From positions 341,540 to 405,539 of the forward strand of contig VKHL01000005.1 in NCBI GenBank assembly GCA_015146655.1: a DNA stretch of 64,000 nucleotides. Direction: 5' to 3'. The notes under the pieces are model-generated. The model ran no database searches, was not told the origin of the DNA, and saw nothing but the letters and a program-made list of their open reading frames with translations. Source of the DNA: Ochromonas danica. Taxonomy: Eukaryota; Sar; Chrysophyceae; Chromulinales; Chromulinaceae. The first letter of the stretch is position 1; each line of letters opens with the position of its first letter. Made by a program: the position numbers and the translations under genes. Positions 1-64,000 of the stretch are shown piece by piece.

Positions 1-305
1 CACTAACGTTCGCGCAGCGGAGACGACTGAGAAAGTCTTGACTTCATCAACCAGCTGGATAATATCTTTCAAGTAGATCCACCCCTTGGCTTCTTTGTCA
101 CGCTGAGAGTAATAATAACAGAGTGCGAGCTCTGCTTGGTCAGATCCCTACATCATCACGAAAGAGGGAGAGAGAGACATGAATGATGCTGCTGGTACGC
201 CGTAAATACTGAACATCTCACCTTGACCTCTTGAATGCGGAACCATCGGTGGTTCTCTCCTTTGAAGAGTGAGTTAGACTTCTTCTTCAGAAGCCAGCCC
301 TCCAT
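1..305 (-). CDS. PH-domain protein, N-terminal fragment (runs off the left edge)
   Basis: Two exons are visible, 305-222 and 147-1, separated by a 74-nt GT-AG intron (148-221). The ATG at 305 starts a protein opening MEGWLLKKKSNSLFKG, then ENHRWFRIQEVK, and after splicing GSDQAELALCYYYSQRDKEA and KGWIYLKDI. This is the beta1-beta4 pattern of a pleckstrin-homology domain: EGWLxKK, RWFxL-like strand, LxYY, then KGxIxL. PH domains bind phosphoinositides or proteins at membranes. The domain starts at residue 2, so it is N-terminal; the rest of the protein is outside the window and its function cannot be told. The joined frame is open to base 1. The exact intron ends rest on phase agreement and PH pattern only. 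Confidence 0.72.
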
Positions 306-848
306 TGTTTGGCTGGGTCGAGTCGGCATGAAAATATCTTCTTCAACTTGAAGCCTTCAGAAATGAATGAATGAGCCAATAAACCCAAGAATACTCGCCG
401 CGCAAAGGCGATCAATCTCTTCTTATTTCCTGGTTTCGTGTTGGCGATGAACGTTAGTCCACTCTGCCTCTTCCAAAAGTCCACAATTTAGAGTCTTAAC
501 TGGAACTGAGTCTGACTTAAGTTAAGCAATATTAAGTTAAGCAGCTCCGGTGCTTACGCTAATATTGGCTGGCCATAATTACACCTGTACATCCATGGCG
601 CCAATGTCTTCTCCTAACTAAACTTCCCCCGAACAACTAAGCATTTTCTATAAACTAAGCAATCCATTTATAAGCAATAATAGCTATCTGCGCCCACTGC
701 AAGTCGCAGGCAGTATCACACATACAACAGAAGTATAAATATATACACTCACACACTTGATAATAGAAGGCAAAGATGAATCTCAATGACCACATACTAT
801 TCACTACAAGGAAATTTGCTGGTCTTCACGAGGTGGGGCATCTCTCAC
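306..848. other. intergenic stretch, no gene seen
   Basis: This 543-bp stretch lies between the start of the PH-domain gene and the end of the Ca2+-channel gene, both on the minus strand. I see no convincing exon or RNA gene. It contains two direct copies of TTAAGTTAAGCA 15 bp apart (517-528 and 532-543) and an AT-rich, CA-containing tract around 720-755. It should hold the promoter of the PH gene and the 3' end of the channel transcript. Confidence 0.5.
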
Positions 849-3800
849 CTACAGATCTATTTCATCGTTCTTTAGCGACTCGAGGATGTTATCCTGGCCG
901 TGCATAATGGAAACTAACAGCTTGTTGACCTTGCGGTCAGATAAATACATTTTTCGTAGCAATTGGGTAAGCAAGGAAATTTCAGTGATTTCATCATCTT
1001 TATTGTCCAAGCCGTTAATCTTCTCAAGAGTCAAACTCTTGGCAATTGGAATCATTCGGATGAAAGTCTGTAACAGACATGCGCATCAATTACTGGTGTT
1101 TGTCAAATAGGGGAAGTAGAAATGACTAACCTGCTTGTCTTTCATACAACGTACAGCATAGTTTTCTAAGCTGGAATAGCTAAGAGGATCCTTGAGCTCA
1201 AGATAGATTTTGAACCATGCATAGTGCCACATGTTGTGCTCTTCCAAGATGTGAGTGGTGTAGGAGACACCAGCTTGTTCGAAATCATCTCTTCCAATAG
1301 AGCAGATAAAGCACTTACTTCTGATATCTTCTTCTACGGCTTCCTTCTCAGCACGCATTGATGAAAATGTGTCAATAATCAAGCCAGAAATGACAGCTTG
1401 CAAGACCAGGTTAATCAAAATAATATAAGTGAGATTGTAGATCGTGCCGATTACTCCCGCCACTTGCCTAGAATAAGGAAACTTAATAAAGATATTTGGC
1501 TCAATATAGCCTTTGCCAGTCCATGCAGGTGAATTTGACAACCCATAATCAAGGTGCAACTTGAAACATTGGCCAGGGTCATCACATCCTTCATAACTGT
1601 TCAAGTTGTATTGAGTTCCAAAGAAGAGATAGGCAATAATGGAATAGAAGTAGAGACACAAAAACGCAAGAAGACAAGTAAAACCAACTCGCAAGACATT
1701 GCGAGAGATAGCAACATATAAGAAGAACATGTCATCAAACTGGAATACCACGTCAAGTAAACATGGTACGTAAAGCCAATAATAACCAGTGATCGCGAAA
1801 AATGATAGAGCACTAAGAACACACGGCCAAGCAGAGTCCCAAATGACCATTGCTGCCACTACAGGGAATTGAATGATATTGCCGGCTACAATTACAAGCG
1901 AACGATCAGTGGAGAAGAGAGAAGGAAGATTGTCTGCCGCATCGCTGTTTAGTAATGTGCGCAAAGTGAAGCTGGCCATGAGGCAAAAATGAGCAAACTG
2001 CAGGCTATAGATAACAATATCTTGCGTATCCCAGTCCCTCCACTCCAAATAGGTTGGTCTGCTTGCCATGGGTCGAAAAGGTTTGGTATTGGCACGAACA
2101 AACCAAATATTGAGAATGAAAGCGAGATAAAGACCAACAGCACGCTGACGCGGAAAGTAACGTTGAATGATCTCGAGACTCTTACCACCAAGAACTGCGT
2201 GAACAGGATAAGTTAGCAACAGCTTCAAACGTTCCTGACGCTTCATTACAATTGCAATGCGATTGATTTGGTTGAGAAAGTCGCCGATCTTTTCTTCAGG
2301 ACTATTGCGATTGACTTGCAAGATGATCTCTTCTTTGACCTTTTGCACCTCGGGATAGGGCCAATAGGTCGTCACGAACGAAGGCACCGGGAAGTACAAG
2401 CGACGTAGACGCCTGTCCGATCCAAGCAGCTCCACAGAGCCATACACAGACTTGGGCGTGATACCTTGCAGTTGCATCTCTCTATCCCATAGCGAGAGCA
2501 ACTCATCTGTACTCTTGAAATAAATGCCAATCGATTCAATCAGAGAGACATAAGCTACAGTTGAGGACGTTAGCAAATCCTTTGTTTCACCGCGCGCAGA
2601 TCCCATTTTAATAAAAAGACTATTAAGATTTTGAATGAGAATAGCGTCATTAAACCTTTCCAGAAGATCCATTGCCTGTTGGTCATCCGCACAATCTAAG
2701 CAAGACAGCAAAAGACGGAGACAGGAGTACTCGGCTTTGCGCACAACATCGATGAATAGCTTCTTGGAAATACCGAAAATAGCAGCGAAATCGCTCATCT
2801 TTCGGCTTTTGCATTTTATTTTCCTCTCCCAATCTTCCACTACATTGGAAATTTCCAAATATTCGGGATCATCAGCCTTGAGTAGGCTAAGTCTGGACAT
2901 TTCTTTCAGATATGTGTGGTTGAAACTCAAAGGGTCACAACCTTTCCAAACAATACTGCGAGACAGCTTCAGGGCCGAGTTACTAGACATGTGTACCTCA
3001 GTTTTAAGCTGCATTAAGCCCAAGAACTCGAGAATTGCAGGTGTTTTAGGGAGGGCTTGGAGAATCTCACTCACCGAGTCACGAGCGCAAAGACTAATCA
3101 ACTCCTCAAATGCTATATTTACTGTCCGCACGAACTGAGCAAAGACATATATATTGTTACGAGGATTGGACCATTCCATAAATCTACGTTTTGTGGAGTC
3201 TTTTTGAGCATAGATGGGCGGACCAAGCTTTTCATAGAATTGGTCATTGGAGATGTAGGTTAGCATCTCTGTCAAGCGAACCATTATCGACTGCACCAAA
3301 AAGCACAGAGCTTCAGTAATATTTACTAGATCTCGACTAGATACTCCATCTGCAGAAAGAAATCGCTGTGTCTTGGTGTTATCGCCTTTGCACAATGCAC
3401 CCGCAAATATGAAGAGTTGGATACTGGCCCGTAGAATATTCAACTGTTGCTGCTCTTCCCAGTTATCGTTCTCATGAGCCATACTGGAAATAATACCCAT
3501 ACTACATTTGCGAATAAGATCTTGTAGACCAAGCATGCAATAACATTCTGGTGGTTTTTGCTGCTCGACGGAAGCAAGTACAACACTAACGAAGGCCTCC
3601 TGTGCCTCATAATTTTCCCACGATAAATTCTCTCCCCCAAGCTTCAACATTAGAGGAGAAAACTTCCATATGTACTCAGAATTTTGATTAACATAGAGAC
3701 GGCCAAGAACTCGAACAACTGTGCGAACACTGCCCAAATGCAGAAGTGCTTGCTGAGTGCGATGCAGTTTTGCTCTTTCTCGCTCCACCATCAACATCTT

Positions 3801-6800
3801 GAGGTTCTGGCTCAAGAAACGTGAATTGCGAATATTCTCAATTTTTGTGCTCATCAACAAGTTCAACATATGAAGGAAGTTATATTCTGTTTGAGTGGGA
3901 TGGATGACATCTCCGAGATGCTGGAAGAGCGTTGAAAGGTAACGCCCCAAACCTTTCAACCAAATATCGAAGTTGCAAAAGCTATTGAACTTTCCAGCAA
4001 ATGTCTTTGATCGAAGTTGAGGAGAACCGCTATCTTCCAAAATGCGTAGACCCCCCAATCGAATGAAATGCCCCGCAGACTTTAGACATTTCTGTAGAAA
4101 GCGAAAGGTTGCTGTTTGGCGGAGATGAGTTTCAGAGAACACCACTCCAATATTCATTTTCTGACGAAAGAGAAGCTGTTCGTTTTTGCTTTTACCTCTT
4201 CGAGATTTATCGACATCATATTTAGAAGAAATATGACCAGTCACAATAGGTAGGCACTTCTTCTGGAATAAGTCTACAAAATAGCCCTCCGTGCAAAGAG
4301 CCATTCGATCCAAGATAAACCCTTGGAGGACTTCATACAGAGCTCTGGCAACATTTGTATACTCAGCGAGGTCAATCGAAGCATTGGTAATGCGATCAAA
4401 AATAAAATCACTTCTGGATACTAACATTAGATGAATAGCAGCACAAATCCAAAGAAGATCTAATGCGCAACCTTCATCCATTTGCCTGTACAGACAGGCG
4501 TCCTCAAAACTGAGAATGTTGATGATAATAGTGAGGCAATTGATACACTCCGACGGGACATACGATGTGCTTTTCATGACATCAGCGGCGGCAGCGACAC
4601 CACTCTTGGTGGGGAAACTACTTGCAACACGGTTTGCCGCATGCCTTGCGGCTTCTTTGTTGACCAGCTTTGACTCAAGTCCCCTAGCTTCTCCCACAAT
4701 GTAGTCATTAACCAAAAAAGCATCGATAACATTAGATTCTAGGATACGCTGCTTGATGGCCGGAATAACACCGAAAGTGATGTAATGAAATATCAACCTG
4801 CTATGCTCCAGTTTGTTCGCGTCTTTGAGCATAAACATCGCAATTCTCATAGACCGAATTTCGGGTAAAATCAATCTCTCAACACTCAAAATATCCGCAT
4901 CATAGAGATGGGTGGCTATGCGCACCAATTCTGTTTTATACTCCAGAGACAAGTCTGAAGCAAGCATTCCATTAAGCTGATCAATAGGACATAACATGCG
5001 CAGTATAACACGATTCGGTTCAGGCAGTATCTTCATTCTTGACACAAGATTTGTAAGCATCTTCACAAGAACTAAGCCATCTTCAACATCGCCATTTTCG
5101 TGAAGAACTTGAAGCCTCTCTCGTAGCAATGTGGCCATATCATCTTCCACCAAGCCAACAGTCTTCAAGTATACATTATCTGAGGGATTGAACAACAATG
5201 CAGAAAACAAATCAATCTTGCATCTATGTGCCTGATCAATAGGCAAGAAGTTAATCTGGGCGATAAGAATGTCGATGATATTGGTATTGGTGCCTTTGTA
5301 CTCGGAACAGCTTAGCAACAGATGAAGTAATTCGACAGCACCCGGGCATTCCGGATAGAAAGGAATGAGCAACTGATCCAGAAGGGGATATATGGTGTCT
5401 CGAACAATATTGTTCTCTCTGCCAATCAAATTGAAGAATGAGAACAATCTATTAAAAGCGGCTTGCTCCTCTAGACCTAAAGACTGCCATGACGGCCTAC
5501 CATGCGCAGCATAGCGATCAATGAGGATGGACGAAATAGTTCGAACCATGGCGGCCATCTGCGATGTAGCATCTAAAACCCACTTCAAATTGTTGTAGGC
5601 AAGTGAAGAATTCTTTTCACTTGAATATCTCTCCACTAAAAAGTTAGTCTCAACTTCGTCCATGCGGACTTTCTTCACGTCCAAGAGAAAGAAGTCGTCA
5701 TCTCCTCCAGGACAAGGAACTTCGGACGATCCCAAGTAATAACCCAGCACCTTGTCTCGATCATCTGTAAAACGTATTAACCCGCCCCTTTGGTCAGCAG
5801 CTTCGCCTTGGGATATCTTCTCAAGGAATCGATTAAGCAACAAAGAAGTGATATTTTCCAAGACAAAATCCAAGACATGCATGGAATAATCACGATAGTT
5901 GCGCAATGGAGAAAGTACTTCACCAACAAACTTCACTGCTAACGCAATATAGATATCCAGTAATCTTTGCATGAAGGCCTGCTGTGCATGGCCTGCGAGA
6001 TGGAGCGAGTCCAGCAATATACTGGCTTCCAAGGGAAGACTCAGTCGACGATTTATCAGGTCATAGCAGCGCTTACGAAGAGAACTATCACGATAAAGCG
6101 TCCCGCTAAAGAGCGCTGCAGTGATTCCATCATCGCTGATCTCCTCTCGAAATAGACCGTTAAGAGGCTTGGTTAAACTCTGTGGAGCAACCAACGAATT
6201 CAAATTATCAATATTTGCAGAATAGGCTTCCAGACTGTAATGGATAACTTTGCTCATGCAGTGATCCCAAATCTTCTGCGCTCGCATCATTTGCTTCATA
6301 TCATGAATAAGCGAAAGAATGTTAACCGCGTGAAGAACTACTGCAGCACAGTTGCGGTCGAGAAAGTGAGCATCTATTCGTTTAAGAATCGAATCGAAAC
6401 CTTGAAAGCTCTTTCTATGTTTAACTGCCTTCTTGAGACAACCCTTCGTTTGAAGTTTTTCGTCTTCGCCGCGCAATTCATCCAATGCTTCGTTGAGTTT
6501 CATAACAAGGAACTCCTCAACGCGATTTATTGTAAACGAGTCCTCTAATGAATCGATTTTCTTTGAACTAAATACATTCGATGCTTGGCGTGACAACGGA
6601 TTCGGTTGCTCATTGTCCTTGTTTTGAGCAGTGGCATCAATAGAACTATCGCTCAGATTAATGCTGTTTCTGAAGCATTCAAAGAACCTGAAGTCCACTT
6701 CATTGAAAAATCCTTTCGCCAGCAATGTATGAAACAAATGCAACAAGGCGTTTGTGTACATTATCTGGCCCTTCGTGGCTTGATGCGACAAGCTTATATT

Positions 6801-9800
6801 CTTCAGCTGTAATCTGATGAAATCGAACAGCTTAGCGCGAAGAACAAGACCAGAAGAGGAGCCATCACCTTGAAAGCGTACGCGACTAATGGGATTAAAT
6901 ACCTTCCCAATGCTAATACCAGGATTATATATGCTCTCCAAATATCCGCAATACCCACCGTCTTTCTTGTTTTCGTTTCCAGAAGGCTTCAATTGGCCAG
7001 ATGGAAGCGATCTCGTAGGGAAAATAAAGTCAACATTGACATATACAGACACTAGGAGATTGCAAACGATATGCCGATCATAATCCGAAATATTTGGTAA
7101 ATTAAGCAACTCCAACAAACATTCAGGAGGCAGCAGATTGCTCACGATTCGTTGACAAAAGATGTTCCCTCCACTGCAGATTGCATCCAACAGAATCAAG
7201 CTACTCCTTAACCAGTTATGATCTGGCCAAGCAGAGGTCAATGCTAACTCGAAAGAGATCCAGTCTTGTGAGGGTGGCTGACGAAGGAGTAGTTTGGTTT
7301 CCTTCTTCTTTGTTTGCTCACAAATAATTCCCAATACACCCTGGGGATGCCCACTTGGTATAGAGAAGCGCAAGTTTGCGTTTGGCTTCGACCGAGAGCC
7401 ATGGCGCTTGATCGAGTTACCATCATCGCGAGCATGAAGGTTATAGCCCGGAATGCGCGAACTAATCACACCCCAAAACTGCAAAGTCTCCATGATATTG
7501 TCACGATGAATAGGAGTATGCTCTAACTGCGATAGGATATCATCAGATTGGATATTCATTCCCATCAACTGCATAGCTTGAATCGGTGAGATTTGGCTGT
7601 GACTAACTGAAGTGGAAAGGAAGTAGAAGGGTGCTCGACTGCACCACCAATGCAGAAAGCCCCACATCGAAACTCCAAGCAAGTGCCCCATTTCCTCGTA
7701 AACAAACGGGCCCCCGAAACCAAGGTCTTCTAGCAGGCAAAAACATTCCTCAAGGTCCAAGACATCGTCGTTGCTTTCATCACAATTGTACACATTGAAC
7801 AGCATCTTCAGATTATCAGCTTCGCGCATAAGTTCTTTTCGTATGATCGCTAACGATCTTTCTTCTTGAGAAGGCATTGAAAATTGAGATTTAAACTTTA
7901 CGTGCCACTTTTCATGAAGGAAAGAAGTAATAAAGAGCATGCTGGTGCATCTCCTTTCAATCACCACCTCGGAGGATGACAGTTCCAAGCTGGAAGGCTC
8001 GCAGTTAATCAGTAGGTTGGCAAGGATGTTTTGAAAATGATCTGACGCTTTGCCTGAATTGCAAAGGAGAGTAAGCAATTTTAGAATATTCTCTGCAGAC
8101 TCGTGGTTATTCATGTGCATCCAACTCATCTGTTCGAGGATTTGGCGAATATCGCTCGAATGAATGGATCGAATGAGAACTTCGTCGACAGATAGCTGTC
8201 CTGGAGGGCTTGTCGTGTCATTGCTGTAATATTCCCGGCAAACCTCCATAATACTTTCGATTGGCGCATCCCAGCCAGAAATACGCTGCGAGACCAGAGA
8301 GATAAACATTCCTTGAATAGAAATAACTTTTAATGCGTTCTTCTCATTTTTATATACACATGCATGAAAGAGCTTTAGTATTGCTGTACATGCATTCTCC
8401 AAAAAGGAAGGTAGTTGCCCATAGGCATTGCGCATGTCAGAATCCTGCGTGAGATGTAGAGCTCGATGCAAAATAAAGAAGACATTTAGGAATTGGGCGA
8501 GCTGTTCCATCAGCATCAACTCAAACAGAATATTTTGACGCCTAATCATCTTGGCATTGAGAGGAATATTGCGATTGTAGAACTGGGACATGCAACCGAC
8601 TGCAAAATCTTCGAGAGCAGTGGGCTGGTACGGCGCAGGCTCTCCATGATTAACAGCCCGTCCTACCCAAGGTGCAAGAGATGAATATCTCGTTCTGTCG
8701 ATATCCGAGTGCTCAACTGGAGAGAGTGACTTGTCAAGATGAGGTTTCGATAAGGATGATGCGAGAGTGTCTTGAGCAGCCATATTTTTGTCCGTGTCTT
8801 TGAAAGACCTGTTATAAACATCATTCTCCTCATCATGATCACCGTCGTCATCGTCGTCTCGAAATTCATGACTGGAAGAACTTTCATCTTCTGCCGCCTC
8901 TGCATCATGCTGGGAAGTATCTTCATGAGCAGCATCTAATAAAAGCTGCGGTTCAGATAGAGTGTGGCTGGGTAAAAGCGACCCGTCACATTCAGTCTGA
9001 CCAAGAGTCCACAGCAAGAAGGTATACAATGCCACAGAAAAATGGCGAAATAATGGTTCGAAGAGTAGGTGATGAGATGGCGTAAGTTGAAGAGTAGCAG
9101 TGGCGGCTCTGGCTAGAGGCAATAACCTGGAAGCATATACGGTATCTTGCACCTCCTCTGGAGAAACGCGCTGGATATGGAAGACATCAGAATCTGCAAT
9201 CATCCCTTGGCGATAAGCCAGGGGAATTAAACTGCGATCAAGACTATACTCCCACCATCCTGAGTACTGTAGATGCTGTTGGACTTCAGTGAGATGCAAG
9301 CGAAGAGACGTGGTGACACTCTCAAGGATAATGTTCTCATCGTAAGCGATATAGTCGCCGTCGCCATTCTCGTATTCCATTTTATTTAGAGGGAAGACTT
9401 TGAAAATAGTGTACTTATTGGGCTGAGTGGATGTTGCAACTGTCCAACGAATGGACAGCCCTTTTGGTTGTTGAGAAACATCAATCTCGGAGTCTCTCCT
9501 CAACAACTTCTTCATATTGAAAGTAGGTGATTTCGCTGACTTACTCGCACTGGAGTAGTGACTGACCTCCATCTTGATCTCTAACGACCCAGCATCAAGT
9601 GCTCGTTTGTCCTTCAAGTTGACAGTAAAAGTCATAACACTATGATTAGCTGCAATGATAACATCTTTGAGAAGAAGGTCGCCATGACCCATATTACTGG
9701 CACCAAGAAGTGTCTGAGCCTGCATAAGATTCACTTTGAGAGGCACATTCAACAAATCTGAATATTTCGCCTCGAATGAAAACTCATTCTTTTTCGACCT

Positions 9801-11247
9801 CAAATTCCAGGAAGCCACATTGTTGCCTTCACATTGCTCGGTGTGAGCAGTGAAAACGTTTCCAAATGAGAAAGAGAGAAAGGTCAAATTCTTGCCCAAC
9901 CATTTATGCCTTTTCATTCTCGAAGCTGTCGCAGAGATGATGGTGACATTATAAGTCGATCCTCCTCCCCCTCCCTCATCAACACTGAAAACGTTATCAG
10001 CTTCATCCACCTCAATCTCTACTTCGCTGTTATCGATTCCCGCAGATGTGTTGGGAACTCCCTCCGACACCTTTACTTGGGACAAATTGATTGAAGACTT
10101 GGTTTTACCATTCGGTTGAATGAAAGTATGCTCTTTCAATTTCTTTGAATCAGATTTGTGAATGGGGCGTATAGCGAGATATTGACCAGTGACAAGATGC
10201 TTGAGTCTAATAGCCCCGCCATAAGGCACACGGTGAAACCTTCGATCAGCATCTGCCGAATCAATAGGAATGATCTGCCAAATACCAAGCGACGAGTATG
10301 CAACAGGGAAGTCATATTGCACGCGAGGTTGTTGCATGGCCAACGATCTCAACTGAACAGTGTGAACACGATCTTTATCGTCCATTCGTTTTCGACAAAC
10401 CGATCCTAAGGGTGTGATAGTGGATTGGATCTCATCTTCATCGTCAACTCGACATATAAGATGAGACCGATTCTCTCGATGTAAGCAACGCACGAAATCT
10501 CCACCCCTCACAAATTCAAGCGCGACCTTCCCGTCAGTGACTTCCTTCTCCGTAACAGTCTTTCTCTCATCCTTAACGGAGGATAGGCGAATAATTTTCA
10601 AGCCACTCCTAACATATCTATCATCAAGAGATTCCAAGCCAACTAAAGGATCCAGATCGCTTTCCTCATTAATGCGAAAAGATGTCAGAAAAGTATTTTT
10701 GTACTGGGCATTCTTGAGAACAACGTAGTCATTGTTGCGAACAGGATCGGCATCACCTCGAAGTTTATATCTTGGAGTAATAATCCACTTGTGTGCCAAT
10801 TCACCCATTCCTTCTAAAGATCGCCGTAGGTAGACAACCTGCATGGAAGAATTGTCACTGCCCTGTTTGCTGTCAGCAAATCCATGATCAACTTTATCCG
10901 ATGCCACGACGACAAGCTCAGAAGGAACATGGATTAGCTTGATTACAGAGCCGAATCGAATTTCTGGCCTCTATAAAATGAACAGTCGCGATGAGCTGAT
11001 GACTCAAACAAGAACACAAACATTAAGGCGTACCCACCTGACCAGAATCCGTTTCAACTCGAAACATGCATCTTGTGTAGTCTTGTATTCCCATTTCAGA
11101 AACATTCGCTACGCGAAGGTGGCTGATAGTCTCTTCCTGCTCTGGCAGTGGCTCGTTCGAAGAAGGAATGGCCAAAACGCCCAGTGAGTCTACTTCCACG
11201 GCGATAACATCTTTGGCACGTAATATACTGTTATCATCACTTTGCAT
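849..11247 (-). CDS. IP3 receptor / ryanodine receptor-like intracellular Ca2+-release channel
   Basis: Three exons (11247-11038, 10970-1131, 1067-849; introns 67 and 63 nt) give 3,422 aa; the middle exon is 9,840 bp without interruption. The N-terminus has the Ins145/MIR pattern (GSVIKLIHVPSELVVVA; GGAIRLKHLVTGQYLAIRP), followed by RIH-type helical regions, a very acidic stretch (about bases 8820-8935) and a C-terminal ion-transport segment from about residue 3020. The family signature after the pore is clear: VISGLIIDTFSSMRAEKEA, then CFICSIGRDDFE and HILEEHNMWHY, the C-C-H-H cytosolic motif of IP3R/RyR. Length lies between IP3R (about 2,700) and RyR (about 5,000). The usual GGGxGD selectivity filter is absent; the aligned stretch reads WTGKGYIEPN. 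The open frame extends upstream to a GTG at 11262; the first ATG is at 11247. Expected role: ER or vacuolar Ca2+ release. Family assignment is firm; ligand is unknown. Confidence 0.93.
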
Positions 11248-11699
11248 ATTTACAAAAAGCACAGAAACAATGCCAGAATGTGACTAGGAGCGAACACTAT
11301 TATAAATTAAATCAAACTCTCAAGCGATCTCAGCGGAAAGACGAACAGAAGGGCCACTCAGCGCAGAGTTGGCGAGCCACTAGTTTAAACCAGCAAAAAG
11401 AGACTTCGCAGACTGAGCAAGGGGAAATTTAGATGTATCAAAGATCTTACAACAATTCAATTGCAAAGCAACTAAGTCATAGCATAGCTATACATATTCC
11501 CAACATGAAGATTTCATCTCTAATTTTGCATGTTCAATAATCTTTATGAACATCAAGCAACGCACTCAAACTCAAATTCATTACATGACCGATTGACGAC
11601 AGTTAGGTTTGGGAAGAGTGAGCCTCATCACGAGAAGAAGAGCCTGAAGAACGGAATATATATATACCTTGTAAGACAAGGGAAGGGAAATTAGGAACA
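11248..11699. other. intergenic stretch between channel gene and KH gene
   Basis: This 452-bp stretch lies between the ATG of the Ca2+-channel gene and the stop codon of the KH-protein gene, both on the minus strand. It should contain the channel promoter and the KH 3' end. The only coding candidate is 11603-11643, a possible alternative last exon of the KH gene (see that entry). An A/T-rich word near 11295-11310 could be a promoter element of the channel gene, but nothing proves it. Confidence 0.4.
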
Positions 11700-14600
11700 C
11701 TACAGGTTCTCACCTTCAGAAACGGTTGGAACTGGAAGACCCGGGGGAGGAATGGATGGAGGTTGAGTGGTAGTGGTAGCCGAAAGAATGGAAACAGAGA
11801 TCGCAGAGGCTTTCCCTGGAGGACCTTTCTTGTGGCGCGGTGGGAGAGGAATATCGGAGATGTCGTTGGACTGAACAACATCAGCATCAACGAAGGCCTG
11901 CTCTTTCCCCGGCTTGGCCGAATCAGAATTGCCGACTTTCTTTTCATCGAGAGCAATATGTGACAAGGTGGCTGCAAGCTCTTTGTCTGCACTCTCCACA
12001 CCGATCACTTTCACTTCCTTGAGAAGATCAGCATGATCTCGGCGTCGTCGGTTGTTACGGTTCTTTTGGCGACCATTGCTTCCATCACCATCGCCCGTGC
12101 CATCGCCCGAATCTGCCCCTTCCGAATTAGCAGGAGTGAGAGCGGGTTTGGATTGCGTGTTGTCTTGCATGCTGACTAGACTGAGAGGCTTCTTGGGTGG
12201 TCCAGAGGATTTGGTAGGCGGTAAGGGGAGATCAACGACCAGAGCCTCCTTTTCAGCAGCAGCAGCCCTTCTCGCTTGCTGCTCCAAGTAGGGGATGTTA
12301 ATCTTGACCAGCATAGATTGTTTGGTCACACTCGCTGAGTTCGATCCAGTGGAAGCAGCGACAGCAGCATTGTTCTTGCCATCATTACGTTTATCATTCT
12401 TCTTTGCTGAGCGATCATTTTTACCGCTGGGCGACGAAGGTACCACCAATGCAGGGGGAGGAGGGATAACCATCAAGGAACCAGAACCACCATCTTTGCC
12501 ACCTTTCTCCTTATCTCGTGGCTGCTTCCCTTTCCCACCCTTTTCTTGCTTGGAAGTATCATTGCCCGCTTGTTCTTGTCTTTGATTCTCAGCAGAAGCC
12601 ATATTGAACGCAGGTTGCATCAAAACCGGCGATTGATTTTGTTGTCTACCTTTACGTTTGTTATTCTTGTTGTTTGCCTGTAACACAGGCATATCAACAT
12701 CCTTGTCTTCATTCGACCCTGCAGGAGCAAACAGATTCTCAGTAGAATCTTTTGACGCAACAACAGAGTCGACCATCATGTTACGGTCCTTGTTTTTCTT
12801 TTTGTTCGATTTCTTATTCTCTTGAGGAAGATTGGAAGATTGTCGCTGAGAGCTTTCGGCAGGCGTGGATGTTATAAGCGCATCCAGAGCATCTTCTACA
12901 GCCTGACTGGTACTATTCTTCGAATCTAACACCAAAGACGAAGGGGGATTCGTAATAGTAACCTCTCTGTAACCAGCTTTCACATTGCGACCTTTAGGAT
13001 TGGACTCTGAAGCTTCAACTTTCACTTTATTTCCCTGCTCAGAAGGACCTGGATTGTTATTTCCAACCGGACGACTTTCCAGTTCCACACCATAATCAGG
13101 TCCACCTTTGCCTTTACCTTTCCACCCGCCAGAGTAGTTAATTCCATACTAACATAAACGGAAGGATCGATTCTATTAGATAGTTCGACAACAAGACATG
13201 GTCACAATAGACTCACTTGTTTGCGAACCGCGAGCAATTTCTCGCGTGCTTCACGTTCAGAATTCTCAATTTCGATTTGTTTCTCAACATATTCCAATTG
13301 GGTCTCCAACAGGCATCTGGCCATGACGACAGAAGAAGACACACCGACTACGTCCAATGTATTTTTCTCACGATTAACCTTGGCCACCATAAGTTCAGCA
13401 GAAGCCTTCATATCGCCTGAAAAGAAGGCAGATTACCATTAGCTTCGCAACTTCAACAAATCAACCACAATTCTTACCAATGATACCAGCATTATTTTTG
13501 TTAGACAACCATTCCGCTTGTTGAGCAGTGAGAGGAAAAGAATCCTCACGAAGCTCTAACAGTTCCTTGGCGCGTTGGACAGAAGGTGAGTCTTTTCCAT
13601 AAATCGTAATTTGTCCTGAACAACAAACAATAACAAAAATAAATAACACATCAGTTAAGAATAACCCAAAAGATCACTTACCATTATCTCGCACATTAAT
13701 CGAAGTCACACCAGTCTCTGACTCGATTTGCTTAATGCGAGCTCCTTTTTTACCAATAATCAAACCTATCAGTTCAGAAGGAACAATGAACTCAACCATT
13801 TGACCTGAGGCGATTTCCCCTTGAGTGGAAAAAAGATCTGTCTGGACACGCAGCAATCGAGTTTCTGCAGCTTTAACTTTTAACTGCAACTTTAGATGTG
13901 TCTCCACTAAATTGCGGGCAAGTTGAGCAGCCTCTCTACTGGGGGCATCAATTGTAACAGATTCAACAAATTCATCTGACAGACGATTCACCACAATAAA
14001 ATTCACATACGTCTGTTCCTTCACACGCAAAAGTATTTGTTGAAATTTTGGATCAGCAGCAAAGGCAGCTAGTTCTCCAGGAATAAGTACTATTTCAGTG
14101 ACAGAGGGGCGGGGGAAATTTGGAGGATGAGGAGGGAGGGACACTTTGGTTCTTGAAGGGCCAATGATGGGGTTAACAGAGTTTGAAGAAAGGTTGTTCA
14201 CTGAAGAAGGTGCCATAGGCAAAGGGCCTGAATTCGTAGCAGACATATTAAATCTGGGATCATATTGCCTGCTTTCCATCATTGCGCGTTGGTCATTATG
14301 AAGAGATCTTTCCATACCGCGATCTCCCATTTGAATACCATGGCGCACAATAGGTTCATTAAGACGATCAGTGGGGTTAACTCCAGCTCTTGAGTCGTAA
14401 TTGACTCGATGATCGACCATAGGCCTGGAGTCTTGCATGACTGGGTTACCATAGCGAGCACGTTCTGCCATCATAAGACTTTCATTCCTACGGGGATCGC
14501 CGCGACGGTCTAAAATTAATAATATATAACATTAATAAAATTTGAACATTTGCAGAAAAGGAGAAAAGAGGAGCTCACCAGGAGGCAGTCCTGCGGAGCG

Positions 14601-14743
14601 CATGCCGACGGAACGGTCGTAACCATTTCCATCAAAATGAGGAGGCTACAAGAATAAACCAGCAAAACGTCAATAAAACTAGAAGAAAAAGTTAAACAAC
14701 AGGAAAATTTAACCTGAGAATTTGAGGGCATATAAGGATTCAT
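11700..14743 (-). CDS. KH-domain RNA-binding protein, FMRP/FXR-like
   Basis: Six exons join in phase: 14743-14714, 14645-14579, 14509-13682, 13615-13478, 13416-13217, 13148-11700, giving 903 aa with introns of 61-69 nt. After an R/M-rich N-terminus and a P-rich linker, residues about 150-420 hold KH-type folds. The clearest is VEFIVPSELIGLIIGKKGAR with its GKKG loop, followed by a beta strand QITIYGKDSPSVQRAKELL. A further segment, VVGVSSSVVMARCLLETQL then EYVEKQIEIE, resembles the end of the second KH domain of FMRP/FXR proteins. The last 480 residues are low-complexity, rich in N, K, G, S and P, like many mRNP proteins. Expected role: mRNA binding, translation or RNP-granule control. A GTGAG donor at 11713 and an acceptor before 11643 would replace the last four residues NL-stop region with a 13-residue tail ending at 11603, so the 3' end is uncertain. 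Confidence 0.85.
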
Positions 14744-15227
14744 GATTTGAATGAGAACTGAGAAATAGGAGAGGAGTTAAGGAAATGCTGCAGATTAATT
14801 GGTAAAGAGGGCAATCCAACAAGAAGAAAAATCAGGGAAGTATAGTAAAGGGAGGTTAGAAAATGGCGGGATTCTTTCTCTCTTGTGGCGGAGGAGGACA
14901 GGTCAGCAAAACCTTTTCGAAGCAGCAGGAAATGATGGGATGCGACGGAATGTCATGCGAAGGAAGCCTCCAGAAGACCTGCTGCGTCCAGATCTAGAGA
15001 TCTGGCCTTTTGGTCTTGTCTGATCTGGAGGTCTGGGTTGTTAAGTTAACAAATTACAGGGTTGTTCTTCGTCAGCAGGGGAGAAGTGAAGTTAACTGGC
15101 GCAGGAAAGGGGCGCAGAGAGGCAATTGTTCCAAAGTTGAAGATGGCCCACAGAGGAAAGCGTTCCCACTGCACACTACAGCCCCGCCACAGCCTCTTGG
15201 AAGCATATCCTTTTCTGGGACAAAAAC
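14744..15227. promoter_or_regulatory. divergent promoter region, KH gene / PCCB
   Basis: This 484-bp gap separates the ATGs of the KH gene (-) and PCCB (+), so it must hold both promoters and leaders. It contains an 8-bp-stem inverted repeat, CCAGATCT-AG-AGATCTGG (14988-15005), a CCCAGA/CAGACAAGA element in minus orientation (15012-15037) also found at two other divergent promoters, and a TTAAGTTAA word (15041-15049). Short open frames here have no recognisable product. Confidence 0.55.
15012..15037 (-). promoter_or_regulatory. shared promoter word, copy 1 (CCCAGA-type)
   Basis: On the minus strand this reads CCCAGACCTCCAGAT followed by CAGACAAGACC. It matches 56426-56450 (CCCAGATCTCCAAA then CAGACAAGATC) with about three differences. 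It lies between the divergent KH and PCCB genes. No function is known; it is proposed only because of its recurrence between genes. Confidence 0.4.
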
Positions 15228-17046
15228 ATGCTGAAGACACCTTTCAACTCCATTGGTAAAGCCTCTGCTCTGGCTAAAGCCGCCTTCTCCACTCGTTCTG
15301 AGGCGAGAAGCTTGGTGCAGCTCAAGGGCATCTTCAGAAAGCGTCTGGAGGAGGCAAGGCAACAAGCCCTTTTGGGAGGTGGCCAAGTCCGTATTGATGC
15401 ACAGCATAAAAAGGGCAAATTAACTGCTCGCGAGAGGCTATCTTTGCTCTTGGATGATGAATCCTTCCGAGAATATGATATGCTCAAAACTCACCGCGGG
15501 ACTGAGTTTGGAATTGCTAACGACCAGTACTACGGCGATGGTGTCGTGACAGGTCATGGCACCATCTTTGGAAGAAAAGTCTTTGTCTTCAGTCAAGATT
15601 TTACTGTTTTCGGTGGCTCATTGAGTGAGACTCACGCGCAGAAAATCTGCAAGGTCATGGATATGGCTGTTCGTGCTGGTGCCCCCGTGATCGGTTTGAA
15701 CGACTCTGGTGGAGCCAGGTAGATTTATATCTGCTTATTTCTTCTCCCTCTATATACGCTTAGTGGCTTGTTGTGCATCTGAACAGAATCCAGGAAGGCG
15801 TTGATTCCCTTGGCGGCTATGCCGACGTCTTCTTGCGCAATGTGGATGCTTCGGGTGTGGTGCCTCAGATTTCTCTCATCTTGGGTCCTTGTGCTGGTGG
15901 AGCCGTGTATTCTCCTGCTATGACTGATTTTATTTTCATGGCGAAGCGTACTAGCTATATGTTTGTGACCGGCCCCAATGTTGTTAAGACTGTGACCAAT
16001 GAGGATGTCACTCAAGAGGAGCTGGGCGGTGCAGACACTCACACTCACGTCTCTGGCGTGGCTCACGGTGCTTTCGACAATGATGTTTTGGCGATCCGTG
16101 CTATGCGCGAATTTTTCGAGTACCTTCCCTCCAGCAATAAGGATGAGGTTCCCTTCAAGGCCACTGTTGACCATCGCGACCGTCAAGAGGAGAGCTTGCG
16201 ATACATGGTGCCTGATGACGCTAACATGCCTTATGACATGTTGGCTGTGATTAGAAAGATTGTGGATGAGGGGCAAGTTTTCGAGGTCATGCCTGACTTT
16301 GCCAAGAATATTATTTGCTGCTTTGCAAGAATGGAAGGACGCACTGTTGGTGTAAGTTGTCATTGGATGTTAATCATGGCGTTTTCTGTACAATTATTGA
16401 CAGCTGTGTTGTTGAAATAGATCGTGGCCAACAATCCTGCTCATCTTGCAGGCTGCTTGGACATCAACTGCTCGATCAAGGCTGCACGCTTTGTTCGTTT
16501 CCTCGATGCTTTCAATATTCCTATTCTTACGTTTGTTGATGTGCCCGGCTTCTTGCCAGGTACTGATCAAGAGTATGGCGGTATTATTCGCAATGGTGCC
16601 AAGTTATTGTATGCTTATGCGGAAGCAACTGTTCCAAAGATCACTGTCATCACCCGCAAGGCATATGGTGGAGCATATGATGTGATGTCTTCGAAGCATT
16701 TGAGAGGAGACTATAACTACGCTTGGCCTGGTGCTGAGATTGCTGTCATGGGCGCGAAGGGCGCTGTGGAGATCATCTTCCGTGGCAAGGATATCGAAGA
16801 GAAGACTCTGGAGTACACTGACAGGTAGGGAAACTCATTTTCTAGTAATGTCTTTGCAGCTGGTTGATTGTACTTGATGCTTCAATAAATAGATTTGCTA
16901 ATCCTATGGTGGCGGCTCAAAGAGGCTTCCTTGACGATGTCTTGGACCCTGCCCAGACTCGCCTTCGTATTTGCGAAGATTTGGAGGTTCTCCGCAAGAA
17001 GAAAGTCAACAGACCTTGGCGCAAGCACGGCAACATTCCTTTATAA
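15228..17046 (+). CDS. PCCB: propionyl-CoA carboxylase beta subunit, mitochondrial
   Basis: Four exons (15228-15718, 15787-16351, 16421-16824, 16893-17046; introns 68, 69, 68 nt) give 537 aa, almost the length of animal PCCB (about 539). The protein is a biotin-dependent carboxyltransferase: crotonase-like N- and C-halves with [77 protein letters not shown] and [17 protein letters not shown], all typical of the beta subunit. It transfers CO2 from carboxybiotin on the alpha subunit to propionyl-CoA, giving methylmalonyl-CoA, in the breakdown of odd-chain fatty acids and Val, Ile, Met, Thr. The first 27 residues are basic and Ser/Ala-rich with almost no acidic residues, fitting a mitochondrial presequence. 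The alpha subunit is not in the window. Confidence 0.97.
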
Positions 17047-17237
17047 ATGATATTTCTTTTCCACGACTCAAAACTGGGAAGGTTTGAACAAGACAGCTTA
17101 GTCGGTTAGAATCTGTGCCTTATAGATCATTGCGACCTTGACAATCTACAGGCTTGTCAAAATTTAATACTTACACAAGCTATAGACCAGACCACTCGCA
17201 TTTCTTTATAACCACACCATAAAACGGGTAAATAGAG

Positions 17238-18032
17238 CTAATTATTATGTCTTCTCGTCCTTCTCCGAGGGATGTTCTCTTGTTGGACAGACTCATCGAT
17301 AGGACCCACTCCCTCAGAGGCGGCAGCATGAGAAGACACAGAGCCCGCTTGAGTCTCATTTGAGCGCGCATGCGCATGTTCCTTCCTACTATCAGAGCGA
17401 TGTCTTTCCTCTAGGTGATGACGTGTGAGCTTGCTCTTGTGGTGCTCGTGATCTTCCTCCAGCTCCTTGATCTCTCGAGACAAGAAATAAGCCAACCCTG
17501 TCCGCAAAACTGTCAAAAATCCCATTTTCATGACATCAACTAACTCATAGGCATGAGTTGGCCGAAGAATGGTGTCTATAATATCTGAAGCAACGAGCAA
17601 GCCCAGAGCCAACGCGATCTGCTCGCCCATCATGAGACGGATTCGCAACACCGCCGACTTCATACAATGAAGACCATTCTGCTCGTTATTATAATGTAAC
17701 GGATCAATCAACTCGAGCTTGATTCCTACAGCAGCAAGAGTCGTCATTAGGCTATTGCTAACAAGGCAAGGGGAAGAGAGAGGAGAAGGGGGTAGACCTG
17801 TTGCGACGTTAACGCCAATAATTACAAGATTGACACCAGCCAAAATCACAGCAAAGAGAACAATTAATCCAGCTAAAGAATTGATGCATTCAATAGCAAT
17901 TTCGAAGAGATGAGACAGATGGTATTGGCTGATCTCATGCGAAGAGGATGTGTTGTGGTGATGCTCAGGAGAACCTGTCAATTCGCTTGCATCCGCTTCG
18001 CCCAAGACTGCACCAAAAAGAGCAGCTGACAT
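17238..18032 (-). CDS. DUF1622-family membrane protein
   Basis: This single open frame encodes 264 aa from the ATG at 18032. Membrane segments are visible at about residues 45-80 (INSLAGLIVLFAVILAGVNL) and 135-190. The second part carries the DUF1622 hallmark: RIRLMMGEQIALALGLLVAS, DIIDTILRP and GFLTVLRTGLAYFLSREI. The family is common in bacteria as small 3-TM proteins of about 120 aa with no established function. Here it has a His-rich N-terminal region (EHHHNTSSSH), an extra loop of about 55 residues between the first TM and the core, and a charged 75-residue C-terminal tail rich in H, E, K and R ending RRRTRRHNN. The extra loop could hide an unspliced short intron, but no clean GT-AG solution kept the frame. 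It lies tail-to-tail with PCCB. Confidence 0.78.
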   Translation of the reverse strand: MSAALFGAVLGEADASELTGSPEHHHNTSSSHEISQYHLSHLFEIAIECINSLAGLIVLFAVILAGVNLVIIGVNVATGLPPSPLSSPCLVSNSLMTTLAAVGIKLELIDPLHYNNEQNGLHCMKSAVLRIRLMMGEQIALALGLLVASDIIDTILRPTHAYELVDVMKMGFLTVLRTGLAYFLSREIKELEEDHEHHKSKLTRHHLEERHRSDSRKEHAHARSNETQAGSVSSHAAASEGVGPIDESVQQENIPRRRTRRHNN

Positions 18033-18274
18033 CAGTCAAGAGGATAGCAGGGATTGGAATGCAAGCGAGACCAAGATTGGCCTGGCCGAAGCAGATTGGC
18101 TTATGCACCCGCAAGGTGAAGGGGCAAGGCAGGTGGGGTTGAAGAAGGAAGGAGGTGAGTTAGAACTCCAAATAAGAGGGTTTCACTCTTGTGTCTTTCA
18201 TAAATTACCACACAAAAGACGTAAAGAAAGACACGATCACTACTTGTAGAGAAACTACTAACTACTTCAATAAC

Positions 18275-21200
18275 TTAAGCCCATATGCCATTGGTCAAGT
18301 ACTGATATCTATCATATTGAAGCGTGCCGTAATGGTTATAACTATTGGTGATGAGGTCCAAGCAGTGCTTGACGGCATCTTTCACGTTGAGTTCACTGCG
18401 AAATCTCGACCGCAACTTTTCAAGAATATTATTGATGGGCTTGTTTTGAAAGCAGGGGAAAGTTGACTGTTTCGCCAATAAGGTAATGGCTGAAAGGATG
18501 TTCTCGCAGTTGGCTTGTAATGCGATGAAACCCTTAGTGAAAGCCGTGACAAAATCTCCAAACAACGGCGAATCCAGTCCGCCAAGCAACTCGACCATTT
18601 CCTCTGTCAGCTTGAAAGGGGCAGTCTCCAAAGAGAAAGACCCACCAGGAGCAATGGAAAGGATGAAGCCAAAGTCGATATGAATAATATGACCGTCAGA
18701 ATCAATGAGAAGGTTGCCATTGTGCCGATCCTTGATCTGCAGCAGATAGGAGAACAAGGAATAGGCTGCCAAAGAGGACACGAAGTTGTACTTGGCAATC
18801 TGAAGACGCTCTTCCGATATGGACTTGTAAGTCTTTTGGAAATAATTGGACAATGTGGTGAATCCTGGCGCTTTCTTCAGCGCATCGAGGGAAATACTAT
18901 CCGTTAGAACCTCCACAACGCCAGTGTTACTTCCCGTGCAGACAATACGATAGGGCTTGAGAAACAGCATGGGTCCCAAGCCAAAATGGTCGAAAATCTC
19001 TTTACAAATCTGCATAAGTTGCATGCAGCAAATCTCTTGTCGAAGGTCATCATTCGTCTTGACAATAAACGCTCGCAGATCATAAGGCGGCCAGTACTCC
19101 TGATCACTCATGGAGGAATAATACATATCTAGCGCCACACTATCAGGTAAATAGGCTTTCAAAAATTCCATCTTCTCGCTCAAGATGCGTTCTTTCTTTG
19201 ACCAAAAGGACTCTCCCAAGGTGACTTCAATGCGATTCTTGGTCAGTTGGTCTTCCTCACGAGCGACCACCTCTCTATACTGTTGATCGCTCAACATGAG
19301 CTTCTCAAATTCCTTTTGATCAATAATTCCTCGATCCAATAAGCTGCGAGCAGATTGGATGACTTCCTTTTTGGTCTTTCCGAGGCGTAGACCAGGATAG
19401 CACTCATCTATACTAATATTGGCTGAACGACAAGAGACCGAGGTGTCATCGCCGTCATCATTGACAACTTCACTCGACTCCCCAGCATCATTACTTGGAT
19501 TGGCGAGAGAGGGAGATGAAGCACTCCGAGCAATCTTGCCAGACGTTGTTGGAGAGTTTTTACCGGAACCGTTCTGCGCGGGTTGTTTCGAACTTGACGA
19601 CCCGCCAGCAGATGGGTTCCTGCTTCTACTCGATTCCCCAGCGGAGCGCAGAATACCCTCGGTGCTCGCAGCAAAACGATTAGTAGGTAACATAGACCTG
19701 CTGCTGGACCTTGGAACTTGCACTAGTGAAGTAGTCTTAGTCAAACCATGATTATGCCTCCCAACACTACTGCTACGATTAGGCCCGCTAGACTTCACTA
19801 TGTCTGTCCATGATGGCACAGAGTGGCTGTACTCAGGTATTGTGCTCATAGAGAGAGGCGCTACTTGATGGTCTGGGATTATAGCTGGGTGACGAATAGC
19901 ATCAACCAACGAATCTACATCCTGCATGCTCTGCTGCATGACCACATCGGCAACACCATTGCTCACACCATGGTTCACGGAATCAGCGCGAGAACGAGAC
20001 TTCGAAGTCATCGAATGCAGCACTGTTCTCGCTTTGCTCTCAGGAGACTTATCATGGGAACTCATTTCTCCATTCACAATATCCTCACTCGTCTTACGCT
20101 GAGTGATTGGAGGCGAAGAGACAGCGGCTTCTTGACGCGCAGCCAGAGCTTCTGACACTGAAGAATGATACAGTTTGCAGAAAATATCATCGCGCATTAC
20201 TTCACATATGATATAGCTTGGCGCTCGCGCTTTCGTTCGAAACACTCTGCACTCCTCTGTTATGAATTTCGTGATACGATAGTGCGGCTCTCCCGCTATT
20301 CGGATTGGATCCCATCCAAGCATAGGATTGCGAAGGAGAAGGTCATCGGTAACAGTTGAATGATGACGCTCTTCAGAATCTTGGCGGCCACTGCCTCGAT
20401 GAGACGCTACTTTAAGTCCTGTTCTTCGATTGTTCAGTTTTTGCAACTCCTTACGAAGAATATCTGTTCGCATGGGCCGATCTTCAAAGCGAAGGCTTTC
20501 AACTAATGTATTTATCCGATTGATGAAGTCCAGCTGGTCGCAGAATCCTTCCCAAACGTGTAGAACAGCTCGATCATCATTCGGCTCATGTGTACTGACT
20601 GCTTCTTCATCTTCGCGATAGGAGCATTCTTGCCCCACTCCAAGTTGATAAAGCAGTTCAAGACAAGAGCATTCTTTGTTTGAGCCGGGAAAAACAGGTG
20701 GAAGAACCTTGCCGAGTGATTGCGACAAAGCTAATGCGGTAGCGCTCTTTCTTCTCTGAGGCTCATCTGCTTTCTCCTCGCTGTATAGCAATCGATTTCG
20801 CTCTTGCCGTTGTTTTTCATCCTCATCATGAGCTTCTTGGAGCTTTCGACGAACAAGAAAAAGAGCTCCGATTTCGAAGCCTAACTCCTGTTGCTGATGC
20901 ATCGCTGGCCGCATGATATGACTCAAGATTTCACATGTTGGCTTATCGGCTATAGCAGAGATGAGACCAGTCGACACCATCTCCAACTGCATCAGCAAAC
21001 AACAACAAGCAGCAAACTGAACCTGGCTGGCTTTCTTTTCTTGGTAGTCTCCAATCACTGCCAACAAATTCCAGGCCAGTTTTAAAGCAAACCCAGGATA
21101 CTTCTGAGCTAAGACAAGCAACGCTTGCTGCAGGATATCCACTTTACGCAAGGCCTCGGGAGTTCTGTCAGAAGCGTGTAGCAAGTGAACTTGAAAAAAT

Positions 21201-22229
21201 TGCGGAAAAAAGAAGTCAACAAGATCCGGTGATTGATCGGCAATCTCAAAAATGCGGACAACAATTTGAAAAAACGCTCCAATTCCTCCTTTGTCAGTCA
21301 TGTTGGAATCCAGGAGAATGTTCAGAATGGTCTGCATGTCATCGCCAAAGGTCTCCAACGCTTCTTTGAGTCTTTTGCATTCGTCATGACGAACCTCACG
21401 GCAATAAGCATAATCAACAGAACGTAGCTCTTCAAATTCTTCAGCAGTAATATTCCCTCCATCAAAGAGGTCGGCGGCCATATCTAACCGTTGAGAAAAC
21501 CGTCGCCTCACTTTGAAAGTTGCTTTGAATTGTTGGAAGTTCTGTAAAACACGAGGGGTGAGCTCGTGCAAGTCCATGGTATGAACATAATTCAAAGTCT
21601 TCAGCCAGAGAATGCACATTTGCGCGTTTTTGCAATCCAAGCAAACGCGCTCAGACTCCTCGGAGCCCAGCTGCAGCAAGGTGAGAGACTCCTGCACATG
21701 ATCAGAGGAGGAATACGTCCTCCCACAAGAGCGACATAGGGTTCCATACCCATTTAATGGCTCTCGAGAGACAGGGCAGTGGTGGTTATTGGCTTGTGGC
21801 GGGCGATTTTGAATAATCTTGGAAGGCTTGAAAGGCGCGACTTCAGGATTGGCAAAAACGCATTCTAGTGACCTTTTCACTTGCAAAATCCATTCGTCTC
21901 GCTCTTCAGCGGAAGCAACAGAGACGTAGTAAGTGCCGCCTGTGTGAGTGACGAGCAGGAAGCCGCCGGGATAATTGTTGGCGCGACCCTTGCCATCCCA
22001 CTCCGAGACACCGAGGATCTCCACCACTACTTTTGGACTCAAAGAACTCTTGGCATCCTCCTCGTTGTCGTAATCCAAGAGCAAGGTTCCCCACAAGACA
22101 CAGTAGACCCGCTGAACATCAATATGATCAGTTGGGATATCAAATTAGAAGAAAGATCGACCATTCTCATACCTGCATGGGGGGTGGACTAATAGGCGCT
22201 GTCCTCTTATAGACATAACCTCTGTACAT
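18275..22229 (-). CDS. type III phosphatidylinositol 4-kinase (beta-like) with N-terminal PH domain
   Basis: Exons 22229-22173 (19 codons) and 22111-18275, with a 61-nt intron, give 1,297 aa. The splice joins MYRGYVYKRTAPI to RVYCVLWGTLLLDYD, completing a PH domain (about 1-105) that ends EERDEWILQVKRSLE. Next comes a Cys-rich stretch, LCRSCGRTYSSSDH ... RVCLDC (about 140-180), like the second half of a FYVE finger. A helical lipid-kinase accessory region follows, then an S/P-rich linker (about 690-880), and the kinase domain at about 1000-1297: VKTNDDLRQEICCMQLMQI, LLQIKDRHNGNLLIDSDGHI (catalytic loop DRHNGN), HIDFGFILS (Mg2+ Asp) and the end RYQYLTNGI, the PI4K-beta/Pik1 signature. It phosphorylates PI to PI4P at Golgi or endosomal membranes. 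The PH domain would add phosphoinositide targeting. The FYVE-like reading is tentative. Confidence 0.93.
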
Positions 22230-23274
22230 TAGTGAAAATAATTATTCAGAGGCTTGCCCAATCCTGGTGGACGATGGGATCCGTCCAGACGATGGATGGG
22301 ATCATTTCCCAGTCCCAACCCCACGCAAACTGTACTAAACAACAGGTGTTTTTCTTGTAAAAACGAGTTCATTGATTAGCTTGTTAAGTTAAAAAGTGAT
22401 CATATTTTGGAATGAGATAGTTATTGCGCATGTTGAAGGAAAGACCAGGCTGGGAGATTCGGCACTTGGTCTCTCTGTGAACAGACCAGGACAACTAAGT
22501 ATTGCATTGCCATTATCCTCAGTGGTTTCTGCCTCTAGTCTGTGGCGGTGAATCAAGTTGTCCGTTTCCAGGTCAACAAAAGATATCTCTTGGTTGAGTT
22601 TTCATCGAAGCCAACTAGACTAGCTTGGTCATAAGGATGAAGAACACGCTTGTCGTCACTAGAAGGCTCAATATCTCTAAGAGATCGCCGCTTGATTCCG
22701 CTTCGCCTATTAATAGAAGAAGTGCTAGCTGATAGAGGATGTCGAGAGATAGATAGAGACACCTGAATGAGTAATGAATGCTGAGGTGTTATATCGAAAG
22801 GAAGGATATCACCAAAAGAAGATCCACAGCACATTAGGAAGATGTCCTTGTTGAGCAAGATGGAATGGTTGCATCCACTCAATATTAGCAGCTCTACTTC
22901 TCTATCGAATCCTCCCTGCCAACCTGTTAGTCAGACTTGCAGTCAGCCTAGTAGCCAGCCCGCTAGTCGTCCTTCGGGACATGTTGTTGCAAATGAACAA
23001 GCGGGAGCAATCGTAGAACAGGTGGTTAGCCGTAAGTTAACTCTAACCCTTAATCCTAAGTGAGTCACCTGCACCAGTCTACGATTCAACCAAATGACTA
23101 CTAAACCCATAATGAGTCATAATGAGTTATGAAAGATTAACTGATACTATCTATTATTTCTATCACTTTGATCTCACTTGTTCACCCTTCATAAGTCTTC
23201 AGAGTCTCGGAACCTTGTGAAGCCATACACATACATTGTCATGATCATGGGCGATGTGTTCAATCTACAGTATG
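22230..23274. other. 1-kb stretch without a confident gene (PI4K promoter and unresolved ORFs)
   Basis: The stretch lies between the PI4K start and the glycosylase stop, both on the minus strand. The first 300 bp should hold the PI4K promoter and contain a CCCACGCAA half-element (22320-22328) and TTAAGTTAA (22384-22392). Two competing candidates overlap at 22842-23063: a minus-strand open frame (see next entry) and a plus-strand frame with a QPxSQxCSQPSSQPAS stretch that ends at a GTAAGT donor (23031), but whose best acceptor is 170 nt away, unlike all other introns here. Confidence 0.4.
22553..22926 (-). CDS. possible small unidentified gene or exon
   Basis: The minus strand is open from about 22926 (behind an acceptor-like TTGGCAG) to a TGA at 22553, about 124 codons, reading GGFDREVELLILSGCNHSIL ... 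FGDILPFDI ... KRYLLLTWKRTT. No ATG starts this frame; the annotated methionine-like start at 22882 is TTG. An ATG exists 70 bp further upstream in another frame. The composition is protein-like, with hydrophobic strands and then an S/R-rich part, but I recognise no family. It may be the last exon of a small gene between PI4K and the glycosylase, or chance. Confidence 0.25.
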
Positions 23275-24237
23275 TCAGGCATTGTCTGACATGGGGCCCA
23301 GCAGACCGCCAACAAGAGTCCCCAGCTGCATATATGGTCCTTGTCTTTGCTCACGCGTCATGGGTGCCGCTCCAGACGAGGAAGGTAGCAAGAAGACTGT
23401 ACTGCCCGCCAACTCCCTTGGCCAGTCAGGCGGCAGCACTTTTCTCACTCCAAACAACTCTTCTTTCTCCCTCACCTGGTCTCTTGCCAAGCCATTCTTT
23501 GCCCTCCAGTGCGACTTTGGGAAGAGCGCTTTCCATTGTCTTACTCCAGCAAAGGCAATAATCCTGGGGCAACACTCTTCAGGGGTCATCCGCGTATTGT
23601 GGGCAACACGATGGCAATGGCTGACAAGTCTTGCGTAGAAAGAGGATTTGTAAGATCGCACTTCATCATCCGAAATTTTGGAAGAATCTGTCTCGCAAAC
23701 ACCATAGAGCACATCTGTGAAGCCCAGCCCGCAGCTCTCGGGGCATTGCTGGTCACAGGAGGCGTTGTAATGGGCGGGAATGATGCCTGCGCGTGCAAGC
23801 AACGGCCACATTTGATTGGACGGATTGGCATAGTAATGGCCTGCTTGCCAAGACTTCTCGCTAGGATTGTGTCCAATAATGAGCAGATTGAGTCTCTTCT
23901 CCATCTTCCCAGGAGAACAGAACAATTCTCTCAGCCGCGGCGGCGGATCTCTCACTGCCACGAGGCTGTCCTCAGCATTCCCCTCATCATTCCCATGATT
24001 TGTTAACATAGCGCTCTCATACGTCCTCTTCTTGGTATCTCGAACAGACACCCCACCGCCTGTCACAGAGGAGGAATAATCTGCAGGACTCATAGCAGTG
24101 CTTGGTACAGACTTGTTAACTTTGAAGACTTCAGACATTATGTCACGATCTACAGAAGATTCTGTGCAAGAAAACCTCGAGAAGTCCATCGCAGTTCCCG
24201 GGTTGTATAGATCGGCTCCACTTTGGCACAGAATCAT
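23275..24237 (-). CDS. TDG/MUG-type mismatch-specific thymine/uracil-DNA glycosylase
   Basis: A single open frame gives 320 aa from the ATG at 24237 (the frame stays open upstream to a TTG at 24327, which I do not use). Residues about 110-320 are a uracil-DNA-glycosylase fold of the TDG/MUG family. Motif 1 is LLIIGHNPSEKSWQAGHYYA, with the catalytic-position Asn (GINPG in TDG/MUG), then NPSNQMWPLLARAGI and GLGFTDVLYGV. The late motif LLPSSSGAAP matches the MPSSSAR/NPSG loop that inserts into DNA. It should excise T or U opposite G, starting base-excision repair in the nucleus. The N-terminal 110 residues are S/T-rich without a domain. It is divergent to Hikeshi with 198 bp between the two ATGs. 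Confidence 0.9.
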   Translation of the reverse strand: MILCQSGADLYNPGTAMDFSRFSCTESSVDRDIMSEVFKVNKSVPSTAMSPADYSSSVTGGGVSVRDTKKRTYESAMLTNHGNDEGNAEDSLVAVRDPPPRLRELFCSPGKMEKRLNLLIIGHNPSEKSWQAGHYYANPSNQMWPLLARAGIIPAHYNASCDQQCPESCGLGFTDVLYGVCETDSSKISDDEVRSYKSSFYARLVSHCHRVAHNTRMTPEECCPRIIAFAGVRQWKALFPKSHWRAKNGLARDQVREKEELFGVRKVLPPDWPRELAGSTVFLLPSSSGAAPMTREQRQGPYMQLGTLVGGLLGPMSDNA

Positions 24238-24435
24238 GTTGTTTTGGGATAACACAGTCCCGCACCCAGATCGCCAAATCTTCAAATCTCCAGATCTGAG
24301 AGTTCTAGAAGAATCGGTGAAATGCAACGGGGAGGGAGGAAAGGGCGAGTGAACGATTGAACATTCCCATCGTGCTCGTGCTCGTCGTCCTGCCCTCTCT
24401 CGTCCCTCTTAGTCATTTGCAGTTCTCTTGTTGTC
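24238..24435. promoter_or_regulatory. divergent promoter region, DNA glycosylase / Hikeshi
   Basis: Only 198 bp separate the two ATGs. The region holds CCCAGATCGCCAAATC (24265-24280), which shares CCCAGATC-N-CCAAA with 56426-56438 and resembles 15012-15037. A second CCAGATCT lies at 24290-24297. A compact bidirectional promoter is the simplest reading. Confidence 0.45.
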
Positions 24436-25053
24436 ATGGCAGTGCAACCTCTCTTTGGTGTCGTGATTCCTGGCCGTCCTTTGATAACTGAGTTCCAACA
24501 GATTGATGCTACGAAGGCTGTGACAGTGGTCGACTTCCCCTCCACTATCACTGAGATCACTTTCTTCCTTCTGCCCACCACAGCCATCCCGCCAGGATAT
24601 GGGGCCATTCTCTACTACGCCATGCCTCCCTTCCAGCAGTGGGCCGTATTGGGCAGTGTGGACCCCAGCAAGCCGTCAGGAACCTTTCGCACTGGCTTTG
24701 CAACTAACGAAGAAATCAAGAACTGTCAATGCGTCCAACTAGGAGTCTCTCTAGAACCGTAAGTCAAGTCTGTGTCTGCCCCTCAACTGCAAAGGTCTAA
24801 TGCAGGCATTGTATCGAACAGATTGGACACCATTCGCAACTTAGAGATAACTTATTCTGGGGTCGAAGACCGGTTCGCCTTTGCTCACAAGATAGCGTTA
24901 GACTTGTTCCAGTACATGACATCGTTCTCCACGGGCGACTCCTCCAGCACGGGCATGATGGTTGTGCCCATGAATGTCTTTGATAAATGGATGGAGCGGT
25001 TTGAAAGGAAATATCGAATCGACCCGAACTTTATGATGAAAAACAATTCATAG
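24436..25053 (+). CDS. HIKESHI: Hikeshi / OPI10 family protein
   Basis: Two exons (24436-24758 and 24822-25053, 63-nt intron) give 184 aa, near the usual 190-200. The start MAVQPLFGVVIPGRPL matches the family opening (FGCLVAGRL). Then follow VVDFPSTITEITFFLL, IPPGYGAILYYAMPP, WAVLGSVDPSKPSGTFR and the C-terminal MVVPMNVFDKWMERFERKY with the typical NxxxKWYxxFxRK pattern. Hikeshi carries ATP-bound Hsp70 into the nucleus during heat stress by binding FG-nucleoporins; the yeast relative is OPI10. The acceptor used (before 24822) keeps the frame; an AG at 24805 would shift it. Identification is secure by overall pattern. Confidence 0.92.
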
Positions 25054-25149
25054 TTAGTTAGTAGATTGTCTGTCATTGGTGTGATCTCATAACGTTAGGT
25101 GATGGAGAATTGGCTTCATTACTATAACTGCGCACGAAATCTTTTAGCA

Positions 25150-25682
25150 CTAGACCGGAGGGACACTGCTCTGATTGTCGGGATAAGTTGAGTAGAGGGG
25201 CTCAGCTTTGGCGAAGGCTGGATTGGTGGTGGCATCCTCGGGAGTGTAGGAGACGGCCGTGCTGTCGAGCTCTTGAGGATTGCTCAGAATCTTCGCCTCC
25301 AAATTACTACCTGCCAACGGAGAGACATATATTCCCGCGGAAAATGCCACAATACAACCTGAAATGTACATAAAGCAGGCGAAGCCATAGCCAGCAGTGT
25401 GGTCCTCGTAGACTTCGTCATCTACGGGAACACAGAAACACAAAATAAGCTATGGGAAGAATTGTGCACAGACGCATTAACAAAGAGGAGAGGCACTCTA
25501 CCAAGGTCATGATCTTTGAGGAAATCGTTGGCCAATGATTTCCCGCCCGCCTCGCAGCACAGGGCTAGGAAGAAGAAAAACAAGGAAATGAAAAGCAAAG
25601 ATACGGACATCTTCAGCTTCGCTCGCTCATAAAATTCACGAGCAGGCTGAGATAGATCGTCAATGTTTTTCTTGGTCAACAT
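25150..25682 (-). CDS. small two-TM protein of unknown function
   Basis: Exons 25682-25502 and 25421-25150, with an 80-nt intron, give 150 aa. The N-terminus is cytosolic-like and charged (MLTKKNIDDLSQPAREFYER), followed by a strong membrane segment SVSLLFISLFFFFLALCCEA. After an acidic loop across the splice (KDHDLDDEVYEDH) comes a second segment, FACFMYISGCIVAFSAGIYV, and a soluble tail ending SSVPPV. I do not recognise a family. The gene is head-to-head with the FkbM-like methyltransferase, 240 bp apart. Confidence 0.72.
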
Positions 25683-25922
25683 GACGAGGAAGAAAGAAAG
25701 AAAGACCTCCTAGATTATTATTATATTAAATGACTGCCAAGATTGGGGAAGGATCTTCTCCCACGCAACACAATAACTTGTTATCACCCTTCTTTGCCTT
25801 GCTCGAACAAAAAACAAGGGACTGAAATCTGTGAAAAGAGACTGAATTGACCGTATCTTCTTCGTCTTCTGCCTCTCTGCGCACCACTCTAGCACTCTTC
25901 TGCTTCTCTGTCTCACATTTCT
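25683..25922. promoter_or_regulatory. divergent promoter region, two-TM protein / methyltransferase
   Basis: This 240-bp gap between two ATGs contains copy A of a bipartite element: CCCACGCAAC (25760-25769), a 13-bp spacer, then ATCACCCTTCT (25783-25793). The same two blocks occur at 30554-30587 and 63659-63690. Confidence 0.45.
25760..25793 (+). promoter_or_regulatory. bipartite CCCACGCA...TCACC-CTTCT element, copy A
   Basis: CCCACGCAAC is followed after 13 bp by ATCACCCTTCT. It differs from copy B (30554-30587) mainly by one missing A in the second block and by the spacer. It lies 163 bp upstream of the methyltransferase ATG and 78 bp from the ATG of the divergent gene. Confidence 0.45.
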
Positions 25923-26966
25923 ATGGCGCAGACCCGCAGCTGTCTGCTCTGGTCCATGCTGTGCCTCGCTTGGCTAGCCTTCTATGCCAAGGCCCCAGCA
26001 GTTCCAGCAGGAATGACAAGGCAGGAGAGTTTGTTCAGCCAACAAGAAAAGCTGGCCGCAGAGCATCGTAAGTGGAGGCTTCGCAAAGAAGCTAAACAGC
26101 GCGTAAAGGAAATGAACCAGCCTGCCTCTGCCGCCTATCAAGAACATGAGCGGATTCGCACTCTTAATGAAAGAGCTGGAAGCAGAGAGGATCATTACAA
26201 GTCCACCACTTTACCTCCTCCCTATGAGATGCTTTCGTTCTTCAACTACTCCCAGCTCCTTCCATTGCCCACCACTGTGGACGAAGAGAAAGGCACTGGC
26301 CGGTGCTCCTTTTGGGGAGCGTTTTGTCCGATGGAGAATGTTGAGCATCGCCTTGTTCGTCAATATATTCGTCCAAATGATGTTGTTCTGGAAGTTGGTG
26401 CTCGTTTTGGCACTACAACATGTACCATTGCTGCACAACAACAGAATTCTGGCTTATTGGTGGCTGTGGAGCCCGATTCCAGCGTTTGGAATTTGCTAGC
26501 ACGTAATGTTCACAATCATTTCTGTAGTGGATGGATTTTAAGAGGTGTGGTCTCCAATGAAGGCCATGTAGTTAGTCCGCAATCCTACGGCACTCGTGCT
26601 CACAAAAGTCGCCCTGACGTTGCACAACCCAAATCGGCCTTTCTAACATTTGAAAGGCTTCAAGAAGCAGTTAGTTCGCGCTTTACAGTCTTGTTGATCG
26701 ACTGTGAAGGATGTATAGACAATCTTTTCGCAAGCAGTGGCAATCAAACTGTGCCCAATACGATTGCTCTCGGGCAAATGCTTCGAGACGTGCGCACAAT
26801 CATTTTGGAAGCTGACATGGGTGTGAATGCACCTGATTGTTATGCTGATTGTGTTGACTATAATGCATGGATTAATCGTTTCGAAGGCTTAGGCTATAGA
26901 AAAGTCCATCAAGAAGTTGATCCAAATTATTGGTTCATTGGTCACTATGTCTTTCAACGAGCATAA
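25923..26966 (+). CDS. secreted or Golgi FkbM-like SAM-dependent methyltransferase
   Basis: A single exon gives 347 aa. Residues 1-24 (MAQTRSCLLWSMLCLAWLAF) form a signal peptide or signal anchor. A K/E/R-rich, probably coiled stem follows (about 35-85), as in Golgi type II enzymes. The catalytic part starts at about 135 with VVLEVGARFGTTTCTIAA, the glycine-rich SAM loop (E/DxGAxxG), then LLVAVEPDSSVWNLLARNV, where the Glu of AVEPD binds the SAM ribose. Further FkbM-like pieces are TFERLQEA ... VLLIDCEGCIDNL and IILEADM. FkbM enzymes O-methylate sugars or glycolipids. The substrate is unknown. Many cysteines in the lumenal part agree with a secretory location. Confidence 0.8.
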   Translation: MAQTRSCLLWSMLCLAWLAFYAKAPAVPAGMTRQESLFSQQEKLAAEHRKWRLRKEAKQRVKEMNQPASAAYQEHERIRTLNERAGSREDHYKSTTLPPPYEMLSFFNYSQLLPLPTTVDEEKGTGRCSFWGAFCPMENVEHRLVRQYIRPNDVVLEVGARFGTTTCTIAAQQQNSGLLVAVEPDSSVWNLLARNVHNHFCSGWILRGVVSNEGHVVSPQSYGTRAHKSRPDVAQPKSAFLTFERLQEAVSSRFTVLLIDCEGCIDNLFASSGNQTVPNTIALGQMLRDVRTIILEADMGVNAPDCYADCVDYNAWINRFEGLGYRKVHQEVDPNYWFIGHYVFQRA

Positions 26967-27078
26967 GTAGGCCAGTTATTTTATTATATCTGTAATTCAT
27001 GTAAATAGCAAATGGAGACCAAGACCCCCTTCACCGTAAAATTATCTAAACTAATGGCACTAAAATACACCATGTGGA

Positions 27079-30000
27079 TCATATATCAATTGACAAGCCC
27101 ACCTGATCTACTGACTCAGTAGTGTTTGATATCAATTCACTATCAACACCTATCTCGACACCTTTCTTCAACTCCACAGAAGCCATTGCAGACAACTGTG
27201 AAGCATGAATATGAGGGCCTGATTGAGGAGTTCCCCCATACAGAGGAGTGCCTGGCAGTACATAATGACTGAGGCGATAGAGTTCATGAGCATGGCTGAC
27301 CTCGCGAGTGAGGAGGGGCTTTGTCCAGTGCTCGTCATCTTGCATGGAAGTATTGAGTAACGACAAACGCACTATTTCAAAGAAGACATTGATATCTATC
27401 ACTCCACATTCAAACACATCCATAACAGCCATTAATCTCTGAATTTCTTCAACTGAATAGAGATAGCTTCTCTTTGTAGAAGACGGTGAGTCCGTCGAAG
27501 AAGAAGAGGTAGAAGAAGCGGAAGCGCGCATTAGGTCGAGCTGTAGACAGCCTCGGAGAAGATCATGAAGACTGAAAGCGCCATCTTCATCTTCATCGAA
27601 GAATCGGAAGGCTTCTTCTAATTTCTCATGGTTTGGATAAATCGCGGCAACGACATCACTGGAGATGGCATGGCCGAAATACGGTTGAGAACACTGTTGT
27701 TGGCCGAGATGATGCTCATGTTCCTCAGGCTTGGGCTGAACTAAGGAAAGACCTCCTCCTTCCACAGCACTCTGTGAAGCACCAACGTTGCCATTATCTA
27801 TGTACACATCCTCCACTCCAACGACACCCGTGGATGAGCCACGTTCCTCTAAACGATCTAATTCTCCTTCCGAGCCAATACTATGGATGTACTGGCTCAA
27901 TGCCTGCATGTTATGAATTGAATCAGCATCATCGCGGTAACGCCCAAATATAATGTCATCGTCGAAGCTGTTGAGAAAGTCAACGTACTTGATTTCAGAA
28001 GTGGTCCTTTCAACTGCACCAGAAGCTGACGTCATCTCTTCTTTGATGAGATACCGTGCGAAGCGCCGCCAAGATAGAGAAATGTTGATGACATCGGTCA
28101 TGCAGCGCAGCCAGTGCTGTTGAGAGATCTGCCCGTCAAGATTTCGGTCACCTTTCTCAAATGATTCAAGAAGCAACTGCTTGCGCACACAAATCAACTC
28201 TTCAATAGAAATGCTCGATCCTATTAGAATCTCCTCACCCATTTTTCCAGAAGGAGATGTGACACGGCGACTGGCCCCATTCGATACCACCTGTGGGGAC
28301 CTCGTCGAATCCATGGACAAACCTACATCTCCTTCCTGATCACGGCCATAACTGGGCAAGTCAAGTGTAGTATCGCGATGTGGATTTTCTTGACTTAGCT
28401 CAGAGTCAAAGTGCAGCGGAGTTGCATAGAAATAATGCACAGTGTACTGTAGATTCGTACCGTGGACGAGTTTGGCTTCGCTCATATTGTCCACAGGCCC
28501 CATAGCGTACTCGGTCATGCTGTACTGGCGCGTCATGGAAGTACTCGACTTGCGCAAGCGAACACTCGAGGAAAAGTCCAAAGAGAGCTCCTCAGGAGGC
28601 ACAACGGAGAATTCCATGTAAGCTGCGGAGTTGCCCGATCCTCCATAATCAGAGGCAGAGAAAATCGTGCAAAGCATACTTCCACCAATCGCACTATTGG
28701 CGCTGCGAATGGTGTAAGGTTCGTCATATCCTGAGCGTACACACTCATGACTGCGAATAACAAACTTAAGACTGTTTCGTAAGAGAAATGCTTCGACAAC
28801 ATCCGGTCCGAATGATACCCCAGCACCTCTCGCAGAAGGATGTTTACCTTGTAGATCAATTGGATCGGACCATAAGGCATCACGAATCAGTTGTTGAAGG
28901 AAGATTTTTTCGTTGTCACGACCAACACCTTCCAAGGCTTCTCCTTCCTCAGGCATTTCTTCTAATGAAAAGGCGACCCGATGGATACGGTCGAGGTCCT
29001 CCAGTGTCGTCGATTCGCAATGGAATAAACCACCATGGACAACAAAGATAGCATCATTGACAATCGTAAATAACGGGATTTGTTGGAATACTTCCACAAA
29101 GAGACCGAAGGTCAGTGGGTCATACTTCTCGTAGCATTCAAGTTGAAATCCATAGACGGAACAGATGGCGAAGTCTTCATGGTTACCGCGATTTAGCACA
29201 ACACAATCAGGCCTCGCGATAAAGAGAGCTAGCAAAACGCACATGACTTCCACACCGTGCGGTCCGCGATCGACGAAGTCACCATTAAAGATATATTTGT
29301 TGTTTGAAGTAGGGAGGCCAGCCGCATCGAGGATGTGGAAGAGATCAGCAAGCTGCCCATGAATATCTCCTACAACTGTAAGCTTGTCTTCAGGTCGTAC
29401 AGTCACGTGAGAGGTGTTGGGCAGATTCTTCAAAATCCGAAAGCTCAATCTTAACAGTTTGTGTACAGCCTTGGGAATAAGTTTTCCGCCTCGGCGATAG
29501 ACATCAATGATTAACCTTGCCTCGTGCATGGTGACAAGACCTGGTGGGAGATCAAAATCGTACAGGTTTTCCTCCGTTACTCGGAATGAACTCAACGGCG
29601 CCATCGTCACCACTCGCATCGCGCGAATGGAACGTTCCAAGTGACGAAATTGAGTCAAATCTATCGCGTTTACCCCTTGGGAGGGACGGTTTCGACTGGA
29701 ATCTCCTTTCTCAGCTTTCTTTTGAATAGCACGTACAATGCGCAAGAGGAAAGTGGCCAACAGCATGAGGTCGTCGGAACTGATCGCCTCCAAGTTATTC
29801 AGCAGCTGCAACAGTGAAAATAGCATGGAGTTAGTAAGTCGACCATAGCGAAAATAGCTGAATAGAAGAGATGGCAGCAGGCTTACCATCCACTGCTTGT
29901 TGCGATTGGCCAAGGCAGTTCGCAGTTGCTGGGCACGCCAGCCTTTCTGCTGTTTGTAATGGCTCGAGCTGTCACTGAGATGAGCGAGCTCCTTGGTGGA

Positions 30001-30282
30001 GAGCAGGTCAAAGAAGTCTTCGCAACTATCTCTTCGTTCGATTTTAACGGTGGAGATCATTCGTAACGCTTCTCTCTCAGCGGAGATTTGAGCGATGATA
30101 TCCACTTCACTGTCATGCCGCTGTAAAATATCCTCGCGCATTTTATGAACTTCTGAATCTGGAATTTCTTGCGGGTCTTCATCTTTAGCTGACTTCTTGC
30201 TCTTACGCTTACCGCTTTTCACCTCACTGGGTTGGCTATTGCTGTCGACGTGCAGAGCGGTTTTGGAGGAAGAGCAACCCAT
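27079..30282 (-). CDS. PPEF/RdgC-like Ser/Thr protein phosphatase with EF-hands, N-myristoylated
   Basis: A single exon gives 1,067 aa. The start MGCSSSK is a consensus for N-myristoylation plus palmitoylation at Cys3. The PPP catalytic domain (about residues 270-560) has all signature blocks: GDIHGQ (about 303), GDFVDRGP, RGNHED (about 366), VVHGGLFH, DALWSDP, RGAGVSFG, IRSHECVRSGYD and IFSASDYGGSGN. EF-hand-like loops follow: DRNLDGQISQQH (about 718, lacking the final acidic residue), DEDEDGAFSLHD (about 898) and a degenerate one near 958. The order phosphatase then EF-hands matches PPEF/RdgC, Ca2+-stimulated phosphatases of sensory cells; PPEF is about 750 aa, so this protein is longer. 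Long S-rich inserts separate the parts. Expected role: membrane-bound, Ca2+-regulated dephosphorylation. Confidence 0.93.
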   Translation of the reverse strand: MGCSSSKTALHVDSNSQPSEVKSGKRKSKKSAKDEDPQEIPDSEVHKMREDILQRHDSEVDIIAQISAEREALRMISTVKIERRDSCEDFFDLLSTKELAHLSDSSSHYKQQKGWRAQQLRTALANRNKQWMVSLLPSLLFSYFRYGRLTNSMLFSLLQLLNNLEAISSDDLMLLATFLLRIVRAIQKKAEKGDSSRNRPSQGVNAIDLTQFRHLERSIRAMRVVTMAPLSSFRVTEENLYDFDLPPGLVTMHEARLIIDVYRRGGKLIPKAVHKLLRLSFRILKNLPNTSHVTVRPEDKLTVVGDIHGQLADLFHILDAAGLPTSNNKYIFNGDFVDRGPHGVEVMCVLLALFIARPDCVVLNRGNHEDFAICSVYGFQLECYEKYDPLTFGLFVEVFQQIPLFTIVNDAIFVVHGGLFHCESTTLEDLDRIHRVAFSLEEMPEEGEALEGVGRDNEKIFLQQLIRDALWSDPIDLQGKHPSARGAGVSFGPDVVEAFLLRNSLKFVIRSHECVRSGYDEPYTIRSANSAIGGSMLCTIFSASDYGGSGNSAAYMEFSVVPPEELSLDFSSSVRLRKSSTSMTRQYSMTEYAMGPVDNMSEAKLVHGTNLQYTVHYFYATPLHFDSELSQENPHRDTTLDLPSYGRDQEGDVGLSMDSTRSPQVVSNGASRRVTSPSGKMGEEILIGSSISIEELICVRKQLLLESFEKGDRNLDGQISQQHWLRCMTDVINISLSWRRFARYLIKEEMTSASGAVERTTSEIKYVDFLNSFDDDIIFGRYRDDADSIHNMQALSQYIHSIGSEGELDRLEERGSSTGVVGVEDVYIDNGNVGASQSAVEGGGLSLVQPKPEEHEHHLGQQQCSQPYFGHAISSDVVAAIYPNHEKLEEAFRFFDEDEDGAFSLHDLLRGCLQLDLMRASASSTSSSSTDSPSSTKRSYLYSVEEIQRLMAVMDVFECGVIDINVFFEIVRLSLLNTSMQDDEHWTKPLLTREVSHAHELYRLSHYVLPGTPLYGGTPQSGPHIHASQLSAMASVELKKGVEIGVDSELISNTTESVDQVGLSIDI

Positions 30283-30694
30283 CTTATCGAACTCTTCGAC
30301 CCTGAACTCACTATGCGCTATTAGACAGAATGAGGGATGAAGAGTCTATGGGTAGGATCTCATAAGAAAGGATGGCAGAATGTGTCCGTCAAGGCGAGAT
30401 TCTTCTTCACCAACAGCAGCTGTTGTCTGTCACTCAGAGCACTCCCAACAAGACCTTTCGCTTCTCTCACTCTCAGCACTCGCTCCGCTGCTGGGCTGCT
30501 CACCGTGTCTTGCCGTGCGCAACACAACCAGCACAGCAACAACGAGGCCTTGTCCCACGCAACGGAGTAATAATCATCACCACTTCTCGCTGCTCGCTCT
30601 GTGGGTTAAGTTGTCAAGTTGGGTGTTGTTGCGGCAGAGAGGAGGCCTAGTGGCTTGTTTTGTGATCGACTAGAGAAAAGACCTCCCAGACACC
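30283..30694. promoter_or_regulatory. divergent promoter region, PPEF-like phosphatase / cyclophilin
   Basis: This 412-bp gap between two ATGs contains several short open frames on both strands, none recognisable. Copy B of the bipartite element lies at 30554-30587. The rest is pyrimidine- and GC-rich sequence without clear structure. Confidence 0.45.
30554..30587 (+). promoter_or_regulatory. bipartite CCCACGCA...TCACCACTTCT element, copy B
   Basis: CCCACGCAAC (30554-30563), a 12-bp spacer containing TAATAATC, then ATCACCACTTCT (30576-30587). The 11-mer TCACCACTTCT is identical to copy C (63680-63690) and CCCACGCA is identical in all three copies. It lies 141 bp upstream of the cyclophilin ATG. 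Confidence 0.5.
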
Positions 30695-31420
30695 ATGAGA
30701 AGAACTTTGCCTCTGCTTCGAGGTGCGAAAGGCCGTGGATGGTACTATCATTTCAAGGAAAAGCCAGAAGACTTCGCTAGACACACTGCTCCCACTCCCT
30801 TCGACTGGAAGGCCACGAATGAAATCTGCAACCCCTCCATCCGTCCTGTAGCTTTCTTTACCCTAGCTAGTGGAGGAGAGACTTTAGGCACTTTAGAGTT
30901 CGAGTTAGCCAAGGACATCATGCCCAAGATGGTGGAGAACTTCACCAAAATCGTGCTGGGCGAAACTGCGCTGGCCAAGGGATACAAGAACACGAAAATT
31001 CACAAGATACAAAAAGGAGTGGCGATCATGGCTGGCGATATCGTTTACAATGACGGCACAGGGTCGCATTCAGCTTATGCCCAGCGCTTCTTGCCTGATG
31101 AGAACTTCATCATTCCTCACTCAGAGCGCGGCCTCATCAGGTAGATGAACTCTCTCCTTGCTGCACCTCCTTGAAGAATGTCTGATTGACCTTAATCTTC
31201 CTCCTTCTTCTCTTGTCTCAGCATGGCTTCCGTCGGAGTGAACACCAATGGTTCGCAGTTCTATATCTCCTTGTCGCCCACCTACCACCTCAACGGTCGC
31301 TGCTCCGTCTTCGGCCGCCTCATCAAAGGTGACGATATCCTCGAACGTATTGAGAAAGTCTTTACTGTGCGGAGAGTGCCAGTCTCGGACATCGTCATTG
31401 CAGACTGTGGATTGCGTTAA
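30695..31420 (+). CDS. divergent cyclophilin-type protein, probably organellar
   Basis: Exons 30695-31140 and 31222-31420 (81-nt intron) give 214 aa. The basic start MRRTLPLLRGAKGRGWYYHF suggests a mitochondrial presequence. The cyclophilin fold is clear: ETLGTLEFELAKDIMPKMVE, NFTKIV, then after splicing GLISMASVGVNTNGSQFYIS (family LSMANxGPNTNGSQFFI) and VFGRLIKGDDIL. Key prolyl-isomerase positions are changed. The FHRIIPGFMCQGGDF block reads IHKIQKGVAIMAGDI, so the catalytic Arg is Lys, and the Gln and Phe are lost; the Trp of the EWLDGKHVVFG block is replaced in TYHLNGRCSVFG. It may therefore act as a structural or binding cyclophilin rather than an efficient isomerase. The AG used for splicing completes Ser (AG|C) in phase. 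Confidence 0.88.
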
Positions 31421-31497
31421 GTTAAGAGAGTTGCTCCTAGTCTTTGGATGGGGGGAATTACTTTGTATTTACATGGCCATGGCTGTCTTCTTCGTTA

Positions 31498-32166
31498 CTA
31501 TTCTTTGTTAGTCTTGAGAGAGCCCCTCTCGGCAGGCTGGCGCAGGGCAGAAGTGTCCACAGGGTCTGTGAGACGACTCAACCAATTCGTGAAGAAGTTA
31601 CCCTCCTCCTGCTTCTCCTTCTCTCGCTCGATCAGAACGATAGGCTCATCAGGAAAGGCCTTAAGGCAGTATCCATATTCGAAGACTTCCTTCTCTCCAT
31701 TGTCCACGCGTTGTCGATGGAAGGTGCGCAGCTTGGGGAAGAGCTTGAAGGCGCCCTTCAGCAGCTCCTCCTCCACCTCGTAGACTGCGTGAGAGACCTT
31801 CTGATCCCTAGGAATGGTCATCGACCCCACAGGTAGCCACTCGGCATCTGTTCCATTGCGGGGGCGGAAGAAGATGTTGTACTCGGGCACGCCGCGCTTG
31901 GCCTGGCGCTCGTAAGTGAGCGTGCCGATGTCCTTCTCCTCCTTCTTCACCTCCTCCACCTTGCCAAACCCTTTGCCTCTTGTTGGCTTAAGATCTTGGG
32001 GAGGCTCTTCGACTATTTCTTCAGTCATAAAGAGGCGCTGGCTGGATAATTGAGTGGCAAGCGATGAAGTCGTCCGGAGCACTGAGCTATAGGCAGGGCT
32101 CCAGCCCACGCAGACCTTCATAGAGACCATACTGAGGATAGATAGAATGAGCAGGATTGTCACCAT
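31498..32166 (-). CDS. small plastid-type protein with signal peptide (HHL1-like, tentative)
   Basis: A single exon gives 222 aa from the ATG at 32166; an upstream in-frame GTG (32172) is not used. Residues 1-22 are a signal peptide (MVTILLILSILSMVSMKVCV) followed by G-WSPAYSS and an S/T/R-rich, acid-poor stretch to about residue 45, fitting the bipartite presequence of secondary plastids with Trp at the cleavage site. The mature part has RGKGFGKVEEVKKEE, YERQAKRGVPEYNIFFRPRN, EWLPVGSMTIPR, EEELLKGAFKLFPKLR and EYGYCLKAFPDEPI. I associate this with a plant/cyanobacterial group of small photosystem-related proteins (HHL1-like, DUF6523-like), but from memory of pattern only. The name is uncertain; plastid targeting is better supported. 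Confidence 0.72.
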   Translation of the reverse strand: MVTILLILSILSMVSMKVCVGWSPAYSSVLRTTSSLATQLSSQRLFMTEEIVEEPPQDLKPTRGKGFGKVEEVKKEEKDIGTLTYERQAKRGVPEYNIFFRPRNGTDAEWLPVGSMTIPRDQKVSHAVYEVEEELLKGAFKLFPKLRTFHRQRVDNGEKEVFEYGYCLKAFPDEPIVLIEREKEKQEEGNFFTNWLSRLTDPVDTSALRQPAERGSLKTNKE

Positions 32167-32308
32167 TCGCACCGACAGAGGAGGAAAAGATGTCTTTCTT
32201 CAATGACTCACTTCACTTCTCACTGACCCAGCCGCCGCTTTCGAGTTTCGCAGATTCGGGATTTCGACTTTCAGGGAAGTGGTAAAATAAGGGAAATGCA
32301 TTAAGAAG

Positions 32309-32331
32309 GGTAAAAGAAGGCAAAATCATGG
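32309..32331 (+). promoter_or_regulatory. GGTAAAAGA-GGCAAAATC promoter word (copy 1)
   Basis: The stretch reads GGTAAAAGAAGGCAAAATC then ATGG. The same word, with two differences, lies on the minus strand at 41576-41598 upstream of the adenylyl-cyclase gene. Related GGTAAAA words flank it here (32281, 32340). It lies 67-89 bp before the cytochrome b5 reductase ATG. Confidence 0.45.
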
Positions 32332-32397
32332 GCAAGAAGGGTAAAATTCCAACCTTTGCTGCTTCAGAATATCAGACAGACACACCCACCTCACAGA

Positions 32398-32665
32398 ATG
32401 TTCTCAGCAGCCTTAGCCTCCATCACATCTCGTCGGATTGCGATCATGTCTGCTGCACTTGCTACTATCCCTGCAGCTGTGGCTGTCGCTCATGCGGAAG
32501 GTGAAGGCGAGAAGAAGATCGCCTTCTCGCCAAAGGAGTTCCGAGCCTTCCCCGTCCGCAAGATCCAGTCCATCTCATCCAACACCAAGGTCATCGAACT
32601 TGCTCTTCCCACCCCCGAGCATGAGATGGTAAGTCTTTTCGTCGCTTCCAATGGATGTCACGGTA

Positions 32666-32704
<39 letters not shown>

Positions 32705-33389
32705 GATGATGGCAATCTGTGGACTGCAGGGCATGGAAGTGGCTTCTTTCATCTTGATCAAGGGTCCCAATGATGCAGAAGGAAAGATCGTCACTCGCCC
32801 TTACACCCCTACTTCCACCAATGCTGAGAAAGGTGTCTGTGAGCTGGTGGTCAAAGCCTATCCTGGCGGCCATCTCACCACTTACCTGCACAACCTTCAT
32901 GAGGGTGACCTGGTCGAGGTGAAGGGCCCATTGATGAAGCTCAAGTACGAGCCAAACAAGTACAAGCAGGTGGGTATGTTGGCTGGTGGCACGGGATTAA
33001 CTCCCAATCTCCAGGTGCTCAAGGAGATTCTCCGTAATCCCGAGGACAGGACCCAAGTCCACCTTGTCTTCGCCAACAATAGCGAGGAGGACATCCTGCT
33101 CAAGGATGTCTTGGATGAGATCGCTCGCACCCATAGTGACCGTGTCAAGGTCACCTATGTGGTTTCCTCTCCTCGTGGTGATTGGCAGGGCCATCGCGGC
33201 TATATCAATGCCGAGATCATCCAACAAACCATGCCTGCTCCTGGAGAAGGCACAATGATCTTCGTGTGCGGCCCTCTCCCATTCATGGAGGCTATCTCTG
33301 GTAAGAAGACCCCAGATTTCAAGCAAGGCGAGGTTTCTGGTCTGCTGAAGGCTGCTGGATACAACGAGAGCATGGTCTTCAAGTTCTAA
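32398..33389 (+). CDS. NADH-cytochrome b5 reductase
   Basis: Exons 32398-32628 and 32730-33389 (101-nt intron) give 296 aa, the family length. The N-terminus MFSAALASITSRRIAIMSAA is a basic, Ala-rich mitochondrial signal or membrane anchor like yeast MCR1. The FAD domain has TRPYTPTSTNAEKGVCELVV (RxYTPxS binds FMN/FAD) and YPGGHLTTYL. The NADH domain has GMLAGGTGLTPNLQVLKEIL (GGTGxTP) and FVCGPLPFMEAISG (CGP). It passes electrons from NADH to cytochrome b5 for lipid desaturation, sterol synthesis or outer-membrane redox. A usual GxMS-like FAD motif is replaced by GEVSGLL near the end, typical of this clade. The intron carries an expanded trinucleotide repeat. Confidence 0.95.
32666..32703 (+). 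repeat. (ATG/GAT)n microsatellite inside an intron
   Basis: Thirty-eight bases of perfect GAT repeat, about 12.7 units, sit in the intron of the cytochrome b5 reductase gene (32629-32729). They account for most of the extra length of this intron compared with its neighbours. Confidence 0.95.
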
Positions 33390-34343
33390 GTCCTTCCTTC
33401 TGAGCATGGAAGGAGTTTTGTAAAGGATAACTGGCTAGGAAACTTCTTCGAATAGCGAATAGGTAATGAGAAAAGAAATGGTCAACTGCTGGTCTAGACT
33501 AGGTCATCGTTCGTATACATGAATCATACATAACAAGAATAAGGAAATCACCGTCACCACCACCCACGGTCATTCTCAACTCAGACAGTGAGATCCAAAA
33601 CAATGAAAAAAAGAAAAGTTCCAATCAGGTGGCGGAGAGAGAATAGACCCCACAGCAATCAATCGTGGTGGGATGAGGAAAGGCAGTCGCTGTAGCACGA
33701 GGAGCACCAGGACCGACGAGGAGGAACAAAGTACAGCAATGCAAGGAACAGCAGCAGGGTTGGGTAAGGGAAGAGAAGATGAACGCACTGGCACGAGAGA
33801 AGAGTGCGCAAGTTCATTGAGCTGAGAGCAAGAGGGGCCATTCCCTGCAACAACATCCTGTTCCTCCAACGTTTATCGTTGTATTTAGCGGAACTAATGG
33901 ATTACAGGCAGAGGACAGAACAAGAGGAAGGTAGTCCTCGGCAAACAAAAGGCATGCAAAAACACAATCCAATTTGAAATCATCGCATAGAAGTAGAAGC
34001 AGGTATGCGACACACACATGCCGTACAATAATATTCGAGTACAACATGGTCATTCTACCACTACACAATGCACAGACTGGCTATCTATCTAACGCTGTAC
34101 ACGGAACAAGTAATTCAGCATTCTCTTATAGTGTGGTATATAATACAAGATATATATATATATATAGTTATGTAGACTTTATTTAGTAGCATGACACCAC
34201 ATACTTTACCCCGATGCACACTAACATAATGTGCCAGTTATGGATTATCGGGCTAAATGAATTTATTGTCACCAGAAATAGCTTGTTCGTACACAACAAC
34301 AAGCCACGGATGGAGAATAAATACACCAGATTGACAAGGAAAG
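33390..34343. other. 954-bp gap between convergent genes, nothing recognised
   Basis: The gap separates the stop codons of cytochrome b5 reductase (+) and the adenylyl-cyclase-like gene (-), so it holds two 3' ends and is unusually long for this window. Short open frames at 33576-34068 on the minus strand are Leu/Ser/Cys-rich and look non-coding. An (AT)n run lies at 34149-34166. No tRNA-like or other RNA fold stood out. Confidence 0.45.
34149..34166 (+). repeat. (AT)n dinucleotide repeat
   Basis: A run of about nine AT units lies in the long convergent 3' intergenic region. Confidence 0.9.
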
Positions 34344-37300
34344 CTATACGATGCGCTGATTGCTCAGCCATAGCTGTGTTTGATTTTTGCGTTGCAGTAC
34401 TGATCTAATACGATTATTCTCAGAATTGCTTTCAGTTTCTTCTTCATATAAATCAATAATTGCATCTAATGCCGATCGCTGCATGACTAGCACATGCGAT
34501 CGCATTGTGTTGCTTCTGGAAACTTGAAGAGTAAGATTGGCCACTAAGGCAGCGGCAAGTCGTTGTTTTGCATCGAGCAAGCGATCCGTTGCCTTGAAAA
34601 AGAGCTGTTCCAAACCCTCCTGTAAAAGAATATCACGTACGTGGAGGCCCATCGTGGTGAGAATGCGCACAATCTTGATGTTTGCATGATAGAAATAAAT
34701 CTTGGCATTAGTCGAGGCATAGCCAGATAAAACGTGATATTCCTCTTCACATTTTGCGCGATATTCTTGCAAAGGTTTGGAAAGGGAGTCGTCCCATCGT
34801 AACTTCATGCCCCGACACATCACTTCATAACAGCAAAATATCATGGCTGTGATGGCTGGAAGGGAGAGACCACATTGCATTAGAAAATCAGGCCAGAAGC
34901 GACCGTCAACTACCTGAGGGTGAATGATCTCTTGAATGACTTCCGTGTGAAGTCTGTTGTTTAACTGGGAGAAGGCAGTTATTCGTTGAGCCAGGTCAAG
35001 AGTCGAAGAGTTTTGATTGCGATCACACATCAGCCATACTCGAATCTTCTGTAAAAAACTATATCGTAGACCAACAATCGGCTGAGAATTTGCCGCCGCT
35101 AAGGCAGCACCTGACGGACTGGTCAAGGAGAGCAAAGATGCTTTCTCACTGAAAGGAGTGGCAGACTGTCTCCTACCCTTCCCAGCATTCGAACGATTAT
35201 CACAACCCTGGGCTAACAGATCGGTGGGGAGGAAAAGTGATTCATATAGGTCTAACACCCTGAGTGCTTCATTGTAATCATGCAATAACTGCAGGGCAGC
35301 TATGGTTGGCAACACTGTCATTGTCCCAGATGCTGGCAAGTGCATATCCGTCATCAAATCAACAGCTTGGGATACCATCTTCTGACCTTTTACTATTTCT
35401 CCACGCAAGATATAGTTCTCGCCAAGAAGAGATAGCGTATAACCAGCAATATTCACGCCGAAGTAGTTTTCCCATTCTATCGGCACCGCTTCATGGAATG
35501 ATTCATGACTCACCATGCGCAAAACAATCTCTTCAGCTGCTGAGAACTTCCTCTCAGCGAGATGCAATAGTGCTCCTTCGCAGAGTACTTGTGCATTATA
35601 ATAGGCAAAGCGTTCGCCGAATATAGGGCCATCCGCCACAGCAGAAGAAGAAGACGCACTGCTGAGAATCTTCTCCAACTCTTCCAAGACCAGACGGCTC
35701 TTGCCACGAAAAGCATCACCATGAAAAAGTGGATCACTCGCACAACTCTTGTTCTCGACAAAACTACCAGCAAGGACGTAAATAAAGAGAATCGGCGGGG
35801 CAAATGCGCTATAATCGTCCAGGTAGAATGATGACCCAGTGCGTTTCCTGCGACTACTGGAGTTTAACCTTCTTGAACTTGTCTCGCGATCAATGATACG
35901 ACCACTGCTAGTGGTGGACGAGCGAGCCAGACTGTTGAATAATAAGCTGGGTGCTAGAATATGTGGTGTGCAAAGAACTAACATGATCCGAATGCATTCC
36001 TCCAGAACAGGTAGGATAAACTTGGGATGCTCAAAGCTGAGCAACTCATTCAGTGCCAAGCTGTGGTGAATTCGTATAGCAATACGAACATCCTCAATAT
36101 CCCCATTGAAAATGTTATATAAGAGAACTTGATCCCATGGATTGGTCGAATGAGCAGATTCAGAGCCTTTGCTTTCATCATCTCCGATCACTTTTGGACT
36201 GCTGTAAGTATTAGAGGCTGTTCGAAAAGCTTCGGATAGATCCTTCGAGGTGCACAGATTATATTCACCAACGCTGTAGTCTTGCTTCAAAGAGAGAAAC
36301 ATGCTGTAAGCAGAGTGCAGGGCTGCATTGTACTGTAGATGATCCTTGTCTTCTTTGTAAATATTGGCCAGCGAATAATAAGCCTTCATTGCCTTGACAT
36401 ACTCAGAGGCATGCTGCCAATGATGAGCAATCTCTTTCGAGCCACATAAATAGCCATCATGGTCGAGAACTAGCGAAAAGGTTGGGAGCTTTTCCTCGTA
36501 AAAACATGCAACTCGTTTGTGTAAATACTCTCGTTGGTCATCCACTAGGAGGTTATATATGGTAATTTGCTCCAGAACAATCTTAAACTCCAATTTGGTT
36601 GTGGGCAACAGTTCTCCCAGTGCGGGTTGAAAAGGTCTCCTTGAAGGTGATTCTTTTTCAGTGGCGCTGCTATCCCTTCGGCGGATCGATGGCGCCATCG
36701 AGCTACTAAAAGCGTGGCTTCTAATGCTGCTCTCACCAAAGGTGTCTGGCACATCAGTCACAGCAGCACAGATTTGAATAAACTCCCCTCGCTGTAGAAT
36801 GGCTTCCACAACATCTCGCACACCATCACTTGTAAAGTAAGGATCAGCACCAGCGCTATGGACACTTTGTGCAGTGCTATTGGCACCAATAACTACGGAA
36901 TAGTCCTCAGAGCGTCGATCGTAGGAATCAGAAGACACGTGATTCTCAACAAGATCTTCGTTGTCCAAAAGGACCGAGATCAGCATTTCCAATGTGAAGG
37001 GGGCACCATTAGAACATGCTACAGCAGCTGCTTTGAGGATAGTTTGATTGAAGCTCTCCAACTGATCGAAGCGATAGCAAATCATCTCTTCGATACGATT
37101 GCTGGCAACGCCGACTCCCAATTCTGCTAAAATACGGAGCAACTCCTCAGAACTAGTATCATCCCGAATTTTGTCAACCAAGTTACGAGTCAGTTCATAA
37201 GCATACAATGGATGACCACCACTTGCATCGCATAATTTGTTGATAAAAGCATCCTCAATTCGACCTTTCAAGCGATCCGGGATTGCATCCAGAATAAGAG

Positions 37301-40300
37301 CTTTGGTATCATCTGGTCCCAATCCACGCAACTCCACTATTTTGAAAGCTTTGTTATCATCAAATGCTTCGAATAAATCCGGCTGATTATCTCGCATAGA
37401 TTCGCTGGGAAAGTCCTCCTCGAGCGGATCTGCAACAAGACCCAAAGTGGATCTCAAGTTACTTAAACTGTTTTGGGCCATTAGCGGTCCAGTGGAGGTC
37501 ATAGATGCCGATAATTTGGACGGGGTTTGTCGTTGGGTGCCAAGGATCCGCACACCAACACAATTGCGCCAAACCTGTAATAGCACTTGACGAGACCCAG
37601 AATCCAACGATTGCATCTCCTCTCTATTATCAGTTCAATTCACAAGCCCATCATAATGAGCGCAAAAGCATAATGAGCACAAATAGGACGGCTTACATTA
37701 TTAATAGCATCGAAGTCTTGGTGATCATAGGAAAGAGGCCGATCATGGCTACCAACAATTCGACAGTGCAGCTAATACGCTCGCGGCCCTTCAGCAACTC
37801 CGTTTCTTCATTGTCATCCTCATGCGAGATAATGGACACAGAAGCTAGGAGTGGTCTCCAACCTTGCATCTCCGTGGGGAGACTGGGGAAGATGATGGAC
37901 AAACCACTCAAAATAGATTCATTCATGGTCAGCTTTAACATTTGTGAGCTAGCTTGGCTTTTCAAGGATGCTGAGTGACCATGGCCGCTATGAGTCATAG
38001 CTTTCATAACGTGATCGACACGAACGAGCATTTCTTGGATAATAGGTTTGAAGCTATAAAAGGGTACACTCATCTCAAAGCTGCTTTGGCGATTACGGAA
38101 AGAGTAAATCCGAAACTTGGTGGAGATCTTGGAGGCGACGTAAACCTTCTTGGCAATTGCGTCCACTAAGGCTGATTTCCCTGTACCTTCTGCACCTATT
38201 AATCAAGAATCCGGTTGACACTCAAAATTAAAACAACAGCTCCCAAGCTACTTACCACATATGACGACCATTCGAGCTGCCGTAGAGGCATCACATTCAA
38301 CTCGTGATAACCCGCTCATGCTCTTGGTTAACAAAGGCATTATACTATGAGTTCGACTGTTCAAACTGCCAGTCATACTGATGAAGCTTCCACGATTCGA
38401 ATGGGAGTGGGCTGTAGGAAACAAGAATGAAAGAATCTCATTCATTTCCTCTTCTCTGCCATATAATTTGAACTTCTCACTGTTCATCTTAAGGAGCTCG
38501 TCTTTCAATAGTTTAGCATCTCGAATACTCTTGCGACGCTTCGAAAAGACTGCGTGAGATGGTGTTTGAGAAGCTTTTGGAGCTAACCGAGTAGAGTACC
38601 TTCCGCTGAGATCAATAGACCTATCTCCCTTGGGAGAAGAGGTGTTGCCCATTTTCAGCGATCCATGAGCAGAGTCGATAGATTGTCGAAAATGAACAGA
38701 AGAACTTCGAGCCAGCATATTGTTGTACCAATCAGTAGAAACACGCAAATTAGAGTACGTCTTCGACGCTATCAGCTTATTCGGGGAAAGGGCTTCAAAT
38801 AGCTGTGAATCGACATCTTCCGTGAGTAGATGAAGAATATCCTCGAAAATGGGCTTGTAGGTCATCACAGGAGTAGCATATCCTTTCGCAGCAACTTCAC
38901 TCAGTGACTCAAATCCATGTGTTCGATCGCGATTCTTGGTTTCTGTGTCACAAATAACTCCAAAAGCTGGAGCTTTGCACATCAATCGAGCGCTCAGGTT
39001 AGTCGACGGCCCCATTACTGCATACTCGTGTCTCGCTGGAGACCCAACCAAGCCACAATATGCCTTTCCTGAAGTGATCCCAATCGAAGCTGTCAGCCCT
39101 AGACCTTGCAATTGAATGACAATATTCTTCGCTGTTTCTAACGCCATTGCAGCGCTATCCGCCTCAACAGAGCCTTTCAAACCAAAGGTACCGATGCAAA
39201 CAGTCCCTTTATCATCAACAATGAACTGTCGCATTTGCCCTCGCGCATCCGCAAAGACTTTGCAAAGAACCTGAATACAGTTCTGCACTCGCTCCAACAT
39301 AAGTTTGTCTGCAACTACTTCATTATCCGTACGATCGAGAAAATCAAATGTTGCGCCTATTGAAGCACCTCGACCCACAGCACGGGCAGCTGCGGAATTG
39401 CCAACCATATTGCTCCGAAGGGACCCATTGCCTCCACTCATGCGAAGAGGATTTGGCCCTCCACCATTAGCTGCACGTACACTGCCAAACTGATTGTGTG
39501 CAAAGAGGAGCAAAGACGGATTTGGTTGCTGATCAGTGCATATATCATCTACTATTAGTTCCATGTCCAATCCATCGATTTTTATGAACAAAACCATCAC
39601 GTTTCGAATTTCCGCTGAGAGTGCAGCTTCTTGCACTAGATATTTGGAAGACGCTTTCTTGATCAAGGCGTTGAATTGTGCCCCATTCAAGGAATGATTG
39701 CGCCCCTTCATACTCAGCCCTTTCGGAGGAGCTTCTGATAAGCTAGGTCTGTGATTGATAGGAGGCGGACTACTGGAATCACCATCTTCATCGTCGGGAT
39801 CATGAGAAGGCCTAATATTTCGAACGTCATTATTTTTTCGTTTCGATATACTTTCCAGGAAGACTCGAAAGGCGGTGGATCGAGGTTTTGCGTCATAATA
39901 GTAGTCATCGCGAGCCACTTCGTGAACATGTTTTACAAAATCTTCAAGAACGCAATACTGTAACCAATCTGTCACGTGTTTCTTGAGGTCGTTACTCAAG
40001 ATATCCAAGACCATACGATCTCTCTCTTTCGGCTTCAGATTGTTCGAGGTAACTTGTAAAGAACTGGGCGAAGATGGAGTGTCCGCATGGTGACTTTGCA
40101 TGCGCGATTTAACTTCAGTTCGATTGATAAAGTTAGTAACCTCCACTTTGAGAGCATTCTGTATTGCGCCATATAATTTGTCGATCTCGGAATTACAATC
40201 ATCATAAATGCGGAAATTATGGGTTTGGGGCGTTGTGTCTGCAGCAGAGGCAGCATTATCATCGATTCTAGCTCTACTTCTCGTTCTCTTCATTCTAACA

Positions 40301-41295
40301 GCTTTATTGCGAGGACTGCGAGTATCTATATTGGAGATTTTGAAGTATCCTTTAGGTGTTTGACAGCAACCACATGGCAGTTCCATCGACGTAGCAGCCA
40401 GCATGGGAACCATTTTCTCACTTAGAGCCATGGAATTGGAATCTTGAAGTATGCTACCATGCACGAGTTGATGAGACTCCGGACAGATCACAACATCGCC
40501 TTTCTTGGCTTCTTCTTCACATTCAGCCACTTTATGTAATGGCTCGCCAATCAGAAAGTACTCCCATCTATCCTCCGCACCAATATCTACACCACCCATG
40601 AGACCAAAGCTAACACCAGAGTGAACGTTTAAATAGGCCACGTTGGGGTTTGCACCTTCGGTTGGACTAACTTTATTGCCAGCCATCCGCGCCCATCGCG
40701 GCAAAAACTTGGAAATAATCCCATTGGAAGATACTTGTTCCACAGCGGGTGAGTCTAGCTGGACTTCATGATTGCCACATGTTGCGTTTATCTCCAGTCC
40801 ACAAGCGATAGCCTTCTCCAAAGCAGCACGAATGGCTGCTTTCCCATAGCCTTCATTAGAGAAGTTCATGCTATAATGGCGCTGCGAAGGAACACTGCGA
40901 ACATCGTCTTCGCCTTCAGATACAATAGCAGCTAATTCCGTCTTCCAGATGACATAGAGAGCATCTCCTGCAAACTTGATGACATCACCATCCCATCGAT
41001 CAACAATATTCAACATGTTGGTGAAGTAATCGTTGATATGGTTTTTGAGATCTTCAACTTTTAACCTTAAAGACAGTGCCGTGAATCCCGAGATATCTAC
41101 AAACAAAAGTGCTCCATGGAATCGCTGGAGGGAAGGACGTGGTGCTTCGGATTGGTTCAGATCGATAGGAGAGACTCCATCCTGAACACCTAGATACTGA
41201 TATGCTAACTGGCAGAGGATTTGATGTCGTAATAATCGTGGAGTATGCCGCCCAAAAGTGACGAACTGTGACTTGAAAGCTTGGGATGAGGGCAT
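34344..41295 (-). CDS. soluble adenylyl cyclase-like protein (ADCY10 type): two cyclase domains plus STAND ATPase
   Basis: Three exons (41295-38256, 38195-37697, 37623-34344; introns 60 and 73 nt) give 2,272 aa. The C1 domain begins ALLFVDISGFTALS (about residue 68, metal Asp) and has DVIKFAGDALYV (second metal Asp). C2 (about 560-820) has FIVDDKGTVCIGTFGLKG (Lys), SIGITSGKAYCGLVG and YAVMGPSTNLSARLM, with the Asn and Arg that stabilise the transition state. A P-loop is formed across the first splice, VVICGAEGTGKSALVDAI (about 1011-1027), and a Walker B-like LLIIEEMQSLDSGSRQ across the second. The order C1-C2-ATPase-helical tail is that of ADCY10, the bicarbonate- and Ca2+-sensitive soluble cyclase (about 1,610 aa in mammals). 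The predicted reaction is ATP to cAMP. The frame runs upstream to a TTG at 41307; I use the ATG at 41295. Confidence 0.92.
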
Positions 41296-41899
41296 AGGAA
41301 AGAACAAAAACTAACACGTCACTTAAATGATTATTCAGATCTGAAGAGACAGATCGAAGACAGATGGAGAGGGGAGGGGGCAAGGGAGACAAGCTATCTA
41401 AAGAGCATGAAGAGCATGAGGGAAGACATAGGGCGAAGACATCAACTAGTCTACTCTAATAGTTCAGCTTCTTCTGCTGTTGTTGTGTTTGCAAGTCCGC
41501 GGCGTGAGGAATGGAGAGGACGAGTAACTGAATGAAAAGCGCTGTCCGGTGCGTTTCACACGCGGAGAACAACCGCCAGGATTTTGCCGTCTTTTACCAG
41601 ATTATACCAGCTTTTACCCTGCTCGTGTTTCAAAAAATTGAAAGACGTTATGATGGTCTCTGGGTTTCTCGTTACTTACCCCACAAGCTCGGATTTTGAT
41701 GCTTAACAATCGATAAGATCTTCGACTAGTGACTTCTTGCAAATGCAATCTGCTCTTTATTGTCTATTATTAAGTAACTAAAATAGGATAAACTCATACG
41801 AAGCAGTATGTCAAGCAGTATTATTAGATCTGGCTTAATTCTCCTTATTTGGGCTATATCTCAATCTACGCAAAATACCAATCTACGCAAAGTATTGAT
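41296..41899. other. intergenic stretch, cyclase promoter and giant-gene 3' end
   Basis: This 604-bp stretch lies between the cyclase ATG and the giant gene's stop codon, both on the minus strand. It contains, on the minus strand, GGGTAAAAGC, CTGGTATAATC and the word GGTAAAAGACGGCAAAATC (41576-41598), shared with the cytochrome b5 reductase promoter. Nothing coding is recognised. Confidence 0.45.
41576..41598 (-). promoter_or_regulatory. GGTAAAAGA-GGCAAAATC promoter word (copy 2)
   Basis: On the minus strand this reads GGTAAAAGACGGCAAAATC then CTGG, 21 of 23 bases identical to 32309-32331. It lies about 281 bp upstream of the cyclase ATG in the sense orientation, next to GGGTAAAAG and GGTATAATC words. 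Confidence 0.45.
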
Positions 41900-44800
41900 T
41901 TATTTCTTGTCTGCGGAGGGCACATGAAGGTTATCCAGGAAGAAACGATGAGAATTGAGCTCGAAGAAAGTCTCCTTTGGTGCATCGTAGCCTGTAATAA
42001 CATAGAACATGCCCAAAGAGTTGATGATCCACATGCTCGCAGGCTTGCCGCCTCCAGCACCTGCATCATCCCAAACCTTGACAGGAGTGAATTTGCTTGG
42101 AGCACACCACACAGCAGGCACACAACGCATGACCTTGACATCAGGAGCATCAGGGGTAGTAGTAATGTACATGCCCAATGCTATGAAATTGTCAGGAGCG
42201 ACAGGTTGCCAAGCAAACAAGGACTTTGCGCCTCTGGCAAAGTGCCACACTTGTCTAAATTTCAGTGGGTAAGGACACATTTGAGCAATCACTGCTTGAA
42301 TCACTTTCTGGCGGCGCATGCGGATAGTAGCATTGTCAGTAAACTCAATCAGCTGATAGCGTTGAGCTTGACGTTGCTTGTTCGGCGGCTGAAAGCCTTT
42401 GCAAGCATACAAACCTAAGCAAACGCGCTCCTATATATACACCAGCATGTTTGAGTTAGCTGTATTCAAAGTAAATACAAATTGTACTCGGATTACCTTG
42501 TTGCTATGCAGCATGGAAGTTTGCAATGAAGGGAGCCAAACAGAGACTTGAGCATGAGATTGAGTGTCTTGACTGTTCCACACCGCGGTGAAGCTGGGAA
42601 TGGCCTTAGTCTGCAAACCATCCAAAGCGTGAGTAACTAGTTCCCCACAGAGAAATAAGCCAGATAACAACTCACCTTGACTTTGAAGCTAAGCAACAGC
42701 TCTTCAGTGATAACCACGCTTTCATCAGGACCCGCAGGCTGATAATTGAAACAGATTGAATTCATCAGTACAAAAAGAGAACAAGCCAGAGCATAAATAA
42801 CATCACCTTGTTGAGTTCAACCAATTCCGGGATAGGTTTGGGTGGCACAGACTCGAAATTGCTTTCTCCAACAGTGCCCACAGTGCGGCTTTCTTGTTCA
42901 TCGTCTGCGCTTTGGAAGACTCTCTTGAAATCATCGTAAGAAATTAATCCCTGGAATAAATACACCCCACGATAAGCTTGAATCTCGACAAATAATAGAC
43001 ACACAAGAGCTGATTACCTCCGTCTGGACCGCCACCTTCCTGACAAGATCATAGATCTGTGGAGGGGTGAAAGTAATGCCCAAGAACTCCATGCCTCCAT
43101 ATATCTCAGAACAAGTTAACAATCCACTATGAGAGGAGTTGAAAGCGCGGAACGCGTCAAAGACAAGCATTCCCTTTTCTGCCAATCCTGCTTGTACACG
43201 GTTAACAATGGCCTTGAATTCCATGAATTCAAACTCTGTGCGTGTGTTGAAAACGGTCATGATGGGTGTAGCACCATCTAGAGCCACTTGGCGGCGTCTG
43301 CGGCACGCGCGGATATCATGCCACCACTTCTCTCGTTGCTCGCAAGGATCAAGTTCCAAGATACGCAAGAGCACAGTGATCGCTGATGTATTGTAATACG
43401 AATCACTATTAACAAAGCGGAAACCGTTGACCATTGAGCTATGCTGAGCGAAATTAGCTCTTTGGAATTTGTAGGTGCTGTCCAGAAGCGTAACATCATA
43501 GTCTCCCATTACCCACATTGCTCCCGAGGTTGGCTGAGTCAAAGTGCGATTGGAAGCCTCCGATGCGATGAGAGGACGACCCGTCCTTCCATGGATCACA
43601 GCGCGCAGGTGCTCAGCTTCCAACAAAGACAACAGAACATAGAACTTTCCATCCTGCTTTTTGAACTGAGAAGACAGATCTCTCACCATCTCGCGGAAAA
43701 CACCCAAAGTAAAGCCGCCTTTACTCTGGATCAAATCAACATAACGACTGTGGAATGCTTCAGGATCCAAGCCACTCATGCCCATGACGTCAACCACCTA
43801 GATACAAAGTCGTAGCCATTTAGTTTATTTCTCACATTATCAATAATAATGGACAAACTTACTCTGCTGATATCCTCCAATGTCAACTTGCCATCTTCAT
43901 CAACATCAAACATGTTGAAGCATCGGAGCAACAACGCCTCTTGAGCAGGAGTAAATTGACCATTATTCACAGCAGAGACGACTCCTTGCATGGCATTAGG
44001 AGGGATAATTTCTTTCATGCTGGGCTCGTATTCAAAAAGGATAATAACATTCTTCAATCTTCGATAAGTGCGATTCATCGTCCAAGCCATGTGGTAGTGA
44101 TTGCGACTGACAAACAAGAACTCTGGGAAGTGCAAAGTTTCGTTACTCTTGGAATAGTTCTGGAAAACGGAGAATTGCGAAAGAGGATAGAAGCCTGTGT
44201 GCGACTTGAGTGGATACTTGGCCAACTCTTCGATTGGCCAAGGTACTGGATCTTCATCATCACGAACAAACTTCTTATTGACGAACTCTTCCTCTTCCAA
44301 CTCATCGACCTTCTCTTCTTCCTTCTCCTTTTCTTTCTCTTGCTCCTGTTCTTGCTCTTGTTCCTGCGCATACAATGAAAAGATGAATAATCTCTCAATG
44401 GGTTTCGAACTTACTGATAACATACCTGCTCTTGCTCCTGCACTTGCTCGCGATTGAAGGCTTGTTCCTCAGCGGTTTCCGATCTTTCAACAACAATCTG
44501 AACGCCCGCAGCTGCTGCAGCTTGAGCTTTCAAGAGGTCACTCTTCATCTCTTCTTCCTGAATGAGCGTTTGAATGTAGATGGCGGTCTTGCGATCCAGC
44601 TCGAGTGCGAGAATATCACTGGAAAATGAATCAACAATTAACAATGTCTTTTTGAACCAGATGATGTTCATACTTACCCGTGACGTTCGATCATTTTCGC
44701 GATTTTCTCGCTGTACTTGATAACCTTGGGGATGGAATTCTCAATCTCAAAATCAATGCGCTCTCTGAATACCTGTAGGGCACGGTTGAGCACAGGAGGG

Positions 44801-47800
44801 CATTTCTCCACACTATCAATGTGGCGGTAATCGCCAACCAAAGCAGCAAAGCATCGTTTGCGCCAGATATTCGATACATTTTGCTCACAAAGAAGGTTGT
44901 ATTGGACACTATCCACACGCATGCTATTGATCACTAGCCAGCAAATGACATCATCGAAAAACTGGGGCACATTCTCGATGTTTCCAGCAACAATATTGCC
45001 AGCTTTGCCTGTGATTCCCATCGAAACTTGCTTGGCAATTAAATCCGCTATTTCGGGAACAATTATCAAGGTGATAGTTTGTCCTTTTCCAATGCCACGC
45101 ATACGGAAAGCGCCCTGGGCATAATCACGGAAGGTCATATCCTTGCCAAGAGTTAAGGCAGCATTGGCATCTACTGCCTGCTTGATATCCATGCCTGTCG
45201 TGTGGACCTATTAAATGCAAGCGATGACATTGAGTCTGAAATACGGTGTCAATTGAAAACTCTATACTCACTTGATCGTAGAAGCTAAACCGTTCCGCAG
45301 GGGTCAGACCACAATCAGCCATCTTGATGACCTTACGTCCCTTGCGTAACATCACCATTTGACGGTCTTCCTCGTCTAAAAAGACAACACCCTTCATTTC
45401 AGGCAAACCTGCTTGCAGCAAGTATTCAGCCACGGCTTTGTTGCTAAGTCCAGTCACTAACGCTCCAGTGTCAATCAGGGAATTGAAAGGAGGACTCGCC
45501 TGAAATAGCATAAGGGAAACAAAGTGATAAGGATAACACGGGTAAAATACCAGAACAAAACGTACCGTGGCGATGATATCCAAAATCTTGAGAGCGTTCC
45601 ATCCAGCAGGAATCTTTAACGTGCGCATTACCTTTGTGGAGGATAAATAATGCACCACTCTTCCGTCCGATCCACGCTCGTAGTGACAGGTTCCCAACTC
45701 GAGCGGCAAAATGTCACTGGGTGTTCCAGAGAAGCCGATTTTCTTTCCGAATAACATATCACCACCAAGTTCTTGCCCACAAGCAGAGAGTTTCAGCCCT
45801 TGATAAGCCAATACCTCAGGGAAAATCAACTCGTTGAGGTAGTACATAACAACATGAGGCAGCTTGTACAGAAGAGGGTAGAGAACTCTAAACTGTTCTT
45901 GATCTCTCAGATCAATCAATTGTAGTGGCCAGATAAGTTCGTCATCAATGTCAAATATCTGTCCAAATAATCCTTTCACCAAAGGCTGCTTTGTACTTTT
46001 GGTGGACACAGTCACCACCTTGGATGACATTTCTTCCTCAACAATAGGACTTCCTCCAGGAGCAGCCTTCTTTTTGTTTTTGGGCTTCTTCTTGCTGCCA
46101 CGAATGGCTTTGCCAGTCAACAGCACCCAGTGCTCAAACTTCTGGTAAGATGGGCGTTCTTTATATGGACCACTTTCATCTTCTAATGTCTCACGCAGAA
46201 ATCGAAGCATGAGGAAGAAGTCTTTCTTTCTCAACCCTTCGTAACGATAAGCCAAGACTGTAAGGCCAATCACGATATCTGGGTGAGCGAATTCAGACGC
46301 TCTACTTGGGACATCTTTAGCAATGAATGGCACAGCGACAAGTTTTCGACTCACTGGCACCTTCACTCCATTTTCTTCAAGAAGACGCAAGTCATCAGGC
46401 TGAAGGAGACCAAAATGGACACGATTGATTTTTTGAAGGATAAATGGTAAATAGGAAGTCAGCCAGTCATGGCCCAAGTTGAGCATCTTGATATGCTCGT
46501 CATGGAGCTCTCTCTTCATCTTGTCCAGAATAATAGGGTTAGACTTGTGACCACGAGCGAGAAATTCTAGAATTTCTGCATCTTGAATTGTTGGAACCTT
46601 TCTAGCTCGCAGCCACAACAACAACCATTTCGCCAAAACATCTCGCATCTTTGCACTGATGATACATCATAAAATCGATTATTAAGACATCAGTGGAAAA
46701 AATACGAGTGGACTTACTGATAAAACTCTTTCGACAGCAAGACAAAATGTGGCGACTGCTGCAGAAGGAACTTGTCGAAGCCTTGTCTAACCACTTCCTT
46801 GAGTTCTCCCAAGATCTCCACTACAAAACACAACGAAACCACCACCATTACGACGAGTGCTTTTATTGAAAAGCATAGGACACTAACCTGCGGTTCTGGA
46901 GTCGGCGATATCAGCAACTATAGGCATATCACAGACGCTGAAGATCGCGTCCAGCAAGTGGCTCGGTAAAGACCAGCGCAAACCGTTTCCTGCACGGGAG
47001 CGAGTAAAGTCCAGTGGCTCTTTGGCCCCAAGAGGCCAGTTCAGCTCGCTCTTTAAAGGATGCAGAATGATATCAACTTCATCCATAATCTCAACACTAT
47101 CTCTGAGTATGTTGAAGATCTTCTCACAAATAGTAAGCTGCCCTCTAGCAGCAAGAATCTCATCTGGCGACATCTCTCCCGCGGACATGCCCACGTGAGA
47201 ACCCAAGCCAAGGAGGCTACGTACTTTTGATAAACTGAAGAAAGACTCAATTGCCTTCTTTTCTCTCTTCTCCAGCGCTAAACTTTGCTGCCTACCCAGA
47301 TTGTGACAGAGTTCTAAGAACTTGAGCATGTATGACTTTACTGATGATGGTGTGGTCACAATAATAGCGCGCGTAAATCTTGCAATCTCCAATTTCGCCA
47401 AGAGTTGTGGGGTGACTTGTTGGTAACGATCGAAAGAGAAGGTGAAGATAGTCTTCTTCACACAAGAACCGAAGCGTTCTCTCAAAACGCCAGCAGAAAA
47501 CTCCAACAGGGCAGGAGGAACAACTTCCACCACAAGAGATTTGGCATTCGCCAACATGAGCGCGAGCAAAGGACCGACTACTGTGGTCTTGCCAGCACCC
47601 ATGATCATCTGCTTGCAAACTGATCTGGACTCTCCCATAGCATTCAATAAGTCTCTCAACAACTCCACTTGAGAGGAGCGCAGCAGCAGACCGTGAGCAA
47701 ACTCGAACAGGAGGAATCTGGGATCAAACTCAAACAATCCTCCACCAAGCTCGTGACAATAAAAGCGCTTCATTGCGATATTGGCAGCCAGCAGCTCACC

Positions 47801-50800
47801 AGTCAGAATCAACTCCTGGGTATATCTCAACCGATCGGTTTCGGTGATGTTGGGAAGTCGCAGCTGTTCGATGACACGCAGGATGTTGCGTGTCTGCTGC
47901 AATGCAAGAATCGTCTGGCTGATACGGCAATAGGTCATCATTACCAAGGCCATGCAAACCAGTATTCCGTTCGCAACTTCAGCCTCTAAGAAAGGATTGC
48001 ATCGTTGCAGATCAGCAGCATAATCCACGGAAGCCACGCTTTGCGCAAGGAAGTCGACATCCTGTTACAAACAATAACCAGAGTTATAAACGGTTCCAAA
48101 GTTCCACAAACAGCATCTATCACTTACCAAATACGTTTCCACACCGACGGCTTGCAGCAAAGAATAACCCTTGGCCAGAAGATTATTGTCAAATAAAGAA
48201 TGGCGACCATTGCAGAAGCCGAGAAGTTCAGGGACGGCTTGTGCAAGGAAAGTGGAATCTTTTGATTTGATTTCTTCCAATGCACCGAGAATCCCTCTGA
48301 ACTCGTTGAAAAGTGAAAGCAACAAGTCATTAGAAAGAGCGCCTCCATTTTCCGGGATGACGCGAAGCATAGCCATTTGAGCATTCTTCTCATCAGTCGC
48401 AAAGTCTTCCATATCTTTCTCCAATCGAGAGACAGACGTACGAGCAATATGCGATTGAGCGGAAGGATGCTTCATAATTCTCAACTTGTCCTTTTGTAGT
48501 AATTGAGCTGCTGACTGGCCAATAGGCGACGGGATGAATTTAACAAAAGGCTTCAATGCATTCGTGGAAAGTGGCGCTTGAGAGAGTTCGGCTATCGTTG
48601 AATTGTCGTAGAAGGCCAAGAAAGATTGTAACTGCGTAGGAATGAGAGACCTCGAGATCACTCGCTTCTCGCAGTTGAAGTCGATTACACGAGGCGTGAA
48701 CCACACTCTGGTTTGAGGTGTATCAGCAACTGATCGCAAGGCCGGTGATGCCACAATAACATTGGGCGGCTTGTAGAAAGGGGGTATGGTAGGATAGATT
48801 CTTGTGTGATTAAGCTCCTTCATATTACTCTTGATGGTCGTTGCAACAGTCTTGATGTGGCTCTGGAAAATATCCAAACCAGACAAGGTTGGAAGCTTTA
48901 GTTTGCGCTTATCTTCAAACTGAGGTAATTTGGCACAGATCTCTTCATGTGTTTCCATGATGTGCAAAATAACTCTTTGCAAACCAGTGATATAAGACTC
49001 GGGAAGAGCTCGCAGGAGAAGTGTGGCCACTGATCTGGGCTTATCTGCGTCAGGGATGATCTGCATATTAAGAGTGTTGGTATAAAGCTCATAGATGACG
49101 AAGAACCCCAAATTCTTCTCCTTAGCAAACAGCTGATGCAAAAACGTAATGCAATCTGGACCTGAGCATGGCTCAAGTTTCGTATACTTTGGAAAGGACA
49201 ATTTCTGAATGAGATTCTTAAAGGTTGGCTTATCCACATCTAGTAAATCCAAGTCGATGCGTTCCTTCATATATGGTTCTGGGGCAATTAAAGGGGCATA
49301 AAGAGGAGAAAAGTTCTTCACTGTTAATCTGGAAAGAGATGTTTGGAAGGCGGCGTCGAATGCAACACGAATGATGCGTTCTCTATTGGTAAAGACGGCA
49401 TCACGTATGGGGCTATCAGAGGCAACTTTGGAGATGATGAATGCCTCTTCGTCAATTTTGAGTCTGCAGTGGGAAGACACTCCAGAATACTGTGAGATGT
49501 AGTTGTAGTAATCATCTTCGAAGTCCGCTTGGAAAGGCATAACATCCACACATCCATAAGTAATAAAGAAGAGTTTCAATCGGCAAGCGAAAAAGTCTGC
49601 AGGAACAATATCCTTTAAAGTCCACACCAACTCATATACTTGCTTTTCTTGTGGAGTTAATGGACGATCGCAGACACAGCTTTCGATCAAACGATAAGCT
49701 TCTTTATAGTTCTGAGTAATCATGAACAAGACCAAAAGGTAGAACGTCGAAGCAACGGACTTCGACTGCAGATGAGAGCCAGATGAGTGAAGATGATAAA
49801 CAAAGTAAGTGTTTTCTCCGCAATTCTTCACCCAATCTTCGTCATTCAATGCAAACATGAGCTTGAAAGAGTGAACTTCATTCTTCACTTTAATTTGGCG
49901 GGGCTTAGCAGTAGCTGTCATCAACAACAAACATTCACCATCATGGTTACGCAACAGCACCGAGTTAGTCAAGTCGTTTAATAGTCTTCTGATCATATAG
50001 ACGCCAGAAATATCCGCAATGAAGTATCCCTTATGTTCCAGACAATAGTAGCGGCATTGGCTGTTGGGCATTTCTTTCCTTTCAAATGTCAGTCTTAATC
50101 GAGGAAGTTCAATTATATCCACGTTACCCGTTGACTGCTTGTTTACGACTTTACTCCAAAGCAGTACATGGGATATGGGTTCCAAGCGCAAGACAAGCTT
50201 CAGCAAAGAATGGACCGTATGGCGAAGTCGACTTCCAACAGTCTCTTTAAAAGTTCGAGTGGCGTCGACCAATGCATTGGTGACACCATAATGTTCTCGA
50301 TCATAATTGGCCAATACAGCCATAGGATTCAGCAGCTGCAAGACATCAACTGAACTCTCAATGCTCTCACCACTTTCGCTCTCCACCAAGAGATGACGAT
50401 GGACAGTTCCAAATCCATCGCTGAATCCAAACCCTGTTGAATCCAGTCTACCCCCTTTGCGAATGCTGATTCGGATGATTGAAGGAGGGAAATAATAGTC
50501 TCCTCCTTTCAGCATATAGCCAGCAATTGTATCATCAAAATTCTGCCAGAACTCATATGAATCAAGAAGGGTAGAAGGAACAGTTCCATACATCAATCTC
50601 TTTGGAAGAAACATCTGCGCGTTATCAACCTCCTCCTCAATGTACTTCAGAATGACCAAGGAAGGAGCAGGAGCGTATGTCACAGTAGGGTTTCCACAGC
50701 ATTCGTTCATAGAATTCGCAATGTTGAGAGCATGGAATTCCAAAGTGTGCATCGAAAGAGCGCAGGACGAGGAGAAAATTTGTGTGCGATACCATCTTCT

Positions 50801-53800
50801 TCCATATTCAATAACATTGTAGACATGGAAAACACGCGGATACTTGTAAACAACGATTTCTTTCAATGTCCAGCTGGTAATAGCACCATTCTCTCCCGTC
50901 GTCGAAGCAATTCCGAAGAGACTTACAATGTTTTCTGATGCCGCATCGCTTGGACCGATGAAAAACTCAAGACTCTTGAAGATTCTCTCACGCCAAGGCT
51001 CAAATATCTCCTTAACCCACGGTGGTGCGGAATCGGCATAACCACGCGCGGTGCTAATCTTCGGCTGTCGTTCATCCGCATCCCATAACTGGACATCATA
51101 TCCGCGACCGACAAGACGCAGCCATTTTCTACGTACAGTATGCTTGACCTCGGCACATTGGATGATGTCATCCTTGGTGACATATTGGAAAACTTGTACG
51201 AAGTCCGCATCATCTTGAATAGCTGGCTCGAGAGGTTGCGTAGTGTGACGCTTGATAGTAAACTCTCCTAGTTGTACATTAATTTCAGTGTTAACCATTA
51301 AGGTTGTCGTCTCTCGCATCCAAGCCTCGAAGTTCACCTTCGCCTCCGCACTCAGCTTCGAGCTCACAGAATTGGCGTCAAACTCGTTCGATGGAACAAA
51401 CTTTCCTTTGAAGTTCATACCCGAATGCTCAATCGAGATCCATGTTCTGTTCAGGCGTGGTTGACTACCATCTTCGATAGGAAGACTCCCCTTCTTCTTC
51501 TCTCCCTCTTCAATCATCTGAACAATACCATCCAACACCATGTTGCAATCCGAAGGATTTGATAGCAGCCAATCCAATATTTTGTTGCGATTAAGTTGAA
51601 ACATATCAAACAATTCAACCTGTGCAATTCGCAGATCATTCTTTTGGGGCTCATCCTCTTTCTTTCTTGTCGATTTTGAGTTTTCCAAATCCAAATCGAG
51701 GTCGTATTTATAGTTGTTGAAAAGGAACACCTGGCAGGACAGCCAAGCAAAGACAACCATGGGATTCAGCTCATTGGCTTGGATATTGCGGAACAGATAA
51801 GCCAAATGGGCATGAAGCATGCAAGCGATGGAGATATAACCCTCATCCTTAGCTTTCTTGATCCATCTGGTTAAGATCTTCAGCACTTGATCGTTTAAGA
51901 TAGCTCGAAGCGAGCGCTGGCATTCCAGTGCTGCACTCATCATCTCATCTGTACAATCTAAGCCTCTCACCTCGGCCTCGAAGTAAGCACCGCTAAGTTT
52001 CTGCATGGACTTCTCCGCTGCCAACCGCTGCTTCTTCGCTTCACGATTCTTTCCCAAGAAGAATATAAAGCTTTCCACCTTCACAACCAATCGAATGACA
52101 TAAAGAATACTCTCGCTCAATTCACTGTACTTTCCGGTGTCCATATCAATAACCTTTTCAAGTATCGACTGGATGGAATTTAGAACAAGTTTTGGCGACA
52201 TGATGAGCTCATTGAAAAGAAGACCAACAGGCGTGCAAAGATGCTCGCGTCCAAGACTCGGAATTTGGTCAGGAATGGTTTTCTCAGCACTATCCTGCCA
52301 CTGGGCAGGCTCGAAAAGGGCGGCATCCAAGACTTCTTGTATCTTCGGATTTCGTAGGGCCTTCAATCGATTCTCATTGGAGAAGAAGTTCAACAGCAAA
52401 GGAATGCGCAGATAAGGAGCAGTCAAGTATTGAAGCATCAACTCGCAGTCCTTCGCTCCTAACGTGCCGTCGAAGTCTGGCAGGGTCTTGACATGGAGAA
52501 TGTCGTCTTCTGTTTCCACTCTCTCACCAAGCAAAATGCTGGGGTTAGCTTGCGAAGGAGTCGCACGAGGAGTACGGCCCTTCAAGCCCAGGTAGCGAAG
52601 GATTCTTGTCATGAACCCACGCTTGGGCTGAATGGTCTGAGATGCGGGCACAGCTTCCTCAGCAGGGGTAGGAGGCTGAATGCAGTCCAGAGTCTTGTTG
52701 AAGCCCTTTACAACATAAGATTCGCCTTCCCATGACCAGGAAAGAGCAGCTTCTTCAGGAGACCATGGTTTCAACTCTGGGAGCTGTTCACAAGTTGGTA
52801 CCATCACTAGCTTGAACATGAAGACTAAGTCGCGGAAGAAGCCTATTTCAGGGTAATGGTCGAGCAACAACATATTCGTTCCAGTGATGAACTGCTTCTC
52901 GAATCCACGAACGAACCCCATCTGCAAACATAGCTGATCAACATATCGTTTATCAGCTGATGAGCAATCAGAGCTTTCATGGAATTTGAACATCATATTG
53001 GACTTTGGAATGACGCTTTCCAGCTGATGGAAGTAATCCAACACCTGAGTTCTCGCTGCGACACTTTCGGGCTTGACAAACTTCAGATATTCACTCTCTT
53101 CTTTGAATCCGCCTAAACTGAACCCAAAAGGCTTCACGGGTCCCTTGGCGAGTCCTGAATAATGTAGTGATGACTGAGCTGGAATATCGCAAGCTGTCTT
53201 TCTCATTGCTGCATCACAAATTGTGGCCATAGAGGCAAAGACTAACATACGGGTAGCATCTCCAGATCTAGTCATTTTCACTGACAAAGAGGCGGTAGCA
53301 AAGTGTCTACAGAGCATATTCAACAGTCTCAAAGTATCAGCTTGTGTTTCGTAGCGCATTGGCTGTGCATGCCAAAAGCAACGAGTGTCTCGATCTGGAT
53401 GCGTAATAGGAAGGGGCAATGGAATCACGCGGATGAAGAGATGCTCAATCAAGCACAGTCTTAGTGTGTAAGAGTTGCGAATCAAAGCACGCTGATTGGA
53501 TAGCAGGACGCACAAGTTGAGACAGTGTCTCATAGCTTTGGTCATCTCCAGAAAGTGAGAGACCTTGTCTGGAACTAAAGTCATCTCAACAGGACGGAGA
53601 ATAGGAGGAGGTTGAGAAGCTCCTGCTAACTTCTCTACCGAGAAATCTCTCCTAAAGCGTCCGAAGTAATCCAATTCAAGAGCATCAGGAAAATGCTCTT
53701 CCGTTCCCATCTCATAGCAAGGCATGACGACTGCGTTCTCATCGCTGCTTCGAATTCTAGCATCTGCAGTATTAGCCATCGCTAGAGCACTTGACACCAC

Positions 53801-56369
53801 TTGTAAGTCTGTGTCATGGTTCTCAATGGCAAAATAGCCCATGCTGGTGCTAAAATCTCGTAAAGCTAACTGAAGGATCTTCTTTTCTCCGGTGGAGATC
53901 ACAGGTTGAACAAACATATCATTAACTGCAATCTTGAACATATTCAATTTGACAATAATGGAGAAATATGACGCTTCCTTAGCTGACAGGTTCTCATTTT
54001 TGGCGATGACACGCCCACATTCTAAAATAGCATGTATCATACTAGCATCGCCATTGCTCGGGACGGGACAGAAGTCATCCTGATGAGATAGATCTTGCAG
54101 CTCTGCTTGGGCAGCAGATAGGGCATGCATATCGGTAAGAAAAGGAATCACTCGCTCATAAAAGAACTTCGCATCCGTCTTCACATTACACAAAGCAGAC
54201 CGATAGAACAGGAACCTAATAATATGAAAATCAATCAACATGAGCAAATCGGAAACTAAACAGAACTCGGTCGCAACTTACCAGAAACCGCTATTTTGGA
54301 TTCTATCGTCGGAGATATTGTGGAAGGTAACTGATAATTTACGACGAATCTCGCCAGTAGTAGGATCAACACTTGGAGGATGGTAATCCAGACCACTATT
54401 GGCAATGTTGCGACTATTCACAAGGGTTAAACTATAATTATTATTAGTCTCTTCCTTGTCTTTGGTAATGAGACAAAGGACGCAATGCTCGAAGTCTTGC
54501 TCATCCACCCAAAAAGCAGGAAGTAAAAGGTATTCCCTCACTCTCAGAGTGCGCACACGAACCATGAAGGAGACAAGAAAGGTATAAAAGCGCACAGAAT
54601 CGTCAGATTTAGGAGGAAGAGTCCGACAAACATCTTGAGCATCTTTCAGAGCGCCCATATATTTCTGAAAAACAATTCGTTGAGGCTCAGATCTCAACTC
54701 ATTGGATGAATCTACCATCTTGGAAGCTGAAATAACGCAATCCAAAGCAGAACGCACCCTTTCCATGGCTGGTTGTTTGTGAATGACTGCAGGATCAGAA
54801 AATGTGTAGGGTTCAGTGAAGAGATCAAGAAAAGGTTGCATTGTCCAGCTAGCCACAAGTTCCATGGAATTTGCCGACTTATTGAACACGTATCTACTTC
54901 CAGTCAAACCTGCTCTCCTGCATAATTGAGGAAGCTCTTCAGTTGGTTCCGCCACTGATCTTGGCATGCTGGGTGTGTTCGACTTGATCGAGAGATCATA
55001 TGATGTGTCGATAACATCATTTTGGTGTTGGGAGCTACCCGAGGCAACCCCACCAGATACTGATACCATAGTGGATGATGAGACGGCGATGCTCTTGGCG
55101 GTAGTAGAACTATTGGAACTGATATTCGCAGAAGCCACAGGAGCCGCAGCGGATGTGGAATCTTGAATCACTTCCACATAATTTGAAGGGATATAGCCCG
55201 CCTTGGCAGGACCAGAAATCGTTGATGCGTACCACCACTCTTGATTGGTGGTGTCTTTCACAAGTAAAGTGTCGCCAACAGCAATGGTCAGCTCTGTTGG
55301 ACCACCCGCCACTCTGGCATACTTGACGCGGACTAGAGTAGCTTTCGTTTTTGGATCGCTCGCAGTACTCTTCGGAGCATCAACAACTTTCGTGCTGGCA
55401 GCAGGCTCAGTCGCAACTCTTACAGATTGCGGTCTGCTAGGCTTCTCAGGTACCACTGCATGGTGCTCGGCTTTAGCTACAGTCGCAGCGAAGGGAGGCA
55501 AAGAATTGGCTGCAGCCTTCGTCTCTACGGTAGCTACGTTAGGCTGTGTTATGCCCGCTGGCGACAATGCGGAGGTTGACGAAGGGGTGGCCAAGGGAAG
55601 ATTCGCAAAAGGATCATCCAGCAGAGAGGTTGAAGTGCGAGTCGTTGGTATTGCATCCAAACTTAGTAGATCGGAAGATCCAGCTGGCCCTGTCAAACCA
55701 CTCGTTGTGCTCGTGCCAGAAACAAGGCCAACAGCCGGGGTTGCAAACGAAGATGTGGTCGAGAGAGAGATGGGCCTATTACCAGCGGCAGTGGCACCAA
55801 GCATTGAAGGCTGAAATGCTGCACTGATCGAGCTTGCAACAGGCGCTGTTGACGTGGCTGGAGCAGCAACAAGGCCCTGAAACGGATCCGCTGGGAGGAA
55901 TTCCACGTAATCAGTGGGGAAGGCTCCTTTCGCGCCTTTGGACCAGCCACCCGCAGGGCCTTTTAAAACCACATCAAAGATTTCTCCTCTTTTTAGAGGC
56001 ATTTCGTTTTTGCCGGTGCCAGCGAAGTCAAAAAGAGCCTTTGCTTTCACCACCGCAGAGCTTTGCTGTACAGGCGCTGCAGGCGGAGGAATGACTGCAG
56101 CAGGCTTGGCTTCCACTGGAAGAAGCTCGATGTAATCACTTGGAAAATAGCCAAGTTTGCCTAAAAATTAGTGAGTGAGAGGGTTGTCGCTCTAATGGGA
56201 GAGTAGGCCCACCTGTTGCGGTCTCCTTGCCCTTGGACCAGCTGCCTTTTCCTCCATAATTCACAACGGTGATGACCTCACCCGCTTTTAGACTAATCTG
56301 ATTGGGAGCTAAGGACGCGTAATCAAACAAGACCTTAGCCTTTTGCCCAACTTCATCACTTTTCAACAT
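41900..56369 (-). CDS. giant SH3-DUF3638/DUF3645 protein with helicase-like ATPase motifs, EF-hand and VPS13-type C-terminal domain
   Basis: Fifteen exons join in phase: 56369-56213, 56160-54282, 54215-48128, 48061-46888, 46820-46718, 46655-45566, 45499-45272, 45207-44678, 44618-44426, 44363-43863, 43797-43018, 42950-42807, 42738-42676, 42610-42497, 42430-41900; 4,524 aa. Three SH3 domains lie at about 10-67 (AKVLFDY...LGYFPSDYIELLP), 90-142 (AKALFDF...GAFPTDYVEFLP) and 327-383 (GYIPSNYVEVI), with DPF motifs between. The DUF3638/3645 region follows (NSGLDYHPPS near 650; FYDQVHTTGMDIKQ near 3570-3583). Within it are a P-loop GAGKTTVVGP (2863), IMDEVD (3033-3038), TTGMDIK and QGAFRMRGIGKGQ (3604), which look like helicase motifs I, II, V and VI. 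A QE-rich coiled coil (3800-3830), an EF-hand DVDEDGKLTLED (3967) and a VPS13/DUF946-like end (FAWQPVAPDNFIALGMY) complete it. The function is unknown; no separate internal start is needed. Confidence 0.88.
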
Positions 56370-56594
56370 GATGTTGAGTTGAGATTGTTTCCACTACAGC
56401 TCTGCACAGCAACTGGCCCTGGGAACCCAGATCTCCAAACAGACAAGATCTACAACTCTAGCCAAGATTCTCTAACGGACCGCGCAGGCCCAACGGACTT
56501 CTAGTGCGACGTCATCCCCTTCTCTTTTGGCGATGGCCGTATGGGTGCTGGGATGAATATGAACAGACGAAAGCAACCTATCTAGCTATTGAAA
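56370..56594. promoter_or_regulatory. divergent promoter region, giant SH3-DUF3638 gene / fibrillin
   Basis: This 225-bp gap between two ATGs contains the word CCCAGATCTCCAAA followed by CAGACAAGATC (56426-56450), also present with few changes at 15012-15037 and partly at 24265-24280. Confidence 0.45.
56426..56450 (+). promoter_or_regulatory. shared promoter word, copy 2 (CCCAGATCTCCAAA type)
   Basis: CCCAGATCTCCAAA is followed directly by CAGACAAGATC. It matches the minus strand of 15012-15037 over both halves, and CCCAGATC-N-CCAAA of 24265-24277. It lies 57 bp upstream of the giant gene's ATG. Confidence 0.4.
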
Positions 56595-57689
56595 ATGAGA
56601 GCTATTAATACCTTGTTTTGGGTGGGGTTGTTTATTGTAATTGATTTCGTGGGGGCCTGGCACTTCTTAGCCAAGCCCAAGCTGATTTTCCTAACTTCTG
56701 CTATGCTTGCTCAGCATTGGAAAGGAAAAGGTCAAGCTCAACCTTCAACCTCCCTGTCTAATTCTAAACTGGGAGGAAAGAAAATGAATCGGTCATTTTC
56801 TTTGAAGTATTTCTCCAATGGCTCTATGGAGAAAGAGAGTGGTGGGTTCCCTACTGCTGTCTCCATCTCTCCTGCCCCTGCCCCTGCCCCTGCCCCTTCC
56901 ACAACCAGATATGAGATGAAGTTATTAAGTTCTCCCAGGACAGGGTATTTCGCTTCTTCGTCGAACGAAGTGGCGGAAGGAGAAGAGAAGGCAAAGAGGA
57001 GAGAGCTGAAAAGCAAGTTGTTCTCCTTGAGCGCCACTTGTGACCGCGGCTTCTCCGCCAAACCTGTCGACCGCCAACAGATCGAGACCTTGGTCGATCA
57101 ACTCAAAGCTCTGAGCCCAGAGAAGAACCCTACTAGAAACTTGTACCCTTTCACTCAAAGTCCTTTAGAGAAAGCTCCTCTGGAGGGGGCATGGCGTATG
57201 ATTTACACTTCCGCCGCAGACATCGTGAAACTCGCGGCAAATCCTCTAGCACAGGTCGAAGCAGTCCATCAACTCCTCTATCGAGATGGTTCCTCTGTCA
57301 ATGCGATCAATTTAACACCTCGTTTAGAGCGCATGTTACCCGACAGGCTGGTTGGTCAAGGCACAGTCTTCCGCTTGAAAGTCTTTAGCAAAGCAATCGC
57401 GAGAAATGAATCCAGAATTGGCCTTTCTTTTCGCAAAGTTGAGCTAAAGCCTCTTTCCCTGTTAAGTCGAAATGTGGCCGATGTTCTTCCTCCTTTGCGA
57501 GCGTCCATACCACAAACCGCTCTCTTTGGAGCAGATCGCGAAGAGCTGGGCTTGTTGTATGAGAAGAACACGCCCGCGTATTTTGACGTCCTCTACCTCG
57601 ACGACGACTGCCTTATTATTCAGCAAAATAACCCTGGGGGCCTCTTTATTGGCATTCGCACCAGCGAGCCTTTAGATTCCTTCCTGTGA
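56595..57689 (+). CDS. PAP/fibrillin-family plastid lipid-associated protein
   Basis: A single exon gives 364 aa from the ATG at 56595; a TTG two codons upstream is not used. Residues 1-22 form a signal peptide (MRAINTLFWVGLFIVIDFVG) followed by AWHFLAKPK, an aromatic residue near the cleavage site as in bipartite plastid presequences of heterokont algae. A linker with a PAPAPAPAP run (56875-56900) leads to the PAP_fibrillin domain at about 135-364: ELKSKLFSLSATCDRGFSA, IETLVDQLKALSPEKNPTRN, APLEGAWRMIYTSAADIV, VFRLKVFSKA and the C-terminal FDVLYLDDDCLIIQQNNPGG, the usual YLDxxLRIxRG position. Fibrillins sit on thylakoids and plastoglobules and are linked to lipid and plastoquinone metabolism. 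This is the strongest evidence for a plastid in this organism. Confidence 0.9.
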   Translation: MRAINTLFWVGLFIVIDFVGAWHFLAKPKLIFLTSAMLAQHWKGKGQAQPSTSLSNSKLGGKKMNRSFSLKYFSNGSMEKESGGFPTAVSISPAPAPAPAPSTTRYEMKLLSSPRTGYFASSSNEVAEGEEKAKRRELKSKLFSLSATCDRGFSAKPVDRQQIETLVDQLKALSPEKNPTRNLYPFTQSPLEKAPLEGAWRMIYTSAADIVKLAANPLAQVEAVHQLLYRDGSSVNAINLTPRLERMLPDRLVGQGTVFRLKVFSKAIARNESRIGLSFRKVELKPLSLLSRNVADVLPPLRASIPQTALFGADREELGLLYEKNTPAYFDVLYLDDDCLIIQQNNPGGLFIGIRTSEPLDSFL

Positions 57690-57926
57690 TGAAATCCATT
57701 TTTGTTCGTTTTCTGTCCCCGTATTCTGGTATTATTATCCCCGCTGTCTCGGACCTTGTCTTGCCCGGGTTGTCACTGGCACAAGTAGAAGAGAGTCGTT
57801 TTGCGATGCTCAGATGTTGTTAAGATTTGTAGAGCAAGTCATAAAACATTACTATTCTCTCAGCTAACCTATTCAATTCAGAAACTTATCATCTAACTCT
57901 ATTAGCCTTACTGCATCTTGCGCACC

Positions 57927-59957
57927 TTAGTTATCACCAAGAATAACAGACTGAGCGATAATCTTCAAAGCAGCCCAGAATCCTTCCAATCGAAAAGCTG
58001 TGATCACTCCCGCCAGCTGGCAAAGAGTGACTCCACAAAGAGTAACATCTTGTCCAGTGAGCGACAGACCAGGAATCTTGGTGATAGGGTCCAAATTCTC
58101 CCTCAAGGACTCATCACAAAATCTCTGAGGCGCAACATCCAGACCCACAGCACCACCTTTAGGAGATCGCAGGTAGTACTGAATGGATAGAGGAGTGGAG
58201 ATGTCACAGACAGTGACGTAAGGAGCTGCTTTGGGATAATAGCGCAAGAAAATGCTCAGAGCTCGCTTCTTCCACATTTCTTTTAGCTGCTCATAACCAG
58301 CCAGGCGATCACAACTATTAGAAACAGCGAACTCTTCATCAGCTTTATCAACTTGAGTTGGCAAAAACTGTTTGAACCAATCAAACTCCGCCATGATAAG
58401 CATCTGGCAAGTGACCTTATCCGCCTCTCCGAAAGAACTGTCTTTAAGAGAGGGGAAAGTAATGAACGCTGGGACTTGAGTCTCAGGACCAAGCGGGTCT
58501 TCAAAATACTTATCCATGGGACCAAAGAGGTCACCAGAGGCATCTACAGGAATGTGCCAAGAGTTCGCTTTGGTGGCGCCAATGACATCAGGGGAACAAG
58601 AGACGCCAATATTTGCCATGACAAAGCCACTAGACTGCTTCACCTAATATGAGACAATAAGTCAGTCGTAATGCCGATCACAAAGCTAGAGCTGTAAAAC
58701 TAACTAACCGGTAAAGATCGTGGGACATTAAATCTCTCTGTGACTTCCTTCGCAATCAAGTTGTTCATCGTATTCAAATAGCCAGTGGAAGAAATGACTC
58801 CCTTACGGCTCTTGATCTCAACTCCATTTCCCAAACGAACTCCAGTGATTCTATTCAACGAGGAATCAAAGACAATTTGCTGCACATCACTTCGAATCCA
58901 AACATGACCTCCATTGCTCTGCGAATCAAACAGACAAGGGAAAATTAGGAAATCTAAAGAGGGATCTATACATAAAATATAGTTTAATGCAACTTACTTC
59001 AATAACGGTCACCAATTCTTTGGCCATTTGCGTGGAGCCGCCACGAGGATAGCAGCCGCCTTCCTTGGAGATACCGCGGAAGACAGAAGCCGATAACATG
59101 AAAGTAGCGCGATCAGGGCGAGCTCCAGTATCAATCCACATTGAGGAGAGCAAGGAAATCAACTTCTTGTTCTTAATAAACTGTGGCAACAGCTTCTTAG
59201 CAGTTGTGCCGGCAGCGGCCATCAGGTTAGCTGGGACGAGCTTCCAGAACAGCTTTTGTAACCACTTGGGTAGAAGCTTCGAGAGCAAGAATACTTTCAC
59301 AAAGTCTTGGCTATCGTCTGAAACTTTCATGTACTTGTCCAACCCTTCCTTGTCCTCCGGGTACATCTCATAGAGATCCTTGATGTGGGTTTCGTGATAT
59401 TTCATACGGAAGGGAGGGCTATCAACCGCTTTGGGGTCTTCATTTGGACCAACGAGATAAATCTTATCGATGGTCCCATCCTCTTCGGTCATGAGGTCGA
59501 AGGGCACACAGTCCTTGGGCTTCTTGAGACAGGTCAAGGCGAAGATGGGCACGGACCAAGGCACGGTGTAATGCAAACCAGAGTCAAAGTGAAACCCTTT
59601 CATCTCAAACATGTGCGACCCACCCCCAACAGTGTCGCTGTGTTGTTCCAAGACGACCACCTTACGTCCCAGACGAGCCAAAATCGCGCCGCAAGACAAT
59701 CCGCTCATCCCCGACCCTATGATTATATAATCTATATCATCCGGGATAGCAGTGCTCTTTTGGATCTTCTCATGTAGTAATGACCTCTTCTTTCGTATCT
59801 CAGGGTCGTTATTCTTCAGACTCAGATCGTGCACGGATTTCTTGAGATAGGTGTAACCCGCAGGAAGAGCTGCAGCTAAAGCGAATGCTACCTTACCAAA
59901 AGTAGCTGGATCATTGAGATCTGGAGTGAAAGGGATAGAAGGAAGAAAGCTGGCCAT
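57927..59957 (-). CDS. RetSat/CRTISO-like FAD-dependent oxidoreductase
   Basis: Exons 59957-58998, 58918-58709 and 58643-57927 (introns 79 and 65 nt) give 628 aa. The FAD dinucleotide motif DYIIIGSGMSGLSCGAILAR lies at about 77-96, then KVVVLEQHSDTVGGGSHMFE and FHFDSGLHYT, then GGCYPRGGSTQMAKELV. The C-terminal FAD contact is LSLTGQDVTLCGVTLCQLAG. This is the layout of all-trans-retinol 13,14-reductase (about 610 aa) and of the related carotenoid isomerase CRTISO. The N-terminus has a hydrophobic segment (about 20-38), suggesting a membrane anchor. The substrate could be retinol, a carotenoid or another polyene; RetSat-like is preferred for the HMxxxGFxFDSGLHY block, but this is not decisive. 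It is divergent to the S28 peptidase, 209 bp apart. Confidence 0.9.
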
Positions 59958-60166
59958 ATATCACAGAGACAGGATATTACTGACGGGGAGGGAGATGATC
60001 AAGGATGAAGCACAGCAGCAGGATTGCTTGCCATCGACATCGCCTCCAATCTCGAAGTTTCGTGTTTTCGTTTTTCTGAAGTTTCGCAGTTTTGTGGGGC
60101 TGTTCTCAGCAGCGCTGTGGGGAGTTGGCAAAGCTCAATCAACAATCAACACCTTGTTGGGTCAAG

Positions 60167-61591
60167 ATGCTGCCGATCACCTTGTTTGTCGCGCTTTTTC
60201 TCTTGGCTTGGTCTGCTCAAGCTTCTAAGGACCTTCCAGAGCATGCTCGTGGTGGTACTTATTTCAAAGAATTGCAGAAGAAAGAACAAGGTCTGCAGGG
60301 CCGTCGCCCCGCCAAAAGCAGTCCTCTGGTCTGGCAAGCCCCAGTTGACCATTTCGATAAGGCCAACACCAATACTTTCAATCAGAGATATTATGTCAAT
60401 GACGCCTACTGGAAGAAAGGCAGTGGTCCGGTGTTCTATGAGATCGGCGGAGAGGGAACTCTTTCGGGTCCTCCCGGCGGCTTCATCGAGCAGCTCGCGC
60501 AGAACCACTCCGCTCTCTTGATCGCCTTGGAGCATCGATTCTACGGAGAATCCATCCCCAACGGCAATGCTAACACTGAGAACTATCGCTTCTTGTCTGT
60601 GGAACAGGCATTGGCTGACTTGGCCTCCTTCACGGACTATTACAAGCAGACCGTGCCTGAGAGCAAGAATGTCCCTTGGGTAGTCTTTGGCGGATCCTAT
60701 CCTGGTGCGCTCTCTTCTTGGTATCGTGCGGCGTATCCTGATTATTCTATCGGATCTCTCTCCTCCTCTGGTGTTGTCAACTGCATTATCGACTACTACC
60801 AATTCGACATGTCCGTTAGTGCTGCCGCTGGAAATCAATGTGCTGATAATATTCGCCGTATTCAGCGCGCTTTTGAGAAGAAGATTGGCACTGGCGCGGA
60901 TGGCTTTACCTATGCCAAGAATCTCTTCCATTGCGAAGCAGACATCGCCGAGACCGACTTCTACTACATGATTGCCGATGCTTGGTCTATGATGATTCAG
61001 TACAGTGCTAAGACTAGTTTCTGCAGCCGTATTGACCTCCCTAAGGATGCTTCCGATGAGCAGGTTATGGAGAACTTCGCCTCTTATACCAATGAGTTCT
61101 GGGGTGCTGATTTCTGCGCTGGCGGATTTTACAACACTCAAGCGTTGAAGGATCCTGCTCGATGGGAGGTCAATGCTCGTTCTTGGCGCTATCAAACTTG
61201 CAGCCAAGTGTCTTACTTCAATACAGCTCCTCCATCTGGCAGCTTGCGTTCTCAGAAAGTTAGTTTGGACTATCACCTCAAACAGTGTGCTGAGATCTTT
61301 GGCGAGAAGATTTTCCCCTCCTCCATCGAGATGAATGCGCGCTTTGGTGGTGCCTTCCCTCGTGCTACTAACGTCTTCTATAGCGACTTCTCCGACGATC
61401 CTTGGCAGCGTGCCAGTGTCACGTATCCTGTCAGCGAGGTCCAGCCATACTTCCTGGCTCAATGTGACAACTGTGGACACTGCCTGGACTTCCATGCTGC
61501 CTCCCCAAGTGATCCTGCTCCTTTGCAACAGAGCAGAAAAGAGTTTGAGAGATACCTGAACTTGTGGTTGGAAGCTGCTCAAAAGCATTGA
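60167..61591 (+). CDS. serine carboxypeptidase S28 family (PRCP/DPP7-like), secreted
   Basis: A single exon gives 474 aa from the ATG at 60167 (an upstream frame from a TTG at 60092 is ignored). A signal peptide covers residues 1-18 (MLPITLFVALFLLAWSAQAS). The S28 pattern is complete: WQAPVDHFDKANTNTFNQRY, PVFYEIGGEGTLSGP, LIALEHRFYGESIPN, nucleophile Ser177 in VFGGSYPGALSSWYR, Asp411 in FSDDPWQRAS and His438 in CDNCGHCLDFH. Family members are lysosomal or secreted prolyl carboxypeptidases or dipeptidyl peptidases cleaving after proline. Codon use is biased enough that a 504-codon stop-free frame runs on the opposite strand, a sign of strong codon preference rather than of a second gene. Confidence 0.95.
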   Translation: MLPITLFVALFLLAWSAQASKDLPEHARGGTYFKELQKKEQGLQGRRPAKSSPLVWQAPVDHFDKANTNTFNQRYYVNDAYWKKGSGPVFYEIGGEGTLSGPPGGFIEQLAQNHSALLIALEHRFYGESIPNGNANTENYRFLSVEQALADLASFTDYYKQTVPESKNVPWVVFGGSYPGALSSWYRAAYPDYSIGSLSSSGVVNCIIDYYQFDMSVSAAAGNQCADNIRRIQRAFEKKIGTGADGFTYAKNLFHCEADIAETDFYYMIADAWSMMIQYSAKTSFCSRIDLPKDASDEQVMENFASYTNEFWGADFCAGGFYNTQALKDPARWEVNARSWRYQTCSQVSYFNTAPPSGSLRSQKVSLDYHLKQCAEIFGEKIFPSSIEMNARFGGAFPRATNVFYSDFSDDPWQRASVTYPVSEVQPYFLAQCDNCGHCLDFHAASPSDPAPLQQSRKEFERYLNLWLEAAQKH

Positions 61592-61806
61592 AGTTATCAA
61601 CACAGCCCAAATACCGCCCACTGATCGCAGAGCGCCTTCAGTGTCACTTAGACTACCCACACAAGCAGTCGATTATAAATACTGAAATGTCTTTAAATGC
61701 GTACTGTTTGTTATATTCACTGTATTAGCCTTAATCATGCTAATTGCTATTCAGCAACCAAGAAATGGTGTATTTGTATTATCTTTTCAAGTGCCACCTC
61801 AGAGAA

Positions 61807-63510
61807 TTAGTCTTTCTTGAAAGATCGACTGTACTTTCGAGTGGGCTTCAATGGAGTGTCTTGCGTCAAGTTTTCTACCTTTTCCAGATGGCTCCAGAAC
61901 TTGTCCAGCCAGGTAATATAGTGTTGCAAATCGAAGCTGCCACGGAAAAAGTTGCATGAAAGATTGACCTAAAGTATATCCGACAGCCAGGCAACGACAA
62001 CACAAGGGATATTAAAAATACACGTGACAAGAGAATGCACACGTTTGCGATGTCTTACCTCCAACAAGAAAACTCCCTTAGGTGTAAATGCGACATCCCA
62101 TCCCACGATTGGCACCTCAGCCATCATCTTGTAGTGAGCCTTAGTCACAATGCTCACCGCCTCTGCCATGTTAGGTACATACTTCCCTGCTACTTGAGGA
62201 TAAGGCTCATCTAGGTGGCACTGCAAGTTGCTATAATGTGGTAGCCAAGGAGTTTGCATTGCCTCGCTCAACCCCAATCGATACCAATGACTGTTCGTCG
62301 TTCCTCCTTTGATCAATCCAGAGGCAATGTCAACATCGAACAGAATTGAAGAATGATCTGTGGCCGCATTCGCACGACCAAGGCGGAGAACAGCAGATTC
62401 CGCACGAATGAAGCGCTGCACTTGCTCTTGATCATAGCCATGTTCTGCCCATTGGCTCTGTGGATTGCTTGCATCCAGTTTGACTTCCATATCATTGATC
62501 TCGCAATGATCATGACTTAGATTGCGACCTAAGAGTGAGGACTGATCAGAAGCAGCAGATGTGCCAGAGAAACAAGCAGTTTCACCATTCGAATAGCTCA
62601 CAGTGACGGAGGCTGTGGTATTCACAGATCTTGTTGTTGCCTGCTGTTGTTCTCGTTCCTGTTTAGCCAATAAGTCATCCTCCACCTCTTGTTGAATAGC
62701 TGATGCCACTCTCAGACTAAGACCTTTCTTGCGAGGATAATCTTCTGAGAGGGAGTAGGAGGAGGTGGTGATAATGCGCATGGTGGACAATGGAGCATTG
62801 CCTGGCAGCAGATCGTTTAGCCAGCCAGCATTCTCCAGCTTCTCTTGGATAATCCAGTCTCCTCCAAAAGCAGCGTTCTTGAAGAAATGAATGCCCATAC
62901 CCCCTTCGATCAGCTTGTTCTTGCAGACGATTGCTTGGATCTTGTCGAAGTAGGGCGAGACGGGCACGCCAAGTTCCTTTCCCTGCACGAGGAAAGTCCA
63001 CTTATCTTCCATCTTATACTCTGACGACTTGGTGACGAAGGAGTGGTAGGTCACTAGACGGCAGTTCATTCTCCACAAGGAGAACCAGTCTGTGGGGTGG
63101 AGGAGATTCTCCTCGAAATTCTCCGCCACGGCCTCGAGGCAGTCTGAGAAGGACAGAGTCGTCACTCTAGCCTTGTGAATTGCTCCCAACAGACACAAAA
63201 CAGGGTTGAACAGATAGACAAAGATAAGGGCGACGATTTTGTATTGACAGAAGACACTCAAAGGGATGCCTGTGCCCGGCACGGCGACATTTCTCAGATT
63301 ATCCAACATATCCTGCTGAAAGCTGGAGGAGCGATAGTGCTTGTGAGACCAGAGCTTGAAAATAAGAGAGAGGGAGAAGACCTGCACCTTGGCATGCAGG
63401 TCTGAGGAGAAGCGCGTGCTGTCGGAATACTTGCGCCTGCCTAGCAGAAACTCCGTCAAGCACAGCCAATATTCCACTGTCTGACAGACAATGCGAGTGA
63501 TGGCATGCAT
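61807..63510 (-). CDS. ATP-grasp protein of the sugar-transfer-associated type, membrane-linked
   Basis: Exons 63510-62059 and 61968-61807 (90-nt intron) give 537 aa. Residues 85-115 include a membrane segment (KIVALIFVYLFNPVLCLLGA). The ATP-grasp part spans about 150-505: DWIIQEKLENAGWLNDLLPG, LSTMRIITTSSY, SAVLRLGRANAATDHSS and GLIKGGTTNSHWYRLGL. The metal site is completed across the splice: VGWDVAFTPKGVFLLEVNLS, where the Glu and Asn are the usual Mg2+ ligands. The pattern fits the family found in bacterial polysaccharide and hexapeptide-transferase contexts (PF14397-like). ATP-grasp enzymes join a carboxylate to an amine or thiol via an acyl phosphate. The true substrate is unknown. A Q/S/T-rich insert (about 275-325) is specific to this protein. 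Confidence 0.85.
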
Positions 63511-63658
63511 CTTCTTCCTTGCAATCAGAGCAGTAGCAGAAGTGACAAGGGGAAGGAGGAGTGGTTGGGGACGAGAGGAAGAAGAACCTCCTTCTACTAT
63601 CTATGCCAAACAAGTGTGAGATATTATTGTGAACACTTGGAAGTCCAGAAGTGGGTAA

Positions 63659-63690
63659 CCCACGCACAACAATAATAGCTCACCACTTCT
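63659..63690 (+). promoter_or_regulatory. bipartite CCCACGCA...TCACCACTTCT element, copy C
   Basis: CCCACGCACAAC (63659-63670), a spacer AATAATAGC, then TCACCACTTCT (63680-63690). The second block is identical to copy B and the spacer shares AATAAT with it. It lies 149 bp upstream of the ATP-grasp ATG. Confidence 0.45.
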
Positions 63691-63936
63691 ATTGGATGAT
63701 CTAAATTTTTGTTTGACGAGCAATGCCGGAATGGTAGTTCACATATCAATAGAAGCTGTAATACTGGCAGTAGATTACAACAACAACGACTCCTCACTCT
63801 ATTAACAGAAAGAAAGACGCGGAAGAAGGGGTTCTAAGTTTCAAACCTCAACTGCAGCACTGTCTGTTTTTCCTCAGGAAGGCAAGGACAATCAAAATGG
63901 ATTGCACTCAGTACTGTCTGTCATCTCATTTGATTG

Positions 63937-63956
63937 CATCTCATCTCATCTCATCT
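63937..63956 (+). repeat. CATCT pentanucleotide repeat
   Basis: Four tandem CATCT units end in CTTA, preceded by a partial unit at 63922-63928. The repeat lies in non-coding sequence near the right edge. Confidence 0.85.
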
Positions 63957-64000
63957 CTTAGGAGAGATACAAGCAGTGCTCAGAACATTAATTTATCCTA

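Follow-up and report, generated by a model that had tools for sequence, protein, structure and literature searches.

Does the minus strand of this Ochromonas danica sequence encode one giant protein, and what could such a protein do? The question concerns positions 56369 to 41900 of the window, that is, the whole stretch of 64,000 nucleotides analysed. A preliminary description had read there a protein that joins SH3 domains, a DUF3638/DUF3645 ATPase core, an EF-hand and a VPS13-type end. The DUF3638/DUF3645 family is widespread and consists of very large, poorly characterised proteins. In the literature searched, four papers name either domain, and passages of three of them describe no mechanism.

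Gene model

Our model joins 15 exons into a single open frame of 4,524 aa, from an ATG at 56369 to a stop codon that ends at 41900. Both the exon number and protein length proposed earlier, and the GT-AG introns of 52-68 nt, were reproduced. The 14 introns measure 52, 59, 62, 62, 64, 65, 65, 66, 66, 66, 66, 67, 67 and 68 nt, with a GC content of 36% on average, against 46% in the coding part. The structure was fixed by hand out of two dynamic-programming runs, and two candidate introns (51970-51917 and 42250-42181) from one run, which overran the stop, were dropped. The intron at 45565-45500 is stop-free in all frames, and the relative L023, described below, aligns gap-free once it is taken out. 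The features of the locus are as follows.

41900..56369, minus strand: whole gene, 15 exons, 4,524 aa (splice model and translation)
56114..56345, minus strand: SH3-1, aa 9-68, across intron 1 (Pfam)
55886..56053, minus strand: SH3-2, aa 89-144 (Pfam)
55607..55888, minus strand: linker motifs DPF (aa 144-146), LLSLD (217-221) and DPF (235-237) (motif search)
55163..55345, minus strand: SH3-3, aa 325-385 (Pfam)
54212..54565, minus strand: aa 585-656, drawn to aa 680, weakly similar to a module that DUF3638 giants of bacteria have at the N-terminus (5.4 bits; hhalign E 2e-4)
46991..47728, minus strand: DUF3638, putative first RecA-like domain, aa 2820-3065, with motif I at 2859-2872 and motif II at 3034-3043 (Pfam, motifs)
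45752..46990, minus strand: predicted helical insertion with DUF3645, aa 3236-3266 (Pfam, AlphaFold2 of L023)
45076..45736, minus strand: second half of the core, with motifs III (3441-3448), V (3576-3583) and VI (3604-3617) (motifs)
44310..44440, minus strand: Glu/Gln-rich run, aa 3810-3832 (composition)
43783..43931, minus strand: EF-hand, aa 3959-3986 (Pfam)
42915..43161, minus strand: EF-hand pair, aa 4194-4253 (Pfam)
41978..42610, minus strand: about aa 4311-4499, matched by Vps62 and most likely forming a beta-tripod (Pfam, PDB matches)

Nine of the 14 exon junctions are spanned by a Pfam domain or by an alignment to the relatives L023 or L026. Pfam domains cross junctions 1/2, 10/11 (by five residues), 11/12 and 14/15, and the alignments cross 3/4 (only via a piece of 21% identity), 4/5, 5/6, 6/7 and 7/8. 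The other five (2/3, 8/9, 9/10, 12/13 and 13/14) rely on their splice signals, on the reading frame and on the length of the intron, and junction 2/3 is the one that connects the SH3 arm to the core. A model fusing two or more genes, such as a DUF3638 gene and, in exons 1-2, one for an SH3 adaptor, would fit this unbridged junction as well as the unspliced exon 2 frame, which stops inside the donor (it ends at 54278), so that a read-through message would yield a protein of about 680 aa. However, the intron between exons 2 and 3 separates them by just 66 nt and has a GTAAGT donor, intron lengths are uniform, and the weakly matching family module shares exon 2 with SH3-2 and SH3-3. We therefore consider such a fusion improbable, and read the locus, as a spliced gene model, as one nuclear gene for one giant protein.

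The joined protein was scanned with Pfam against curated cut-offs, listing families up to E 1. All the families named in the preliminary description, SH3, DUF3638, DUF3645, EF-hand and Vps62, scored above cut-off, and a very large part of the protein, aa about 680-2708, is without a Pfam match. Elsewhere in the window, HHL1-like and PAP_fibrillin neighbours are in keeping with an alga, and tRNA and Rfam scans of the whole window found none.

The ATPase core and its relatives

The core proposed previously scored well above its cut-offs (DUF3638, PF12340, 86.4 bits against 31; DUF3645, PF12359, 53.9 against 25). Judged by its motifs, by the predicted fold of the relative L023 and by profile comparison, it is probably a superfamily-2 (SF2) ATPase, in agreement with the ATPase core suggested earlier. 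SF2 motifs I, II, III, V and VI are present and in order, and the motif residues are kept in the 18 of 24 relatives that have a segment of 700 aa or more. These relatives were found in prokaryote genomes with a back-translated motif I pattern; all 24 loci encode proteins that align to the core by blastp, with E-values calculated for a 24-sequence database. The closest is L023, with 43% identity over aa 2820-3703. An AlphaFold2 model of the L023 core (pLDDT 73.4, pTM 0.71) matched 16 chains at E<=0.001 in Foldseek, every one a RIG-I-like receptor, DinG or SecA, with low TM-scores (0.21-0.31 by query length) and an rmsd of 18.7-25. By profile comparison the core appears closest to ResIII-type helicases (hhalign E 2.8e-7, probability 93%), and two bacterial DUF3638 frames exceed the ResIII cut-off. 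No helicase came up when the core sequence was searched against the PDB. With the core profile there were seven matches, each either marginal or to a protein other than a helicase, and the top one lay in low-complexity sequence. SecA, considered as nearest kin after the DEVD motif, was discarded: hhalign gave E 0.053 over 18 columns, and SecA_DEAD is absent from the Pfam listing of exon 4 up to E 10. SecA is nonetheless among the 16 fold matches of the L023 model, with the highest query TM-score (0.31).

Since nucleic-acid helicases match best both in fold and by profile, the protein could be a RIG-I/ResIII-like giant helicase acting on nucleic acids, for instance an RNA sensor or an RNP remodeller, in which the SH3 domains merely localise the enzyme. 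Against this, identity to these helicases is very low, the Pfam scan contains no nucleic-acid-binding domain, and the SH3 domains with the DPF and LLSLD motifs point toward cytoplasmic adaptors. Such a helicase is possible, and in our judgement unlikely.

The seven bacterial loci scanned all pass the DUF3638 cut-off, and so does L023. In a 19-row tree, L023 is sister to the window protein at 100/100, with a warning of long branches from the tree tool. Downstream of the core, L023 has no EF-hand or Vps62 match up to the point where its contig ends inside the frame. Chlamydiota and Legionellales are bacteria that live in protists. The family is above cut-off in 62 of 151 genomes of the phylum Chlamydiota, in 8 of 14 from the order of one Legionellales-titled MAG and in 0 of 14 control genomes, a distribution that prompts the question whether protists and their bacteria have exchanged genes. 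Among the viral contigs and plasmids searched there was no relative of the protein. The Chlamydiota sample also gave DUF3638 hits under the cut-off in small genomes. Three of them were examined and one was retrieved; we set it aside, as its frame resembles the repair helicase Mfd by motif.

The N-terminal arm and the C-terminal tail

At the N-terminus, three stretches match SH3_1 (77.5 bits against a cut-off of 22.9), as first described, and the DPF motifs that accompanied this triplet also held: the linker has two copies, a number reached in 0 of 5000 shuffles. The clathrin-box-like LLSLD lies in the same linker, with four matches of this type across the whole protein. Further along exon 2, the 5.4-bit module match lies under HMMER's inclusion threshold, and phmmer with the exon 2 segment found no match in the bacterial frames.

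Fungal members of the DUF3638 family are labelled ubiquitinyl hydrolase. A role in the ubiquitin system would suit the bacterial N-terminal module, which has conserved His, Asn and Cys residues and a GHAM...Q.SGTC pattern in five bacterial frames. However, the Pfam scan of the window protein lists no peptidase family, and the Cys is not seen in its aligned exon 2 piece. For the bacterial module, read as a possible cysteine peptidase, a middling AlphaFold2 model (pLDDT 68.8, pTM 0.52) had 0 Foldseek matches in the PDB at E<=0.001, and searching the PDB with its profile turned up three matches, with a best E of 0.044. We give little credence to a ubiquitin-system protein here.

In the tail, the EF-hand first described is upheld by EF-hand_7 (39.5 bits against 30) and EF-hand_6 (26.7 against 25) in the joined protein, with EF-hand_1 and EF-hand_5 under their cut-offs. 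A canonical Ca2+ loop has acidic ligands and a Glu at position 12. The loop at 3967-3978 is near-canonical, with Asp at that position; the loop at 4201-4212 has the Glu and Asn/Ser ligands, and that at 4237-4248 is degenerate. Upstream, the segment described as a coiled coil corresponds to a Glu/Gln-rich run.

The Vps62 match reaches 24.3 bits in the joined protein (cut-off 22.1) and 31 bits with aa 4290-4524 alone. VPS13 proteins are defined by their bridge domains; apart from Vps62, no family of the VPS13 or chorein type appears in the Pfam scan at E 1 or below. Exon 15 matches residues 385-476 of PDB 6fbm_A (E 5.2e-4, and 7.2e-4 in a second search); in the former search dHax3 ranked first (E 7.3e-5), with no stretch passing alone. 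We take 6fbm to be GNIP1Aa and its residues 385-476 to fall in the tripod, and the title of the GNIP1Aa paper names the MACPF and beta-tripod families. According to PMC7613979, the name Vps62 arose through an alignment error, and the domains that Pfam calls 'Vps62' in plant VPS13M1/2 are predicted to be beta-tripods. By these sequence matches the end of the protein is most likely a beta-tripod, and 'VPS13-type end' is therefore a misnomer. The above-cut-off Vps62 score would also suit a VPS13-type membrane-contact or lipid-transfer protein; with no bridge domain in the Pfam listing and with tripods predicted for the plant domains in PMC7613979, we reject VPS13 membership and find this reading scarcely credible.

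Proposed function and known systems

On balance, we favour an SH3-targeted giant SF2 ATPase scaffold, with some reserve. In this proposal, the N-terminal arm (SH3, SH3, DPF/LLSLD linker, SH3) would bring the protein to partners that are proline-rich or belong to the endocytic adaptors. The engine would be an SF2 ATPase in which DUF3638 forms the first RecA-like domain and is followed by a helical insertion carrying DUF3645 and then by the second RecA-like domain. Driven by ATP, this core would open and close and thereby remodel a bound substrate or travel along it, the EF-hands would tune the tail, and the tripod would bind a partner. We infer ATP hydrolysis, the partners, the endomembrane location and the substrate, and the suggested calcium response and membrane-trafficking role may likewise apply. 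A bolder and rather unlikely extension is that this motor is wired into the algal SH3/clathrin-adaptor network as an ATP-driven, calcium-tuned endocytic machine. If so, the Chlamydiota and Legionellales giants would be cousins acting on the same host membrane process.

The modules are all known individually. A literature search found no description of an architecture with SH3, DUF3638/DUF3645, EF-hand and beta-tripod-like parts. Placing the core in SF2, together with a member that has SH3 and beta-tripod-like ends, offers a testable handle on the family.

With the DUF3638/DUF3645 giants the window protein shares both profiles over cut-off, giant size and the ATPase motifs. Unlike it, the seven bacterial frames scanned, several of them cut by the locus end, lack SH3, EF-hand and Vps62/beta-tripod matches up to E 1; the window protein has three SH3 domains. 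RIG-I-like receptors and ResIII-type SF2 helicases have RecA-like domains with a large insertion, an arrangement also predicted for the core, whereas identity is about 10%, TM-scores are low, and the insertion, of about 370 aa, contains DUF3645. The tail shares a Vps62 match with plant VPS13M1/2 accessory domains, and exon 15 matches PDB 6fbm, but the protein is without a VPS13 bridge or MACPF family in Pfam. Endocytic SH3 adaptors, as a generally known class, share with the arm the tandem SH3 domains and a linker that contains DPF and LLSLD motifs; in contrast to them, the window protein is without a BAR, EH or ENTH family in Pfam and has a giant ATPase fused to its arm.

Gene model and junction support

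In our splicing model the giant gene runs on the minus strand, starting at 56369 and ending at 41900, and its 15 exons join into a single 4,524-aa frame. Each of the 14 introns has GT-AG ends and spans 52-68 nt; the GC content is 46% in coding sequence versus an intron mean of 36%. The exon joins proposed in the preliminary description are borne out by the splice model, and every domain that it named exceeds its curated Pfam cut-off in the joined protein. Other frames were observed in the window:

56589-57689, plus strand: PAP_fibrillin frame, divergent to the giant gene, start near 56589
41307-38248, minus strand: adenylate/guanylate cyclase-domain frame, same strand as and downstream of the giant gene
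31498-32172, minus strand: HHL1-like frame
27079-30282, minus strand: calcineurin-like phosphoesterase, with an EF-hand_1 match slightly below cut-off
1086-10907, minus strand: open frame of 3,273 aa that matches IP3/ryanodine-receptor and ion-channel profiles

The HHL1-like and PAP_fibrillin frames are plastid-type and point to a photosynthetic eukaryote as the source.

Nine of the 14 exon junctions are bridged, either by Pfam domains (SH3_1 over 1/2, EF-hands over 10/11 and 11/12, Vps62 over 14/15) or by alignments to L023/L026, the closest relative of the core (3/4, 4/5, 5/6, 6/7 and 7/8, the first via a 21%-identity piece). For junction 2/3, which connects the SH3 arm to the core, no bridging domain or relative alignment was found. 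The N-terminal parts of five bacterial DUF3638 giants (L004, L005, L016, L017 and L021) have in common a module marked by GHAM, an Asn/Gly motif and Q.SGTC, which could be an unrecognised enzyme; its structure model had no PDB matches at E<=0.001. A segment of exon 2 after SH3-3 (aa 585-656) resembles this module. In hmmsearch the window ranked top of 52 targets (itself, one reversed copy and 50 shuffled copies), with a best domain of 5.4 bits and a sequence E of 0.013, short of HMMER's inclusion threshold. One-to-one hhalign gave E 2e-4 and a probability of 47%, and phmmer with aa 560-705 matched none of the bacterial frames. This module-like segment hints, weakly, that the SH3 domains and the core are parts of the same protein.

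The two arms of the protein

Of the three SH3 domains, the first two have aromatic and proline residues where they are usual for this domain, and SH3-3 is more divergent. The 185-aa linker contains both DPF motifs of the entire protein (0 of 5000 shuffles reached two), one LLSLD (shuffle fraction 0.032; four such matches protein-wide) and no NPF, FxDxF or WxxF motif. The proposed SH3 triplet with DPF motifs stands, with SH3 over the Pfam cut-off.

At the other end lie three EF-hand loops: one is near-canonical and carries Asp at position 12, another is Asn/Ser-based and has Glu there, and the third is degenerate. The last domain (aa 4290-4524) matches Pfam Vps62 at 31 bits. According to excerpts of PMC7613979, the Vps62-type domains of VPS13M1/2 in plants are predicted to be beta-tripods, which were originally described in bacterial lysins, and the name Vps62 is the product of an alignment error. 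Exon 15 matches PDB 6fbm at E 5.2e-4; dHax3 ranks higher, but none of its matching stretches passes alone. A longer C-terminal piece ranks 6fbm first (E 7.2e-4). Given the naming error and the 6fbm match, the end previously called VPS13-type should read probable beta-tripod. A beta-tripod-like end is no argument for lipid transfer.

Relatives of the core

To find relatives, motif I (Q..MG.GK[ST].V[IV].P) was turned into a degenerate DNA pattern, which occurs once in the window (0.00 expected) and in 24 stretches of the genome collection. All 24 frames align to the window core by blastp (weakest best match 3e-7, E-values referring to a 24-sequence database). By record title they are Chlamydiota (11), Legionellales or Legionellaceae/Legionella (7), Gammaproteobacteria (3), Proteobacteria, Verrucomicrobia and Anaerolineaceae (1 each), with some genomes contributing more than one; viral contigs and plasmids yielded no relative. 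In a sample of the phylum Chlamydiota, 62 of 151 genomes had a DUF3638 match above cut-off (77 at E<=0.001). The same held for 8 of 14 genomes from the order of one Legionellales-titled MAG and for 0 of 14 controls.

L023, which stands out among these relatives, shares 43% identity with the window over aa 2820-3703 and is its sister at 100/100 in a 19-row tree carrying long-branch warnings. Its GC content is 64.5% over 8,000 bases. The whole contig, L026 (Anaerolineaceae MAG; 9,947 bp), is a single open frame of 3,315 aa that terminates within a Glu/Gln-rich run resembling window aa 3810-3832. This is probably mis-binned eukaryotic DNA. Downstream of its core, EF-hand and Vps62 are not among the Pfam matches listed; from the core to the Glu/Gln-rich end (~aa 2250-3315) the one match listed is thioredoxin-like and sub-cut-off (PF13905, 21.7 bits versus 27). 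Long helical-looking sequence was also seen there, to our eye reminiscent of a dynein stalk.

A predicted SF2-type core

Among the residues that 80% or more of 18 relatives have in common with the window are Q and MG.GK, DE, G..GT, G.D..Q and Q..R.R, which we take to be motifs I, II, III, V and VI. Against superfamily 2 (SF2) frames from six genomes, hhalign gave the core E 2.8e-7 for ResIII-type (10 frames), 0.013 for DinG (4), 0.017 for DEAD-box (10) and 0.053 for SecA (6, one partial). Among the bacterial DUF3638 frames, two score above the cut-off for ResIII; sub-cut-off matches to ResIII (0.0079) and DEAD (0.021) occur in the DUF3638-type sequences scanned. Speaking against an SF2 core, PDB sequence searches with it returned no convincing helicase.

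Computed for the giant protein are its domain order and intact ATPase motifs, with an SF2-like fold predicted in a relative. The SH3 arm would recruit partners, the EF-hands would tune, the tripod would bind, and the core would spend ATP on shape change or translocation. Endocytic membranes are our best guess for the site of action, and a doubtful one; the main rival reading is a nucleic-acid substrate for the core. Excerpts of PMC12615304, PMC5423893 and PMC6237848 give no function for DUF3638/DUF3645 proteins, the first terming the mechanism undefined. In the literature searched, on DUF3638/DUF3645 and on combinations of SH3 domain, EF-hand, DUF3645, stramenopile and giant, no account of this architecture was seen; the one paper listed for such a combination deals with calpains and does not contain DUF3645.

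Separately, a 2,961-aa open frame (G005:C33:74159-74827) matches SecA_DEAD at 61 bits and is not among that genome's DUF3638 matches; judged by this match, it is a second giant SF2-type protein.

With an alignment of L023, 21 bacterial loci and pieces of four window exons as input, AlphaFold2 modelled the L023 core at pLDDT 73.4 and pTM 0.71. The SF2-type motifs kept in the window and this SF2-like predicted fold agree with the ATPase core proposed earlier. In Foldseek, the model matched 16 PDB chains at E<=0.001, with TM-scores of 0.21-0.31 by query length and rmsd of 18.7-25. These low scores and high deviations indicate that the predicted core resembles its matches, all RIG-I-like receptor, DinG or SecA, at the level of domains and not of the whole chain.
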